This document shows positions 1-64,000 of a DNA stretch of 64,000 bases, piece by piece. Within the stretch, counting starts at the first letter, position 1, and each line of letters opens with the position of its first letter. The stretch spans positions 744,001 to 808,000 of the forward strand of contig NW_024881591.1 of the NCBI RefSeq assembly GCF_019059575.1, given 5' to 3'. The stretch comes from Amphibalanus amphitrite (taxonomy: Eukaryota; Arthropoda; Thecostraca; Balanomorpha; Balanidae). The notes beneath the pieces are model-generated. The model was not told the DNA's origin. It saw only the letters and a list, made by a program, of their open reading frames with translations, and did no database searches. Made by a program: the position numbers and the translations under genes.

Positions 1-1466
1 CTAGCCGTTGGTATAAACACTGCCCGCCCAAACGGATCAATACGGCAGCAAAAATCTACACGGCAGAACGGACTAATGGAAGCGGAGAGTCCTGCAAACG
101 GAGCGCCCCATACCGTGTGGTTTGTGTTTACAAATACCTAACTTTGACGAACGGCAAAGATAACCAGACGTAAGGCAAGCTGCACACCGGACGATTCTTC
201 GTCCATGTTGTCTGCAGACAGTACAGCAATAAACCGAGAAGAATGTATGCGACGAGCAATACATATACCTACAGAAATGTGATCTTTCTCTACAATGTTT
301 TTTCTTAGTGACGCTTCAGCACCAGATAATGTAACTACTATAGAATCCCTCATCAAGTGATCGAGTGGAGCTAATAACTGAATGCATATTTCGACACCTT
401 TTTTTTAAACCCTACATTTGTTCTCCCGTGAAGTTCAGACAAGTTGTTTAGAAACCTTCAAAAAAGGTACAAAAAAGGTGTCGATTTATCATCAGAATTA
501 AAATCTACATGAATTTCGCCGATACCTGACTGTGATAAAGTGATAAGCGAGCATCGCTTGAAAAGAGGGTTCAGTGACGTTTTCGGGTCAAGAAACGGCT
601 ATTGTCCTAAATATTTTAGCGGCTCTTTAGCCGATTAAAACGTAACGGTGACTCGCGATATGGAATGGGTGGGTCATAAAATTGCGTGAAAACGGCCGCA
701 CCTGAATTATAGATGGAGCAATCCCCTTTATGCCACTCTAGTTCGGTAACATTGCTGCCACCGGCGGGGTGTCCTATGGACGATACCAAGCGGAATTCAC
801 ACCAGCGGCCAACAGTCAACGGAACGCCGGCTGTCCTCTGTGAAATCGTAACGAGCGCTCCTTATTCGAGAACCACCCCAACTTGACATTACGTGGCTTA
901 GTTAGCGGACACTCGTGCCTGGAAACCCCGACTTCAGTACCGACCAACCAGCCCAGTGGGTCTCTAGGTAACCGTGAATAACCAACGAACTAGCGCCGAG
1001 CTTCCTCGAACAGCGAGTGTCGGCCAGGCGTCAACCAGTGGCACGGGCCGGCGGCGCAGGTGGAAATTACGGCCCCACGAAATGACACGCGGTAATTTTG
1101 ATAGGTGATCACACAGAGGGTACTGATTATCTGGTATACGAGTATAGTTGGCTGGCAGGTGTGTGTCATACCGTCACGATGACAATGACGAGCGATGACT
1201 GTGTTTGAACACACGGAATGCATATGCATAACTCCTTGATGCCCCACGATAACCCGACACTGCCGTTAGTTTTCGCTAGAATTTAAGTACGGAGCTGTGA
1301 CACCACGAAAACAGCTACACATTCCGTTCAATATTGTTGTTTTTCATTAGACTTATCCAGCATAGAAAAAACACAGAAGTCTCAGCTATTACGTAGATCG
1401 TTCTGTTGATGGTGGCCCACCTTTCCACCCCCGTTCCCCACTGGACCCGCGCGGCTGGGCACTGAC
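1..1466. other. Left-edge non-coding DNA, probably GIT intron 11
   Basis: No exon of the missing GIT C-terminus (ITKNIQELL-like) was found on either strand. The only structure noted is a 14-bp inverted repeat, TCGACACCTTTTTT at 391-404 against its complement at 471-484. Confidence 0.5.
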
Positions 1467-1652
1467 CAGTTCCGTTTTCCGTATGACCACCTCCTGTTTG
1501 GGCGGCTCGGAGGCGCCCGGCAGCGGCAGTGAGCGCGACCCGCTGGCCCGCTGAGGGACAGATTGGTGCGGCAGCGAGCACGAGCCGCTGGCCGTCAGCG
1601 AGGCAGCCGTCGAGCCGGGCGGTGACACCCGGTCCCCCTCCGACAGTTTCCG
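1467..1652 (-). CDS. Git: GIT exon 11 (start of paxillin-binding domain)
   Basis: A Ser-rich linker, then KQEVVIRKTEL, which matches the start of the GIT C-terminal four-helix domain. The acceptor is CCCCAG. The donor CTG|GTCAGT is non-optimal. The rest of the domain should lie left of the window. Confidence 0.8.
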
Positions 1653-4600
1653 CTGGGGGAGGAGATGGGGTGAGACACAGGAGACATCGCGGACAGTGTG
1701 AGACAGCACACAGCAGTCCGGGTGGCAGGGACATGACAGACGGGCACTGCGAGACACAGCAGCTGCACACTTGTCTGTCAGATGGGGATTATTTTCTTAG
1801 TGGAACTCCAATGACTCACACGCATTCAGCGACGTTCGTTTGAGCGACTGAGAGAATCAAGCCGGATGCGTCCACCACCCAACGCTCTAAGACTCAGATA
1901 ATCAGGCTATCTGCTCGATGGTTAAACACCGGAGGTGAACCGCCCGTCGACACCGTTCTGCTGCCCCTCTGGCCCTCTCCTCACCTCGAGACACCAGGTA
2001 GGCGGCTGGGCGGGCCGCTCGCGCGTCTCGAACATGCTGACGGGCCGGCGGCCGGCGGCGGCGTGGGGCGGCAGCGGCGGCGGCCCCGCCCCCGCCCCGG
2101 CCGCGGCCGCCGCCCCGGCGCAGCTGGCCCGCAGAGCCGTGTTCTCAGAGGTCAGACGCTGCACCTGAGGCCGCCGGACGGATACGGGTCATACGGCCGG
2201 CAGGCGAGAGGCACACCACAGGTCATACAGGATCGCAGGCCAGTCACAATACATCAGTCACACCGGTCACAGACTCACACACGACTGCAACGAGCCACAG
2301 GAGCCCTGTCTGCCACACAGACTGAGGACCTCGAAGACGGGCTATATAAGTAACAGTAACACATTCAGGGCTTATATGATAAAGTATAAAACCACAAAAG
2401 CTACATCGACTAATTAGACAGGCTACGACGGTGCAGGGCCCAGCTCTACACAGATGAGGGGCGTGGCTGGTGAGTGCTCTCTGGTCATTACGATAACTGC
2501 TGCTGTCAGTATACTGGGGTCGATTATACCGCCATCTGAGGCCGGTCACAGCACAGGCTGGCCGGCGCTCAGACCAGTTAGACGCAGCCGGCCTACCCCA
2601 GACAAACCGACCCGATCGCAGCATGGAACAGCTACGGCTCGCGGGCTAAGCCCGGCTGAATAAGACATGGGCGCCGGCAGGGCTGAATAACAAATGTCGG
2701 GCACCTGTTGTGGCGGCCCGACCAGGTGTTCTGTGACCGTTCCACCACCTGTGGTTCGGGGTGACAGGTCACACAGACACGACAGCAGCTCCATCACCGC
2801 CACTGTCAGAGTCACATATCATCGTTACACTCAGAGGAACGGATAGGGGTGACGGGGCTCAGAGAATACGGACTGCGGAGCCGAGACTGCAAAGTCGGTC
2901 ACCACTTCACAGACAACAATACGATCGTGTGGGTGGTGATGTAACTGTTTAAAGACTGGGCGGACAAGACCGTACAGAAGATTGCAGAGCAGGTGCACAG
3001 CACAGACGGTTGCAGAGAGGGTGACAGACAGCGATACGAGCAGTACAGACGGCGGGCCAAGAGCCACCAAAGACAACGGTCCTGACAGTCCAGAAATACC
3101 GGCACTACAGAGCGCAGTTATATGTCAACGCCAGCGACAGTTTGCCGGGGTCAGCGCTCCGGTGACGGACGACCGATTGGCACGAGCCGCCGGTCACCGG
3201 CAGCCGGCGGTTCACTTCACCCGGCGCCCGGCCCCGTGCCGGCCGCCGGGCTCGCCACAGCCGCGCGTCAATGTGTGTATATACCCGCTGACGTCAGCCG
3301 ACCCGGCCCGGGCCGGCCTCTAACGATTACCGGCCCGTGGCAGCCCCGAATGTGCGAGTACCGGGTCTCCGGGCAACGCGGCCGGCCCGGGCGACCGTGA
3401 AGCCATGCTCCGGCCGGCCCGCGGCCGACACCGCGGTAGGCTCGGCATGCTCACACGCAAAAGCCTGGTGACCTGACGCGAACTCTTCGTCAGTAAAACT
3501 AACATAGTGGAAGGGTTGTGCAATGTGCGCTGCTTCTGACATGCATTCATAATACGACGCACTACTGCTACCGTAATAAAACTGAACCGGTAATATTTAA
3601 ATGAATATACCAATCCTTATCGCCAGCTGCCAACGGCTGCTCCCCAGTCCTGCATATTACAGTGGTAAATCTGAAGCAGTGATTCTGAGCAAAAATACAA
3701 AATTAATGAGCTGACCGCCACTGCCGTCAGCTGTCCGTATTAATAGAGGTAGTTCCGCATATTGCCCACAAACATGTCACCTTTATGATAATCATTTATC
3801 AGAAATGTGTTACAGGAAACATTACAGACACCATCAATCACACTGTAGCGGGAGCCGTACACCTGGCGTCCGCTCCAATCACCAGAGGCCATCCTTCATT
3901 GGACCACAATCGGCGCTGTCCGCGGTAAAGAGGCTGACCACACGCGCCGGCCGCGGCTCCGGCGGGCGCAGCTGCAGCGGGTGGCGCAGGGTCCGCCACT
4001 GGTCGCTGCACGGTCCGGTAATTTACCGCCCGACAGGCCCGCCGGGGCACCAGCGCCGCCCGCCCGGGGCACTGCGTCACGGGCCGGGGTCCGGCCGGGG
4101 GGCCATAACCTGCGCGTCTCTCGGACACGGGCCAACATTCCGGCGCGGCCGGCGGGCACGATCGAACGAGCCGCCGACCCGGGCGGCGTTACTACAGAGA
4201 CGACCGATAACACGGCCGACCGGCGCCGTAACGGCGGTCACCACCGCAGCCGGCGGCCGGGCGGAGCGGTCACCCCCGGCGGGCTGCCCACCGGCTCCGG
4301 ACGGCGCTGCCTGCCACGGCCGACAGAGCTAGGAAAGGGGAAGCGCGGACCCAGAGCCGACGGCTGGGACAGGGGGAGCGCGAACCCCGAGCCGACAGAG
4401 CTGGGAAAGGGACGGCTAGCTCAGAGCCGACAGAGCTGGAGCGCGCACGGAGCGCGGACATGGACATGGAGATGGGGAGGGGAAGATGGAACGAACTGGG
4501 GAGAAACGGGATGACATTAAATGGAAAGATTTGAGTCTGTCGAGGCCTTTGAACGCTAGAAATCGTCAAATCACTAAATTTGACGCCTGATGCCAATGAT

Positions 4601-7600
4601 TATCGGAAGAACCTTAAGTCCTCTAAAACTTAAAAGGAAGCTTAATTGCTGTCCTGAAATACACGACAAAAACATGATAATTTCCCTAAAGAGTGTCAAT
4701 AAAAAAATTGTAATGATCTAAGCGCGGTAAGTCCGGTAAACTATCATGCGTTTGCAAGCCATGGCAGCGTCGGCACAGCACGGAAAGAATTCGACTAAGC
4801 TCATTCCATCAGCTATCTACTACCGATCTCGCGATCCCAGAAGCCATCCTCTCCCTCCCTTCCCCATCCAGCATTCTGCGGGCACTGCTCACTGGGCCGT
4901 GCTGCAAGCCAAAGCGTCCCGTCCCCCAGCCTCCCGCCCCCTCTGAGCCCGGCCCCTGCGTGCACCGTGCGAGCTGACGAGGGGTGCACCTCTGACCCCA
5001 GGTCACCGGTCACCGGTCACGGGGTCAGAGACGGGGTCAGACTTACAGCCGGCAGGTCCGTCCGAGCGCTATACACAGTGGGAGAGACGGTAGCACTCAG
5101 ACACTGTGTTCGGTGCTCACACACACGGGCGGCGGTGGGGGAGCGGGCAGGTGGGAGCGGTGGGCGGTGGTGGGGGAGCGGTTGGGGAGCGGTGTAGTGT
5201 AAGGCAGTGTCAGTGAAACACTGGGTCATAAATGAAGGTGTGTCTGGAGAGACACCAGAGTGCTATAGGACCAGGATTACCAGGACTATGAGTGACCAAT
5301 CGGGAACGAGGGGAGGCAGTATCTGAAACTAATACCATGGATGAAGGAGAACCTCTTTGTTGGAGGTTCTTCCATCCATGCTAATACCATCGAAAACTTC
5401 TGGTTTGCTAGCGCTTATCCTCGACAGTTCAAACTCTAAACTAGTGTTCGTTGATACCCCAAACTACAAAGTCTGGTGGTCACACAACATCACATCAACC
5501 AAACGACGGTGTAACACACGGCACACCAACTCACAAGAGGACCATACTGAATTATACAACACCCGGATTTAAATAATACCACACACACGCGCACACATCA
5601 CACTCAGATCGCCCCGCGATAACCCGCTCTGGCGCTGTGCCTCCGCCAGGCAGGTTAGCCCTCCCCGGGTTAGGGTTAGGGTTAGGGTTAGGGTTAGGGT
5701 TAGGGCTAGGGTTAGGGCCCAAAGCCAGGCGGGTTAGGCAGCAGCCATGCGACCCACGGCACGCCGACAGCAGTTACTTGTTGCTCGTCGGAAGAAGAGT
5801 CGGCGAGGCAGTGCTTCTCCTGTAGCAGGGAGCTGACCTGGGGACCGACGGCCGCCGACACGGGGCTTCAGAAACGGCCGGACTGGACCCCCACGGGTAC
5901 CGGGTACACGGCGCCAGGTACTGGTACGTACCGCGGAGTACGGCGCAAGGGATACGGACTATACGGAACTGGGTAAAGTCTAGCTGTCGCTGTGATACGG
6001 GGTTACACAGGCTACGGAATACCAGAGACGCACATTTACATTTTGTAGGGCGTCCATCTACCGTATAGCCGGTAGGTTCGAGACAGTGAATGAATCATCA
6101 TGGAATGAACCGGCCAACATGCCAGCCAGCGGCACGGAGCGAAACGTACGGTGGGAATTTACCACAGACGTGAATTCACAGTACCTGCAGGGGTATTAAT
6201 GAAAAATGCACCGCGAAATTTCAGTTTAAGGCAGGGAAACACATTACTAAACTTGGATCACTGCAGCGTTCTTGAAAGATATATCAAACAGATGTAGGTA
6301 ACTACTTAACGCCGTAGTAGCAATATCGTGCAATTTCAGGAAGGTCGGTGAAGGAATGTGAGCCAGGCAGGGAACACTGCACTTCGCGACGTCACCAGAT
6401 ATATTATACACCGCACAATGCTCTATACAAAGTGCACGAAACATTCACTATACAAACTGCTGGATAAAGTAGGAAAGAAGTGATTCTCAAAGCAACAAGC
6501 ATTAATCCACTCAACATATACCAACAAAAATGCATGTGCAGAAAAGAGCAAGGCGGATCGAAAATAACGCCAAACGCATTGATGTTATTCACATTAAGAC
6601 GAGCAGTCATCAGCTTACACAAGATCGCTGGAAGCACTATGACCGCTGATACTATAAGAGTTCAAAGGAGAACGGAGGCGGGGAAGGAAAACGGACCGTG
6701 AAATATCCACGGATACAGTCGTGACTGAGTGGACCCTATTTACTCGATTTGCTTCCGTTATAGCAAACTCCCTGGTAACTAATGGGAGTCCTCCATGGAT
6801 CAGGTCAGGAGCTTGCAGGTCAGGGCTGGGTCAGGTCAGGGTCTCGGGTCACAGGTCAGGGTCCCGGGGTCAGGAGTCCCGCTCCCGGCCCGGCTGCAGA
6901 CCGGCGGCGGCCGCTCACTCACCATGTCCCGAAGCAGGTCGATCTCGCGGCGCATCTCCTCGTTGCTCTCCGGCGGCGCCAGACTCGACTCACGCATCAG
7001 CCGGTCGTCGCCGCTGCTGCCATCTGACGCCTGGCGGCGGAACTGACAGTTCAGCCGGCGGCCACAGGCGGCGCGCCGCGCCCGGCTCGGTTATATTCAG
7101 TGCTACCGTCACCGCGGGGCCGGCGTGCGGTTACCCGAGCGGCCGAGATAGACAGACACAGAGAGCGGCCCACCAACACGGAGAGAACAGCTATGTACAG
7201 TCGACGGTCACAGTGACGGTTAGTGAGGCAGTGACCGACCCACAACCGGTCAGTGGGGGGGGGGGGGGATACAGGGGACGGGGGGGACTCACCCGCCGGT
7301 GGTGGTTCGCCTCCAGACTGTTCAGACTGCTGTCCTTGGTCCGCTCGCCAGAGTCGCCGTTCTCCGGACTCTGAGAGAGAAACGACAGGAGACCGAGTTA
7401 GACTATAACGGGGCGTGTCACACCACAGACCTATCACACCGGGAGCGAAATACCGGACTAAGCAAACGTTGTGACTAAGAAGGTGAAGGGTGTAACATCT
7501 TACCGGCCCCGGGAAAGAGCTATTGGCCGCGTGGATCAGTCGTAAAGCCACACCTTTGAATACAAACGGGTCTCATACGATTACTAACGTATCAACCAGT

Positions 7601-10600
7601 AGGGCGTACCAAAATCACTTAAACACTGCGCCGTGCGCGTATCACACTGAGCAGACAGTGAGTTCCCTCGAGCAGACAGTGAGCTACCCTCACACTCACC
7701 TCTGTGCGGGTGGGCCGCAGCAGCTCGTTCTGCTCGGCCAGCATCCTCTGCGCGTTCTCCCTGCGCTGCAGCTGCTCGATGGGCGCGTAGTCGTCCTCGG
7801 AGGCCACCGAGTCATACAGCGGCTCGTCGTCGTCCCCCTCAGCCAGAGCGGCCGCCGCCGCCGCCGCCGCCGCCGGGCCCAGCTGTCTGCGGCGCGCCTC
7901 CTGCAGCACGTCCACGATCAGCGCGCGAAACTCGGGCGCCGTGAATCGCGCCAGCTTCTGTCGGCCCTGGTTGCGGGTGGAGGAGAACTCTGGGTTGACA
8001 GGCAGGAAGGGCACCGATCCGGGCCCGCTGGTGGCGGCCGGGTGCTGCGCCAGCCAGTGAGCGTCCGTCTCGCGCCGGTCCACCTCGTCATAGACGTCTG
8101 CGGCCAGCTCCGCCAGCAGACGCGACTGCAGCTGAGGGAGCACAGGGAGGGGGGTCATACACGGCCAGTAGCGACTGCAGCTGGGGGGGGGGGGGGGGAC
8201 ACAGGGACGGAGGGACTGGGACAGCTATACACGGCCATCAGCCAGGACTACATAAGAACAATATAGCTCCACGCACGATTCTCAACACCAAACCATCTTA
8301 CACAATATATGTACATACTGTGCCCCAGCACGGCAAGGCCCCTCCCACCCCACACCAGTGCCCCTCTCGCCCATCGGTGTACTCACGTTCCGCAGTTTGA
8401 GCCGGGCGTTGACCAGGGCCTCGGTGTCGGGTCCCACCGGCGGCGGCACAACAAAGTGCTGTCCGGCCGCGTGGTCGGGCCGCCGGCCGGTCAGGAAGTA
8501 GGCGAGCCGGTCGGTCAGCTCGTACTGACACTCTTCCAGCCGGCGGCAGAGCTCAGAGTGGCCCGCCTCCCTGCAGTAGAGAGAGGGGGTGTGAGAGAAG
8601 GAGAGAGGGACGGCAGAGCTCCGAGTGGCCCGCCTCCCTGCAGTAGAGAGAGGGGGTGTGAGAGAAGGAGAGAGGGACGGCAGAGCTCCGAGTGGCCCGC
8701 CTCCCTGCAGTAGAGAGAGGGGGTGTGAGAGAAGGAGAGAAGGACGGCAGAGCTCCGAGTGGCCGCCCCTCTGTGGTGGGGAATACACAGGGTCAGAGAA
8801 AGAGAGGTCGGGAGGTTCAGGGGACGGGCACAGGAGACACAAATAAGAATGTCTCGCTTAGCTGAGCTAATCTCTCTGTAAAGTCTAGCATTTTCCAACA
8901 CGTAAGGACTAGTTATGCACATCAGCGAGTACATCATCTCTTGGCCTCAAGTCCAGATGCTCGGGCTATCTGACCCACCTGGCGTGCTGGATGGGTGTGA
9001 GGCCGGCCCGGTCCGGCCGCGACGGGTCCGCCCCGTACACCATTAGCAGCTCGGCCTGCAGCGCCTGGCCGGCGCGCGCTGCCACGTGCAGCGGGCCCGT
9101 GCCGCGCTCCTGGGGAGGACAGGTTCGGGACGTCAGAGCCCAGAGGGCAGCTGGACGGAGACATTGTCACCGGAGTGGCGGGAAAGGGTATCAAGTCGCA
9201 TGCCCAAACATCGGTTTGAGCGTTTTATATCGTGTCACATCAAGACCTTGTTATAGTAGCAGCACAAAACCAAACAGGAATGTAAAAAATTAAAGACGGC
9301 AGCGTAAAAAAAACGTCTTGTCAAAAAAAAATCGCCAACTTCATTGTTTATCACTCCCGATACGTTCACCGTTCATTCAACCACCAAGAGTCCGCACATC
9401 AAGCCTACCACACACTGCCCCCCCCCCCCCCCATAATACCGTACCGGGTGCCAGTAGTTGGGGTTGGCGCCCAGTGACAGCAGGCGCAGGCTGGTCTCTG
9501 TGTTGGGCGTGCGGCAGCTCGAGTGCAGCTGCAGACTGGTGTCGCCCTCAGCCAGCTGTCGATCATCCTTCCCCGGTCGGTACACGAACGCCAGCATCTG
9601 GTGCTTGTCGCGAATAAACTTGGCCTTGTTCGGGCTGTGGAAACAGCGGAGTTAGGTGAGAGGTGAGAGTGGTCATGTGATGAGGAGCGTGTAACAAACA
9701 CAGGACGTGTTTCAGATGAGACATTAACGATGAAGTTAGGAGAGTTTGACATGGTCTTTTGTCGGGGAGCAGCGTAGGGCAGGGTTAAACGATACATAAT
9801 ATATGATAGTCGGGACAGACGCTCCGGTCCGCCGGAAGTGCTCGGACAGTTTACGAATTTTGCACGTCCGCTGTGCTCACTTGGGACTGCCCATCTGGAC
9901 ACGACAGTTGACACCGCGTAAATACAGCAATGCACAGATACCACAGGGACGAATTTCGTAGCGGCGACATGACGTCGTATCAGCTCCTTCCGGTTGCCGA
10001 CATTCGACAACATAAACAATCCTTCATCACGCTCAGCCGAAGAGTGTCGACAGCTGGTCCCTTTGATGCATCAACAGCGATCAGCGTACCCAGAGACTCA
10101 GCCAGAGGCGGGCTTAATTCATCACCCTATTGATCAATCTGTCAGCGCCCTTCCCTCCTGGCTCTTTCTCGCCCCTCCCCTCCTCTCCCAGGCAAGGTCG
10201 CGATTCTCCGTCATCTCCCATCCCCCACGTCAGCCCACACCGCTCGGCCAGGCTAGACAGACAGCCAGCCGGTCGGTCCGCGGCCTACCGTTCCTCGCGA
10301 GACACCGCCCGGCCGGCCAAACGGCCGAACGGCTGAGCACCGATAGCCCGCCGTGTGTGCTCAGCGCGCGGCGAGTGTGTCCGCCGCCGGCCGGCCGGCG
10401 CCGCTGACTCACCCACTCCCACCCGATCGATCCCCGGCCCGGCCGGCTATGGACACCTACTGCACGGGGTCGGTGGGCGCCGGTTTGCGGCGTCCCAGCT
10501 TGCCGTGAGACGGGTCCAGCAGTGAGTGCTCCCAGATGTTGTTGGCGCTCGAGTCGGCTAGGTTCTGCACCATCTGAGGACACACGGGCCGGCGGCACAG

Positions 10601-13600
10601 CGGTCAGGGACGGGTGGGAAGGCCGACGGCGGGCTGCCAGTAACGCCGGACTGACAGAGGACACGGCATCGGCCGGCACCGGGCAGTCGCACTACTGACA
10701 GGTGTGCAATGAATGAATGAATGAATGAATGAATGAATGAATGAATGAATGAATGAGGGGATAACTACCCGAAATACAATCAATAGTGTCAATAAAAATA
10801 CACAATCCTTGGGTAAAAAAAGTGAAACCAGACCCCGACAATAGTCTCCTTACAATAAATCCATCTGGTGACCTTACAGACGTCCTGCCCACTGTCTCAC
10901 CAACCATGACACGACTCCTCCCAGCCTATCGCACCTGACCACCGTCCACGGACCTACCTTCAGCTGCTGGGCGTTCCAGAAGCCGCGCCGGAGCGACTTC
11001 ACCTGCGAGATGTGCCGGCCCAGGCTGCGGTGTACGCTGCAGCAGTCGTCGCAGATCAGGATGCCCCGGTTGATGGAGGCCCACGACGGCTCTGCAACGG
11101 CCAGCGGCGGGGTGACGGTGAGCGGCACGGTGGGAGCGCCGGCGGGGCAGTGAGGGAGGAGCGACACGGGTGGAGGAGGCTCCCGTGCAGGGCGGAGGAG
11201 GCGCGAGTAGGACGATAGTGATCGAGGTCTGGCCTCTGCGAGTGCAGAGACAGAGGGTGGTTGGTGTCATGGCAACATGGTGATGGCATACATAGCCTGT
11301 GCTATTGCATTACAAATGGGAAAAGTGATGCTGAATAATTGCTTCATTGCCTATAAGGAATTAGGAAAATCATTTTAATCAATAGTTGGGCCATAAAACC
11401 AGGAATCAAATTGCAAAAAAAAAAATGAAGGAAGAAAGAGATACCTGAATTGAACTATCAATAAACCACAGATTAAGCATAAAAAGCCACTGGTGATCAG
11501 TCTGGTCATAGTCTGGTCATACTCCTATCGGTTAAGACCTTGAGCTCAATAAAAATGAAAAATTAACTAGTCATTTATTATATTGCTATTTGTTTTTACT
11601 AAATGCATACAAATATCATTTCATACTTTTGTTAAAAAAAAAACATTTAACTGGCTAGTGGCCCACCATACAAGTGATTTGTGATTTCATTTTCATTTAT
11701 CTCGTATTCTTAATATTATCTCTTAAGATATACCCCCGACTGGAAAAAATGCACGCTTTCGTCGAGAACTCGAGCGTAGTTGGGCGTTTGCGCCGAAAAT
11801 TTTCGGCGTACTTCGGCGTAAATCGACGGCTTGCGCCGAAATTTTCGGCGTACTTCGGCGTAAATCGCGAAAAAAACCGTCAGGGGGGTGGCACCAACCC
11901 CCCTCGGCCGGCGAGGATTAAATGTCTTCGGGAGTTAAACATCTTAAATATCACTTATCTTGTCTCGTGTTCGTCTCAGGGTATTTAAGTCATGTTCAGT
12001 GAACTTGATTGTGACTCTCCCACGGCGGGAACAGTTCACCGGTCGAGAGTGAGGTTATGGATTGTCGGATTCCCTAGTTCAGATAACGTATGCTATCGTG
12101 TGCGTATTGACCGTTGTGATTCCTGTATTTCCGGCGTGTGGTTTGCGAGCGGACGCTGGCAATCGGTCCCGCGTGGCCTGGTATCTGCCCGATCCCATCG
12201 GCCGTGCTTGCACCACGCCTGTTGAAGGCCCCGTCAGGCGTCAGTCACCGGTTGGGCACTACTGCTGATCAGAGCCGGGCAACAAAATAAAGGTTACATT
12301 ATGGAACATGCCAGTGAGTTTGTGAGTCAGGAGATTTTGTGATAGCGAACGCTGGTGCTCAGTCCCGCATGGCCTGCTGATGTCTATTGTCTGCCCGATC
12401 CCGTCGACCGTGCGAACAACCGTCTGTAGACAGTAGTCACTGGAAGACAGCCACACACACACGCCAGCCCCCCCCCCTCGACGAAAAGTGCGTGGCTACA
12501 GCCTGCAGCCATCAGTAAGCCTTGAAAATTTTCGGCGCATGAAGCATGGCTTGGTAAAATAATTTCGGCGCATAAACCCTTGCGCCGAAATTTCGGCGCA
12601 TCACCTCCGCCGAGAACTTCAGCGTAGTGGAGGCATTTTTTCCAGTCGGGGATATACCTACTTCATAAATATATGTTAGCCAAGAAAGCTTGGCAGAGCC
12701 CAAGACATTTAGGGCTATGACATTAGGTCTCAGGTAAAAGGGTCTCAGGTAAGCAGTAAGCACTACCTAGACCAGTTCCCTCACCTTTACCCCTAAAAAG
12801 GTTGATAAAATCCTGAGATGATACACAACACTATCCAAGAGGGAATTTACACTAAGGGCTAAAATTTATATGTCCAAAGATTTGTGATAAATAAATTGAT
12901 ACTTGAAACTTGAAAGGCATTTAGTAAGGCTGCCTGATTTAAAATATACCTAGTACCTACTCAATTGCAATACTAAGGGTACCTGAATACCTAATCACAC
13001 TTCAACTTTGAGAAATTATGAAAATATCAGCACTCATTGATCCAAAAAGTTGGCTTATCATTGTATTACAATGATCATTGATGATAAAGAATGCTTATCA
13101 AACTATTGAACATAATAGTTGCTAATGCCCAACAATAATTCATGATTTTGCATGATAAAAAATATTGCACTCTATTCAAATAACCAATAAGGATAAAAAA
13201 TCCATTTCTTTCAGCCTGAAAGACACAATACATGTAGAGTGTGTGGTGAGCATGGTGCATAATCAAGAACTAAACCAATTCAATTTCAATGCCTGGGTAA
13301 TAAAAGTACCCAGCAAGAGTGACAAAGCTCAGCACCAATCACCATGCTATCTTGATCTGAACTTCACTGTTTAACACACTAAGACATGAAAACAAGAAAA
13401 GTTTCTTTCTACAATCTGTTATAATGAAAGAAACGCACAATTTTTGACAAAAGCACCTGTCCTTCTGTATAGCTCACAAGTCATTCACAAACACCAGTTC
13501 AACTATATTGCTATGGCTGCAGGGTAAATTTTCACTCTGACATGAATATTTTATGTAAAAGTCATACTACCTGAAGAAAACTTACCAGGCGCTCCACAAT

Positions 13601-13646
13601 CTGCACATCCACCTTTTATTTGCCTCATCTTGTGACGAAGTAACAT
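1467..13646 (-). CDS. Git: GIT family ArfGAP scaffold protein, 11 exons, 3' end outside window
   Basis: GIT proteins are Arf GTPase-activating scaffolds that bind PIX and paxillin at focal adhesions and synapses. Eleven exons join in phase (13586-13646, 10958-11091, 10461-10573, 9445-9634, 8979-9109, 8387-8570, 7700-8131, 7293-7370, 6923-7042, 1985-2164, 1467-1652; minus strand), giving 603 residues. In order: ArfGAP zinc finger with the CX2CX16CX2CX4R pattern (C14, C17, C34, C37, R42), ankyrin repeats (about 125-235), Spa2-homology region (about 255-370, with VYDEVDRRE and STRNQGRQKLARF), a coiled coil (about 460-500) and the start of the paxillin-binding domain (VIRKTE). Vertebrate GITs are about 760 residues, so roughly 120-150 C-terminal residues lie beyond position 1. 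An alanine run of nine sits in exon 7. The order and junction phases make the family assignment secure; GIT1 versus GIT2 does not apply to an invertebrate. Confidence 0.95.
1985..2164 (-). CDS. Git: GIT exon 10 (coiled coil and linker)
   Basis: Begins VQRLTSENTALR, completing the coiled coil, then an Ala/Pro-rich stretch and RPVSMFETRE. The acceptor is CCTCAG. The donor CTCGAG|GTGAGG was chosen because it keeps the next exon in phase; another GT nearby cannot be excluded. Confidence 0.8.
2165..6922. other. GIT intron 10, GC-rich in part
   Basis: A long intron with CpG-rich stretches (about 3150-3420 and 3900-4480). It contains short direct repeats around 4318-4440 (GAGCCGACAGAGCTGG-like) and a TTAGGG run. 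Several open frames exist in the GC-rich DNA, but none shows a recognisable domain. Confidence 0.6.
5667..5718 (+). repeat. Interstitial (TTAGGG)n run
   Basis: About eight copies of TTAGGG, one changed to CTAGGG. This is the vertebrate-type telomere hexamer, inside a GIT intron. Confidence 0.9.
6923..7042 (-). CDS. Git: GIT exon 9 (start of coiled coil)
   Basis: Encodes 40 residues ending EEMRREIDLLRDM, which reads into the coiled coil of exon 10. It is phase 0 at both ends with donor GTGAGT. Confidence 0.85.
7293..7370 (-). CDS. Git: GIT exon 8
   Basis: Encodes 26 serine-rich linker residues (SPENGDSGERTKDSSLNSLE and the rest). It is phase 0 at both ends with acceptor TCTCAG and donor GTGAGT, so it could be skipped without changing frame. 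Confidence 0.82.
7700..8131 (-). CDS. Git: GIT exon 7 (Spa2-homology domain)
   Basis: The largest exon, 144 codons, in phase at both ends. Encodes ELAADVYDEVDRRE, VPFLPVNPEFSSTRNQGRQK and YDSVASEDD. These are hallmark segments of the GIT Spa2-homology domain, which binds PIX and FAK. It contains a GCC/GCG alanine run. Confidence 0.96.
8387..8570 (-). CDS. Git: GIT exon 6
   Basis: Encodes EAGHSELCRRLEECQYELTD and the conserved RPDH segment that follows the ankyrin repeats. Its acceptor and first bases are duplicated upstream in the intron as 67-bp repeats. The donor is GTGAGT. Confidence 0.95.
8546..8770 (-). repeat. 67-bp tandem repeat that duplicates the GIT exon 6 acceptor
   Basis: GCAGAGCT recurs at 8546, 8613, 8680 and 8747, a period of 67. 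Each unit carries, in transcript sense, a CTGCAG acceptor followed by the first bases of exon 6. Only the copy at 8570 leads into the full exon. Confidence 0.92.
8979..9109 (-). CDS. Git: GIT exon 5 (ankyrin repeats)
   Basis: Encodes GPLHVAARAGQALQAELLMV and the following YGADP segment, a typical ankyrin repeat. The acceptor is CCCCAG and the donor AG|GTGGGT; it ends in phase 2. Confidence 0.94.
9445..9634 (-). CDS. Git: GIT exon 4
   Basis: Encodes AKFIRDKHQMLAFVYR and the start of the first ankyrin repeat (TETSLRLLSLGANPNYWHP). The donor GTACGG is weak and is followed by a run of about 14 G in the transcript. Confidence 0.93.
10461..10573 (-). CDS. Git: GIT exon 3
   Basis: Encodes the end of the ArfGAP domain (MVQNLADSSANNIWEHSLLD). 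The donor is CA|GTAGGT. The apparent in-frame TAG just after it is intronic: splicing to exon 4 gives DPVHPNKAKFIRDKHQ, which fits the family. Confidence 0.93.
10709..10756. repeat. (ATGA)n microsatellite
   Basis: Twelve perfect tetranucleotide copies in GIT intron 2, about 135 bases upstream of exon 3 in the transcript. Confidence 0.97.
10958..11091 (-). CDS. Git: GIT exon 2 (ArfGAP core)
   Basis: Encodes SWASINRGILICDDCCSVHR and onward, with the last two zinc cysteines and the catalytic arginine finger (R42). The acceptor is TTGCAG and the donor AAG|GTAGGT. It enters in phase 1 and leaves in phase 0. Confidence 0.95.
11734..12651. mobile_element. Non-autonomous TIR element in GIT intron 1
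   Basis: The ends are CCCCGACTGGAAAAAATGC and its inverted copy, flanked by ATATAC on both sides (11728-11733 and 12652-12657). The arms hold sub-repeats of TTGCGCCGAAAATTTTCGGC type, themselves near-palindromes. The centre has two copies of a GATCCC(A/G)TCG-containing segment and no transposase. Superfamily not assigned. Confidence 0.8.
12658..13585. other. AT-rich part of GIT intron 1
   Basis: AT-rich sequence with no coding signal or repeat that I can see. Confidence 0.5.
13586..13646 (-). CDS. Git: GIT exon 1 (start of ArfGAP zinc finger)
   Basis: A small first coding exon with CADCGAP followed by the donor G|GTAAGT. The split codon G|AG restores Glu across the junction to exon 2, giving CADCGAPEPSWASINRG. 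An in-frame stop (TAG) lies upstream, so the first ATG after it (13646) is taken as the start; a second ATG at 13628 is possible. It carries the first two zinc ligands. Confidence 0.88.
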
Positions 13647-14060
13647 GATTGCGGAAGAACACCTCTAATAAACAGAATACAACTAGTTCCTAAATCTCTC
13701 AATATCACATATTATGCTCCAGTATTTGGCAGTCGTCAGTTCTCACAATCATCACTTAAGTATGATATCAGGAGACCAAAAATATATGATTTATCGTGAT
13801 TAATCGTCTGATTCAGCTTGTTTGCTCACTCCAACTTCTGGCCTTCTCTGACGTTAATTCGTCAAATCGAAGCTGACTCAAAGGTGATGATCTTGATAAA
13901 GGGATAGGACAGCTATCAAAAATTTATATTTTTCCGTACAAACTCAAAATAAAAATTAATCAATGATAATCGCACACCACCACCGCCCTCCCACACTCTC
14001 TCGCATTTTCATAACAACGCTGAGTGGGCGGCATATATGACTCATTTCGTCGCGGATGTG

Positions 14061-14069
14061 CTGCCAAAT
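14061..14069. repeat. Left target site duplication of the foldback element
   Basis: CTGCCAAAT directly left of the terminal ATGTCC, repeated exactly at 25889-25897. Confidence 0.9.
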
Positions 14070-14199
14070 ATGTCCGTGAAGTTGGCGACGTCGCCAGCGA
14101 CTTTTCCAGCGACGAGCACCGATTTTAGCCAAAACCTCGTCCAAGGTCAATTGGACCATGAGGATCACGAAAATCGAACCCATTCACCCCTAAACCTTG

Positions 14200-17100
14200 A
14201 CCTTCAAGGTCAAATTCAAGGTCAAAGGACGGGGAACTGAAAAAGTGCCACTAGATATTGTCCGATCTTCAAAATTTTGGCACCAAAATGTAGCGCGTGC
14301 AAAGTTCTAGCCGCACATCGAAAACCATTTTCATCAAGGTCAAACTTCAAGGTCAAATTCAAGGTCAAAGGACGGGGAACTGAAAAAGTGCCACTAGATA
14401 TTGTCCGATCTTCAAAATTTTGGCACCAAAATGTAGCGCGTGCAAAGTTCTAGCCGCACATCGAAAACCATTTTCATCAAGGTCAAACTTCAAGGTCAAA
14501 TTCAAGGTCAAAGGACGGGGAACTGAAAAAGTGCCACTAAATATTGTCCGATCTTCAAAATTTTGGCACCAAAATGTAGCGCGTGCAAAGTTCTAGCCGC
14601 ACATCGAAAACCATTTTCATCAAGGTCAAACTTCAAGGTCAAATTCAAGGTCAAAGGACGGGGAACTGAAAAAGTGCCACTAAATATTGTCCGATCTTCA
14701 AAATTTTGGCACCAAAATGTAGCGCGTGCAAAGTTCTAGCCGCACATCGAAAACCATTTTCATCAAGGTCAAACTTCAAGGTCAAATTCAAGGTCAAAGG
14801 ACGGGGAACTGAAAAAGTGCCACTAAATATTGTCCGATTTTCAAAATTTTGGCACCAAAATGTAGAGCATGCAAAGTTCTAGCCGCACATCGAAAACCAT
14901 TTTCATCAAGGTCAAACTTCAAGGTCAAATTCAAGGTCAAAGGACGGGGAACTGAAAAAGTGCCACTAGATATTGTCCAATTTTCAAAATTTTGGCACCA
15001 AAATGTAGCGCGTGCAAAGTTCTAGCCGCACATCGAAAACCATTTTCATCAAGGTCAAACTTCAAGGTCAAATTCAAGGTCAAAGGACGGGGAACTGAAA
15101 AAGTGCCACTAAATATTGTTCGATTTTCAAAATTTTGGCACCAAAATGTAGCGCGTGCAAAGTTCTAGCCGCACATCGAAAACCATTTTCATCAAGGTCA
15201 AACTTCAAGGTCAAATTCAAGGTCAAAGACGGGGAACTGAAAAAGTGCCACTAAATATTGTCCGATCTTCAAAATTTTGGCACCAAAATGTAGCGCGTGC
15301 AAAGTTCTAGCCGCACATCGAAAACCATTTTCATCAAGGTCAAACTTCAAGGTCAAATTCAAGGTCAAAGAACGGGGAACTTTAAAAATGCTACGTCACC
15401 AGCGACTTTTCCAGCGACGAGCACCGATTTTAGCCAAAACCTCGTCCAAGGTCAATTGGACCATGAAGATCACGAAAATCGAACCCATTCATCCCTAAAC
15501 CTTGACCTTCAAGGTCAAATTCAAGGTAAAAGGACGGGGAACTGAAAAAGTGCCACTAGATATTGTCCGATTTTCAAAATTTTGGCACCAAAATGTAGCG
15601 CGTGCAAAGTTCTAGCCGCACATCGAAAACCATTTTCATCAAGGTCAAACTTCAAGGTCAAATTCAAGGTCAAAGGACGGGGAACTGAAAAAGTGCCACT
15701 AAATATTGTCCGATTTTCAAAATTTTGGCACCAAAATGTAGCGCGAGCAAAGTTCTAGCCGCACATCGAAAACCATTTTCATCAAGGTCAAACTTCAAGG
15801 TCAAATTCAAGGTCAAAGGACGGGGAACTGAAAAAGTGCCACTAAATATTGTCCGATCTTCAAAATTTTGGCACTAAAATGTAGCGCGTGCAAAGTTCTA
15901 GCCGCACATCGAAAACCATTTTCATCAAGGTCAAACTTCAAGGTCAAATTCAAGGTCAAAAAACGGGGAACTTTAAAAATGCTACGTCACCAGCGACTTT
16001 TCCAGCGACGAGCACCGATTTTAGCCAAAACCTCGTCCAAGGTCAATTGGACCATGAGGATCACGAAAATCGAACCCATTCATCCCTAAACCTTGACCTT
16101 CAAGGTCAAATTCAAGGTCAAAGGACCGGGAACTGAAAAAGTGCCACTAAATATTGTCCGATTTTCAAAATTTTGGCACCAAAATGTAGCGCGAGCAAAG
16201 TTCTAGCCGCACATCGAAAACCATTTTCATCAAGGTCAAACTTCAAGGTCAAATTCAAGGTCAAAGGACGGGGAACTGAAAAAGTGCCACTAAATATTGT
16301 CCGATCTTCAAAATTTTGGCACTAAAATGTAGCGCGTGCAAAGTTCTAGCCGCACATCGAAAACCATTTTCATCAAGGTCAAACTTCAAGGTCAAATTCA
16401 AGGTAAAAAAACGGGGAACTTTAAAAATGCTACGTCACCAGCGACTTTTCCAGCGACGAGCACCGATTTTAGCCAAAACCTCGTCCAATGTCAATTGGAC
16501 CATGAGGATCACGAAAATCGAACCCATTCATCCCTAAACCTTGACCTTCAAGGTCAAATTCAAGGTCAAAGGACGGGGAACTGAAAAAGTGCCACTAGAT
16601 ATTGTCCGATTTTCAAAATTTTGGCACCAAAATGTAGCGCGTGCAAAGTTCTAGCCGCACATCGAAAACCATTTTCATCAAGGTCAAACTTCAAGGTCAA
16701 ATTCAAGGTCAAAGGACGGGGAACTGAAAAAGTGCCACTAAATATTGTCCGATTTTCAAAATTTTGGCACCAAAATGTAGCGCGTGCAAAGTTCTAGCCG
16801 CACATCGAAAACCATTTTCATCAAGGTCAAACTTCAAGGTCAAATTCAAGGTCAAAGGACAGGGAACTCAAAAAGTGCCACTAAATATTGTCCGATCTTC
16901 AAAATTTTAGCACCAAAATGTAGCGCGTGCAAAGTTCTAGCCGCAAATCGAAAACCATTTTCATCCAGGTCAAACTTCAAGGTCAAATTCAAGGTCAAAG
17001 GACGGGGAACTGAAAAAGTGCCACTAAATATTGTCCGATCTTCAAAATTTTGGCACAAAAATGTAGCGCGTGCAAAGTTCTAGCCGCACATCGAAAACTA

Positions 17101-20100
17101 TTTTCATCAAGGTCAAACTTCAAGGTCAAATTCAAGGTCAAAGGACGGGGAACTGAAAAAGTGCCACTAAATATTGTCCGATTTTCAAAATTTTGGCACC
17201 AAAATGTAGCGCGTGCAAAGTTCTAGCAGCACATCGAAAACCATTTTCATCAAGGTCAAACTTCAAGGTCAAATTCAAGGTCAAAGGACGGGGAACTGAA
17301 AAAGTGTCACTAGATATTGTCCAATTTTCAAAAGTTTGGCACCAAAATGTAGCGCGTGCAAAGTTCTAGCCGCACATCGAAAACCATTTTCATCAAGGTC
17401 AAACTTCAAGGTCAAATTCAAGGTCAAAGGACGGGGAACTGAAAAAGTGCCACTAAATATTGTCCGATTTTCAAAATTTTGGCACCAAAATGTAGCGCGT
17501 GCAAAGTTCTAGCCGCACATCGAAAACCATTTTCATCAAGATCAAACTTCAAGGTCAAATTCAAGGTCAAAGGACGGGGAACTGAAAAAGTGCCACTAAA
17601 TATTGTCCGATCTTCAAAATTTTGGCACCAAAATGTAGCGCGTGCAAAGTTCTAGCCGCACATCGAAAACCATTTTCATCAAGGTCAAACTTCAAGGTCA
17701 AATTCAAAGTCAAAGAACGGGGAACTTTAAAAATGCTACGTCACCAGCGACTTTTCCAGCGACGAGCACCGATTTTAGCCAAAACCTCGTCCAAGGTCAA
17801 TTGGACCATGAGGATCACGAAAATCGAACCCATTCATCCCTAAACCTTGACCTTCAAGGTCAAATTCAAGGTCAAAGGACGGGGAACTGAAAAAGTGCCA
17901 CTAGATATTGTCCGATTTTCAAAATTTTGGCACCAAAATGTAGCGCGTGCAAAGTTCTAGCCGCACATCGAAAACCATTTTCATCAAGGTCAAACTTCAA
18001 GGTCAAATTCAACGTCAAAGGACGGGAACTGAAAAAGTGCCACTAAATATTGTCCGATCTTCAAAATTTTGGCACCAAAATGTAGCGCGTGCAAAGTTCT
18101 AGCCGCACATCGAAAACCATTTTCATCAAGGTCAAACTTCAAGGTCAAATTCAAGGTCAAAGGACGGGGAACTGAAAAAGTGCCACTAAATATTGTCCGA
18201 TCTTCAAAATTTTGGCACCAAAATGTAGCGCGTGCAAAGTTCTAGCCGCACATCGAAAACCATTTTCATCAAGGTCAAACTTCAAGGTCAAATTCAAGGT
18301 CAAAGGACGGGGAACTGAAAAAGTGCCACTAAATATTGTCCGATCTTCAAAATTTTGGCACCAAAATGTAGCTCGTGCAAAGTTCTAGCCGCACATCGAA
18401 AACCATTTTCATCAAGGTCAAACTTCAAGGTCAAATTCAAGGTCAAAGGACGGGGAACTGAAAAAGTGCCACTAAATATTGTCCGATTTTCAAAATTTTG
18501 GCACCAAAATGTAGAGCATGCAAAGTTCTAGCCGCACATCGAAAACCATTTTCATCAAGGTCAAACTTCAAGGTCAAATTCAAGGTCAAAGGACGGGGAA
18601 CTGAAAAAGTGCCACTAGATATTGTCCAATTTTCAAAATTTTGGCACCAAAATGTAGCGCGTGCAAAGTTCTAGCCGCACATCGAAAACCATTTTCATCA
18701 AGGTCAAACTTCAAGGTCAAATTCAAGGTCAAAGGACGGGGAACTGAAAAAGTGTCACTAAATATTGTTCGATTTTCAAAATTTTGGCACCAAAATGTAG
18801 CGCGTGCAAAGTTCTAGCCGCACATCGAAAACCATTTTCATCAAGGTCAAACTTCAAGGTCAAATTCAAGGTCAAAGACGGGGAACTGAAAAAGTGCCAC
18901 TAAATATTGTCCGATCTTCAAAATTTTGGCACCAAAATGTAGCGCGTGCAAAGTTCTAGCCGCACATCGAAAACCATTTTCATCAAGGTCAAACTTCAAG
19001 GTCAAATTCAAGGTCAAAGAACGGGGAACTTTAAAAATGCTACGTCACCAGCGACTTTTCCAGCGACGAGCACCGATTTTAGCCAAAACCTCGTCCAAGG
19101 TCAATTGGACCATGAAGATCACGAAAATCGAACCCATTCATCCCTAAACCTTGACCTTCAAGGTCAAATTCAAGGTAAAAGGACGGGGAACTGAAAAAGT
19201 GCCACTAGATATTGTCCGATTTTCAAAATTTTGGCACCAAAATGTAGCGCGTGCAAAGTTCTAGCCGCACATCGAAAACCATTTTCATCAAGGTCAAACT
19301 TCAAGGTCAAATTCAAGGTCAAAGGACGGGGAACTGAAAAAGTGCCACTAAATATTGTCCGATTTTCAAAATTTTGGCACCAAAATGTAGCGCGAGCAAA
19401 GTTCTAGCCGCACATCGAAAACCATTTTCATCAAGGTCAAACTTCAAGGTCAAATTCAAGGTCAAAGGACGGGGAACTGAAAAAGTGCCACTAAATATTG
19501 TCCGATCTTCAAAATTTTGGCACTAAAATGTAGCGCGTGCAAAGTTCTAGCCGCACATCGAAAACCATTTTCATCAAGGTCAAACTTCAAGGTCAAATTC
19601 AAGGTCAAAAAACGGGGAACTTTAAAAATGCTACGTCACCAGCGACTTTTCCAGCGACGAGCACCGATTTTAGCCAAAACCTCGTCCAAGGTCAATTGGA
19701 CCATGAGGATCACGAAAATCGAACCCATTCATCCCTAAACCTTGACCTTCAAGGTCAAATTCAAGGTCAAAGGACCGGGAACTGAAAAAGTGCCACTAAA
19801 TATTGTCCGATTTTCAAAATTTTGGCACCAAAATGTAGCGCGAGCAAAGTTCTAGCCGCACATCGAAAACCATTTTCATCAAGGTCAAACTTCAAGGTCA
19901 AATTCAAGGTCAAAGGACGGGGAACTGAAAAAGTGCCACTAAATATTGTCCGATCTTCAAAATTTTGGCACTAAAATGTAGCGCGTGCAAAGTTCTAGCC
20001 GCACATCGAAAACCATTTTCATCAAGGTCAAACTTCAAGGTCAAATTCAAGGTAAAAAAACGGGGAACTTTAAAAATGCTACGTCACCAGCGACTTTTCC

Positions 20101-23100
20101 AGCGACGAGCACCGATTTTAGCCAAAACCTCGTCCAATGTCAATTGGACCATGAGGATCACGAAAATCGAACCCATTCATCCCTAAACCTTGACCTTCAA
20201 GGTCAAATTCAAGGTCAAAGGACGGGGAACTGAAAAAGTGCCACTAGATATTGTCCGATTTTCAAAATTTTGGCACCAAAATGTAGCGCGTGCAAAGTTC
20301 TAGCCGCACATCGAAAACCATTTTCATCAAGGTCAAACTTCAAGGTCAAATTCAAGGTCAAAGGACGGGGAACTGAAAAAGTGCCACTAAATATTGTCCG
20401 ATTTTCAAAATTTTGGCACCAAAATGTAGCGCGTGCAAAGTTCTAGCCGCACATCGAAAACCATTTTCATCAAGGTCAAACTTCAAGGTCAAATTCAAGG
20501 TCAAAGGACAGGGAACTCAAAAAGTGCCACTAAATATTGTCCGATCTTCAAAATTTTAGCACCAAAATGTAGCGCGTGCAAAGTTCTAGCCGCAAATCGA
20601 AAACCATTTTCATCCAGGTCAAACTTCAAGGTCAAATTCAAGGTCAAAGGACGGGGAACTGAAAAAGTGCCACTAAATATTGTCCGATCTTCAAAATTTT
20701 GGCACAAAAATGTAGCGCGTGCAAAGTTCTAGCCGCACATCGAAAACTATTTTCATCAAGGTCAAACTTCAAGGTCAAATTCAAGGTCAAAGGACGGGGA
20801 ACTGAAAAAGTGCCACTAAATATTGTCCGATTTTCAAAATTTTGGCACCAAAATGTAGCGCGTGCAAAGTTCTAGCAGCACATCGAAAACCATTTTCATC
20901 AAGGTCAAACTTCAAGGTCAAATTCAAGGTCAAAGGACGGGGAACTGAAAAAGTGTCACTAGATATTGTCCAATTTTCAAAAGTTTGGCACCAAAATGTA
21001 GCGCGTGCAAAGTTCTAGCCGCACATCGAAAACCATTTTCATCAAGGTCAAACTTCAAGGTCAAATTCAAGGTCAAAGGACGGGGAACTGAAAAAGTGCC
21101 ACTAAATATTGTCCGATTTTCAAAATTTTGGCACCAAAATGTAGCGCGTGCAAAGTTCTAGCCGCACATCGAAAACCATTTTCATCAAGATCAAACTTCA
21201 AGGTCAAATTCAAGGTCAAAGGACGGGGAACTGAAAAAGTGCCACTAAATATTGTCCGATCTTCAAAATTTTGGCACCAAAATGTAGCGCGTGCAAAGTT
21301 CTAGCCGCACATCGAAAACCATTTTCATCAAGGTCAAACTTCAAGGTCAAATTCAAAGTCAAAGAACGGGGAACTTTAAAAATGCTACGTCACCAGCGAC
21401 TTTTCCAGCGACGAGCACCGATTTTAGCCAAAACCTCGTCCAAGGTCAATTGGACCATGAGGATCACGAAAATCGAACCCATTCATCCCTAAACCTTGAC
21501 CTTCAAGGTCAAATTCAAGGTCAAAGGACGGGGAACTGAAAAAGTGCCACTAGATATTGTCCGATTTTCAAAATTTTGGCACCAAAATGTAGCGCGTGCA
21601 AAGTTCTAGCCGCACATCGAAAACCATTTTCATCAAGGTCAAACTTCAAGGTCAAATTCAACGTCAAAGGACGGGAACTGAAAAAGTGCCACTAAATATT
21701 GTCCGATCTTCAAAATTTTGGCACCAAAATGTAGCGCGTGCAAAGTTCTAGCCGCACATCGAAAACCATTTTCATCAAGGTCAAACTTCAAGGTCAAATT
21801 CAAGGTCAAAGGACGGGGAACTGAAAAAGTGCCACTAAATATTGTCCGATCTTCAAAATTTTGGCACCAAAATGTAGCGCGTGCAAAGTTCTAGCCGCAC
21901 ATCGAAAACCATTTTCATCAAGGTCAAACTTCAAGGTCAAATTCAAGGTCAAAGGACGGGGAACTGAAAAAGTGCCACTAAATATTGTCCGATCTTCAAA
22001 ATTTTGGCACCAAAATGTAGCTCGTGCAAAGTTCTAGCCGCACATCGAAAACCATTTTCATCAAGGTCAAACTTCAAGGTCAAATTCAAGATCAAAGGAC
22101 GGGGAACTGAAAAAGTGCCACTAAATATTGTCCGATCTTCAAAATTTTGGCACCAAAATGTAGCGCGTGCAAAGTTCTAGCCGCACATCGAAAACCATTT
22201 TCATCAAGGTCAAACTTCAAGGTCAAATTCAAGGTCAAAGGACGGGGAACTGAAAAAGTGCCACTAAATATTGTCCGATTTTCAAAATTTTGGCACCAAA
22301 ATGTAGCGCGTGCAAAGTTCTAGCCGCACATCGAAAACCATTTTCATCAAGGTCAAACTTCAAGGTCAAATTCAAGGTCAAAGGACGGGGAACTGAAAAA
22401 GTGCCACTAAATTTTGTTTGATTTTCAAAATTTTGGCACCAAAATGTAGCGCGTGCAAAGTTCTAGCCGCACATCGAAAACCATTTTCATCAAGGTCAAA
22501 CTTCAAGGTAAAATTCAAGGTCAAAGGACGGGGAACTGAAAAAGTGCCACTAGATATTGTCCGATCTTCAAAATTTTGGCACCAAAATGTAGCACGTGCA
22601 AAGTTCTAGCCGCACATCGAAAACCATTTTCATCAAGGTCAAACTTCAAGGTCAAATTCAAGGTCAAAGAACGGGGAACTTTAAAAATGCTACGTCACCA
22701 GCGACTTTTCCAGCGACGAGCACCGATTTTAGCCAAAACCTCGTCCGAGGTCAATTGGACCATGAGGATCACGAAAATCGAACCCATTCATCCCTAAACC
22801 TTGACCTTCAAGGTCAAATTCAAGGTCAAAGGACGGGGAACTGAAAAAGTGCCACTAAATATTGTCCGATTTTCAAATTTTTGGCACCAAAATGTAACGC
22901 GTGCAAAGTTCTAGCCGCACATCGAAAAACATTTTCATCAAGGTCAAACTTCAAGGTCAAATTCAAGGTCAAAGGACGGGGAACTGAAAAAGTGCCACTA
23001 AACATTGTCCGATCTTCAAAATTTTGGCACCAAAATGTAGCGCGTGCAAAGTTCTAGCCGCACATCGAAAACCATTTTCATCAAGGTCAAACTTCAAGGT

Positions 23101-23684
23101 CAAATTCAAGGTCAAAGGACGGGGAACTGAAAAAGTACCACTAAATATTGTCCGATTTTTAAAATTTTGGCACCAAAATGTAGCGCGTGCAAAGTTCTAG
23201 CCGCACATCGAAAACCATTTTCATCAAGGTCAAACTTCAAGGTCAAATTCAAGGTCAAAGGACGGGGAACTGAAAAAGTGCCACTAGATATTGTCCGATC
23301 TTCAAAATTTTGGCACCAAAATGTAGCGCGTGCAAAGTTCTAGCCGCACATCGAAAACCATTTTCATCAAGGTCAAACTTCAAGGTCAAATTCAAGGTCA
23401 AAGAACGGGGAACTTTAAAAATGCTACGTCACCAGCGACTTTTCCAGCGACGAGCACCGATTTTAGCCAAAACCTCGTCCAAGGTCAATTTGGCCATGAG
23501 GATCACGAAAATCGAACCCATTCATCCCTAAACCTTGACCTTCAAGGTCAAATTCAAGGTCAAAGGACGGGGAACTGAAAAAGTGCCACTAAATATTGTC
23601 CGATCTTCAAATTTTTGGCACCAAAATGTAGCGCGTGCAAAGTTCTAGCCGCACATCGAAAGCCATTTTCATCAAGGTCAAACT
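14200..23684 (+). repeat. Left arm: 143-bp tandem array, plus orientation
   Basis: The period was measured at 14279, 14422 and 14565. Each unit contains TGTAGCGCGTGCAAAG and three TCAAGGTCA motifs. Ten internal copies of a 150-bp terminal-like segment (starting near 15379, 15971, 16419, 17725, 19028, 19620, 20068, 21374, 22679 and 23412) break the array into blocks. Confidence 0.97.
14790..22090 (+). repeat. 3649-bp tandem duplication within the left arm
   Basis: Markers recur 3649 bases apart: the GTAGAGCATG variant (14862/18511), terminal-like blocks (15379/19028, 15971/19620, 16419/20068, 17725/21374) and the GCTCG variant (18371/22020). Identity is near complete, with only scattered differences. 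Confidence 0.93.
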
Positions 23685-25740
23685 GAAAATCGGACAATAT
23701 TTAGTGGCACTTTTTAAGTTCCCCGTCCTTTGACCTTGAATTTGACCTTGAAGTTTGACCTTGATGAAAATGGTTTTCGATGTGCGGCTAGAACTTTGCA
23801 CGTGCTACATTTTGGTGCCAAAATTCTGAAAATCGGACAATATTTAGTGGCACTTTTTCAGTTCCCCGTCCTTTGACCTTGAATTTGACCTTGAAGTTTG
23901 ACCTTGATGCAAATGGTTTTCGATGTGCGGCTAGAACTTTGCACGCGCTACATTTTGGTGCAAAAATTTTGAAAATCGGACAATATTTAGTGGCACTTTT
24001 TCAGTTCCCCGTCCTTTGACCTTGAATTTGACCTTGAAGTTTGAACTTGATGAAAATGGTTTTCGATGTGCGGCTAGAACTTTGCACGCGCTACATTTTG
24101 GTGCCAAAATTTTGAAAATCGGACAATATTTAGTGGCACTTTTTCAGTTCCCAGTCCTTTGACCTTGAATTTTACCTTGAACTTTGACCTTGATGAAAAT
24201 AGTTTTCGATGTGCGGCTAGAACTTTGCACGCGCTACATTTTGGTGCCAAAATTTTGAAAATCGGACAATATTTAGTGGCACTTTTTCAGTTCCCAGTCC
24301 TTTGACCTTGAATTTGACCTTGAAGTTTGACCTTGATGAAAATGGTTTTCGATGTGCGGCTAGAACTTTGCACGCGCTACATTTTGGTGCAAAAATTTTG
24401 AAAATCGGACAATATTTAGTGGCACTTTTTCAGTTCCCCGTCCTTTGACCTTGAATTTGACCTTGAAGTTTGACCTTGATGAAAATGGTTTTCGATGTGC
24501 GGCTAGGACTTTGCACGCGCTACATTTTGGTGCCAAAATTTTGAAAATCGGACAATATTTAGTGGCACTTTTTCAGTTCCCCGTCCTTTGACCTTGAATT
24601 TGACCTTGAAGTTTGACCTTGATGAAAATGGTTTTCGATGTGCGGCTAGAACTTTGCACGCGCTACATTTTGGTGCCAAAATTTTGAAAATCGTACAATA
24701 TTTAGTGGCGCTTTTTCAGTTCCCCGTCCTTTGACCTTGAATTTGACCTTGAAGTTTGACCTTGATGAAAATGGTTTTCAATGTGCGGCTAGAACTTTGC
24801 ACGCGCTACATTTTGGTGCCAAAATTTTGAAAATCGGACAATATTTAGTGGCACTTTTTCAGTTCCCCGTCCTTTGACCTTGAATTTGACCTTGAAGTTT
24901 GACCTTGATGAAAATGGTTTTCGATGTGCGGCTAGAACTTTGCACGCGCTACATTTTGGTGCCAAAATTTTGAAAATCGGACAATATTTAGTGGCACTTT
25001 TTAAGTTCCCCGTCCTTTGACCTTGAATTTGACCTTGAAGTTTGACCTTGATGAAAATGGTTTTCGATGTGCGGCTAGAACTTTGCACGCGCTACATTTT
25101 GGTGCCAAAAATTTTGAAAATCGGACAATATTTAGTGGCACTTTTTCAGTTCCCCGTCCTTTGACCTTGAATTTGACCTTGAAGTTTGACCTTGATGAAA
25201 ATGGTTTTCGATGTGCGGCTAGAACTTTGCACGCGCTACATTTTGGTGCAAAAATTTTGAAAATCGGACAATATTTAGTGGCACTTTTTTAGTTCCCCGT
25301 CCTTTGACCTTGAATTTGACCTTGAAGTTTGAACTTGATGAAAATGGTTTTCGATGTGCGGCTAGAACTTTGCACGCGCTACATTTTGGTGCCAAAATTT
25401 TGAAAATCGGACAATATTTAGTGGCGCTTTTTCAGTTCCCCGTCCTTTGACCTTGAATTTGACCTTGAAGTTTGACCTTGATGAAAATGGTTTTCGATGT
25501 GCGGCTAGAACTTTGCACGCGCTACATTTTGGTGCCAAAATTTTGAAAATCGGACAATATTTAGTGGCACTTTTTCAGTTCCCCGTCCTTTGACCTTGAA
25601 TTTGACCTTGAAGTTTGACCTTGATGAAAATGGTTTTCGATGTGCGGCTAGAACTTTGCACGCGCTACATTTTGGTGCCAAAATTTTGAAAATCGGACAA
25701 TATTTAGTGGCACTTTTTCAGTTCCCCGTCCTTTGACCTT
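23685..25740 (-). repeat. Right arm: 143-bp tandem array, minus orientation
   Basis: The same unit inverted, with TGACCTTGA in place of TCAAGGTCA. It lacks the internal terminal-like blocks seen in the left arm and ends in the inverted terminus. Confidence 0.97.
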
Positions 25741-25888
25741 GAATTTGACCTTGAAGGTCAAGGGTTAGGGGTGAATGGGTTCGATTTTCGTGATCCTCAT
25801 GGTCCAATTGACCATGGACGAGGTTTTGGCTAAAATCGGTGCTCGTCGCTGGAAAAGTCGCTGGCGACGTCGCCAACTTCACGGACAT

Positions 25889-25897
25889 CTGCCAAAT
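25889..25897. repeat. Right target site duplication of the foldback element
   Basis: CTGCCAAAT directly after the terminal GGACAT, matching 14061-14069. Confidence 0.9.
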
Positions 25898-26193
25898 TCC
25901 CTACTATGAACTAAAAACCTTTATTTCATTCAGCTTTGCATTTTTCGTTGACACCGTCCCATATTCAATGGGACGTTTGACGTTATCCAATCAATGATCG
26001 ATACCCCTTCCCCCAAGTAATATTGGTCCATAGGACATGTTCGTGAACTAAGATATTCGAGCAGTTCTTACTGCAGCTTTCTCCTACGAGCGGAATTACA
26101 GTGGAGAGCCAACTGAAACGCCTCGCCTCAGCTCGATGGGAGTTACTAGCATCGAACCCCACATGTCGTACATTCATTGATCCCATTATATCT
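25898..26193. other. Short spacer between two mobile elements
   Basis: No coding signal seen. It holds a 10-bp stem, GTCCCATATT/AATGGGAC, near 25945. Confidence 0.4.
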
Positions 26194-27338
26194 ATGTTAC
26201 AGGCCGTATGAAAACTCAGTCCGTTTGCAAACGGCCTGGCCCGATTCAGGCCGTTTGCAAACGGCCTGGACAGCCCAGTCAGTATGCAAACGGACTGAAA
26301 AGTCAGGCCGTTTGAATACGGGCTAAAATTCCAGGCTGTATGCAAACCGCCTGAAATTTCAGGCCGTTTGCAAACCGTCTAGGCCGTATGACAACTTTCC
26401 AGACACCAGGCCGTTTGCAAACGGTCTAGGCATTTTGAAAACAATCTGGTCTGCATAAAGTTACAGCTGGACAATGTTGAGTTAGTTGAAGCACGACCGT
26501 TTCATGACATTACATGGCACCATGAAATCCTGAGGTTCATTCGGCATCCGGAAGAATATTGTCACTCGGATATTCTCCGTCGGAGAATTATTGTTGAGTG
26601 CCTATCTTCAGCATGTCTCGTTATCGCGATACCGTTCGTGATCCCCGATGATTCTCGCTAGTTCCGGAAAATTCTCCCTGATTTTCCGGATAACGAATGC
26701 AGGCCTGGTCAGGAAAAGATTAGCAGAACTGAGACCCGGCCCGTATAGCGCCCGGTCGACCCGAACTTCCTCCGGACTTCAAAGTTTCGCCTTCCACCGC
26801 AATGGTCAAGTATTGCCGGCGTACGCCACCGGCCAGCCGCCGGCGGTCGACCAGGCGCGGTGAGGACTCTAATGTGAGCCAGTGGCGCGGGAACTTCTTC
26901 CAGACTGGGGGGGGGGGGGCTGAACCATAATAGAGATCAACCTAGGGTACCCCAAAATCTAGTTTTGTCACCGGTTTAGGCCACTTATTTTTCAGACCTT
27001 GGCCTTTTCAACAAAAAAAAAAAAACGAAAATATTTGCAAAAAAGTCAGGTATTCCGTCTCAACTGAGTGAAGAAACTACCGTTTTGGCAACCTGGAATA
27101 AAGGTTTTAATCTGCCAAATGAGTTGCCGAGCCAGTGAAAGAGGTGGATTTTTCACTTACATGCTTTCTTCCTTTGTGACCCACAACCCCTAATTTGTGG
27201 AGGACAAGCTGCCCCAACGGTTCCTGACTTCATGAGACATGAAAAGTTGTGGGACACCGCCCCCACGGCCCCAGAGCTGTGGGAGCAAGCTTCTCCCACT
27301 GCCCCCTCCCCCGCGGTTCCCGCGCCTGTGTATGAATC

Positions 27339-27600
27339 TGTAAGTAGGTATAATATTATTTAGTGGCCGAGAGCCGTGAAGGATGCACGGCTAAATCGTG
27401 TTCCCGGCTGTGGCGGGAAGCGGTCGCGCGTCGGCGCGCGAGCAGAGCAGAGCAGAGCGCTGGGCAGAGGGTGTGTGTGTGGAGCGCGGCCGAAGGCGCG
27501 GCTGGTTGTGTGTTGTGTGTTCGGTCAAGCTGAGAACACAGGAATACAGAGACATGCAGTATAGACCGGAGGCTGTATCTGAAGACTGAGGTGTCTTACA
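27339..27600 (+). repeat. 5' LTR of gypsy element
   Basis: 262 bp, TG...CA ends, identical base for base to the 3' LTR. It contains a CAGAGCAGAGCAGAGC run and GTGTGTGTGT. Confidence 0.97.
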
Positions 27601-27601
27601 T

Positions 27602-27616
27602 TGGTGGCAGCGGTGG
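27602..27616 (+). promoter_or_regulatory. Primer binding site of gypsy element
   Basis: TGGTGGCAGCGGTGG, one base after the LTR. Its complement ends in CCA as a tRNA 3' end must. I cannot say which tRNA. Confidence 0.75.
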
Positions 27617-27782
27617 TTGTGGTTGCGAACCGGGTTGTGTTGGCCTAACACAGTCTTGGCCTGATAAATTGTTTGACACGGAACCGATCAGCTGCGAGCT
27701 GTTATATAAACATTTGATTTTTTTTCACGCCCCAAGTGATACGCAGTGATTTACGACGACGTCGTGATTATCTCAAGAGGAA

Positions 27783-28742
27783 ATGGCTCACTTCGCGCCA
27801 CCCAGGTATGACGGTCGGGGGTCATTTCGTCGTTTCCGAGAGGATTTTAAGAGTTTTTGTGCCGTGCAGTCGTTCACGGGTGAGGCGACTCTGAACTGTT
27901 TGCCGCTGTGTCTGGATGGAGCGGCCCGAGAGGCGTTCGACACGTTTGAGCGTCCTGCTGACGGCTCAATCGACACTCTGCTAGACCGTCTCGGAGCCGT
28001 GTTCCCGGACGCTAGCGCCTTGGACAGCCACAGCGCGCTGCAGGCGCTCAAATTCGACCCGACGGCTCAGTCACTGGACACCTTCATTGTTCAGCTGCGC
28101 GGCCTGGTCACTGCCGTGTTTGGCGCCCACTCGCCTGATACGCATCTCTTTCACTATTTCCTGGCCGCCTTGCCTCAGCGGTTGGCTCATGCAGTGGTGT
28201 CTTTGGGATCTGTGACCTTTGATGCAGCCGTAAAAAGTGTGCAAAACGTGCTGGCTGCTGATCGTCTGTCTCGGGGACCGGTGGGCCAGGGACAGCGCGT
28301 GTGTGCAGTGGGCGGCGATGGCGCCCGGTCCGAGCCCGCCCTCGACCAGGCGGAGGCTGGGCCGGCCGGATCGGACTCAGAGCGACCGGGGGTGCGTAAA
28401 GTGGGAGACGAGGCTGCAGAACCATCAGTGCTGGAGCAAATTCTGCGCCGCATTGGGCAGCTGGAGTTGCAGCTGGCTGCTACTAACCGGATGGGACAGA
28501 TGAGGCATGACCGGGCCCGGGGACGACAGGAGTGTGACGTGTCAATGCCCATATGTCTGTGTTGTGGGGAGACGGGTCACGGGAAACCAGATTGTCGTTT
28601 CCGTCTAGCCAGGTGCTTTGCCTGTGGGAAGGTGGGCCATGTTCAGCGCACGTGCCGCCTCTCGGGAAACGCCGGAGGGGAGGGCGCTCAGGGCGGCGCG
28701 CGCGCTCCCCGGTCACTCGGCCGCCGGGACCGAGAGTTTTGA
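27783..28742 (+). CDS. gag: Gag polyprotein of gypsy element
   Basis: 319 residues starting at ATG 27783, with an A-rich context (GAGGAAATGG). The N-terminal two thirds resemble a retrotransposon capsid (LDRLGAVFP, ALKFDPTAQSLDTFI). Near the C-terminus are two CX2CX4HX4C zinc knuckles (CLCCGETGHGKPDC and CFACGKVGHVQRTC) that bind RNA in the nucleocapsid. It overlaps pol by at least 190 bases in the -1 frame. It should form the particle in which reverse transcription takes place. The frame is intact. Confidence 0.93.
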   Translation: MAHFAPPRYDGRGSFRRFREDFKSFCAVQSFTGEATLNCLPLCLDGAAREAFDTFERPADGSIDTLLDRLGAVFPDASALDSHSALQALKFDPTAQSLDTFIVQLRGLVTAVFGAHSPDTHLFHYFLAALPQRLAHAVVSLGSVTFDAAVKSVQNVLAADRLSRGPVGQGQRVCAVGGDGARSEPALDQAEAGPAGSDSERPGVRKVGDEAAEPSVLEQILRRIGQLELQLAATNRMGQMRHDRARGRQECDVSMPICLCCGETGHGKPDCRFRLARCFACGKVGHVQRTCRLSGNAGGEGAQGGARAPRSLGRRDREF

Positions 28743-31700
28743 ATAACTGCGCTGCATCGGCGTCGGACATTACGGTCAAGGCAAAGGTTAGTAAGGTGCC
28801 AGCGCAGCTTGTTGTGGATACAGGAAGTGCTATAACAATAGTTCACAGGCGGATTTATGATCAGATTTCAGCGCGTCCCCAGCTACAACGTTGTGACGTC
28901 ACCGCTAAAACTGCAACTCAACAGCCGTTGCGTCTGCTCGGTCGGTGTGCAGTGCATTTTGTTATCGATAATGTGTCATACCCGCTCTCTGTGTTTGTAT
29001 CCGACGAAATCGGTCCCATCGACTGCCTCCTGGGCATGGATTTTTTCGCGCAGTATCCGTTTGTTCTTGACTTATCGACGAAGCAGCTGACACCTGCAAA
29101 CCAGGTGAACCGTCAGCCGGTCGCCACGGTGTTGCCTGAGCGACCGACGACTCGTGTGTGCAGGGTGTCTGTACAGGAAACGTACGCTATACCCCCAAAC
29201 TGTGAGGTTGTGATCCCCGGCCATGTCGATGATGCTGATTTTGAGGGAGAGGCTGTGTTCATTGCCGACGTCGCAGTCAGTGGGTTGACGTTCCTGGACG
29301 GACTGGTTGATGTGAAGCCGGGCGGCAGTGTTCCGGTCGTGGTGCGTAACGTGACGTCATCCTCGGTCTCGGTGTCTAAGGGCAAGGGCCTAGGATCAAT
29401 GGAAGCCGACTTCTCCATTGAAGGGGAGGGGGATGATGCAGACAATGGGGTGTCAAATGGTCCCACGAATGATGCAGACAATGGGGTGTCAAATGGTCCC
29501 AGCTCTGGCGCGGGTTCCTTGGAGGATTTGGTCGATCTGTCTGATGTGTCGCTAACGAGTCAGCAGCGGGAAAAGTTCTTTGCTCTGTTGCGCCGGTACC
29601 CCTCGTTGTTCTCAGACCAGCTTGGTCACTGCTCACTAGTTGAGCACGTAATCGACACGGGCACTGCCAAGCCGGTGCGATCAGCTCCCAGACGAATTCC
29701 CCCACACCTGGAGACAGAAGTAAAGCAGCGCGTGCAGGATATGGTAGATCAGGGGGTGCTGGAGCCGTCTGATGGCACTTGGTCATCACCGGTAGTCCTG
29801 GTGAAGAAAAGAGACGGTTCTGTGCGAATTTGTGGGGATTTTCGAAAACTTAACCGCGTGTGCCAGGTGCCAGCCTTTCCAATCCCAAGGGTTGATGTCC
29901 TACTTGACAGTCTGGGAGGTAACTCTTTGTTTTCGGTGCTCGATCTAAAAAGCGGGTACAACCAGATGAGCATCCGAAAGGAGGATCGATCCAAAACGTC
30001 CATCACGTTGCCGTTTGGGCTTTGGCAATACACAACGTGCCCATATGGCCTCAGTGGTGCCCCGAGTTCGTTCGCCAGACTGTTGAGTCTTGTATTGGGT
30101 GATTTGGCTCCCACTGATGCAGTGAGCTACTTTGATGACATTTTGGTTTTCTCTGGCGATTTTGACACGCATCTTTCACGTCTTGAGAAGGTGTTCCGTC
30201 GTCTGTCGGCTGCGAATTTGACTCTCAACCTCTCAAAGTGCAAATTCTTTCAATCAGAGATCACTTACCTGGGTCACGTGGTGTCGTCTGATGGGGTCAG
30301 TCCCGATCCAGAAAAGGTAGACAAAGTAAAGGATTGGCCGGTGCCTATGAATGAGAAGGCATTGTCACAGTTCTTGGGATTGGCAACGTACTTTAAACGG
30401 TACATCAAAGATTTTGCTGCTATCGCGGCTCCGCTGCATCACCTCACCAGGAAAGACGTAGACTTCCATTGGGATGCGGAGGCTCAGATGGCTTTTGACT
30501 CGCTAAAGGCGGCGCTGTGCACGGCTCCGGTTCTGAAATACCCTGACTTTTCCCCGGGAGCGAGCGAATTCGTACTAGACGTGGATTGTTCAGGGTCAAA
30601 GATGGGCGCGGTTCTGCTGCAGAGGGATGGACAGGGTGAGCGGGCAGTGGCATTTGACAGTAAAAGCCTGTCTAAATCCCAGCGGCAATATTCAGTCACT
30701 AAAAAGGAGCTACTCGCAGCTGTGACGTTTGTGCAGCAGTTCCGACATTACCTTTTGGGTCGTAAGTTCACGCTCCGCACAGACCATGCCGCTCTGCAGT
30801 GGCTTGTGAATTTCAGAAACCCTGACGGGCTTCTGGCGCGGTGGCTGGAGATTTTGGGCGAGTTTCAGTTTGAGATTGTTCATCGGCCAGGTAGGCTACA
30901 TGAGGCTCCGGATGCGCTCAGTCGGAGGCCGGACCCCACGCAGGAGGTGTCTACACAGACAGACACAATGGATTTTCAGTCGCCTCCCGTCGCAGCTCGC
31001 CACGTTCAGTCCATGTGGCCTTCTGATTTCATGTGTTCGGCGCAGAACTCAGACCCCGCCATGGCGGAGGTGAAGAGGCAGCTTGCTGGGAGCACACAGC
31101 GGCCCTCCCAGTCCTCCGTGTCAAAGGGCGCTCTGCCGTACTGGAGGCAGTGGTCACGTCTGCGTTTGATTGATAATGTTCTGTACAGAGTGTTCCGGGC
31201 TGGGCCGAGGGGGCACGACCAGCTGCAGCTGGTAGTCCCACCCCAGCTCGTGCCTGTGGTGCTGGGGTCGCTTCATGATGGTCCGTCGGGTGGGCACTTC
31301 AACGCTTCAAAGCTGGCGAAAGTCGCGCGACTCAGGTTTTGGTGGCCGCTCCTGGAGCGTACGGTGACTGAGTTTTGCGAACAGTGCCGCCGCTGTGCCT
31401 CGCGAAACTCTCCGACTCCCCGCCCATGTGCGAGTATGGGGCAGTTGTCTGCGTCCGAGCCGATGGAGCTGGTGTCCATGGACCTTGTGACCAACCTGCC
31501 GGAAACCGCTCGAGGCTACAAACACCTGCTAGTGATCACTGATCACTTCACACGCTGGGTTGAAGCGTATCCCCTCGCGGATGAAAAGGCTACTACGATT
31601 GCGAATGTTCTTGTAAATGAGTTTATTTCTCGTTTTGGCGTCATGAAACGTGTGCACTCGGACCAAGGTCGGAACTTTGTCGGTGCGGTGATGAAAGCTG

Positions 31701-32740
31701 TGAGCGAACTGCTCGGCATTCAGCAGTCTCAGACATCCAGTTATCACCCTATGGGCAACGGGATGACTGAGCGAGCCAATCGCACCATTTTGAACATGCT
31801 GGCTAAGTTTGTTGAGCAGCACACGGAGTGGGATAAGCATCTTCCGATGCTCATGCTCGCCTACCGGAGTCAGGTGCACGACAGCACGGGATACTCTCCG
31901 TTCGCCTTGATGTTTGGGCGAGAGCCCCGCCTGCCGGCGGAAGCCTCGCTGGGTGATCGGCCGGTTGTGGATCGGGCCCCAACCTTCCCCCAGTACATAG
32001 ACGATTTGAGAGAGACACTCCGACTTACTTTTAAGGATGTGGTTAAGCGCGATCAGCTGTCCCATGACCGCAACAAAGCTTTGTATGAGCGCAGAATGAA
32101 CGAGTGGTCGTATCGCCCGGGTGACAAAGTGTTCTTGTTTCGCAATGTACCGAAGCGCGGTGAATATCATAAGTTTGTGAGGCCTTGGCGTGCGGCTGAG
32201 ATCATAGAACAATGTGGACCAGTGAACTATCGAGTGCGCGAGGAGGGAAAGCGGCGCAGTCTGGTGGTGCACCACAACCGCTTGAAGCCGGACAACACAG
32301 TGGAGCGCCCGCCGGCTGTGAGTGAGGGGCACAGGACCGCGACAAGAGCGCATGGGTTGTCTCTCTGGCGAGATGTGCCGGGAACGCCCATTGCCCGGCC
32401 CCATAGTGTGCCTGGTATGGGTGGGGCGCCAATTGTATTTCCGCCCCAAGGTGTCACAGCTGGCCGCTATGTACCGCAACCTGTTGTTTTGCCGCACGTG
32501 CCGATGCCGCGTCTGCCCGAGATGCGACCTGACTGTGTGCCGCCACCTGACCCTGTACCGCTCCATGACGCTGTGCCGCACCGGCCGGAGGTACCACATG
32601 TTCCGCCGCCGTCCCCGCCGCCGCCGTTCGATGCCGAGCCGCCGCGGGATGTGGATCAGCGGCCGCGAACTGTCACCCGTTTCGGGCGTGAGGTACGCCC
32701 CCCGAAACGGTTCGACCCTGCTCACTGGTCTTTTGATTAA
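28553..32740 (+). CDS. pol: Pol polyprotein of gypsy element (protease, RT, RNase H, integrase)
   Basis: An open frame of 1395 codons; the first methionine is only the start of the open stretch, since pol is expected by -1 slippage from gag near 28670. Aspartic protease: DTG at 89-91 and LLGMDFF near 160. Reverse transcriptase about 360-600, with YFDD at 526-529 where most relatives have YIDD or YVDD. RNase H about 670-790 (LDVDCSG, TDHAALQWL). Integrase: zinc ligands H908, H915, C945, C948 and the catalytic triad D977, D1037, E1073, giving D-X35-E; a GPY/F-like GPVNYRV near 1222. A proline-rich tail follows in place of a chromodomain. No stops or frameshifts inside. Confidence 0.97.
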   Translation: MSVLWGDGSRETRLSFPSSQVLCLWEGGPCSAHVPPLGKRRRGGRSGRRARSPVTRPPGPRVLNNCAASASDITVKAKVSKVPAQLVVDTGSAITIVHRRIYDQISARPQLQRCDVTAKTATQQPLRLLGRCAVHFVIDNVSYPLSVFVSDEIGPIDCLLGMDFFAQYPFVLDLSTKQLTPANQVNRQPVATVLPERPTTRVCRVSVQETYAIPPNCEVVIPGHVDDADFEGEAVFIADVAVSGLTFLDGLVDVKPGGSVPVVVRNVTSSSVSVSKGKGLGSMEADFSIEGEGDDADNGVSNGPTNDADNGVSNGPSSGAGSLEDLVDLSDVSLTSQQREKFFALLRRYPSLFSDQLGHCSLVEHVIDTGTAKPVRSAPRRIPPHLETEVKQRVQDMVDQGVLEPSDGTWSSPVVLVKKRDGSVRICGDFRKLNRVCQVPAFPIPRVDVLLDSLGGNSLFSVLDLKSGYNQMSIRKEDRSKTSITLPFGLWQYTTCPYGLSGAPSSFARLLSLVLGDLAPTDAVSYFDDILVFSGDFDTHLSRLEKVFRRLSAANLTLNLSKCKFFQSEITYLGHVVSSDGVSPDPEKVDKVKDWPVPMNEKALSQFLGLATYFKRYIKDFAAIAAPLHHLTRKDVDFHWDAEAQMAFDSLKAALCTAPVLKYPDFSPGASEFVLDVDCSGSKMGAVLLQRDGQGERAVAFDSKSLSKSQRQYSVTKKELLAAVTFVQQFRHYLLGRKFTLRTDHAALQWLVNFRNPDGLLARWLEILGEFQFEIVHRPGRLHEAPDALSRRPDPTQEVSTQTDTMDFQSPPVAARHVQSMWPSDFMCSAQNSDPAMAEVKRQLAGSTQRPSQSSVSKGALPYWRQWSRLRLIDNVLYRVFRAGPRGHDQLQLVVPPQLVPVVLGSLHDGPSGGHFNASKLAKVARLRFWWPLLERTVTEFCEQCRRCASRNSPTPRPCASMGQLSASEPMELVSMDLVTNLPETARGYKHLLVITDHFTRWVEAYPLADEKATTIANVLVNEFISRFGVMKRVHSDQGRNFVGAVMKAVSELLGIQQSQTSSYHPMGNGMTERANRTILNMLAKFVEQHTEWDKHLPMLMLAYRSQVHDSTGYSPFALMFGREPRLPAEASLGDRPVVDRAPTFPQYIDDLRETLRLTFKDVVKRDQLSHDRNKALYERRMNEWSYRPGDKVFLFRNVPKRGEYHKFVRPWRAAEIIEQCGPVNYRVREEGKRRSLVVHHNRLKPDNTVERPPAVSEGHRTATRAHGLSLWRDVPGTPIARPHSVPGMGGAPIVFPPQGVTAGRYVPQPVVLPHVPMPRLPEMRPDCVPPPDPVPLHDAVPHRPEVPHVPPPSPPPPFDAEPPRDVDQRPRTVTRFGREVRPPKRFDPAHWSFD
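28664..28670 (+). promoter_or_regulatory. -1 frameshift slippery site in gag-pol overlap
   Basis: GGGAAAC reads G GGA AAC in the gag frame, the classical X XXY YYZ heptamer, also used at the SRV-1 gag-pro site. A GC-rich stem follows after six bases (GGGGAG at 28677-28682 pairing with CTCCCC at 28705-28710). Slippage here enters the pol frame after gag residue 296, ahead of the gag stop at 28740. Confidence 0.8.
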
Positions 32741-32776
32741 GCGTTTGTTGTGACTGTCGTTGGCATATTGTTCAAT

Positions 32777-32789
32777 AGGAGGGGAGGAG
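32777..32789 (+). promoter_or_regulatory. Polypurine tract of gypsy element
   Basis: AGGAGGGGAGGAG directly before the 3' LTR, the expected plus-strand primer. Confidence 0.9.
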
Positions 32790-33051
32790 TGTAAGTAGGT
32801 ATAATATTATTTAGTGGCCGAGAGCCGTGAAGGATGCACGGCTAAATCGTGTTCCCGGCTGTGGCGGGAAGCGGTCGCGCGTCGGCGCGCGAGCAGAGCA
32901 GAGCAGAGCGCTGGGCAGAGGGTGTGTGTGTGGAGCGCGGCCGAAGGCGCGGCTGGTTGTGTGTTGTGTGTTCGGTCAAGCTGAGAACACAGGAATACAG
33001 AGACATGCAGTATAGACCGGAGGCTGTATCTGAAGACTGAGGTGTCTTACA
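32790..33051 (+). repeat. 3' LTR of gypsy element
   Basis: 262 bp, identical to the 5' LTR and followed by the AATC duplication. Confidence 0.97.
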
Positions 33052-33718
33052 AATCTATAAAATTATGTTGGTAGATTTCCGATTTCGATTCCTCCAGCTG
33101 GGGGAGGGGGGGAGGGGGCTCAAATACATAACGAGCCCCTCCCCAGCCGAAAAGTTGGAGGGGCTCAGCCTCCGCTAGCCCCCCCCCCCCGGTCCCCGCG
33201 CCACTGGTGTGAACTCCATTGCGCGCTCCGGCGTTTTATGCCGCAAAATAATCGGTTAGTCTTGTAGTGATACGTTTCACCAGACCTCACCAGTGTGGCT
33301 TCACCAGGCTCCATCAACTGGATGGCCGTACACAGGCGGACCGTGAACTTGAATAATTAGTAATATTGTCGAAAAACGGCCGGGCCGAGCATCAGCACAG
33401 TAAGAAAATGTTCGACGTATTTAGACAAGTCATTCGGCATGGAATGCGCAAGCATTCACATGGATGCAACCTGATCATCGACCAACCTGGATCCATTAAG
33501 TTCAATCTTCAGAGGCTGTTGTACTTCGCCAGACCGTTTGAAAACTGACTAGGCCGTTTTCAAACTGTCTAGGCCGTTTCAAACTGCCTAGGCCGTTTTC
33601 ATACGGCCTGATATTTCAGGCGGTTTGCAAACGGCCGGCTTTTTCAGGCCGTTTTCAAACGGCCTGACTGGGCCAGGCCGTTTGCAAACGGACTGGGTTT
33701 TCATACGGTCTGTAACAT

Positions 33719-35477
33719 CTACACGGCTTCTCTACCATTCCGTGGTGTGCCCTGAGCCATGCGTATCGCGTCGTCCATGGTTTTATCGGCCACGAATGAT
33801 GAATCATTGGCTGCAGTCACTCACACTGGCAACAATTCGTCTGTGACTGGGCATAACCTTATCTGTGACCTGTGTTACCTTCATAATCTGCTAAGCGACC
33901 GGTTGCAATTTCACGTATCAAAGTCTAAAAAGGAACTATCACCCCATCCTTTGTCAAACCGGCTAATATTACCAAGTATCACGCCTGGTCCCGCGTTAGC
34001 TTCCTCGCCCTGTACACAGCCGGTCATGGGCAGGGCAGCCGGGCCAGAATACAGGACGCGGTAACTGATATCGTCCCACGCGGCCACAGACGCTGCGCAA
34101 TGCCGGGTCAGCGTCCGGAGCATGTTGCACGGCACGCCGCTACCCGCTACCCGACGCTATCATGCAGTCGCTACGGTTTCCATGGAAAAGAAAACAGCAT
34201 TGTCAAGTGTGTCTACGTTTCCACGGTAGCACTAGTACCTGATGGCAGCGGGTAGAGGAATGCCGTAAGATAAGGCACCGGTGTATCCGCTTCCCTTTAT
34301 CGTGGCTGTCACGGCACGGCCAGAACTGCCAAAAGTCCTTCAAACCCCACCGCGGCGAGGCACCTCAGCTGATGCACAGGTGACCACCCAACCCCGGCCA
34401 AGGCATGGCTCAGCAACAGCAGCTCCAAAGGCATACCATATATTGGAGAAGCCTGCCAAAAGGGCATAACTGCAAGCATCGTTCATATTACCAGTTGCGG
34501 ATCATATATACGACGCGCTCACGGCAGTGTCGCGCGTCCCGGCCGACAAGCACTGCCCTCCAATCGCATAAGCAGTAGGTGGCGGCGCCGGCCGCCGCGG
34601 TTATATTAACAGCGGCCGACGCGCTGAATCATCACGCTACCAACAATTAGCCACTCGTCCGTCCGATCACAAAATAAGGAGGCGAACAGGACCGCGCGGC
34701 CTCGGGCGCCGGCGGAGGTAATCTAGGAAGAGCTCACGCATATAATAACAAAGACTGGACAGGCGCCGGGCGTTCGTCGCCGCGGCGCCGGGCGCTCGGG
34801 CGCTCTCCTCTGCCGTTGTGTGCCGGCTCGCTGGTGGAGGCGCGCGCCGCGGAGCAAGGCAGACTGGGGCGCGGCCGAGTCGGCGCCGGCGTGGAGAGTG
34901 AATCACAGATGTGCGGCTGAGCGCGGCCCGTCCCCCGAGCCACTCCCGCTGGCCGGGCCGCCTCTAGGAGGGCCGGAACGTCCGACCACTGCCGGACAGA
35001 CAGACACACACGGGGGTGGTTAGGGGGAGACGGAGCGGGGGCAGTGGTGACAGCAAGGAACTGCAGATGGCTCGTTTCTGCGACTCAAGGGTAAAACACA
35101 AGTCAAAAAATAAAAAAGTAGCGAGCATCCACAAGTTTTAACACGGAAAGGTGTAACTTATCGTCATAAGATTCTTGATAGAGTAATATTCGAGCAGCTT
35201 ATTCCCATTCAGACGATCTGAGCATTCAGAGGGAGTACACCTGTTAAGCACACCTGTTACAGGTAGTACAGAGGGCGTTCTATACCGCATTCATACCATA
35301 TGGGCTGGACCCGGACCTTGTCAGCAACCAGACGCATCGTGCGCATGGTAAAGCAAACAGCGAGAAAAGACTGACAGCTGGCGCCTAGTCAGAAAACTCA
35401 AATGGTGCACTCATGGCAGGATATTGCAAAAGGCCTATTTTCTAATTATCGTTAGACGTTAGTCAGTCTCTCGAGTC
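33719..35477. other. Intergenic DNA, CpG-rich at 34,500-35,010
   Basis: No exon was recognised. The CpG-rich block could be a promoter of something not visible here. I looked here for a terminal ARPC2 exon encoding GKTF-like residues and did not find one. Confidence 0.45.
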
Positions 35478-35776
35478 TTACCTGATGGTTTTCTTTTCGG
35501 TCGACTTGGCCTCTGGTCGCGCCCGGTTCAACACCTTCAGGATTTCCGAGGTCTTGGCCCGCATGCGCGAGTGGATGTAGGCCTTGGAGCACTTGATGTG
35601 GTAGTGGAGGTAGTCCCTGAACATGTGGATCAGGTTGATGGTGTTGTCGCGGGCGGCGCGGTTGGTGTGCCGCGGGAAGAGCACGAACGTGATGTAGCCG
35701 ATGTTGTCCCCGACGCGCGCGTCCGTGTTCTGGAGCTCCAGCGGCGGCTCCCGGTGGCTGAACAGCACCTGAGGAG
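35478..35776 (-). CDS. ARPC2: ARPC2 exon 6 (terminal as drawn)
   Basis: Encodes [15 protein letters not shown] through [19 protein letters not shown]. It is drawn to the TAA at 35478-35480. If the overlapping donor AG|GTAAGA is used, the coding part ends at 35482 and one short exon is missing. Confidence 0.9.
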
Positions 35777-38700
35777 CTGCGGAACACAGAGACAGGGGCC
35801 GTCAGCTGGGGAGAAATACAGTGAATACGGAACGTGTTCCAATGACTGAACAACACCTGGGGGCTGGGGCGCTGCGACGGACACAAACACACCGTCAGTG
35901 CGGGGCAAATGTAGAAAATACGGAACAAGTCCCGATGGCTGAAGAGCATTTGAGCGTTGGACCGAAAAACAAAAACATACAGTGACTGCAAGTCCGCGAC
36001 AAATGTCACAATTGCGGAATTTATATCGCGGAGGCTGAACAGCATTTGGGCGCTGTGAACGAAACATATAATTATAAAACATAACGAAACACAGATTTTC
36101 AGTCCGGGACAGCACAGCGCAGAACAAATGGCCAATGCAAACTTCCAGCGACCAACATATGGAAACATTGGCACGCACCAAAATAAGCTCTCAGCCTCCT
36201 GAACAGTGTGTGAAGTCCCTAACAACCATCTGGCCATTCCCTCGATGGCCGAGAGCGGTCCGACCACCTCCCGTTCACGAGAAGCCGCCCGTACCTGTGT
36301 GACTGGCCTTGCGGCCCTCCTTGAACTCCTGCATGAACACCTTGCCGATGACAACGTCGTCCTCGTCGCGGAAGATGGTGCTGAACACCACCGTGACCCG
36401 GTCCGCCTTGGCCTCCACATACCTGGAGCGAGAGGGCAGCGCCGAATAGATCAGAGAAGCTCAGAGAACAGGGACACTGGGTACAGGAATTAGAGAAAAG
36501 AAGAGCAAACTTCTTCGACTGTGGGCTGGATGAAACCCACGGGGATGTGGACAAAGCGCAGTACGGCCGTGTCGTAAACGAATACAGTCTGCCATAAACG
36601 GCAATCACATTAACACACAACATTTTCGAAAAATTGACAGTAAAATACATGTATTGTTAACTGCTCCTACTAAATTGTGCTGTCCATTGCCAAAGGGTGA
36701 AATACACGCGTTCGGAGCTAAAAAAGTATCACGGAAGACATTGAATTTGCTGTTGATGCCAGCCGTAGACCGGACACGAGACGGACACGGATGGCGAGTC
36801 CGAGTTAGCTCGACCTTGGCTGGAGGGATGTAGACATATAGAGCTGGTCAGGGGAGATAGACAGGAAGCTGGTGCTTGACAGGATTGGAGTACACAATCA
36901 AATCAACCGACCAGTGACAATGAGCAGGGGCACCAGGAAAGTGATTGGATGGAAATAGGACAGAAACAAGAGGCATTGAGGAATGAAAAAGTATACAAAC
37001 AGCATGCGAAAAGATTAAAATGATGAGCAGCTGAGCATAAAAGTCAGTCAGTTAGACATAGTTTGGTACATAAGTACTCACATCGTTTCCTCATCTCGAT
37101 AGTGAACCACAGCTCGTTTTGCACCTTCCTCTCCCTTCTCTTGGAATTCAAAATACTTAACAAACACTGATGCAAAGCAGTTCGTCTTCAGCAGGCCAAT
37201 CTTTTTCACTAAGCTCTCCCAGTCATCAGGAATGTTCTCCAGGTCCACTAGTAAAGACACATTGTAACCTGAAAACACAATGACAGCGAAATGTTAGCTT
37301 GAGTGATATTGGTAATTTGGCAAAAGTGGTTTATTTGTCAAAAGCAGGATGAATAGGTACTTAATTAAAATCATTTGAACATAATGCAACAAATTGACCC
37401 TTTGCTAAAAATTCACCTGGACTTGGATGAGCTACACTAATGATTAGTTAAATAATGAGCCATAACTGTTGACTAGACCAACATAAGCATGCTAGTTGAC
37501 TCAGCCTTATAGTTGCCACACAAAGATGCTATCCAGACCAAACCCTCTTGTTAAATGGTGCCACACTCTCCCAGCAGTATACACGCTGCTGTCCCAGCCA
37601 CAGCCAATACCTACCCTCTTCTGTGGCAGTGACGAGATCCCCATATATCTTCTGCAGCAGCTCATCTGCGCCGTGCTCCTGCAGGTCCTTGTAGAACTTC
37701 AGTGATATGCTCACCTGCAGTAGTCAATACACAGTTGAAGCATGAGGGGGTGAAATGTCACTCAAGTGATAAGATGGACCTATGGTTTCAGAGCTAGTCT
37801 ACATATCCCTGATCTGTTAGTAAGTGTGGCCCAGTTTTAGGGGCCCATGAAAACTGGAGACATTGGTTGGCAATGGCAATGAACTGGCATAAATTCTGAC
37901 ATGGTATCTAACAAACAGGATTATCTTTTATTTGAATGATTTTTGTCAGAGACTGAACATTTAACAAGCCCATGAAAAAGATATGATAGCCATATTACAC
38001 TTATCAAGAATAGGTATACTTGGTGGATGTTCAATGACTAATGCCTAATCATCACTGGCATTTTTACTGTGGCAAACAGCTACCTGTTTTTTATATGGTG
38101 GAAATAAATATATATTATTTTGCTGCAACACTTACCCTAACTTTGGTCTTATCTCCATTCGGATTGGAAATGTGAAAGAGCACTCCATCAAAATCAGCCA
38201 ACGTAACATCAATAGATTCATGTTTCACTCTGAAACAAGGGAAAACAAGTAAGATAATCCATTTGATTGAAAACCCACACAAAAAAGTCAGCATACAATT
38301 ATCAAGTTTTAACATTTGACACTTCAATGTATGCATACCATAGTAAAAATTGACTTTGACTTGTGAAACAAAAATGTCATTCACTGAAATAAAACCAGAC
38401 CTGTACATCCAAGAATAATAGTGTGAAACTGACAATGGTGCTAACATTAAACAACATTATCCAATGCACACATGACACAATATAGCATTTATTCTACTCG
38501 CCAGGTCCACCACACCCCAAAACGTGAGTCATTGCTGGACATTCATTCTTTGGCATGAATCAATATCAATCTTGACATTGTTAAAAAAATTGTGGGCATT
38601 TTTACAATGATAAATTTATGTCAAATGACACAAATATGCATAAAATCACTCAATAAAGCTACAAACCATATAATGTTACAATAGTGGCGCACAAACCGGC

Positions 38701-38811
38701 AGGCCATTCAGAAACAGTTGGAGATATAAGCACTTACCCAGCCTGTGCATTCTTGAACTTGAGCGTTAATGTCTCTTCGACAACCCTATTATTAGGCTCC
38801 AGAAGTATCAT
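35478..38811 (-). CDS. ARPC2: ARPC2, Arp2/3 complex subunit 2 (p34-Arc), six exons
   Basis: ARPC2 and ARPC4 form the core of the Arp2/3 complex, which nucleates branched actin at the cell cortex. Exons 38738-38811, 38136-38229, 37615-37714, 37082-37268, 36295-36422 and 35478-35776 join in phase to 293 residues (human 300). Conserved segments in order: [110 protein letters not shown] and [16 protein letters not shown]. All junctions are GT-AG. The end is uncertain: reading on gives KKTIR and TAA, but AG|GTAAGA at the same place is a good donor, and relatives continue with GKTF-like residues. Confidence 0.96.
35758..36110 (-). repeat. Degenerate 88-96 bp tandem repeat copying the ARPC2 exon 6 acceptor
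   Basis: CTGAA(C/G)A(G/A)C, the complement of the TGTTCAGC at the exon start, recurs at 35758, 35846, 35939 and 36035. Each unit carries a decayed copy of the acceptor and of the VLFSHRE coding start. Only the first leads into the exon. Confidence 0.82.
36295..36422 (-). CDS. ARPC2: ARPC2 exon 5
   Basis: Encodes [17 protein letters not shown], then [19 protein letters not shown]. Donor G|GTACGG. Confidence 0.97.
37082..37268 (-). CDS. ARPC2: ARPC2 exon 4
   Basis: Encodes [14 protein letters not shown] through [11 protein letters not shown]. It ends in phase 2, and the last Met codon is completed by exon 5. Confidence 0.97.
37615..37714 (-). CDS. ARPC2: ARPC2 exon 3
   Basis: Encodes [20 protein letters not shown] and the following QKIYGDL. 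Donor G|GTAGGT. Confidence 0.97.
38136..38229 (-). CDS. ARPC2: ARPC2 exon 2
   Basis: Encodes [20 protein letters not shown], almost invariant in the family. Acceptor TTTCAG, donor AGG|GTAAGT. Confidence 0.97.
38738..38811 (-). CDS. ARPC2: ARPC2 exon 1
   Basis: Starts [20 protein letters not shown]. The ATG at 38811 matches the family's start. Donor GG|GTAAGT. Confidence 0.95.
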
Positions 38812-39336
38812 GATGGTAGCATTAGATAAACACCCGTTAAATCCAATTTGCAATTGGGTCAAAGGGTGTTGTTCTTCGTCGACAAAGCGCACGGAAAGCG
38901 ATATTCATGGCGTACGCATCTCGTAATCCCATTGGTCGGTTTCGGCTGCTATCTAGTGGTGGAGTGTGATAACGAAAAATGAGTCGTTTATGTTATCGGA
39001 CTCGCATAAGGCAATGCGAATCCAGCGAACCCACAACATACTGAATACTAAGCACCACTAAGCACTATACAACAAACAGGACACAGCGGACACAGCGGTC
39101 CATGATTGTGCCAATCTGGAAGTTTTTTTTTTTTTTACTGTCGAGTGCATAGGCGGCGGAACGGGGGAGACGGGCCGACGGCACCGGGGCACCGTGCCGC
39201 TTTTGATTTTGGCATTTTAACATTAGCGCTATCAGGCGTTGCATGGAATTTGGAAACAATGGGACCAAAAGTCGGCAGTGCCCCCACCTTAATTGAAGCC
39301 TCAGCCTGCAAGGTGTTCCGCCGCCACTGGTCGTCA
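38812..39336. other. Region upstream of ARPC2
   Basis: Likely holds the ARPC2 promoter (minus strand). I see no TATA box; an inverted CCAAT core (ATTGG) occurs near 38930. The rest is unremarkable. Confidence 0.4.
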
Positions 39337-39965
39337 CAGGGGCGCGGGAACTACTTTCCGACTGGGGGGGCACACCATACCTAATAGAGATTAGCCTAGG
39401 GTACCCCCAAATCTAGTTTTCTCAACGGTTTTAGGCCACTTATTTTTCACCCCTCGGCTTTTTCAACAAAAAAAGAAAACATTTGCAAAAAAAGTGTGGT
39501 ATTCCGTCTCAAAGCTGTGGGGGCACCGCCCCCACGGCCCCAGAGTTGGGGGGGGGGGGGGCAAGCTGCCCCCACTGCCCCCCGGCTCCCGCGCCTATGC
39601 TGGTCGAGTGTCGATATCCAAGTCGTTTTTTTTGTTGTTGTTGATGTCTAATGTCTTCATCAACGGCGATTTGTATTTTCGTACAGACATAGGCGCGCGG
39701 CAACCGGGGGGGGGGGCAGTGGGGGTAGCTTGCCCCCTCCCCCCAATTCTGGGGCCGTGGGGGCGGTTCCCCCACAACTTTTAGACGGAATACCGTAGGT
39801 ACTTTTTTGCAAATGTACTCTTTTTTTTGTTGAAAAAGCCAAGGGATGAAAAATAAGTGGCCTAAATACCGATGAGAAAACTAGATTTGAGGGTACCGCT
39901 AGGATGATCTGTATTATGGTGTGCCCCCCCCCCCCCTCAGTCTGAAAGTAGTTCCCGCGCCCCTG
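39337..39965. mobile_element. hAT-like non-autonomous element, copy 2
   Basis: The ends are CAGGGGCGCGGGAACTAC and its inverted copy, and the two arms of about 250 bases are inverted relative to each other. CAGGGGCG is a common hAT terminus. It shares several segments with the copy at 26880. No matching 8-bp flank was found. It contains G and C runs and no coding frame. Confidence 0.7.
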
Positions 39966-40626
39966 CGCACGGGAGGTAGCGCTTCACCCTTAGGGTAGAC
40001 CGGGGCAAGGCGCACGGGGGACCTCGACGGTCTCAATTAGGACGGCCGTCCGAATTTTAACGGCCCCTATCCGGTTCGTGAGAGGCTTTATAAAAGCATT
40101 ATAGACCACGTGGAACTTTGTGCCGAGCTCGGGGTGCCCGAGCGCAGCAGATCGGCCGCCGCCCTATAGTGGCGACCTTGACCTCCGCCGTCTGTTGCGA
40201 CTCCAAAGTCCAAAGCCAAGGTGGCGTGGAATTGGGAGAACTGGCTGAGGCTGAGCCGCTACTTCTGATGCCGATAATCCCACATAAAATAAGACCACGC
40301 AGAACCATACACTGGCCTCCATTCCGTCGTTTCCATCCTCAGGGCGGTGAAATCCTTCTCATCGCACACTGCAACCCCCACTCCGGGCTGGACAGGCACT
40401 TTTATCTCATGCGGGCTACTCCCTTGGAGCGGCCCCGCTGCTCCCGAGGGAGCGCATCCCGTAGCCGGGTGCAGAGAGTGCTTGGGGGACTGGTCGGCCT
40501 GTCCTTTCGGACGAGCTCAGCCCGGACGACTCTCTAGGGTGTCTGCCCAGACCAATGTCTCCCCCTAATTCTTATCATCCTTCCGGCTCTGAAAATGGTC
40601 TTGTCAGACCGAAAGGGCCTAACCCA

Positions 40627-40689
40627 ACAAAACAAACAAACAAACAAACAAACAAACAAACAAACAAACAAACAAACAAACAAACAAAC
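40627..40689. repeat. (AAAC)n microsatellite
   Basis: About fifteen perfect tetranucleotide copies. Confidence 0.97.
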
Positions 40690-40842
40690 CATACAATGGT
40701 CATTGAGAGTTCCACACTGATCTCGTGTGACGGCACTGGTCTCCGAGGGCCTACACCGGTTTTTAACTAGGCCAGAGCTAGTGTTAAGTAGAAACAACAA
40801 TTTTATTTCTAGATAGTTAAGGTATCAGAAGTTAAGCGGACA

Positions 40843-40995
40843 CACATAGCCCGACAAGGTCCGCCAGCTCAGTGACTTGAACTGGCTGCGGCAGTTTCCA
40901 CAAATCGCAGACCATCCCCGTCAGGAGGCTCCGCATATCGAGAGCCGGAACGACTCAAACCCTGGCTCTCAACACCGGGACTGCAAGGTTCTATA
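40843..40995 (-). repeat. SINE-like repeat, copy A
   Basis: On the minus strand it aligns along its length with 51136-51290: AGTCCCGG, then GAGAGCC and GGGTTTGAGTCGTTCCGGC, then GGGGATGGTC. The GGTTTGAGTC segment resembles a pol III B box, which suggests a tRNA-derived origin. Confidence 0.5.
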
Positions 40996-41482
40996 TCTGA
41001 GCTCCGGGGTAGAGCTGTTGGCGCCACGAATAGGACACTCGGCAGTTACATTACATTTCCACTGCTAGATGGCAGCACAAGTAACGCCTGAATTGATACT
41101 GCGCCGCACAACTCATCGTGCGCGGTGGCGCCTGCAGATATGCTTGTGCCGCATGGCACGTGCTTTTCCTCGGCTTTTGTATTACGACGCCGGACGGTCG
41201 ATGTGGGCGAACCGAAGGAATCGGTTACAGATGCACGGCGGAGACGGGGCAGAGAGGAATGTGAGGAGCCGGTATCGGCCCAAACGTGGGAGGAGTGCGA
41301 ACAACAGGCCGACAGGAAGCGCCTGTTTGCTGAATGGAACAAAAATGTGCAGCCGCCGCGGATGTGCTGATACGATACACGGCCGGGACTTTTGGTCTTT
41401 TTGATGTCCGGCCAACTCCTGCTGCCAAACCTTCAGAGAGATTAAAAAGCTGCAGCTTGCACGCCAACTGATAAGACGTATA

Positions 41483-42430
41483 GGGGAGAGTGGGGCACAT
41501 TCGTGCATGGGGCACATTCGTTTTCAGCAATTTATGGGAACACGAGTGACTGCACGAGCTAAAGGTAAATATGAAAATATGTCTATCATTGCCGCCCTTC
41601 GTTCACTGTAGGAGACAACACTGTACCTGATGTCATGCTTGATAAAAACGCAAATTTGTCATATTCGTGGGCTTTCCAAACTTTTCTCATATCATCCATT
41701 TTCGTGATCCTGACTCGGAAATGTGGTTTAACTTTTCAAAATTGGGTCCGAAGAAGCTCACTCTATTCACGGAACTGCTGCAAACTTGTTTGTTGAAAAA
41801 CTGTCATTTTTTCAATAAGAAATTTTGAATTAGGTATATTACAAATAGTGTTGTGGGGCAGGTTCGTGCACGCACTGCCTAGGGGCACATTCCTGCATAT
41901 TTTTTTTCGTTTTTGCGATTTATGACTTTATCTGTAGTAGCGACGCTCGCCTGACTCAGTCTCGGCTGCTTGCGACGTCATGACAAGTAATTCACGTGAC
42001 CCTTGGAGAGGTCACGGAGGCGGGTCGATGGCCGGCGGTTGGCACATTCTTGTTGGTCAGCCAATTCTTTCTACATACGTTGTGCAATGCATTCCTGTGG
42101 AAAGGAATCAAGTAAAATGACCCCCTGCTCATTTCTTTTGGTAAATTTCTTGCAATGCCCGGTAATTCATTTAATTTTGCGGGGTGCACGGAAGTGCCCC
42201 ACCCCATGCACGAATGTGCCCCATACCTGGGGCAGTTTCGTGCAAACGTTAAGAGTTATTAAAAGTCATTTTTCTAATAGAAGCGGTAACTTTAGAGGAT
42301 AAGTTTTAAGAGGAAAAATATGTGCAATAGTTCCTTTCCATACTACAATCAACAATTTTGCCGTTGCACTAACCAAAGAACAGATATATGGATTTATCCA
42401 TTTTTTGCACGAATGTGCCCCACTCTCCCC
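41483..42430. mobile_element. TIR element with GGGGCACATTCGTGCA motifs
   Basis: The 25-bp perfect inverted ends begin GGGGAGAGTGGGGCAC and are flanked by TA on both sides. The same motif recurs inside in both orientations (about 41509, 41855, 41881, 42195 and 42225). There is no transposase frame. The TA flanks fit a mariner- or ISL2EU-type mover; this is inference. Confidence 0.8.
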
Positions 42431-42649
42431 TACCTATCGCAGTGCTACCGACCAGCTGACTAGCAGCCCCTCGACTCCCCAGCTGGACCCGAGTGGACGC
42501 TGCAGGCCGAGACAGGCAGCCGCCATTCGGCGCTATGGCCAGCCCGCATCTGCCCGGGCCCATGGTCAAGGTGCTGATCCCCTCTGATGGATGCGCCGAC
42601 GGCGGTTCATTATTAGACCGCCGGAGCGACCGGGCGCGGGACTGTCCCA

Positions 42650-43010
42650 CCGGCAGCTGACCTCTGGGGGCTGACCACCAGCAGCTGTCCTCTGACCGCT
42701 GTCAGGTGACCCCTGACAATCGGAGGTTGACCTCTGACTGACGGTATCTGACCTGTCACCGCTGTCAGGTAACCCCTGACCACTGGCGGTTGACCTCTGA
42801 CTGACGACAGCTGACCTCTGGGCTGCGACCGCGACAGCAGCCGACCTCTGACCACCTGAAGCTAGCATCTGACCACCGGAAACTGATCGGTGACCACCTG
42901 ACCCCTGACCAGCTGACCTCTGACTACCGGCAGCTGACCGCTGACCACCGGAAACTTACCGCTGACCTCTGACCACCGGAAGCTGACCGCTGATCCCTGA
43001 TCAGCTGCCG
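42650..43010 (-). repeat. Degenerate TGACCTCTGACC minisatellite
   Basis: Rows of GCTGACCTCTGACCACCGG-like units. Read on the minus strand, GGTCAGAGGTCA is a nuclear-receptor DR1-type arrangement. Confidence 0.8.
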
Positions 43011-45722
43011 CTCCCCCGGGCCGACCCGACGTGGACAGAGATGAACGTCCAGTCAATAATGGTCACTGACCCGTGCGAGTGGTGGAGGTGTCCACGTGAG
43101 ACCGGAAACCGTCAGACACCGGTCTGCTTTATCTGAGAGGGTGCTCTGCGTCAATGGCCTTTGTAGTTAAGACTTAAGACATCTGTCAATGTCAACTTCT
43201 ACCAACCGGAAGTACTTCGATAAAATTAAAATATAAAGTAAAATTATAAGAGCTACGATAGTTTCGAGTTAAGTCGGAGTTTCAGGCTCTTTGCTTTCGT
43301 TGCAGCAAGCTTTCACAGAACGTTGTCTTGCATATCAGCTAAACGAACCACCAAAGGTTTTTGCGTTAACTTAGATGATTCATGGTTGAAAACAAGAAAC
43401 CATTCTTTGAATTAGGATTAACGGAGGCATCAGACATGCATCTGATCTTGTGAAAACGGGTCGATCAATAAATGTAGCCCAGTTGTTCATCGATTTGTCT
43501 CGTTTATAATTCATATATTTGCGGAATTAAATAGGAATAATTGTTTCTACATGTTCCAGTTGTGTGCCAATGACTGTTTTACCTCGATCTTTGGCATCAA
43601 AGGACATCACCAAATCGTGTCAGCGACGCTCTGACCTCAGCTGCCAGGATTGACCTTTGTTGCTGCCGCTTCCGGTTGGCCCCGAGAAGTTACCAAACTC
43701 ATCCAGATAGCGCGAAGTTTGGACCAGAGTACAGCGTGCCGAATGCAGCCTCAGAAAACGATCACACGCCCGCGCCAAGTGATACGGTGATTCAAAGCAA
43801 TAAGGGTTGTGCGAGTGATTGTAGTGTATTGGAGCCCATGACAATAGGTGTGCTTCATGCTTGTCTGCTTATACTGATGTTTTCACGAGACTGCTTAGAT
43901 GAATAGGTACAATAATTTTCATTCTTGAATTTAGTAGTATTTAACGGATTTATTGACATACATTCAGCAGAGCGGTAAAGTTCAGCTAGACTCCAGCTCT
44001 GAGCTCAGCGAGCACACTCACGCCATGCAATATGCATCCGCTGATGTTTGTCCTCTGTTGTACCGTCACTCTCAGTCCTGCCACCGCCCTCAGCTGCTCT
44101 GACCCGACCTCCAGCGACCTGGCTGGCTCTGACGCGGCCGTAACCGCCCGTCCGGTGACCGCCTCCCCCTTAGGCCCTTACCTCTGGTCACCGGCGGACT
44201 GTAAGCTAATATCTAATCGGTTTATCACGATATATTCTCAGTACTCTACCTCGCCGCAAAGGCCAGCGTGTGTCAACGTCAACAGATTGATAAACTCTGG
44301 ACAAACCCTTCCTGTCGGGTTTCGGCAGGGAAGTTCCCCCTATATGTTGTCTTGCATCACCGTGCCGGGGAGATAGCATCCGTGTCGTGCTTTCATGGCA
44401 GTGCCACTGCGCCACCGTGTTTCACGCATCCCAGGCACGGCCTAATTAGCGCTGCTTTATCTTATCGGGCGTCATGTAAGTACATAACTAACCTAAACGG
44501 CGGTGAGCGCGATCGACCGGGCTGGCGGATCCGGCTCGCCCCGCGCCGCCGGCCGCTCCCGGGGAGGGCCCCCGAGACCCGCCGGGACCCGCGGCCAACT
44601 GTGTCCAGCCGGTCAGCCAGTAACGCAATCATGGACTATTGAAGTGTTAAGTTTATTTGTCTTTACGTATTTTCATATTTATTTGCAAGCATTCCTTTTG
44701 GTGATGTTCACCGCAGAAGTCCGAAATCAAGGATCCTGAATGGCAAACAGAATGGAATGAAAATGCAGGATTGTAGGGAAGTCACAGGGGTGGGCGAAAA
44801 CCATGTAATTATTTTTGCCATCATTCGTTTGAACTTCGAGAACAATCAGGAACCGATGTCAACCGATACACATCATTACCGATGTTAAACACGATCCCTT
44901 CCGTCAAAGACTGACCGCGCCTTTAGCCACCTTTTTATTCAGTCCAGCATGCCAGCATGAGAGACGTCCACTCGATCATTCAACAACACCAACCGAACAG
45001 GTAAACTACACCGGCAATTCTACACAATATGCACGTCACCACACTGATATTCCTTCACCCTCTCGCCCGATATTCCTCGCCCGACCACCCCGTCGCGCCG
45101 GCCTCGCGCCGCGGGGAGTTATACTGTGCCGCAGCACACGCACGGGTAGACTGTGCCGCAATGCTCCCATGCTGTGCTGCACCGCAGCCAGCGCCATAGA
45201 GAAAGGAGCTCTGTGACGGTGGAGTTTTGGTGGCGAGGTATCATGAGAGCAGTAGGTATTGGTGAAAGTCTTAATGAGAATATTGGTCAGTGCTGTTTGA
45301 ATACCGAATAGCTAAAGGTGGCGGCGCCTATATAATCAACGTTTTTCAGTGAGACTTTCCAGTGAGAGTTACAGAGCAGTGATGATGAGAAATCATCACG
45401 CTTGGAAACTGAAATGTGCCAACGCTTGGAAACTGGAGAGTGACATGCGCTACAAGTTGTATAGACCCTGTGGGATATGATTAATGTGGTTATCTTCGAA
45501 GGCCTTACGACAACATCCACACTCCACAACTTACTTCATTGAAGTAGCAGCAATGTTATAGGCATGCATTACCTACCTATGAGACGTGAGATTGATTATC
45601 ATGAATAAAGTTGTAGATAAATCAGTGGGCTATGGGCTGTATTTACAAGTTAAATTTGACATCTAGTACCGTAAATTGTCAAGACAGTCAATAAGTGTGT
45701 GACTTGTGTCATGTGTGTGACT

Positions 45723-45724
<2 letters not shown>
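43011..45724. other. Intergenic DNA without a convincing gene
   Basis: One frame at 44032-44376 opens with a signal-peptide-like stretch (MHPLMFVLCCTVTL) but has no domain and no supporting splice context. A CpG-rich patch lies at 44500-44600. Confidence 0.4.
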
Positions 45725-45933
<209 letters not shown>

Positions 45934-46671
45934 ACAGAAATGGGCAGCAGTCTGAAAGAAGCACCACAGTGAAGGAAAGAATGAAAAGGTCGTTTCACGG
46001 GAAAGGCTTAGAGGCATTGACATTATCTCTGACCGAATCGCGAGTAAAGGTACATGGTCTGGAAAACTGTCCCACTCCCACTGTCTAACATTTCTTTGAC
46101 GACACATTAAATCCGGCTGAAAGTAGGGCGGCTCGCTAATGAGATACGCCCGACTGAGGTTTAACGTTTGCCTGTACGTATAACGGGCTGCGTTTTTTAG
46201 CATGTAACGTCTCTCTGACGTTCTCTAAGCCGGCGTTTGGTCGCTGTCCGGCTGAGCTGGGTGAAGGACGACCTGCTGGGTCGGCGGAATGCAGGGGAGC
46301 CCCGTCGGTCGGCGGCCCCGTCTCCGGCACAAATAATCGCCGGCCCAGCTGACGCGTCGCCGTCGGCGGCGGCGGGGCGCCTGCGCCGCCCCCGCCCAGC
46401 AGTCGATCGTGCGCGGCCGCGGCGCTGGCCGCTCCTCCGTTTACATTGCGCCCGCGCTGCCACCTGGCGTCGAAAATTCTGTCGCCATCCAAGATGGCCG
46501 TCGCCAGGAGTGAGCTGCAGTGAGCGCGGTGTGATGCCGGTGGCAGCGGCCCAGGCGAGACGTGCAGCGCGCGAGCACAGGGCCGGCTGGCGGCCGCTGT
46601 CATGCGGCGGGCGCTGAGGCCGCCGGCAGCAGCAGCACCAGCAGCGAGGCCGGCATCGGCCGCCGGCCACC

Positions 46672-47142
46672 ATGGCCGGCTGGCTGGCGGCGCGGCTTGA
46701 CGCGCAGCTCGGGGACCTGTCGCAGCGCTGGCGGCGGTGTCTCGCCTCTCTGCTCCTCTTCACAATCATCCTGACCAACAACTTTGGCGTGTCCAGCTCG
46801 CGGACGGACGTGCGGAGCGGCCGGCCGCGCTGCCCGGCCGGCGCTCCGCTCCCGCTGCCCCAGTGCCTTGAGGACAGTGACGGCCGCAGTGCGACCGACC
46901 CCACCGGGTCGCCGCCTCTCCCCGGCCTCAACAGTTGTTGTCAAATCAATTTTTATGATGCGTTGAACTGCACAGCCAGCCTGTCGGACGGCAGGACCAG
47001 CCAAGACTGCCGTGAGCGTGTGAAATTATTGCAGGAGCGTGATAGGCTAGTTGAAATGCATTACGCCAATTTCGTATCAATTGTGGACCGACTCGACTGC
47101 ACCGACACCTACTCAGTGATTTATACTTGCTCTCAATGTAAG
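46672..47142 (+). CDS. NALF1: NALF exon 1
   Basis: 157 codons, phase 0 donor AAG|GTAAGT. It holds the hydrophobic N-terminus and the first cysteines of the Cys-rich domain. It sits in a CpG-rich stretch (46,200-46,950) that probably includes the promoter and 5' UTR. Confidence 0.92.
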
Positions 47143-50100
47143 GTAAGTCACCCGAAGGCTGGAGGAGCGACAGCCGCAGATAACGCCGTTCTGTCGTGGT
47201 AAAACAGCAATGTGCTATAAGCATGTCTTGTTTGGCCTAAGCGTCATAGGCATTTACTTCATAGAAATCCGACATGGGTGCATGTGATAAGAACAATGCC
47301 TTTTTTCATTGATAAGCGTGTTGCTTGAGAAACAATGCTCCTTGACCAGTCGTTTTATCTTATGTGACACCCAAATGACCTTCACCAGAATGTATGGGCT
47401 GTTTCATTAGGAAAAGGGTATTTACGTTCTGTATAACAATGCCTTTTCACAAGCCAACATTCTGAGGTGATCATTGAACCCCAATGTTTCCTAATCGCCA
47501 TCAGTCGACTGTCTTATTCTTACACCATGTCTATCCTAATGGAAAATCTTCCACCCACTCTCGCACGAGGAGCTCGATAGTTCAGCTCGTTGTGCGCTCG
47601 GGAGAGGGCCAGCCGAGCACGTCCGGCCGTCCTGTGTCCGCCGGCGCCGAGTCCGCTATGTGCCGAGAGGCCGCCCCTCCCCGGCGCCATGTACCTCGCA
47701 TCTTGAGGACCGCGTCTGCGTCCCATGATGGCCCGGAAAGTGGCCCCTCTGCAATTTGTGTCGGCACGGCCCGGTGGGAGAGAGGTCGGAGCGGCCGGGC
47801 AGAGGGCGGGCGCAGTATTGATTGACGCCCCACCGACTGGCCGACTCGGCCGGCGCTGGCGGCGGCCGTATCGCACCGCCCGCACGGCGCCGTGTAACAC
47901 GGTAACACACGGTAACACGGCGCGGCACGGTAGCCTAGACACGCGGCACGGCACGGTAACGCGACAAGGCACGGCAACATGGTAACACGATACGGTAACA
48001 CAATAACGCGACATGGTAAATAGCTCGGTAACACGGCACGGTAACACGGTACACCAGCGACACGGCATGGTAACACAGTACAGGGACGATACAGTAGGAA
48101 GGCACACAGCATGGCATGGTAGCAGCGTGACGCTGGCAGAGCACAGCTCAGCAACGCGGCACGGCACAGAATATGACACGGCGTGCTCACACGGTAACAT
48201 GACATGGTGTCTGATGGAAACGACATGGTCCATGAAAACTTCGAGTGATATCTAATAACATGGCACAGCAGTACATACCTACCTACCTACCGAGAGCGCA
48301 ACTGGCGACGCCAGTACGATGACCACCATAACTAATATAGCCATAACATGACAGGCGCGTATAGTTACCTGTGCAAAAGGAAAGGCATGCCGCGTGAGAA
48401 AACCATGTTTTCTCCGCATAACTTATTCTGACGAGCCGCTCAGCGGTGAGCCAGGTTCAACTGGGCTTTTCTATGTCTTTTAAAGCTACCGTTACCTTTG
48501 GCCTCCATTAACCCTCGCCCATGTAGGGGGGGTTGGTGCAACCCCCCCCCCTGAGGCTTTTCGGAAATAGTGCAAAAACGGCGGCGCGCAGCGCCGCCAA
48601 ATTTTGGGTACCTTATGGGGCAAACCTTGCGCATCTTTTGATAAAAAAAATTGACCGGGTCATGTCAGGTCACGGAGTTATGACGTCACAAAGGGAACAG
48701 CCTCCGGCCGGATTTTCACAAACTGAGTGCCAACGCCCGAGGTTTCCTGCCGGTGGTACGGACATCGGTTGATGGATCGTGATGAAACTTCCCATGCATG
48801 TTGGGGCAAGTATTGGCTATCATATGGTATAAGAAACTTGACCGGGTCAGGTCAGGTCACGGAGCTATGACGTCACAAGAGGAACAGCGTCCGGTACTAT
48901 TTTTGAAAAGCGCCCGAACCACTATTTTGCTGATTCTTGTCACCTCAATGGGAATATGCAGCAATATTAGCTTCTATAGGGAGCAAATGGACCTTCCAAA
49001 TCCAAAAATACAATCAGATTTCAAAAATTTAAATTTTTATTTTTCGAATTTCTGCCGCCGACTGTGACCTTGCCGACTTCCGGCGCTCCCAACGCGCCAT
49101 TTTTAGAGCTAGGGAAACGAAATACATACCAAACGATAGAGAATTGATCAAGGAACACGATAGTGAAGGTGTCAAGTCGATATCTCCCACCGTTTTGCCG
49201 CAATCGCCGCGGAAAGTTGAAAAAGTCTATTTTTCCGAAAACTTGACCTTTGACCGGTCAAAAGTAGGTCAAATGTTGACCTAGGACCAAAAAACATACC
49301 ACCAATCGCGAGATCTCGGCGAGAGCAATCCGTTCGTCTTTTCCGCTAAGCTCTACGACGCTCCGTTTTCAAACGCCAAGGGGGGGGCCGCACCCCCCCC
49401 CCCTGCATGGGCGAAGGTGGCAGATCGCCGTTTACGGGCGAGGGTTAAAGCCCACTTTAGACTATTGATTGCCTGATTTTGAGGCATCCTGCGTCATATT
49501 GGGCTTCGCAAAGATAAATTCTTACATCGTTCGGAGCCCTCAGGTCGTCCCTTAGCTTTGTTAGTGTCCTGCCACGAGGTCTGGTCAGATCATCTTTACA
49601 CAGTGGTAGCTCATACACACGATGTAGGAGCTCTTGGAGCTTTTAAATGCGCTTGGTTGGCTAGGCATACATATAGGCCTCAACTGCACTTTGCTGAAGG
49701 AACATATGAACAGAGCATGTCATTATAACCCGCATGACAGCCTGGTTAATGGAATGCTCTGAAAATGCCATCCAGACACCAAAACTTTCCTCCAGGGATC
49801 GTGCACCTTTCCAAGGCTCCAACCTTCTTGAGGTCACGTCATCATCTCAAACCTCTGATCACTTCCGGTTTTCTGCCCTACTACGCGTCTTCATCCATTA
49901 TCTACTAAGTAGTGCACACGCTTTGTGGTTTACTTTGTATTTCCGAGCTTCAACAAGCACTTTAGGTATGTACCTAGAAGACGTTCCCACAAACCAATAG
50001 TTTTTGGTAAACGCTACCATAAATCATTCGGTGGTCCTACTACCTATAATCGTCCTTTATCCTATCCCGAATGTTTTTAATTACTCTGATAAACTTGAAG

Positions 50101-53100
50101 CTCGCTTAAAAAGTATTCGGGTTCAGTTTGTTGCGCCACAACGTAATATCTGACTTTCCATTTGAGGTGCAGCGACTCAAAACTTAGTGATCATCCCACA
50201 CCGGTCATGTTTCACTGCGGGTGTTTTCTTATCATCCGGATAGAATATGATCGGCAACGGGACCATGTCTATCCAGCTTTTCCTAGACACTCTGAAATTT
50301 CCAATAGAATTCCACCCGGAATGTGCGCAGCAAGCACCGCTGGCTTTTGACCTTAGAAAATCTCGGCACACAAAATATGAGCTCTAAACTAAAAATGGCA
50401 CGACATCGCATGATTTCACCACCGTTCCCGACATAGCACTGGCATGTTCCTGGATGGTACATGTAGATCGCAGCGCCTCGGGGCGCGATTAAGCACGACG
50501 TCGGACGTGGTGCTTGCGACACCGGACACGACATTTTGACGACACTGACGCATTACAACACATCAGAAACTGTATTATGCACAGGTAGCGCCACATGACA
50601 CATCGACACAGGTAACGCCACGTGACACATCGACACAGGTAACGCCACATGACACATTGACACAGGTAACGCCACATTACTCACATTGACACAGGTAACG
50701 CCACATGACACATTGACACAGGTAACGCCACATGACACGACATGCAGGTAACGCCACATGACACGACACAGGTAACGCCACATTACTTACATTGCCACGG
50801 TAACGCCACATGACGCATTGACGTGGTAAATAACTGGGCAACTCGCGTTTCGGCACTGCATGAGAAGGTCAAAGCGTTAATTTAAGTTAGCGATTGTTAA
50901 GCTGCATTAGAGATCGATTTACCCATCCTTGAGTTGGACCTTCCCAGTAAAATCACTCTAGCCACATGCAAGCCATTAATTACAAAGCCTCGTATGTTTG
51001 AATGGACGAATTGCCAGGCTGGGGGGCCGCGACGTTCAGCAGAGCTGTTGCGTAGCGTACTCCCCAACCCCTGCCGGCCGCTCAGACGTACCGGTAATTG
51101 GGATAATTAGGATGTCAAAGTTTAGTGTGACCATCAAAGCCGGATACGGTCCGTCGCACTCACCGACTTCAATCGGTCGCGGCTGCTCCCACCAACCACT
51201 GACCATCCCCGCTAGGAGTCTCAAAAATCGAGCGCCGGAACGTCTCGAACCCGGGCTCTCACTTCCGGGAGTCCAACGCCCTACCTGCGGAATGGACAAC
51301 TTAACGGGTTATCCAAATCAACGCTTGTCTTGCCCAGTCGCGTCACATGCTATCCTTTTTGTTAGGATGGGATCCATGTGAGTGTTGACCTCAGGTCATG
51401 GTCAATTGGAGTCCGGTCAGGTTAGGACCCTGGTCTAGTGAAGTCGAGTTAGTTTACATGCTACTCGGATTTGTCAGCGCATTCTGTACTAAGACTAACG
51501 ATATATAGTGTGACTCACGCTGCTTAGCTGCACTGAGGCACAGTCTAGCCAACGGGGTTTAGCCGTACTGTGGCACAGTCTATATAACGACGTTTAACTG
51601 TACTGCGGCACACTCTATCTCACGGCGTTAAGCTGTGCTGCGGCACAGTCTATATTACGACGTTTATCTGTACTGCGGCACACTCTATCTCACGGCGTTA
51701 AGCTGTGCTGCGGCACAGTCTACCTTACGGCGCCCGGCTGTACTGCGGCACACTCTATCTCACGGCGTTAAGCTGTGCTGCGGCACAGTCTATCTTACGG
51801 CGCTCGGCTGTACTGCGGCACAGTCTATCTCCCGGCGCTCGGCTGTACTGCGGCACAGTCGATCTCACGGCGCTCGGCTGTACTGCGGCACAGTCTAGCT
51901 TACGGCGCTCGGCTGTACTGCGGCACAGTCTATCTTACGGCGCTCGGCTGTACTGCGGCGCAGTCTATCTCACGGCGCTCGGCTGTACTGCGGCACAGTC
52001 TGTCTCACGGCGTTTAGATGTACTGCGGCACAGTCTATATCACGGCGCTCGGCTGTACTGCGGCACAGTCTATCTTACGTCGTTTGGCTGTAGTGCGGCA
52101 CAGTCTAACTCCCGGCGTTTTTCTGTACTGCGGCGCAGTCGATCTCACGGCGTTAGCTGTACTGTGGTACAGTCTAGCTCTCGGAGATCTGCTGCACTAA
52201 AACTTCCGGCCTTGAGACAGTTTTTCACACGCAGTGTCACACACAGACAGTGAGAGTTTTGGCTAAGTCTGTTTACGTGTAAACTGTACATACGAGCGCA
52301 TGGCCGCATTGCGGCATAGCTTTACTCCCAGGGCGTTTGGCCGCGCTACTTGGCTCTCCGCCAGGCCTGGTAACAAGGCCAGCCCAGGTATAGCATGTGC
52401 GGTGGCTGGACATTGCATTATCGTAAACCGAAATGAACAGCTGCAGTGGCAATATATGTGATCGTTGTGCTTCCAGCAGCATCCACTCCGGCACTCCTGG
52501 CCCCATCCAGGAGGCGAGCAAGACGTAATGAGCTTCTCGCAATTAACTTTAGCTGTCCCGTATCGCAGCTGGAAACTTTTTTGCTTTTATCGATATCATA
52601 GGTCAAGGTACGAAAGCGAGCCTCATAAAGTGTGCTCCCAATTATATTACTACGGCCATTCCGCTGTTTTATGTGGTCTTGCAACCTGCCAACAACTAAA
52701 AGACGAAACACTAAAACATGTGTACCTAATAAACATTTAATTTGCGCGATAGTGAATAGGACAAACAAAAGTAATGCAAGTGCTCCATCAAGCGCTGGTC
52801 GGGACATTACACCCTGGGACATAACTACCTTTCTGTTTAACCAACGCCGCAGCTGACAATACACGTGTTTTAGCGATAAGTCCAACGCCACGGCTCAACT
52901 TACTGTTATGAATGCGATGACAACCTTCCTGCCGCGACTTTGACGCTCCGTTTGACTGATGGGGTACGGCCATGTATAACAATGGACAGAGTCTGACGTT
53001 ATGTCTGTGTGGGTTTCAGGAGGCGTACCACGACTGGCTGTGCGCCATGTACGTCCCGTTCTGCGGGTCCGAGGGCCGCCGGCTGCGGCCGTGTCGCAGC

Positions 53101-54632
53101 CACTGTCAGCGCGTGCAGCGCGTCTGTCCATTCTTCCTGCCGTCGGAGAGAAAATCGGCCGCCACGCAGTACGCCGGCGAGCCCGCCTTCTTCTGCGACG
53201 GTAATGTGCCACCCCGAGAGCCCATACCGACGGTAATGTGCCACCCCGAGAGCCCATACCGACGGTAATGTGCCACCCCGAGAGCCCATACCGACGGTAA
53301 AATGCCACCCCGAGAGCCCATACCGACGGTAATGTGCCACCCCGCGAGCCCATACCGACGGTAATGTGCCACCCCGAGAGCCCATACTGACGGTAATGTG
53401 CCACCCCGAGAGCCCATACCGACGGTAAAATGCCACCCCGAGAGCCCATACCGACGGTAATGTGCCACCCCGAGAGCCCATACCGACGGTAATGTGCCAC
53501 CCCGAGAGCCCATACCGACGGTAATGTGCCACCCCGAGAGCCCATACCGACGGTAATGTGCCACCCCGAGAGCCCATACCGACGGTAATGTGCCACCCCG
53601 AGAGCCCATGCCGACGGTAATGTGCCACCCCGAGAGCCCATACTGACGGTAATGTGCCACCCCGAGAGCCCATACCGACGGTAATGTGCCACCCCGAGAG
53701 CCCATGCCGACGGTAATGTGCCACCCCGAGAGCCCATACCGAGCGCCTGATCCATCCGCGGAGAACGCTTACATGACTCTTTGAAGCCTTACCATGGTCA
53801 CTCGTTTACTGTTGCATTTTCTGCTTTGGTCGTTTCTCCCGACTAACTCTAAAGTCTCATAACTAGTCCTTTGAGTTCATGGTGGTGCAGACTGCAGATT
53901 AAATCTAGGGAGCCTGATTCATGAAGGCAAACAACTTGACAATTTCTTTTAATCATTTGACTATCGCAACACCAATCAGATGAGTCACCAGTTACGAAAT
54001 ATTTTACTGACAAAAGGAGCTTAGCGTAGTTTGAAGTAGGTGGAACAGGAAACCAGGAATGCCAGTCGATTTGCTGTGAGGAAAGACGCCTTCTGTGCAT
54101 TGTGAATTTACCAAAGTTCTCAGCTGATTGCCGGTGACCGTGCCACTGTATGTCCGCCTCTATACCGGTTTGTGTGGCTGCGGCTGAGCTCGGCTCTGTG
54201 TCCGCAGACCCCGACATTCCGGACATACCACCGTTCACCACCGGCTCCACGTACGGCGACCCGGACTGCTGTTACCACTCGTGCTGTGTGCGGCCCGACC
54301 AGCCCGAGTGTAGTGCGGACACGTGCAGCGCGGCGGCCGCCTGTCCGGGCCAGGCGGGGCCGCCGCCGCCGCCGCCGCCCGCCGCCCCCGCCTCCGCCGG
54401 CGCCTGGGCGGTGCGCTTCAATCAGCTGCAGAGACACTCGCCGGCGGCCAAGGTGCGGGTCAGAGCGGCGCGGCGGCGGCGGCGGCACCGGCGCGGCCAC
54501 GGCTCGGCCGCCGCCGGCAGCCTGGCGGCGCGGCCGGCGCCCTCGGCGCTGCTGACTGCTGCCCTGTGCGTACTGGCCGCCACCGGCCGACACCGGACCA
54601 GGACGAGAGTGGCGCGAGACAGTGTCACGTAG
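46672..54632 (+). CDS. NALF1: NALF (FAM155) family protein, NALCN channel cofactor, three coding exons
   Basis: Members of this family (NALF1/2, C. elegans NLF-1, insect Mid1) bind the NALCN sodium-leak channel through a Frizzled-like Cys-rich domain and help it reach the cell surface. Exons 46672-47142, 53020-53200 and 54208-54632 join in phase to 358 residues. The start has a strong context (CCACCATGG). A hydrophobic segment at 23-40 may be a signal anchor. The Cys-rich core runs across the junctions: CTDTYSVIYTCSQCK | EAYHDWLCAMYVPFC, then RPCRSHC, VCPFFLP and YAGEPAFFCDG | DPDIP, then DPDCCYHSCCV. The C-terminal part is Arg- and Pro-rich with a hydrophobic stretch near 331-343. Domain and junctions are convincing; the exact subfamily name is inferred. 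Confidence 0.9.
47880..48245. repeat. Irregular ACGGTAACAC minisatellite in NALF intron 1
   Basis: Short imperfect units of ACGGTAACACGGC type, spaced irregularly. Confidence 0.85.
48512..49444. mobile_element. piggyBac-type non-autonomous element in NALF intron 1
   Basis: TTAA at 48508-48511 and 49445-49448 flanks inverted CCCTCGCCC ends, followed by subterminal inverted CGCCCATG(T/C)AGGGGGGG. TTAA target use is the mark of piggyBac. Inside, a segment with GACCGGGTCA and GAGTTATGACGTCACAA occurs twice. No transposase frame. Confidence 0.85.
50583..50830. repeat. 27-bp minisatellite in NALF intron 1
   Basis: GGTAACGCCAC recurs at 27-base steps (50611, 50638, 50665), with GACACATTGACACA between; the copies decay to the right. 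Confidence 0.92.
51136..51290 (-). repeat. SINE-like repeat, copy B
   Basis: Homologous to 40843-40995 in the same orientation. The minus strand reads GTAGGGCGTTGGACTCCCGG, then GAGAGCCCGGGTTCGAGACG, which resembles a tRNA anticodon arm and B box. Confidence 0.55.
51520..52195 (+). repeat. 35-bp minisatellite in NALF intron 1
   Basis: About nineteen units of CTGTACTGCGGCACAGTCTA plus 15 bases (for example TCTCACGGCGCTCGG). Most regular between 51,700 and 52,020. Confidence 0.95.
53020..53200 (+). CDS. NALF1: NALF exon 2 (Cys-rich core)
   Basis: Acceptor GTTTCAG, donor GACG|GTAATG. Encodes EAYHDWLCAMYVPFCG through YAGEPAFFCDG. The donor is the first unit of the 32-bp minisatellite that fills the start of intron 2. 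Confidence 0.94.
53200..53745 (+). repeat. 32-bp minisatellite starting at the NALF exon 2 donor
   Basis: GGTAATGTGCCACCCCGAGA plus 12 bases, repeated about seventeen times (starts at 53200, 53232, 53264 and on). Every unit repeats GACG|GTAATG, the real exon 2 donor. Confidence 0.97.
54208..54632 (+). CDS. NALF1: NALF exon 3 (terminal)
   Basis: Acceptor CCGCAG. Encodes PDIPDIPPFTTGSTYGDPDC, a proline run, an Arg-rich stretch and a C-terminal hydrophobic segment, then TAG at 54630. Confidence 0.87.
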
Positions 54633-55074
54633 CCTCGCGCGTCTAGTGAGTGGCGAGGCTTCCAGCGGCGCGGCGCGGGCGCTGTGGCGCAGTGGATGCG
54701 AGGTGTGGCGCGGTGAAGACAAGACGTGGAGCGCCGCAGCTCGGCGCCGGGGCGAGGGACCACCGGCCAGCAACGCCGTCCGCTGGATCGGCTCGCCAGG
54801 ACCCGCACAAGACGCCACAACACTCTCAGCTTTCAGGCGTACTTCAATTCATGGTGTCATAACCAAAAGGCCAACAAAGTGTTCGTTGTAGGAAATATTT
54901 AGTTATTGACATCGTTTGTTTAGATAAGTTACACATTTCTTTCTACGTAGTCATTTGTGCACTGTTTTATACGATGCGGATGAAAATATTTAGATGTGGG
55001 ACGGGCACATTCAGCTCGCTGCCCCAAAAGCGGTGCTGGACACTGCTAAGGGACCGCAGCTGTGTCCTAACCTG

Positions 55075-55995
55075 TTCGGATTCGGTCCGAATTTGGTTCA
55101 GTAACGGTTCGAAATTCGAAGTTATGGGCTCAGCTCAGATATTTCAGGTCCTGCCCGTACTCCGTCTAGTCCATGTCTGATCTGATCTAATCTTTGGGTC
55201 GAGTTTGATCCAGATCTGTCGGAACCGATCCACGTTCGGTTCAGATCCAGTCCGGTCTGGTCTGGGCTCAGTCTGGATCCGGTATGTTTCTGATCCAGAT
55301 CTCGGTCGGGTTCTGCATGGATTCGGTCACGGTTGGATCTGGGTACTGTTTGGGTCCGATCCAGATCTGGCCTGAGTCGAGTCAGGATCTAATCTAAAAT
55401 CGATCCGAGTCTGGTCTGTACCCTTCCAGTTCCGATCTAGTCCGGGTTGATTCGAATCTATCCGAGTCTAGTCCAACTGGGGCTGGGTTCGGTTCGGTTC
55501 GGTACATGTCCGGTCCAGCTCGGCCTGGGTCCGGTCTGGCTCAGTCCGGGTCCAGTTTCACTCGGCCCGGGTCCGGCCTGGCTCGGTCCGGGTCCGGTCT
55601 GGCTCAGTCCGGGTCCAGTTTCCCTCGGCCAGGGTCCAGTTTCCCTCGGCCAGGGTGCGGCCTGACTCGGTCTGGGTCCAGTCGGACTCGGTCTGGGTCC
55701 GGTCCGACTCAGTCTGGGTCCGGTCTGGCTCGGTCTGGGTCCGGTCTGACTCGGTTTGGGTCCAGTTTCACTCGGCCAGGGTCCGGCCTGGCTCGGTCTG
55801 GGTCCGGCCTGGCTCGGTCCGGGTCCAGTTTCCCTCGGCCAGGGTCCAGTTTTCCTCGGCCAGGGTCCGGCCTGACTCGGTCTGGGTCCAGTCTGACTCA
55901 GTCTGGGTCCGGTCCGGCTCAGTTTGGGTCCAGTCGGACTCGGTCTGGGTCCGGTCCGGCTCGGTCCAGGTCCGTTCCGACTCAGTCTAGTCCCA
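55075..55995 (+). repeat. 21-bp minisatellite downstream of NALF
   Basis: GGTCTGGGTCCGGTCTGACTC-type units, regular from about 55,500 and degenerate before. It may lie in the 3' UTR or beyond. Because 21 is a multiple of three, it produces long spurious open frames. Confidence 0.93.
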
Positions 55996-56149
55996 TTTTG
56001 CGAGGGGGTGTTGTGATACGGGCGGCGCGCATCTGCCGCGGCGGGCGGACCGGCGGGCCGGGGGCCGAAGCGGACCGGCCGGCCGGCGGGACGCCAGGTC
56101 CCAGGTACGGGTACAGTGACGCGCGCGCCGCTCTCCGAGTTTTATATTA

Positions 56150-59100
56150 GACCTGTTTTAGGGCCGCAGCCGCGTCTGGCGCCAGCAGCCAGCGCAGACT
56201 GCGGCCACAAACACGTATTTTTCAGCTGCATGAAGTGTCCGGCCGGCTGGCAGTGTCCGCTTGTACGTCAACTTAAAATATTGTGCACAGCTTAAAATTC
56301 ATCTGTCCATCTCAATCTATGAACATACGTAGCTGCATTAGACTCTCTTCTTTCCCCAGCACTGCGCAGTCTGACCTGAAACATTCATAACGCTCATTAG
56401 TTTTACATTAAGGTCTTTTCATCTTAATCTCTCTTTGTCGACAAATGAGCGACCTCGTCAAGTCCACAAAGTTGATGAAGGAACGCATGTAGTAGCGAGG
56501 AATATTTGAGTTCGTCGTTGATAACGATATGTCACCAAGGGGCCTCGTTACATTGTGTTGGTACAATCGCATTGGTGACCATTGGTAACCAAGTCATTGT
56601 TTGGTCCATCGCAAATGTTCAAGATAGGTATAAATGACAGCAGCGGATTTCATACGGCGTATCATGCAACATTGAGAGATATCAGACTTTTCGAGTTATC
56701 TCTCCATCGTTCCCTTTCCTCGCATCCATCCATAACGTATTGTAATGTAAATTTAAAGGTTTCTCTTCAATAGTGTGGCAGTTATATTGCTGTATTGCCC
56801 TCCGCCCATTTTCCACTCAGCAAAATATATGAACGTCTGCCTTTCGGAAGTCTAGCGCATCTCACTTAAAGACTTTAACACCCCTGCTTATTTTATAAAT
56901 GTACCACTTTTGAGATAACCTTCCCACAACAATACAAATTCAGCTTGTTAGAGCCCATGGCAACTTTGGCTACGTTTGACAAGGCCCATTCGAGAACTAT
57001 CATGAAAATGATGGACGTCCGATCTTGGCTTCCTTTCAATCGATTTCAAAATTCGAGCTCTAGCGCAGGAGTACCTACTGATCAAACACTTTAACAAATG
57101 ATGTGAGTGGACATTGAACGTGTTTGAGATAGAACACTTTGGTGACACTACATCACACGGACTTCTTTTCTACGCGTGATGTTTATCATCAAGCCTTTCA
57201 ATTCGATTTGAGCTAACGAAATCAGAAGAAACAAAGTATGGATGGATTCAAATGATTTCATTTTATAATCTCTCAATGACACAGCTTCTATGGATGCCAC
57301 ACGCAGTGTTGGAAAAAATATGCTTTTGACAGTAAGGCCAAAGCCCTGTTATCAATAACGACGGCAGATTATTTCCAGATATAGCCTCGTGTTACCGGAG
57401 ATACGTCAAATATTGTACTTTGATCTACAGTTACAAAACTAAAGCTGCCAGCCTTCTAAAAGAACAATAGACGGTTTCTCAGAACGGCGGGAGCACACGC
57501 TCGAAACGCTCGTTTCATCGCCATTAAAACGCTTCAAATACGATCCGCTTTTATGTCCCGATAACCGGTTTTGGTGTCAAACGAAATGTCTGAAACGCAC
57601 AAGGGTTGCCAAAGTGAGAGCCGCTCCCCGCTGTTTGGCGAGGCCGCCCAGGGGGTTGGAGCCGCGTGCCGCCGCACCGGCCGCGGAGGGGTCCGGGTCA
57701 GGGGTGAGGTCACAGCGCCACGGCGGGCCGATGCGCTCCCCTCCCCCTCCTGACAGACGCCGGCGGGGGGCGACGCAGGCTCGGTGGAAGACCGTCCATA
57801 ACATTTGAGTTGGTGACGCATTCAGGGACGCGCATGGGATGCCGCCGCATGTTATCAATGTGTTATGAGGTCGTCCGCGCCTGTGAGCGCCACAAGTAAA
57901 GTTATTCGCGGGGTGTGACACGCAGGCAGCTCGATACCGTGGTAAACTGCGCCGCTATTCAGATATTGTTCCAGCTTACAGCTCTGGTTCGCTTTGGGAC
58001 ATGGGGGGCGGCAGTCGCCGGGCCACGGGACGTGCGCGAACGCAGGAGAGTACTACTGACCAATTTTGCCTAAATAAACTATGTGACGTTTTGCTTTGAG
58101 GTGTTACTGACTGTGAACGGTTACATTTGATTAGAATAACGTTTGGGCAATGTCGTTTTTAGGTTTACATGAAGCCGTTAGTCCTATTCCCCATAGTATT
58201 GAACAATGTGATTCTGTGTGTCGATCGTGTGAATCGCTGCAACGTTTGTGAAGTAGATAAAGATGCATTTAATACGATAACCTTTGTTTCTATGTGTGCG
58301 GTGCGATGCTGCTGAATGGGGTATAACGCTGGGAAAAGTCACGCCTCCTACTGCATTTGCCACTCCCCACGCTTCTGCTGAGCGGTATGAGAAACTAAAA
58401 TATCAACCACACTCGACAACACCCCGCAGTTTCACCTAGTGTGTTCAAAATTATTTGTCGTAGCACTACTCACTGGTTACTGACGAATTGTCGCACTGAA
58501 AGAGGCTGAGCTTTTAATACGAGGAAAAATCGTAGGTATGCTGTAAAAATCGATTTAGTATCAAAGTGAAATTGTATCTTGATAAAATAGTATTTATCTA
58601 CTTTACGAGCCATTACGTAAGAGGCTTTGCCATGATTTAATATGCCAAATGAACTGACCAAGGCCTGCACTCGGCAGTGAAACACGAATGAGTTGGACCA
58701 TAGACCTCTGTATACAGAGGTCTAAGGTTGGACACATCAATGTAGACCTGCCACCAGCCTCAGCAATGGCCTCCACTACACACCACCAGCACACCCCAAT
58801 CGATGGATGTTCAAAGCATACCAGCCTCCGCGGCACCCTCAGTCATCTCTCCCCGCTGCTAACAGTTTGGCAGATCGTGTTGTTTCGCCGACCGCGGCCG
58901 GCCCCAGCCCGGCAGCGCCGAGTGATTACGCTTCAGTCCGCTAGATGGCAGGAGTGGTCGGCGCCTGAAGGTATGCTGTGCCGCAGGGCTCGCGGGGCCG
59001 TGCGGAGCGGGAGCGCAGCGTTCGCGGTGCCAATCCTGCTTCTCAAGACCATCCGGCAATCGGTATCCTGTTTACATTATATCCAAGCTGCCGGAATTGA

Positions 59101-60117
59101 TGTGGACATGTGTGTCATTGTTTTACATTATTATCCAAAAGATGTGGCTCGAGTGCCTCAATGCCTATGTTGGTGTCAGTGACCACATTTGTGTTTCAAT
59201 ATTTCTCTCTGTTCGCTGCCTATGTAATTCCTTTTCCTCGATATCTTCCTCTTCCTTACCTCCTCCTCATCAAATTAAGGTAGGTAGGTACCTACTCAAA
59301 GGTGAAACATTTTTTTTTCAGTGTAGCCAACACCGAAACTATTTGTGGGCAAGTTCACGGTTGCCGCCCACCGTTACGTGGTCAGACAGAGACAGGCAGA
59401 CCAAAAGCAAACCTGGTCTTGGTTCCCGCCGGTAGCATGCAGCTGGAGCGACGCCTTCATGGCCGAGTCGAGTTTGCAGCGGCTGATGGGAGCACATCAT
59501 GCATATAATTTATGTAATTATTTGCATTATATTACATATAATGCTACAATGTGAGTCAGATTTCGCCCAAGGCGGAGCTGCAGCTATGCCTCTGGGAGTC
59601 ATCGTCTGGCGAAGCCCCGTCGGTATCGGGCCGAATCACTCGCTGGGTTTCCTGAATGGGGGCCGGCGGCACTGGTCAAAGGCGCGCGAAGCCAGCCGGA
59701 TCTCGTGGGACGCGGCCTAGGGGGACGAACGGACCCTCTCCTGCCCACTGACAGGGGACGGACGGCGCCCGCTCCTCTCCTCTCGGCATAGACGGGCGGC
59801 GCGCAGGGAGGGGCGTAGGTATTCATCATCAGCCAGTGGTGGCGGACCAACACTCCTCGGAATGGCACACCGCGGCGGCACAACCAAATACCGACCGGGA
59901 AAAAAAGGAAATGAGAGGAGCGAGGTGCAAATGACGACACCCAACTCATAGATCCGAATTGAATAGCCTGTGATTGAAGTAACGTAAGACGAAAGAGATA
60001 GTTAGAGATAGCAAGAGAGATAATCACTTAATTTTCCTTTAGGTGCCACCGTGCTTTTAGCTATTACGTTGAGCCAACTAAGATAAAATAAAAACGCCAC
60101 ATCGCGTCCGTAACAGT
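56150..60117. other. Intergenic DNA without a convincing gene
   Basis: CpG-rich patches at 57,600-57,800 and 58,880-59,040. A 24-bp perfect palindrome sits at 58701-58724. Open frames here show no domain. Confidence 0.45.
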
Positions 60118-60354
60118 TCATTTGAAGCGGTCACCATATTTGCGATGGGCGTCCTTACGAGCGCGGCCAGTCTGCTGCGCAGGCCGGACCGATGTCTGCC
60201 GGCCCGGCTGGCCGACCTGCGTCGTTTGCAGCTGGGACGACTCAGAGGTCGGCTGCAGGGGTGTCGCAGAATCCGGCCCGGTCAGTCGGCCGGCGCGGCG
60301 TCTCTCTGATGTCTCCCCAGCGGCATCCGGCATTGTCGCATCAAACGACGCGGG
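60118..60354 (-). CDS. Possible terminal exon of an unknown gene
   Basis: Behind a TTTAG acceptor, a frame of about 78 codons ends RKDAHRKYGDRFK and a stop. It is GC-rich and hydrophilic. I do not recognise it and found no partner exon upstream on the minus strand, so it may be chance. Confidence 0.15.
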   Translation of the reverse strand, partial: PASFDATMPDAAGETSERRRAGRLTGPDSATPLQPTSESSQLQTTQVGQPGRQTSVRPAQQTGRARKDAHRKYGDRFK

Positions 60355-61029
60355 CTAAAGGAAATGGCTAAACTTCCAGAAAATATTTTGTACAGGCCGA
60401 TATAAAAACTATGCTTCATTCAAATGTGGAGAAATGACATGATATATTTGAATTTCGGATCAAAACGATAATCACACTTCTGAAAAAAATATTTCGATCA
60501 AAGACGTTTTTGAAACTGACGAACCGATTGTTGACTTTGTGTCTTCTCGTAGGTAATACCTATACGTTTTCGACGCAATGCAAATCCACAGAATCTACGA
60601 ATCAATCCACCATTCACACACTTTCGAAGGGAGGAATCTTGGTTCTGTAATGCCCTGAACATGATTGAGTTGCAAGGCACCCTAAATGGGTGCTTGATGT
60701 TGACTGTGCGTTTTAATCTTGTGCTTCCTTATGTGAAGGATAGGCATGTTGCATGAAAAGCTGCAATATCGTTCTGTTGCAAGAACATCTATAAAAAACA
60801 CCGACAAGAAACAAAGACTGACCCTTTGTATACTTGTGGATCCAGAAAGGCGGTCTTGGACGCCGTGAGGGGGCATAGCCCAAAAACGTTTCTCCAAATT
60901 AAAAAAACTCATACGATTTCGATTATTTAAGCACTGCTGTGCAGTTAAAAACAAACATTTTTCCTAATACCGGCTGTTTAGTTCTCGTTTTATTCTCGAA
61001 AAAACGCAAATTTTCATCGATTCCGGGCG

Positions 61030-61870
61030 GTGCTAAGGGGGTGGGGGTGGGGGTGGGGGTGGGGCATTTTCCCCGAATACCCCCACATTGGGGCATCCCT
61101 TCTTCCCTTCTTCTTTTTAAAGAAAGCGAAACTGTTGGGGTACAGCCCCCCCCCCCGAAGTGAGCAGAACACTGTGCCTCCCCCACACAGTCCCCAGCTC
61201 TCTGGAATCTGGATCCCCGCGGTGCCTGGGACCGCTCTGACCCTCGACCACTGCCCCATGGGAACCGGGTTACTTACTACAAAATTTGAGCCCAAAGGTC
61301 AAGGTCCGTTGATTAATACGGAAAACCTAATGCATGTCGTCTCGTATCCGTAGCAAAGCCCTTCCATAGGGGTTGGCAGTAGCATGGTACGCTCATTGTT
61401 CAATTTGGAAAGGCGCGAACACAGGATTTTTGAATGGGGGGGGGGGGTGGCACAACCTGCAAACTGGGCCCCCATGCCGGAGGGCCTCAGGGCCCAGCCG
61501 AAAAAGTTGCCCTACATGGACTCATATGGGCCTGCTGGGGCCCGAGATGGGCCGTCCTGGTCTTTTCAATTATCATGTCAACTCATTTTTAGGCGGTCTA
61601 AAGATAAGGGTCCCATTTGAGGACCATTTGCGGCGGCCGAAGGCCGTCTCAAATGGGCCCCCAATTCGGATAGGGGGGGGGGCACGGGCCCGTGTGCCCC
61701 CCTTGTGTGCGGCCTCGAACTTGGCTCTTGAGGTGCCATCACCACTTAGGCATCAGTCTAAATATTAGGGACCCATTTCCTCAAATGAGCCCTCAATGCA
61801 AATGGGGAGGGGGCACGGGTCCGTGTGCCCCCCCTTTGTGTGCTGCCTTGAATTTGACTCTTGAGGTGCC
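61030..61870. repeat. G/C-run repeat family
   Basis: A segment with GGGGGCACGGG(C/T)CCGTGTGCCCCCC and CTCTTGAGGTGCCATC occurs twice (about 61670-61735 and 61805-61875). A (GGGGGT)n run is at 61037-61065. It looks like remnants of a G-rich element; no TIR pair was found. Confidence 0.55.
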
Positions 61871-62163
61871 ATCCCTATTTTGGCTAAGCCTATATATGCA
61901 GGAAAACATACCTATTTTAAAGCCATATATTCATGTAATCTAATAGATCTAATGTTACCTAATCTATCTTGCCTCCTGGCTCCTAAGCATAAATGCCAAA
62001 CTACGAAAATAGCTCATAAGTCAAAAGGTAGCCATGGGTGCGACTCGAATTTCATTTAGGTAGGTAATTCATATCATTGCATTATGACATGAATTTGGTA
62101 GATTTATTACCTGGGTACCAGCTTTCATTATTACCCCCTGAATAATGGCAGAATGGATATCCA

Positions 62164-62199
62164 TTTTGGCTAATCGGTCATATTGCCGATTAGCCAAAA
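62164..62199. repeat. 14-bp perfect hairpin
   Basis: TTTTGGCTAATCGG and its complement with an 8-base loop. Confidence 0.9.
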
Positions 62200-63449
62200 G
62201 CCGCCTGGCATGTTTCTCTTTCATTTACAACACCTCGAACTTCCGGTTCCGAAAGCCGGTGACTAAACAATTTACACGCGAAGAGCTGTTTCCGGTTTCA
62301 CACCGTTCCAAACTCGGCTGAAGAGAATAAGTGTTCTCACTTCTCGCGATGGTGAATCCCTGGAGCCTGGTCTCCGTGGACTGTGTGAGTCTAGTGACAC
62401 TGTGACCTATTTGCACAGAACGGCACTACAATTATAAGAAACGGCGACTGCGCCGTACACGTGTATGATTACTGAATAGTATTCATACACCACGTGGTTA
62501 CCGGAAATGGTTAGCGGAAACGATTACCGGAATATGGTTACCGGAAAGCAAAGACCTAGCGACATTGCTTGAGTGGTAAGTACACGCCAGTGGCCGCCAG
62601 CCAGGCAACACTAAGATTGCCTTCATTTCAGCTGTGAACGGTGTATCAGATCATATTGCATTGCTATTGCATCATACTAGCAGACAGCACGTGCGAATTA
62701 AATTGCAATTATAAGGAAAACGAACTTCGTACTCACCGCAGTTCTTCGGTGAAATTTTCCGTTTCCTCTTTCCTGGTTTTCTTTTTATAAGGGCCGGCAT
62801 TGATATGTTGCAGTGACTTGCTGAACGTTGGTTGAAATTAATATCGCACAATGCACATTGTTTCTGAAGAATATGTCACTTATATTGTAATACCACCGAC
62901 AATTCTCAGTCAATCTGAACCATTCCCGGTGAATTCACTAGTTCCGAACTTTTCCGAGAGGTGGCAGGCCAGCCGTCTCTCTGGTCACTGAGCGCTGAGC
63001 GCTTGCTGCACAGTGCTGCCACCAGCGAGGAGTTGGTAAAACCGTCTTTACGTATTCCGCCGACAGATGGCTCTGCCGGTCGGGAGCGGCGCTCCGCAGG
63101 TGGACTGGCGGGCGGGGGCCGACCCGGTTACCTGCGTAGCACACCTGTGCTCTGCGCATGCGCGCTGCCGGGGACGCTTTCAAAATTTGTTTACGACAGC
63201 CAGTCTGGCGAGTTGGCGAAGCGGGGTGGAGGCGGCGGACTCGGATTTCCGGAGGCTGTGATCTCGCGGTGTGCAGGCTGCTGGCGGTCGCGGTGTCACC
63301 GCTCGCCGATCGTTTAGTGCCGTGTGGCCGCGGGCGGCGCGGCTAGCGTCCGCTGGCTAGTTGGGTTCGCCGGCGGGGCCGACATGGGTCGCGACTGAGC
63401 GGACGGCGGCGACCGCGCAGCGCTCCTGGCCGCCGAGTGACATGTGGAA

Positions 63450-63768
63450 ATGCTCTCGGGAGGCGCGCGCCGCGGCGAACCAGCCCACTGGAGTGTCGAC
63501 CTGCGCGAGACGGTGCTGACTGCCGACCCGGAGCGGCTCTACATCGAGATCGACGGCGGCTCGGAGGAGGGCCAGTTCGGCTGTGTGGGCGCCGTCCAGC
63601 ACGAGCGGGTCAACTACATCTCGGGTCGGCTGGAGCCCGGTGAGGTGCTGGTCGAGGTGCAGGGACAGAAGGTGGGCGGCTACACCCGGCGGGACATCAC
63701 CACCTGGCTGAAGCACTGCTGCAGGAGCGGCACACCAGTGGTGATCCGGACGGCGCGGCTCGGCCCAG
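63450..63768 (+). CDS. Magi: MAGI family scaffold, first coding exon (N-terminal PDZ)
   Basis: MAGI proteins are inverted MAGUK scaffolds at tight junctions and synapses. This exon starts at ATG 63450 (the GTG six bases earlier is not a eukaryotic start) and ends at CCCAG|GTGAGT. After a short leader, HWSVDLRETVL leads into a PDZ fold: IEIDGGSEEGQFGCVGAV, GRLEPGEVLVEVQGQKVGG and DITTWLKHC. This fits the atypical N-terminal PDZ0 of MAGI1-3 (HWT at the start, GG-E-G-FP-G-V, ELLLEV). The upstream CpG-rich DNA (62,950-63,440) is the likely promoter and 5' UTR. The rest of the gene lies beyond the right edge. Another PDZ scaffold is possible but less likely. Confidence 0.8.
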
Positions 63769-64000
63769 GTGAGTCACCCGGCGGCCCGCGCCGACGGGAG
63801 GGAGAGGGAGGGAGTGGGAGAGGGAGAGGGAGGGCGGTGACCCGACCGGCGGATGAGACTCGGCCGCCCCCAGTGTGCGCCGGTCGATGGTATTAGCAGT
63901 GAGAGCTCGTTATCCTGGCGTGTCTTATGCCTTGTTTTATTTTTTATTTTGAAACTCCTCTTTCTCCGTATGTAAGCTAAAACTGAATTTATTTTGATTT
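63769..64000 (+). other. Start of MAGI intron 1
   Basis: Begins GTGAGTCACC, then a (GGGAGA)n-like run; no further exon before the window ends. Confidence 0.7.

What the first reader, a model, noticed from the sequence alone, without database searches (positions are those of the whole stretch)
14061..25897. An 11.8-kb foldback element made of a tandem satellite, with a perfect 9-bp target duplication
Seen: inverted ends (ATGTCCGTGAAGTTGG...), a CTGCCAAAT duplication on both flanks, and a body that is one 143-bp repeat in two opposed arms. Known: Drosophila Foldback elements have long inverted arms of tandem repeats and 9-bp duplications. Inferred: what would be called a satellite array is in fact one transposed unit, of a size and repeat sequence I do not know from any described family.
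Basis: partly seen in the sequence, partly recalled or inferred. Interest (0 to 1): 0.9.

Follow-up and report, generated by a model that had tools for sequence, protein, structure and literature searches.

The report
Jumping satellite array (foldback transposon)
What looks like an ordinary 11.8-kb satellite-DNA array is one mobile element that inserted as a single piece, with many sister copies in the same genome, so it shows directly how satellite DNA can be scattered through chromosomes by transposition.

Summary
The element is 14070-25888 (11,819 bp), between perfect 9-bp duplications CTGCCAAAT. Its ends are 157-bp inverted caps (155/157 alike); the body is two opposed satellite arms (9.6 and 2.2 kb) of 143-bp monomers, joined head to head with no other DNA. 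The left arm also holds ten 162-bp units carrying the end's inner 137 bp without its outermost 20 bp.

The window's genome (807.55 Mb, unnamed) settled the interpretation. 297 termini were counted (control 2). Of 17 copies with both ends read, 15 have perfect and different 9-bp duplications, one 8/9, one none. An empty site with a single CTGCCAAAT exists on another contig. Two pairs of sister copies, 99.8% identical over 7.4-8.4 kb, sit in unrelated flanks and differ by whole monomers: the array moves as a unit.

It is a non-autonomous foldback DNA transposon, probably moved by a Mutator/Rehavkus-type transposase. No copy read encodes a transposase, so the superfamily is inferred. Tetris (Drosophila virilis) and Rehavkus-1_TC (Tribolium) are close precedents, so the kind is known. 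Distinctive here: copies made of nothing but satellite (16 of 17), at least ten centre junctions among 17 loci, and 'disarmed' inner ends. The termini could not be compared with Repbase.

The parts
14061..14069 (+). left copy of the 9-bp target-site duplication CTGCCAAAT
   Evidence: the empty site on contig C130 has the 9-mer once
14070..14226 (+). left terminal cap, 157 bp; the outermost 20 bp (ATGTCCGTGAAGTTGGCGAC) were seen only at element ends; the last ~24 bp are shared with the satellite monomer
14227..23684 (+). left satellite arm: 54 full monomers (50 of 143 bp, four of 142 bp), one 120-bp partial monomer, ten 162-bp end-like units
14799..18447 (+). first copy of a 3,649-bp block tandemly duplicated inside the left arm
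   Evidence: 2 mismatches to the second copy
18448..22096 (+). second copy of the 3,649-bp block
15370..15531 (+). first of ten 162-bp end-like (E) units; the others start at 15961, 16409, 17715, 19019, 19610, 20058, 21364, 22669, 23403; the cap's inner 137 bp behind 25 bp of monomer-like sequence
   Evidence: the 112 units of exactly 162 bp found over 18 loci all carry A instead of G at core position 4
23684..23685 (.). centre junction: monomer phase 120 joined head to head to phase 44/45 of the opposed arm, no spacer
23685..25731 (-). right satellite arm: 14 full monomers (13 of 143 bp, one of 144 bp) and one partial, opposed orientation
25732..25888 (-). right terminal cap, 157 bp, 2 differences from the left
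25889..25897 (+). right copy of the 9-bp target-site duplication CTGCCAAAT

Best explanation
The stretch is one copy of a non-autonomous foldback DNA transposon family whose body consists of satellite DNA. Shown: defined ends, a 9-bp duplication at 15 of 17 copies read, an empty site for this copy, dispersed copies sharing the ends, and sister copies with nearly the same array at unrelated sites. Inferred: recent activity (from the 99.8% identity of sister copies); a DDE transposase supplied in trans by another element, most likely of the Mutator/MULE group (Rehavkus- or Phantom-like), that recognises the 157-bp cap (above all its outermost 20 bp, not seen inside any copy tested), mobilises the whole unit and inserts it at 9-bp staggered cuts. 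Between transpositions the arms gain and lose whole 143-bp monomers and larger blocks by unequal exchange or replication slippage, and the palindromic centre is re-cut and re-joined. The repeats may serve as extra transposase-binding sites, as found for Galileo; that step is untested here. The confidence given is for the non-autonomous foldback transposon; for the MULE group I would say about 0.65.
For: Termini: 297 places at 2 or fewer mismatches against 2 for the reversed-pattern control. TSDs: 15 of 17 copies with both ends read are perfect 9-mers of different sequence, 1 is 8/9, 1 has none. Empty site at G000:C130, single CTGCCAAAT, no insert; the joined flanks align without a break through the site. 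Unit transposition: L011 (C575) and L013 (C331) 99.79% over 8,393 aligned bases, differing by one 143-bp gap each way; L009 (C773) and L028 (C35) 99.84% over 7,431, differing by gaps of 572 (4 x 143) and 1; flanks and TSDs unrelated. 16 of 17 copies are satellite end to end, gaps of up to 16 bases apart; the 17th (C1070) holds nested insertions. Each of 13 copies tested carries the outer 20 bp exactly once per end. MULE genes are present: 111 PF10551 matches, one family with tandem-motif inverted ends and apparent 8-9-bp duplications.
Against: No copy read encodes a transposase. None of the 12 MULE loci fetched has this terminus within about 1.5 kb (no match with fewer than 6 errors in 21), and by my reading of the lists none of the 100 listed termini (of 297) is within 80 kb of a listed MULE match. 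So the superfamily rests on TSD length and architecture alone. One of 17 copies (C627, L022) lacks a duplication. The C240 copy (L023) has one end only: its opposed arm runs into other DNA. The C783 copy has at least 4.6 kb of non-satellite interior of unknown nature. Copies were chosen mostly by similarity to the window's left end. The empty site is only 84-86% identical, so it may be paralogous rather than allelic. Rehavkus inverted repeats are tabulated as 26-400 bp (PMC6446971), far shorter than these arms.
Confidence: 0.88

Rival explanations
1. An ordinary satellite array whose inverted ends and flanking 9-mers are coincidental.
For: Locally it reads as a tandem array; CTGCCAAAT occurs two further times in the window.
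Against: The same ends bound other arrays, 15 of 17 with perfect 9-bp duplications; empty site.
Confidence: 0.01
2. The same foldback unit, but moved by a transposase outside the MULE/Rehavkus group (for example Merlin or an undescribed superfamily).
For: No transposase carrying these termini was found. Foldback architecture arises in more than one superfamily: Galileo belongs to the P superfamily (abstract of PMC3688188; PMC4079207 discussion).
Against: 9-bp duplications in 15 of 17 copies fit MULE (8-11 bp) and Rehavkus (9 bp) as given in PMC6446971; PMC4079207 says most foldbacks seem to belong to Mutator. MULE genes are present in this genome.
Confidence: 0.25
3. Dispersal by reinsertion of extrachromosomal satellite circles or by ectopic recombination instead of transposition.
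For: Whole-monomer differences between sister copies and varied centre junctions show that recombination acts on the arrays. One copy lacks a duplication (C627).
Against: Fixed caps at both ends and 9-bp duplications are not expected from circle reinsertion, which would break arrays at random phases (general knowledge).
Confidence: 0.03
4. Assembly artefact in part: a real transposon, but array length, the 3,649-bp block duplication or the head-to-head centre are mis-assembled.
For: The 3,649-bp block repeats with only 2 differences; long inverted satellites are hard to assemble.
Against: Copies of many lengths share the head-to-head anatomy, and three centre junctions recur on different contigs.
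Confidence: 0.08

Closest known systems
Tetris, Drosophila virilis (PMC4079207; abstract, sections 10 and 11, and the first of two parts of the discussion read)
   Same: Non-autonomous foldback; inverted repeats with an external domain followed by ~220-bp tandem repeats; 8-10-bp duplications; outer domain and monomer share a short stretch; monomer-number difference between alleles; arrays up to 66 copies; no autonomous copy found.
   Different: Tetris has inner and middle domains and inverted repeats up to 1,735 bp; here 16 of 17 copies have no middle domain and one arm is 9.6 kb in the window. The Tetris authors suggest that larger arrays may have disrupted transposition; here large arrays are themselves bounded by intact ends and duplications.
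Rehavkus-1_TC, Tribolium castaneum (passages of PMC10218199 and PMC6446971)
   Same: 9-bp duplications for Rehavkus; inverted termini holding a 164-bp satellite (TCsat23); total length 9.5 kb.
   Different: Rehavkus-1_TC carries short arrays, mostly five and eight monomers; Rehavkus elements have a PHD-finger transposase and tabulated inverted repeats of 26-400 bp. No such gene was found in the copies read here; sequences could not be compared.
Tm1, root-knot nematodes (passages of PMC3169594)
   Same: Foldback-like composite ends with tandem repeats of unequal number, mostly 9-bp duplications; Phantom-type Mutator transposase in some copies.
   Different: 13-15-bp repeat motif, asymmetric outermost 7 bp, distinct middle domains.
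Galileo, Drosophila (abstract and discussion of PMC3688188)
   Same: Long internally repetitive inverted ends resembling Foldback; the repeats hold extra transposase-binding sites.
   Different: P superfamily, with a THAP-domain transposase; shorter duplications (recalled).
Drosophila Foldback (FB)
   Different: Host and repeats differ; kinship not tested.

Membership tests
Foldback-type element (architecture class) | Long inverted arms made of tandem repeats | tested here: met
Foldback-type element (architecture class) | Target-site duplication at insertions | tested here: met
   15 of 17 perfect 9-bp, 1 of 17 8/9, 1 of 17 none
Foldback-type element (architecture class) | Precise insertion as a unit (empty site) | tested here: met
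   one empty site, for the window's copy; not tested for other copies
Foldback-type element (architecture class) | Middle domain between the arms (present in many, not all, foldbacks; recalled) | tested here: not met
   no non-satellite middle in 16 of 17 copies; in C1070 the interior is nested insertions. Not treated as defining
Mutator-like (MULE) superfamily | 8-11-bp target-site duplications | tested here: met
   9 bp; range from PMC6446971
Mutator-like (MULE) superfamily | MULE DDE transposase in an element with the same termini | tested here: inconclusive
   MULE genes exist in the genome but none was seen with these termini (lists); only 100 of 297 termini were listed
Rehavkus | 9-bp duplication | tested here: met
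   PMC6446971 Table 1 passage
Rehavkus | PHD-finger transposase | tested here: inconclusive
   absent from the copies read; the rest of the genome was not searched for it
Rehavkus | Terminal sequence similar to Repbase Rehavkus entries | not testable with these tools
   Repbase not held
Drosophila FB family proper | Sequence similarity to FB termini or NOF protein | not testable with these tools
   no reference sequence at hand

The most novel reading that the evidence does not exclude
A 'satellite transposon': a mobile element whose entire body is a binding array. Each 143-bp monomer carries TCAAGGTCA three times (212 sites in this copy, none elsewhere in the window), and transposition itself, not neutral unequal exchange alone, selects for long arrays because every monomer is a docking site for the transposase or for a host protein (TCAAGGTCA is, from memory, the extended half-site of FTZ-F1/ERR-type nuclear receptors). 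Each insertion would then plant some two hundred such sites near a gene; here the neighbour is a GIT-like gene.
Probability: 0.2. Interest if true: 0.8.

Novelty: new variant of a known kind. Interest (0 to 1): 0.6.

Why it matters
How satellite repeats come to be scattered along chromosomes is a standing question. Here all-satellite arrays of 3.1-12.7 kb, read in full, carry their own ends and (all but one of them) 9-bp duplications, and one has an empty site, so dispersal by transposition is shown, not inferred from proximity. Sister copies with nearly identical arrays at different sites give a natural record of how a satellite gains and loses monomers. The inner end-like units, which lack the outermost 20 bp, hint at what the transposase must not see inside the element, and the many centre junctions record repeated revision of a long natural palindrome. 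PMC3688188 (2013) states that binding to the tandem repeats of Foldback and Phantom elements remained untested; this family would offer a test once its transposase is known.

Tried and rejected
Coincidental satellite, circle reinsertion and artefact were considered and are listed as rivals. The non-satellite interior of the 19.4-kb C1070 copy looked like a possible transposase but is a 6,744-bp LTR retrotransposon (1,106-bp identical direct ends) plus a 1,835-bp second insertion. The C783 interior (4.6 kb read) has no open frame above 136 aa; of seven frames scanned none matched Pfam above cut-off. Exact patterns of the repeat or terminus gave nothing in viral contigs or genome contigs; those hold viral and prokaryote DNA, so this says little. 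One protein search aimed at the host gave 5 unnamed relatives; a barnacle host was a guess from genome size and stays unverified. A first splitting of the arms missed many units and was replaced. Terminus conservation first looked extreme (28 of 31 identical), but those were mostly chosen by similarity; six ends not in the list have 8 differences in 942 bases, so I make no claim of special conservation. TCAAGGTCA positions are slightly more conserved than the rest of the monomer (0.994 against 0.984; 2.8% of circular shifts as high): weak. The paper search for TCAAGGTCA with 'satellite DNA' gave four listings, by title and abstract unrelated.
Full report
Observation. The window holds CTGCCAAAT at 14061-14069 and 25889-25897. 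Between them lie 11,819 bp that begin and end with the same 157-bp sequence in opposite orientation (2 differences; the first 50 positions identical). Tandem Repeats Finder gives a 143-bp period from 14202 to 23414 and, inverted, from 23684 to 25756. Split by unit, the left arm has 54 full monomers, one partial and ten 162-bp units; the right arm has 14 full monomers and one partial. The arms meet at 23684 without spacer DNA. The element has no BLAST relative elsewhere in the window; the window has no Rfam match at gathering score and no tRNA gene.

The 162-bp units. Each consists of 25 bp resembling the start of a monomer fused to the inner 137 bp of the terminal cap. Across 18 loci (the window and 17 others, two-piece copies counted once) I counted 112 such units of exactly 162 bp (a few of other lengths were left out); all 112 have A in place of G at core position 4, and they differ from the cap's 137 bp by 1-6 bases. 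The outermost 20 bp (up to 4 mismatches) occurred once at each end and nowhere inside in all 13 copies tested with both ends. So the inner units look like disarmed ends with a common origin. That this is selected, because inner working ends would break the element, is my inference.

The genome. The window is contig C94 of an unnamed 807.55-Mb genome. The first search gave 80 matches, of which 40 are near-complete termini; only 40 of 848 first-look candidates were scored. A pattern census for the outer 21 bases with up to 2 mismatches gave 152 + 145 places against 1 + 1 for the reversed pattern. Only 100 places, all exact, were listed. Pairing neighbours by hand gave 40 convergent pairs of 3,110-26,929 bp, median 8,425.5 (lengths); I left out 18 unpaired ends and one 57-kb pair on C121. 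Partners with a mismatch are not in the listing, so unpaired does not mean single. At about 150 copies this would be roughly 1.3 Mb of the assembly (my extrapolation).

Target duplications. I read both flanks of 17 copies: 13, 3, 1. Fifteen have perfect 9-bp duplications, all different (for example TTGCAAATT, CCAAACTAT, ATACCGCTG, GGATAGCCC, GCGGGGATC); I see no shared motif. C1070 has 8 of 9. C627 has none; its two ends may come from different insertions. Five further fetched loci (L023-L027) gave only one end and are not counted: four are cut by the stretch; in L023 (C240) the opposed arm stops at other DNA without an end. Most of the 17 were chosen for similarity to the window's left end; C664 was chosen as the shortest listed pair.

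Empty site. The 300 bp left of the insertion have one other match, on C130 at 87%. The joined flanks align without a break through that locus (84.0% over 1,627 columns; 85.6% over 1,361), with one CTGCCAAAT and no TCAAGGTCA in the 3.3 kb held. Whether C130 is the other haplotype or a paralogue is open; identity is low for an allele. The right-flank search did not complete but the right flank is covered by this alignment.

Movement as a unit. L011 and L013 are 99.79% identical; the order of units is the same except that one monomer is gained and one lost in one arm. L009 and L028 are 99.84% identical and differ by four monomers and one base. Their flanks and duplications are unrelated. So arrays of 7-8 kb moved whole, and array length changes in monomer steps. 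Monomer identity is about 97.5% whether units come from the same arm, the other arm or another copy, so the satellite is one shared pool.

Centre. In 17 loci I found at least ten different centre junctions, by BLAST-based phases. Three recur: one in L009, L014, L028 and, turned round, L027; one in L018/19 and, turned round, L020/21; one in L011, L012, L013 and, turned round with 9 extra bases, L024. A single ancestral inversion left untouched would give one junction. Repeated deletion or re-joining at the palindrome centre, or repeated independent formation, is needed; I cannot separate these.

Transposase. No copy read encodes one. 16 of 17 are satellite throughout; C1070 carries nested insertions; C783, of which I read parts only, has an unidentified interior without long frames. 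The 26.9-kb pair on C13 was satellite in its last 9.9 kb and in three 1.2-kb samples. The genome has 111 PF10551 matches (150 of 204 candidates scored). Twelve loci were fetched; none has the terminus nearby. Three of them (L036-L038) are copies of one 2.2-kb MULE with inverted ends of short tandem motifs and apparent 8-9-bp duplications; L036 and L037 share their flanks, so these are two independent sites. This shows that the machinery type is present, not that it moves this element.

Literature. Tetris and Rehavkus-1_TC make satellite-built inverted arms with 8-10-bp duplications a known kind. In 322 arthropod MULE types the longest inverted repeat reported is 1,193 bp (passages of PMC13359780). 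Galileo repeats bind transposase, while for Foldback and Phantom this is stated to be untested. Ten paper searches were made; among their listings I saw no title or abstract reporting a foldback made of satellite alone with an empty site, but only open-access papers are held and I read only the parts named.

Verdict. The kind is known; the all-satellite form, disarmed inner ends and shifting centre make it a variant. Confidence is high for transposition and moderate for the MULE assignment.

Noticed in passing
27339-33051: Ty3-type LTR retrotransposon 1.4 kb to the right: 262-bp LTRs 100% identical, AATC on both flanks, long open gag- and pol-like frames: a recent insertion.
   Followed up: partly
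7619-11266 (- strand): Exons of a GIT-like gene (Spa2 homology and ArfGAP domains); the foldback lies about 2.8 kb beyond the ArfGAP exon on its 5' side, upstream or in an intron.
   Followed up: partly
14204-25700: 212 copies of TCAAGGTCA (three per monomer) in the element and none elsewhere in the window.
   Followed up: partly
L036, L037, L038 (about 538-2724): A 2.2-kb MULE with open frames of 333-471 aa, inverted ends made of GTTTGGTCTAGT-like tandem motifs, apparent 8-9-bp duplications.
   Followed up: partly
G000:C783:74400-79000 (L054, L064, L055): Non-satellite interior of a 15.5-kb terminus pair of this family, at least 4.6 kb, no long ORF; origin unknown.
   Followed up: partly
G000:C13:1435166-1462094: Terminus pair 26.9 kb apart, satellite wherever sampled: possibly a giant copy.
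   Followed up: partly
L036 and L037 (C169, C1243): The same MULE insertion with the same flanks on two contigs (98.9% over 2,970 bp): the assembly seems to hold duplicated or uncollapsed regions, which bears on whether C130 is an allele.
   Followed up: no
46696-47139 (+ strand): Open frame 42-84% identical to five unnamed proteins; resembles the NALCN-associated FAM155 family by recall only.
   Followed up: no
39337-39965 and 26880-27063: A ~629-bp self-inverted repeat (78%) with a partial relative at 26880-27063: probably another short inverted-repeat element.
   Followed up: no
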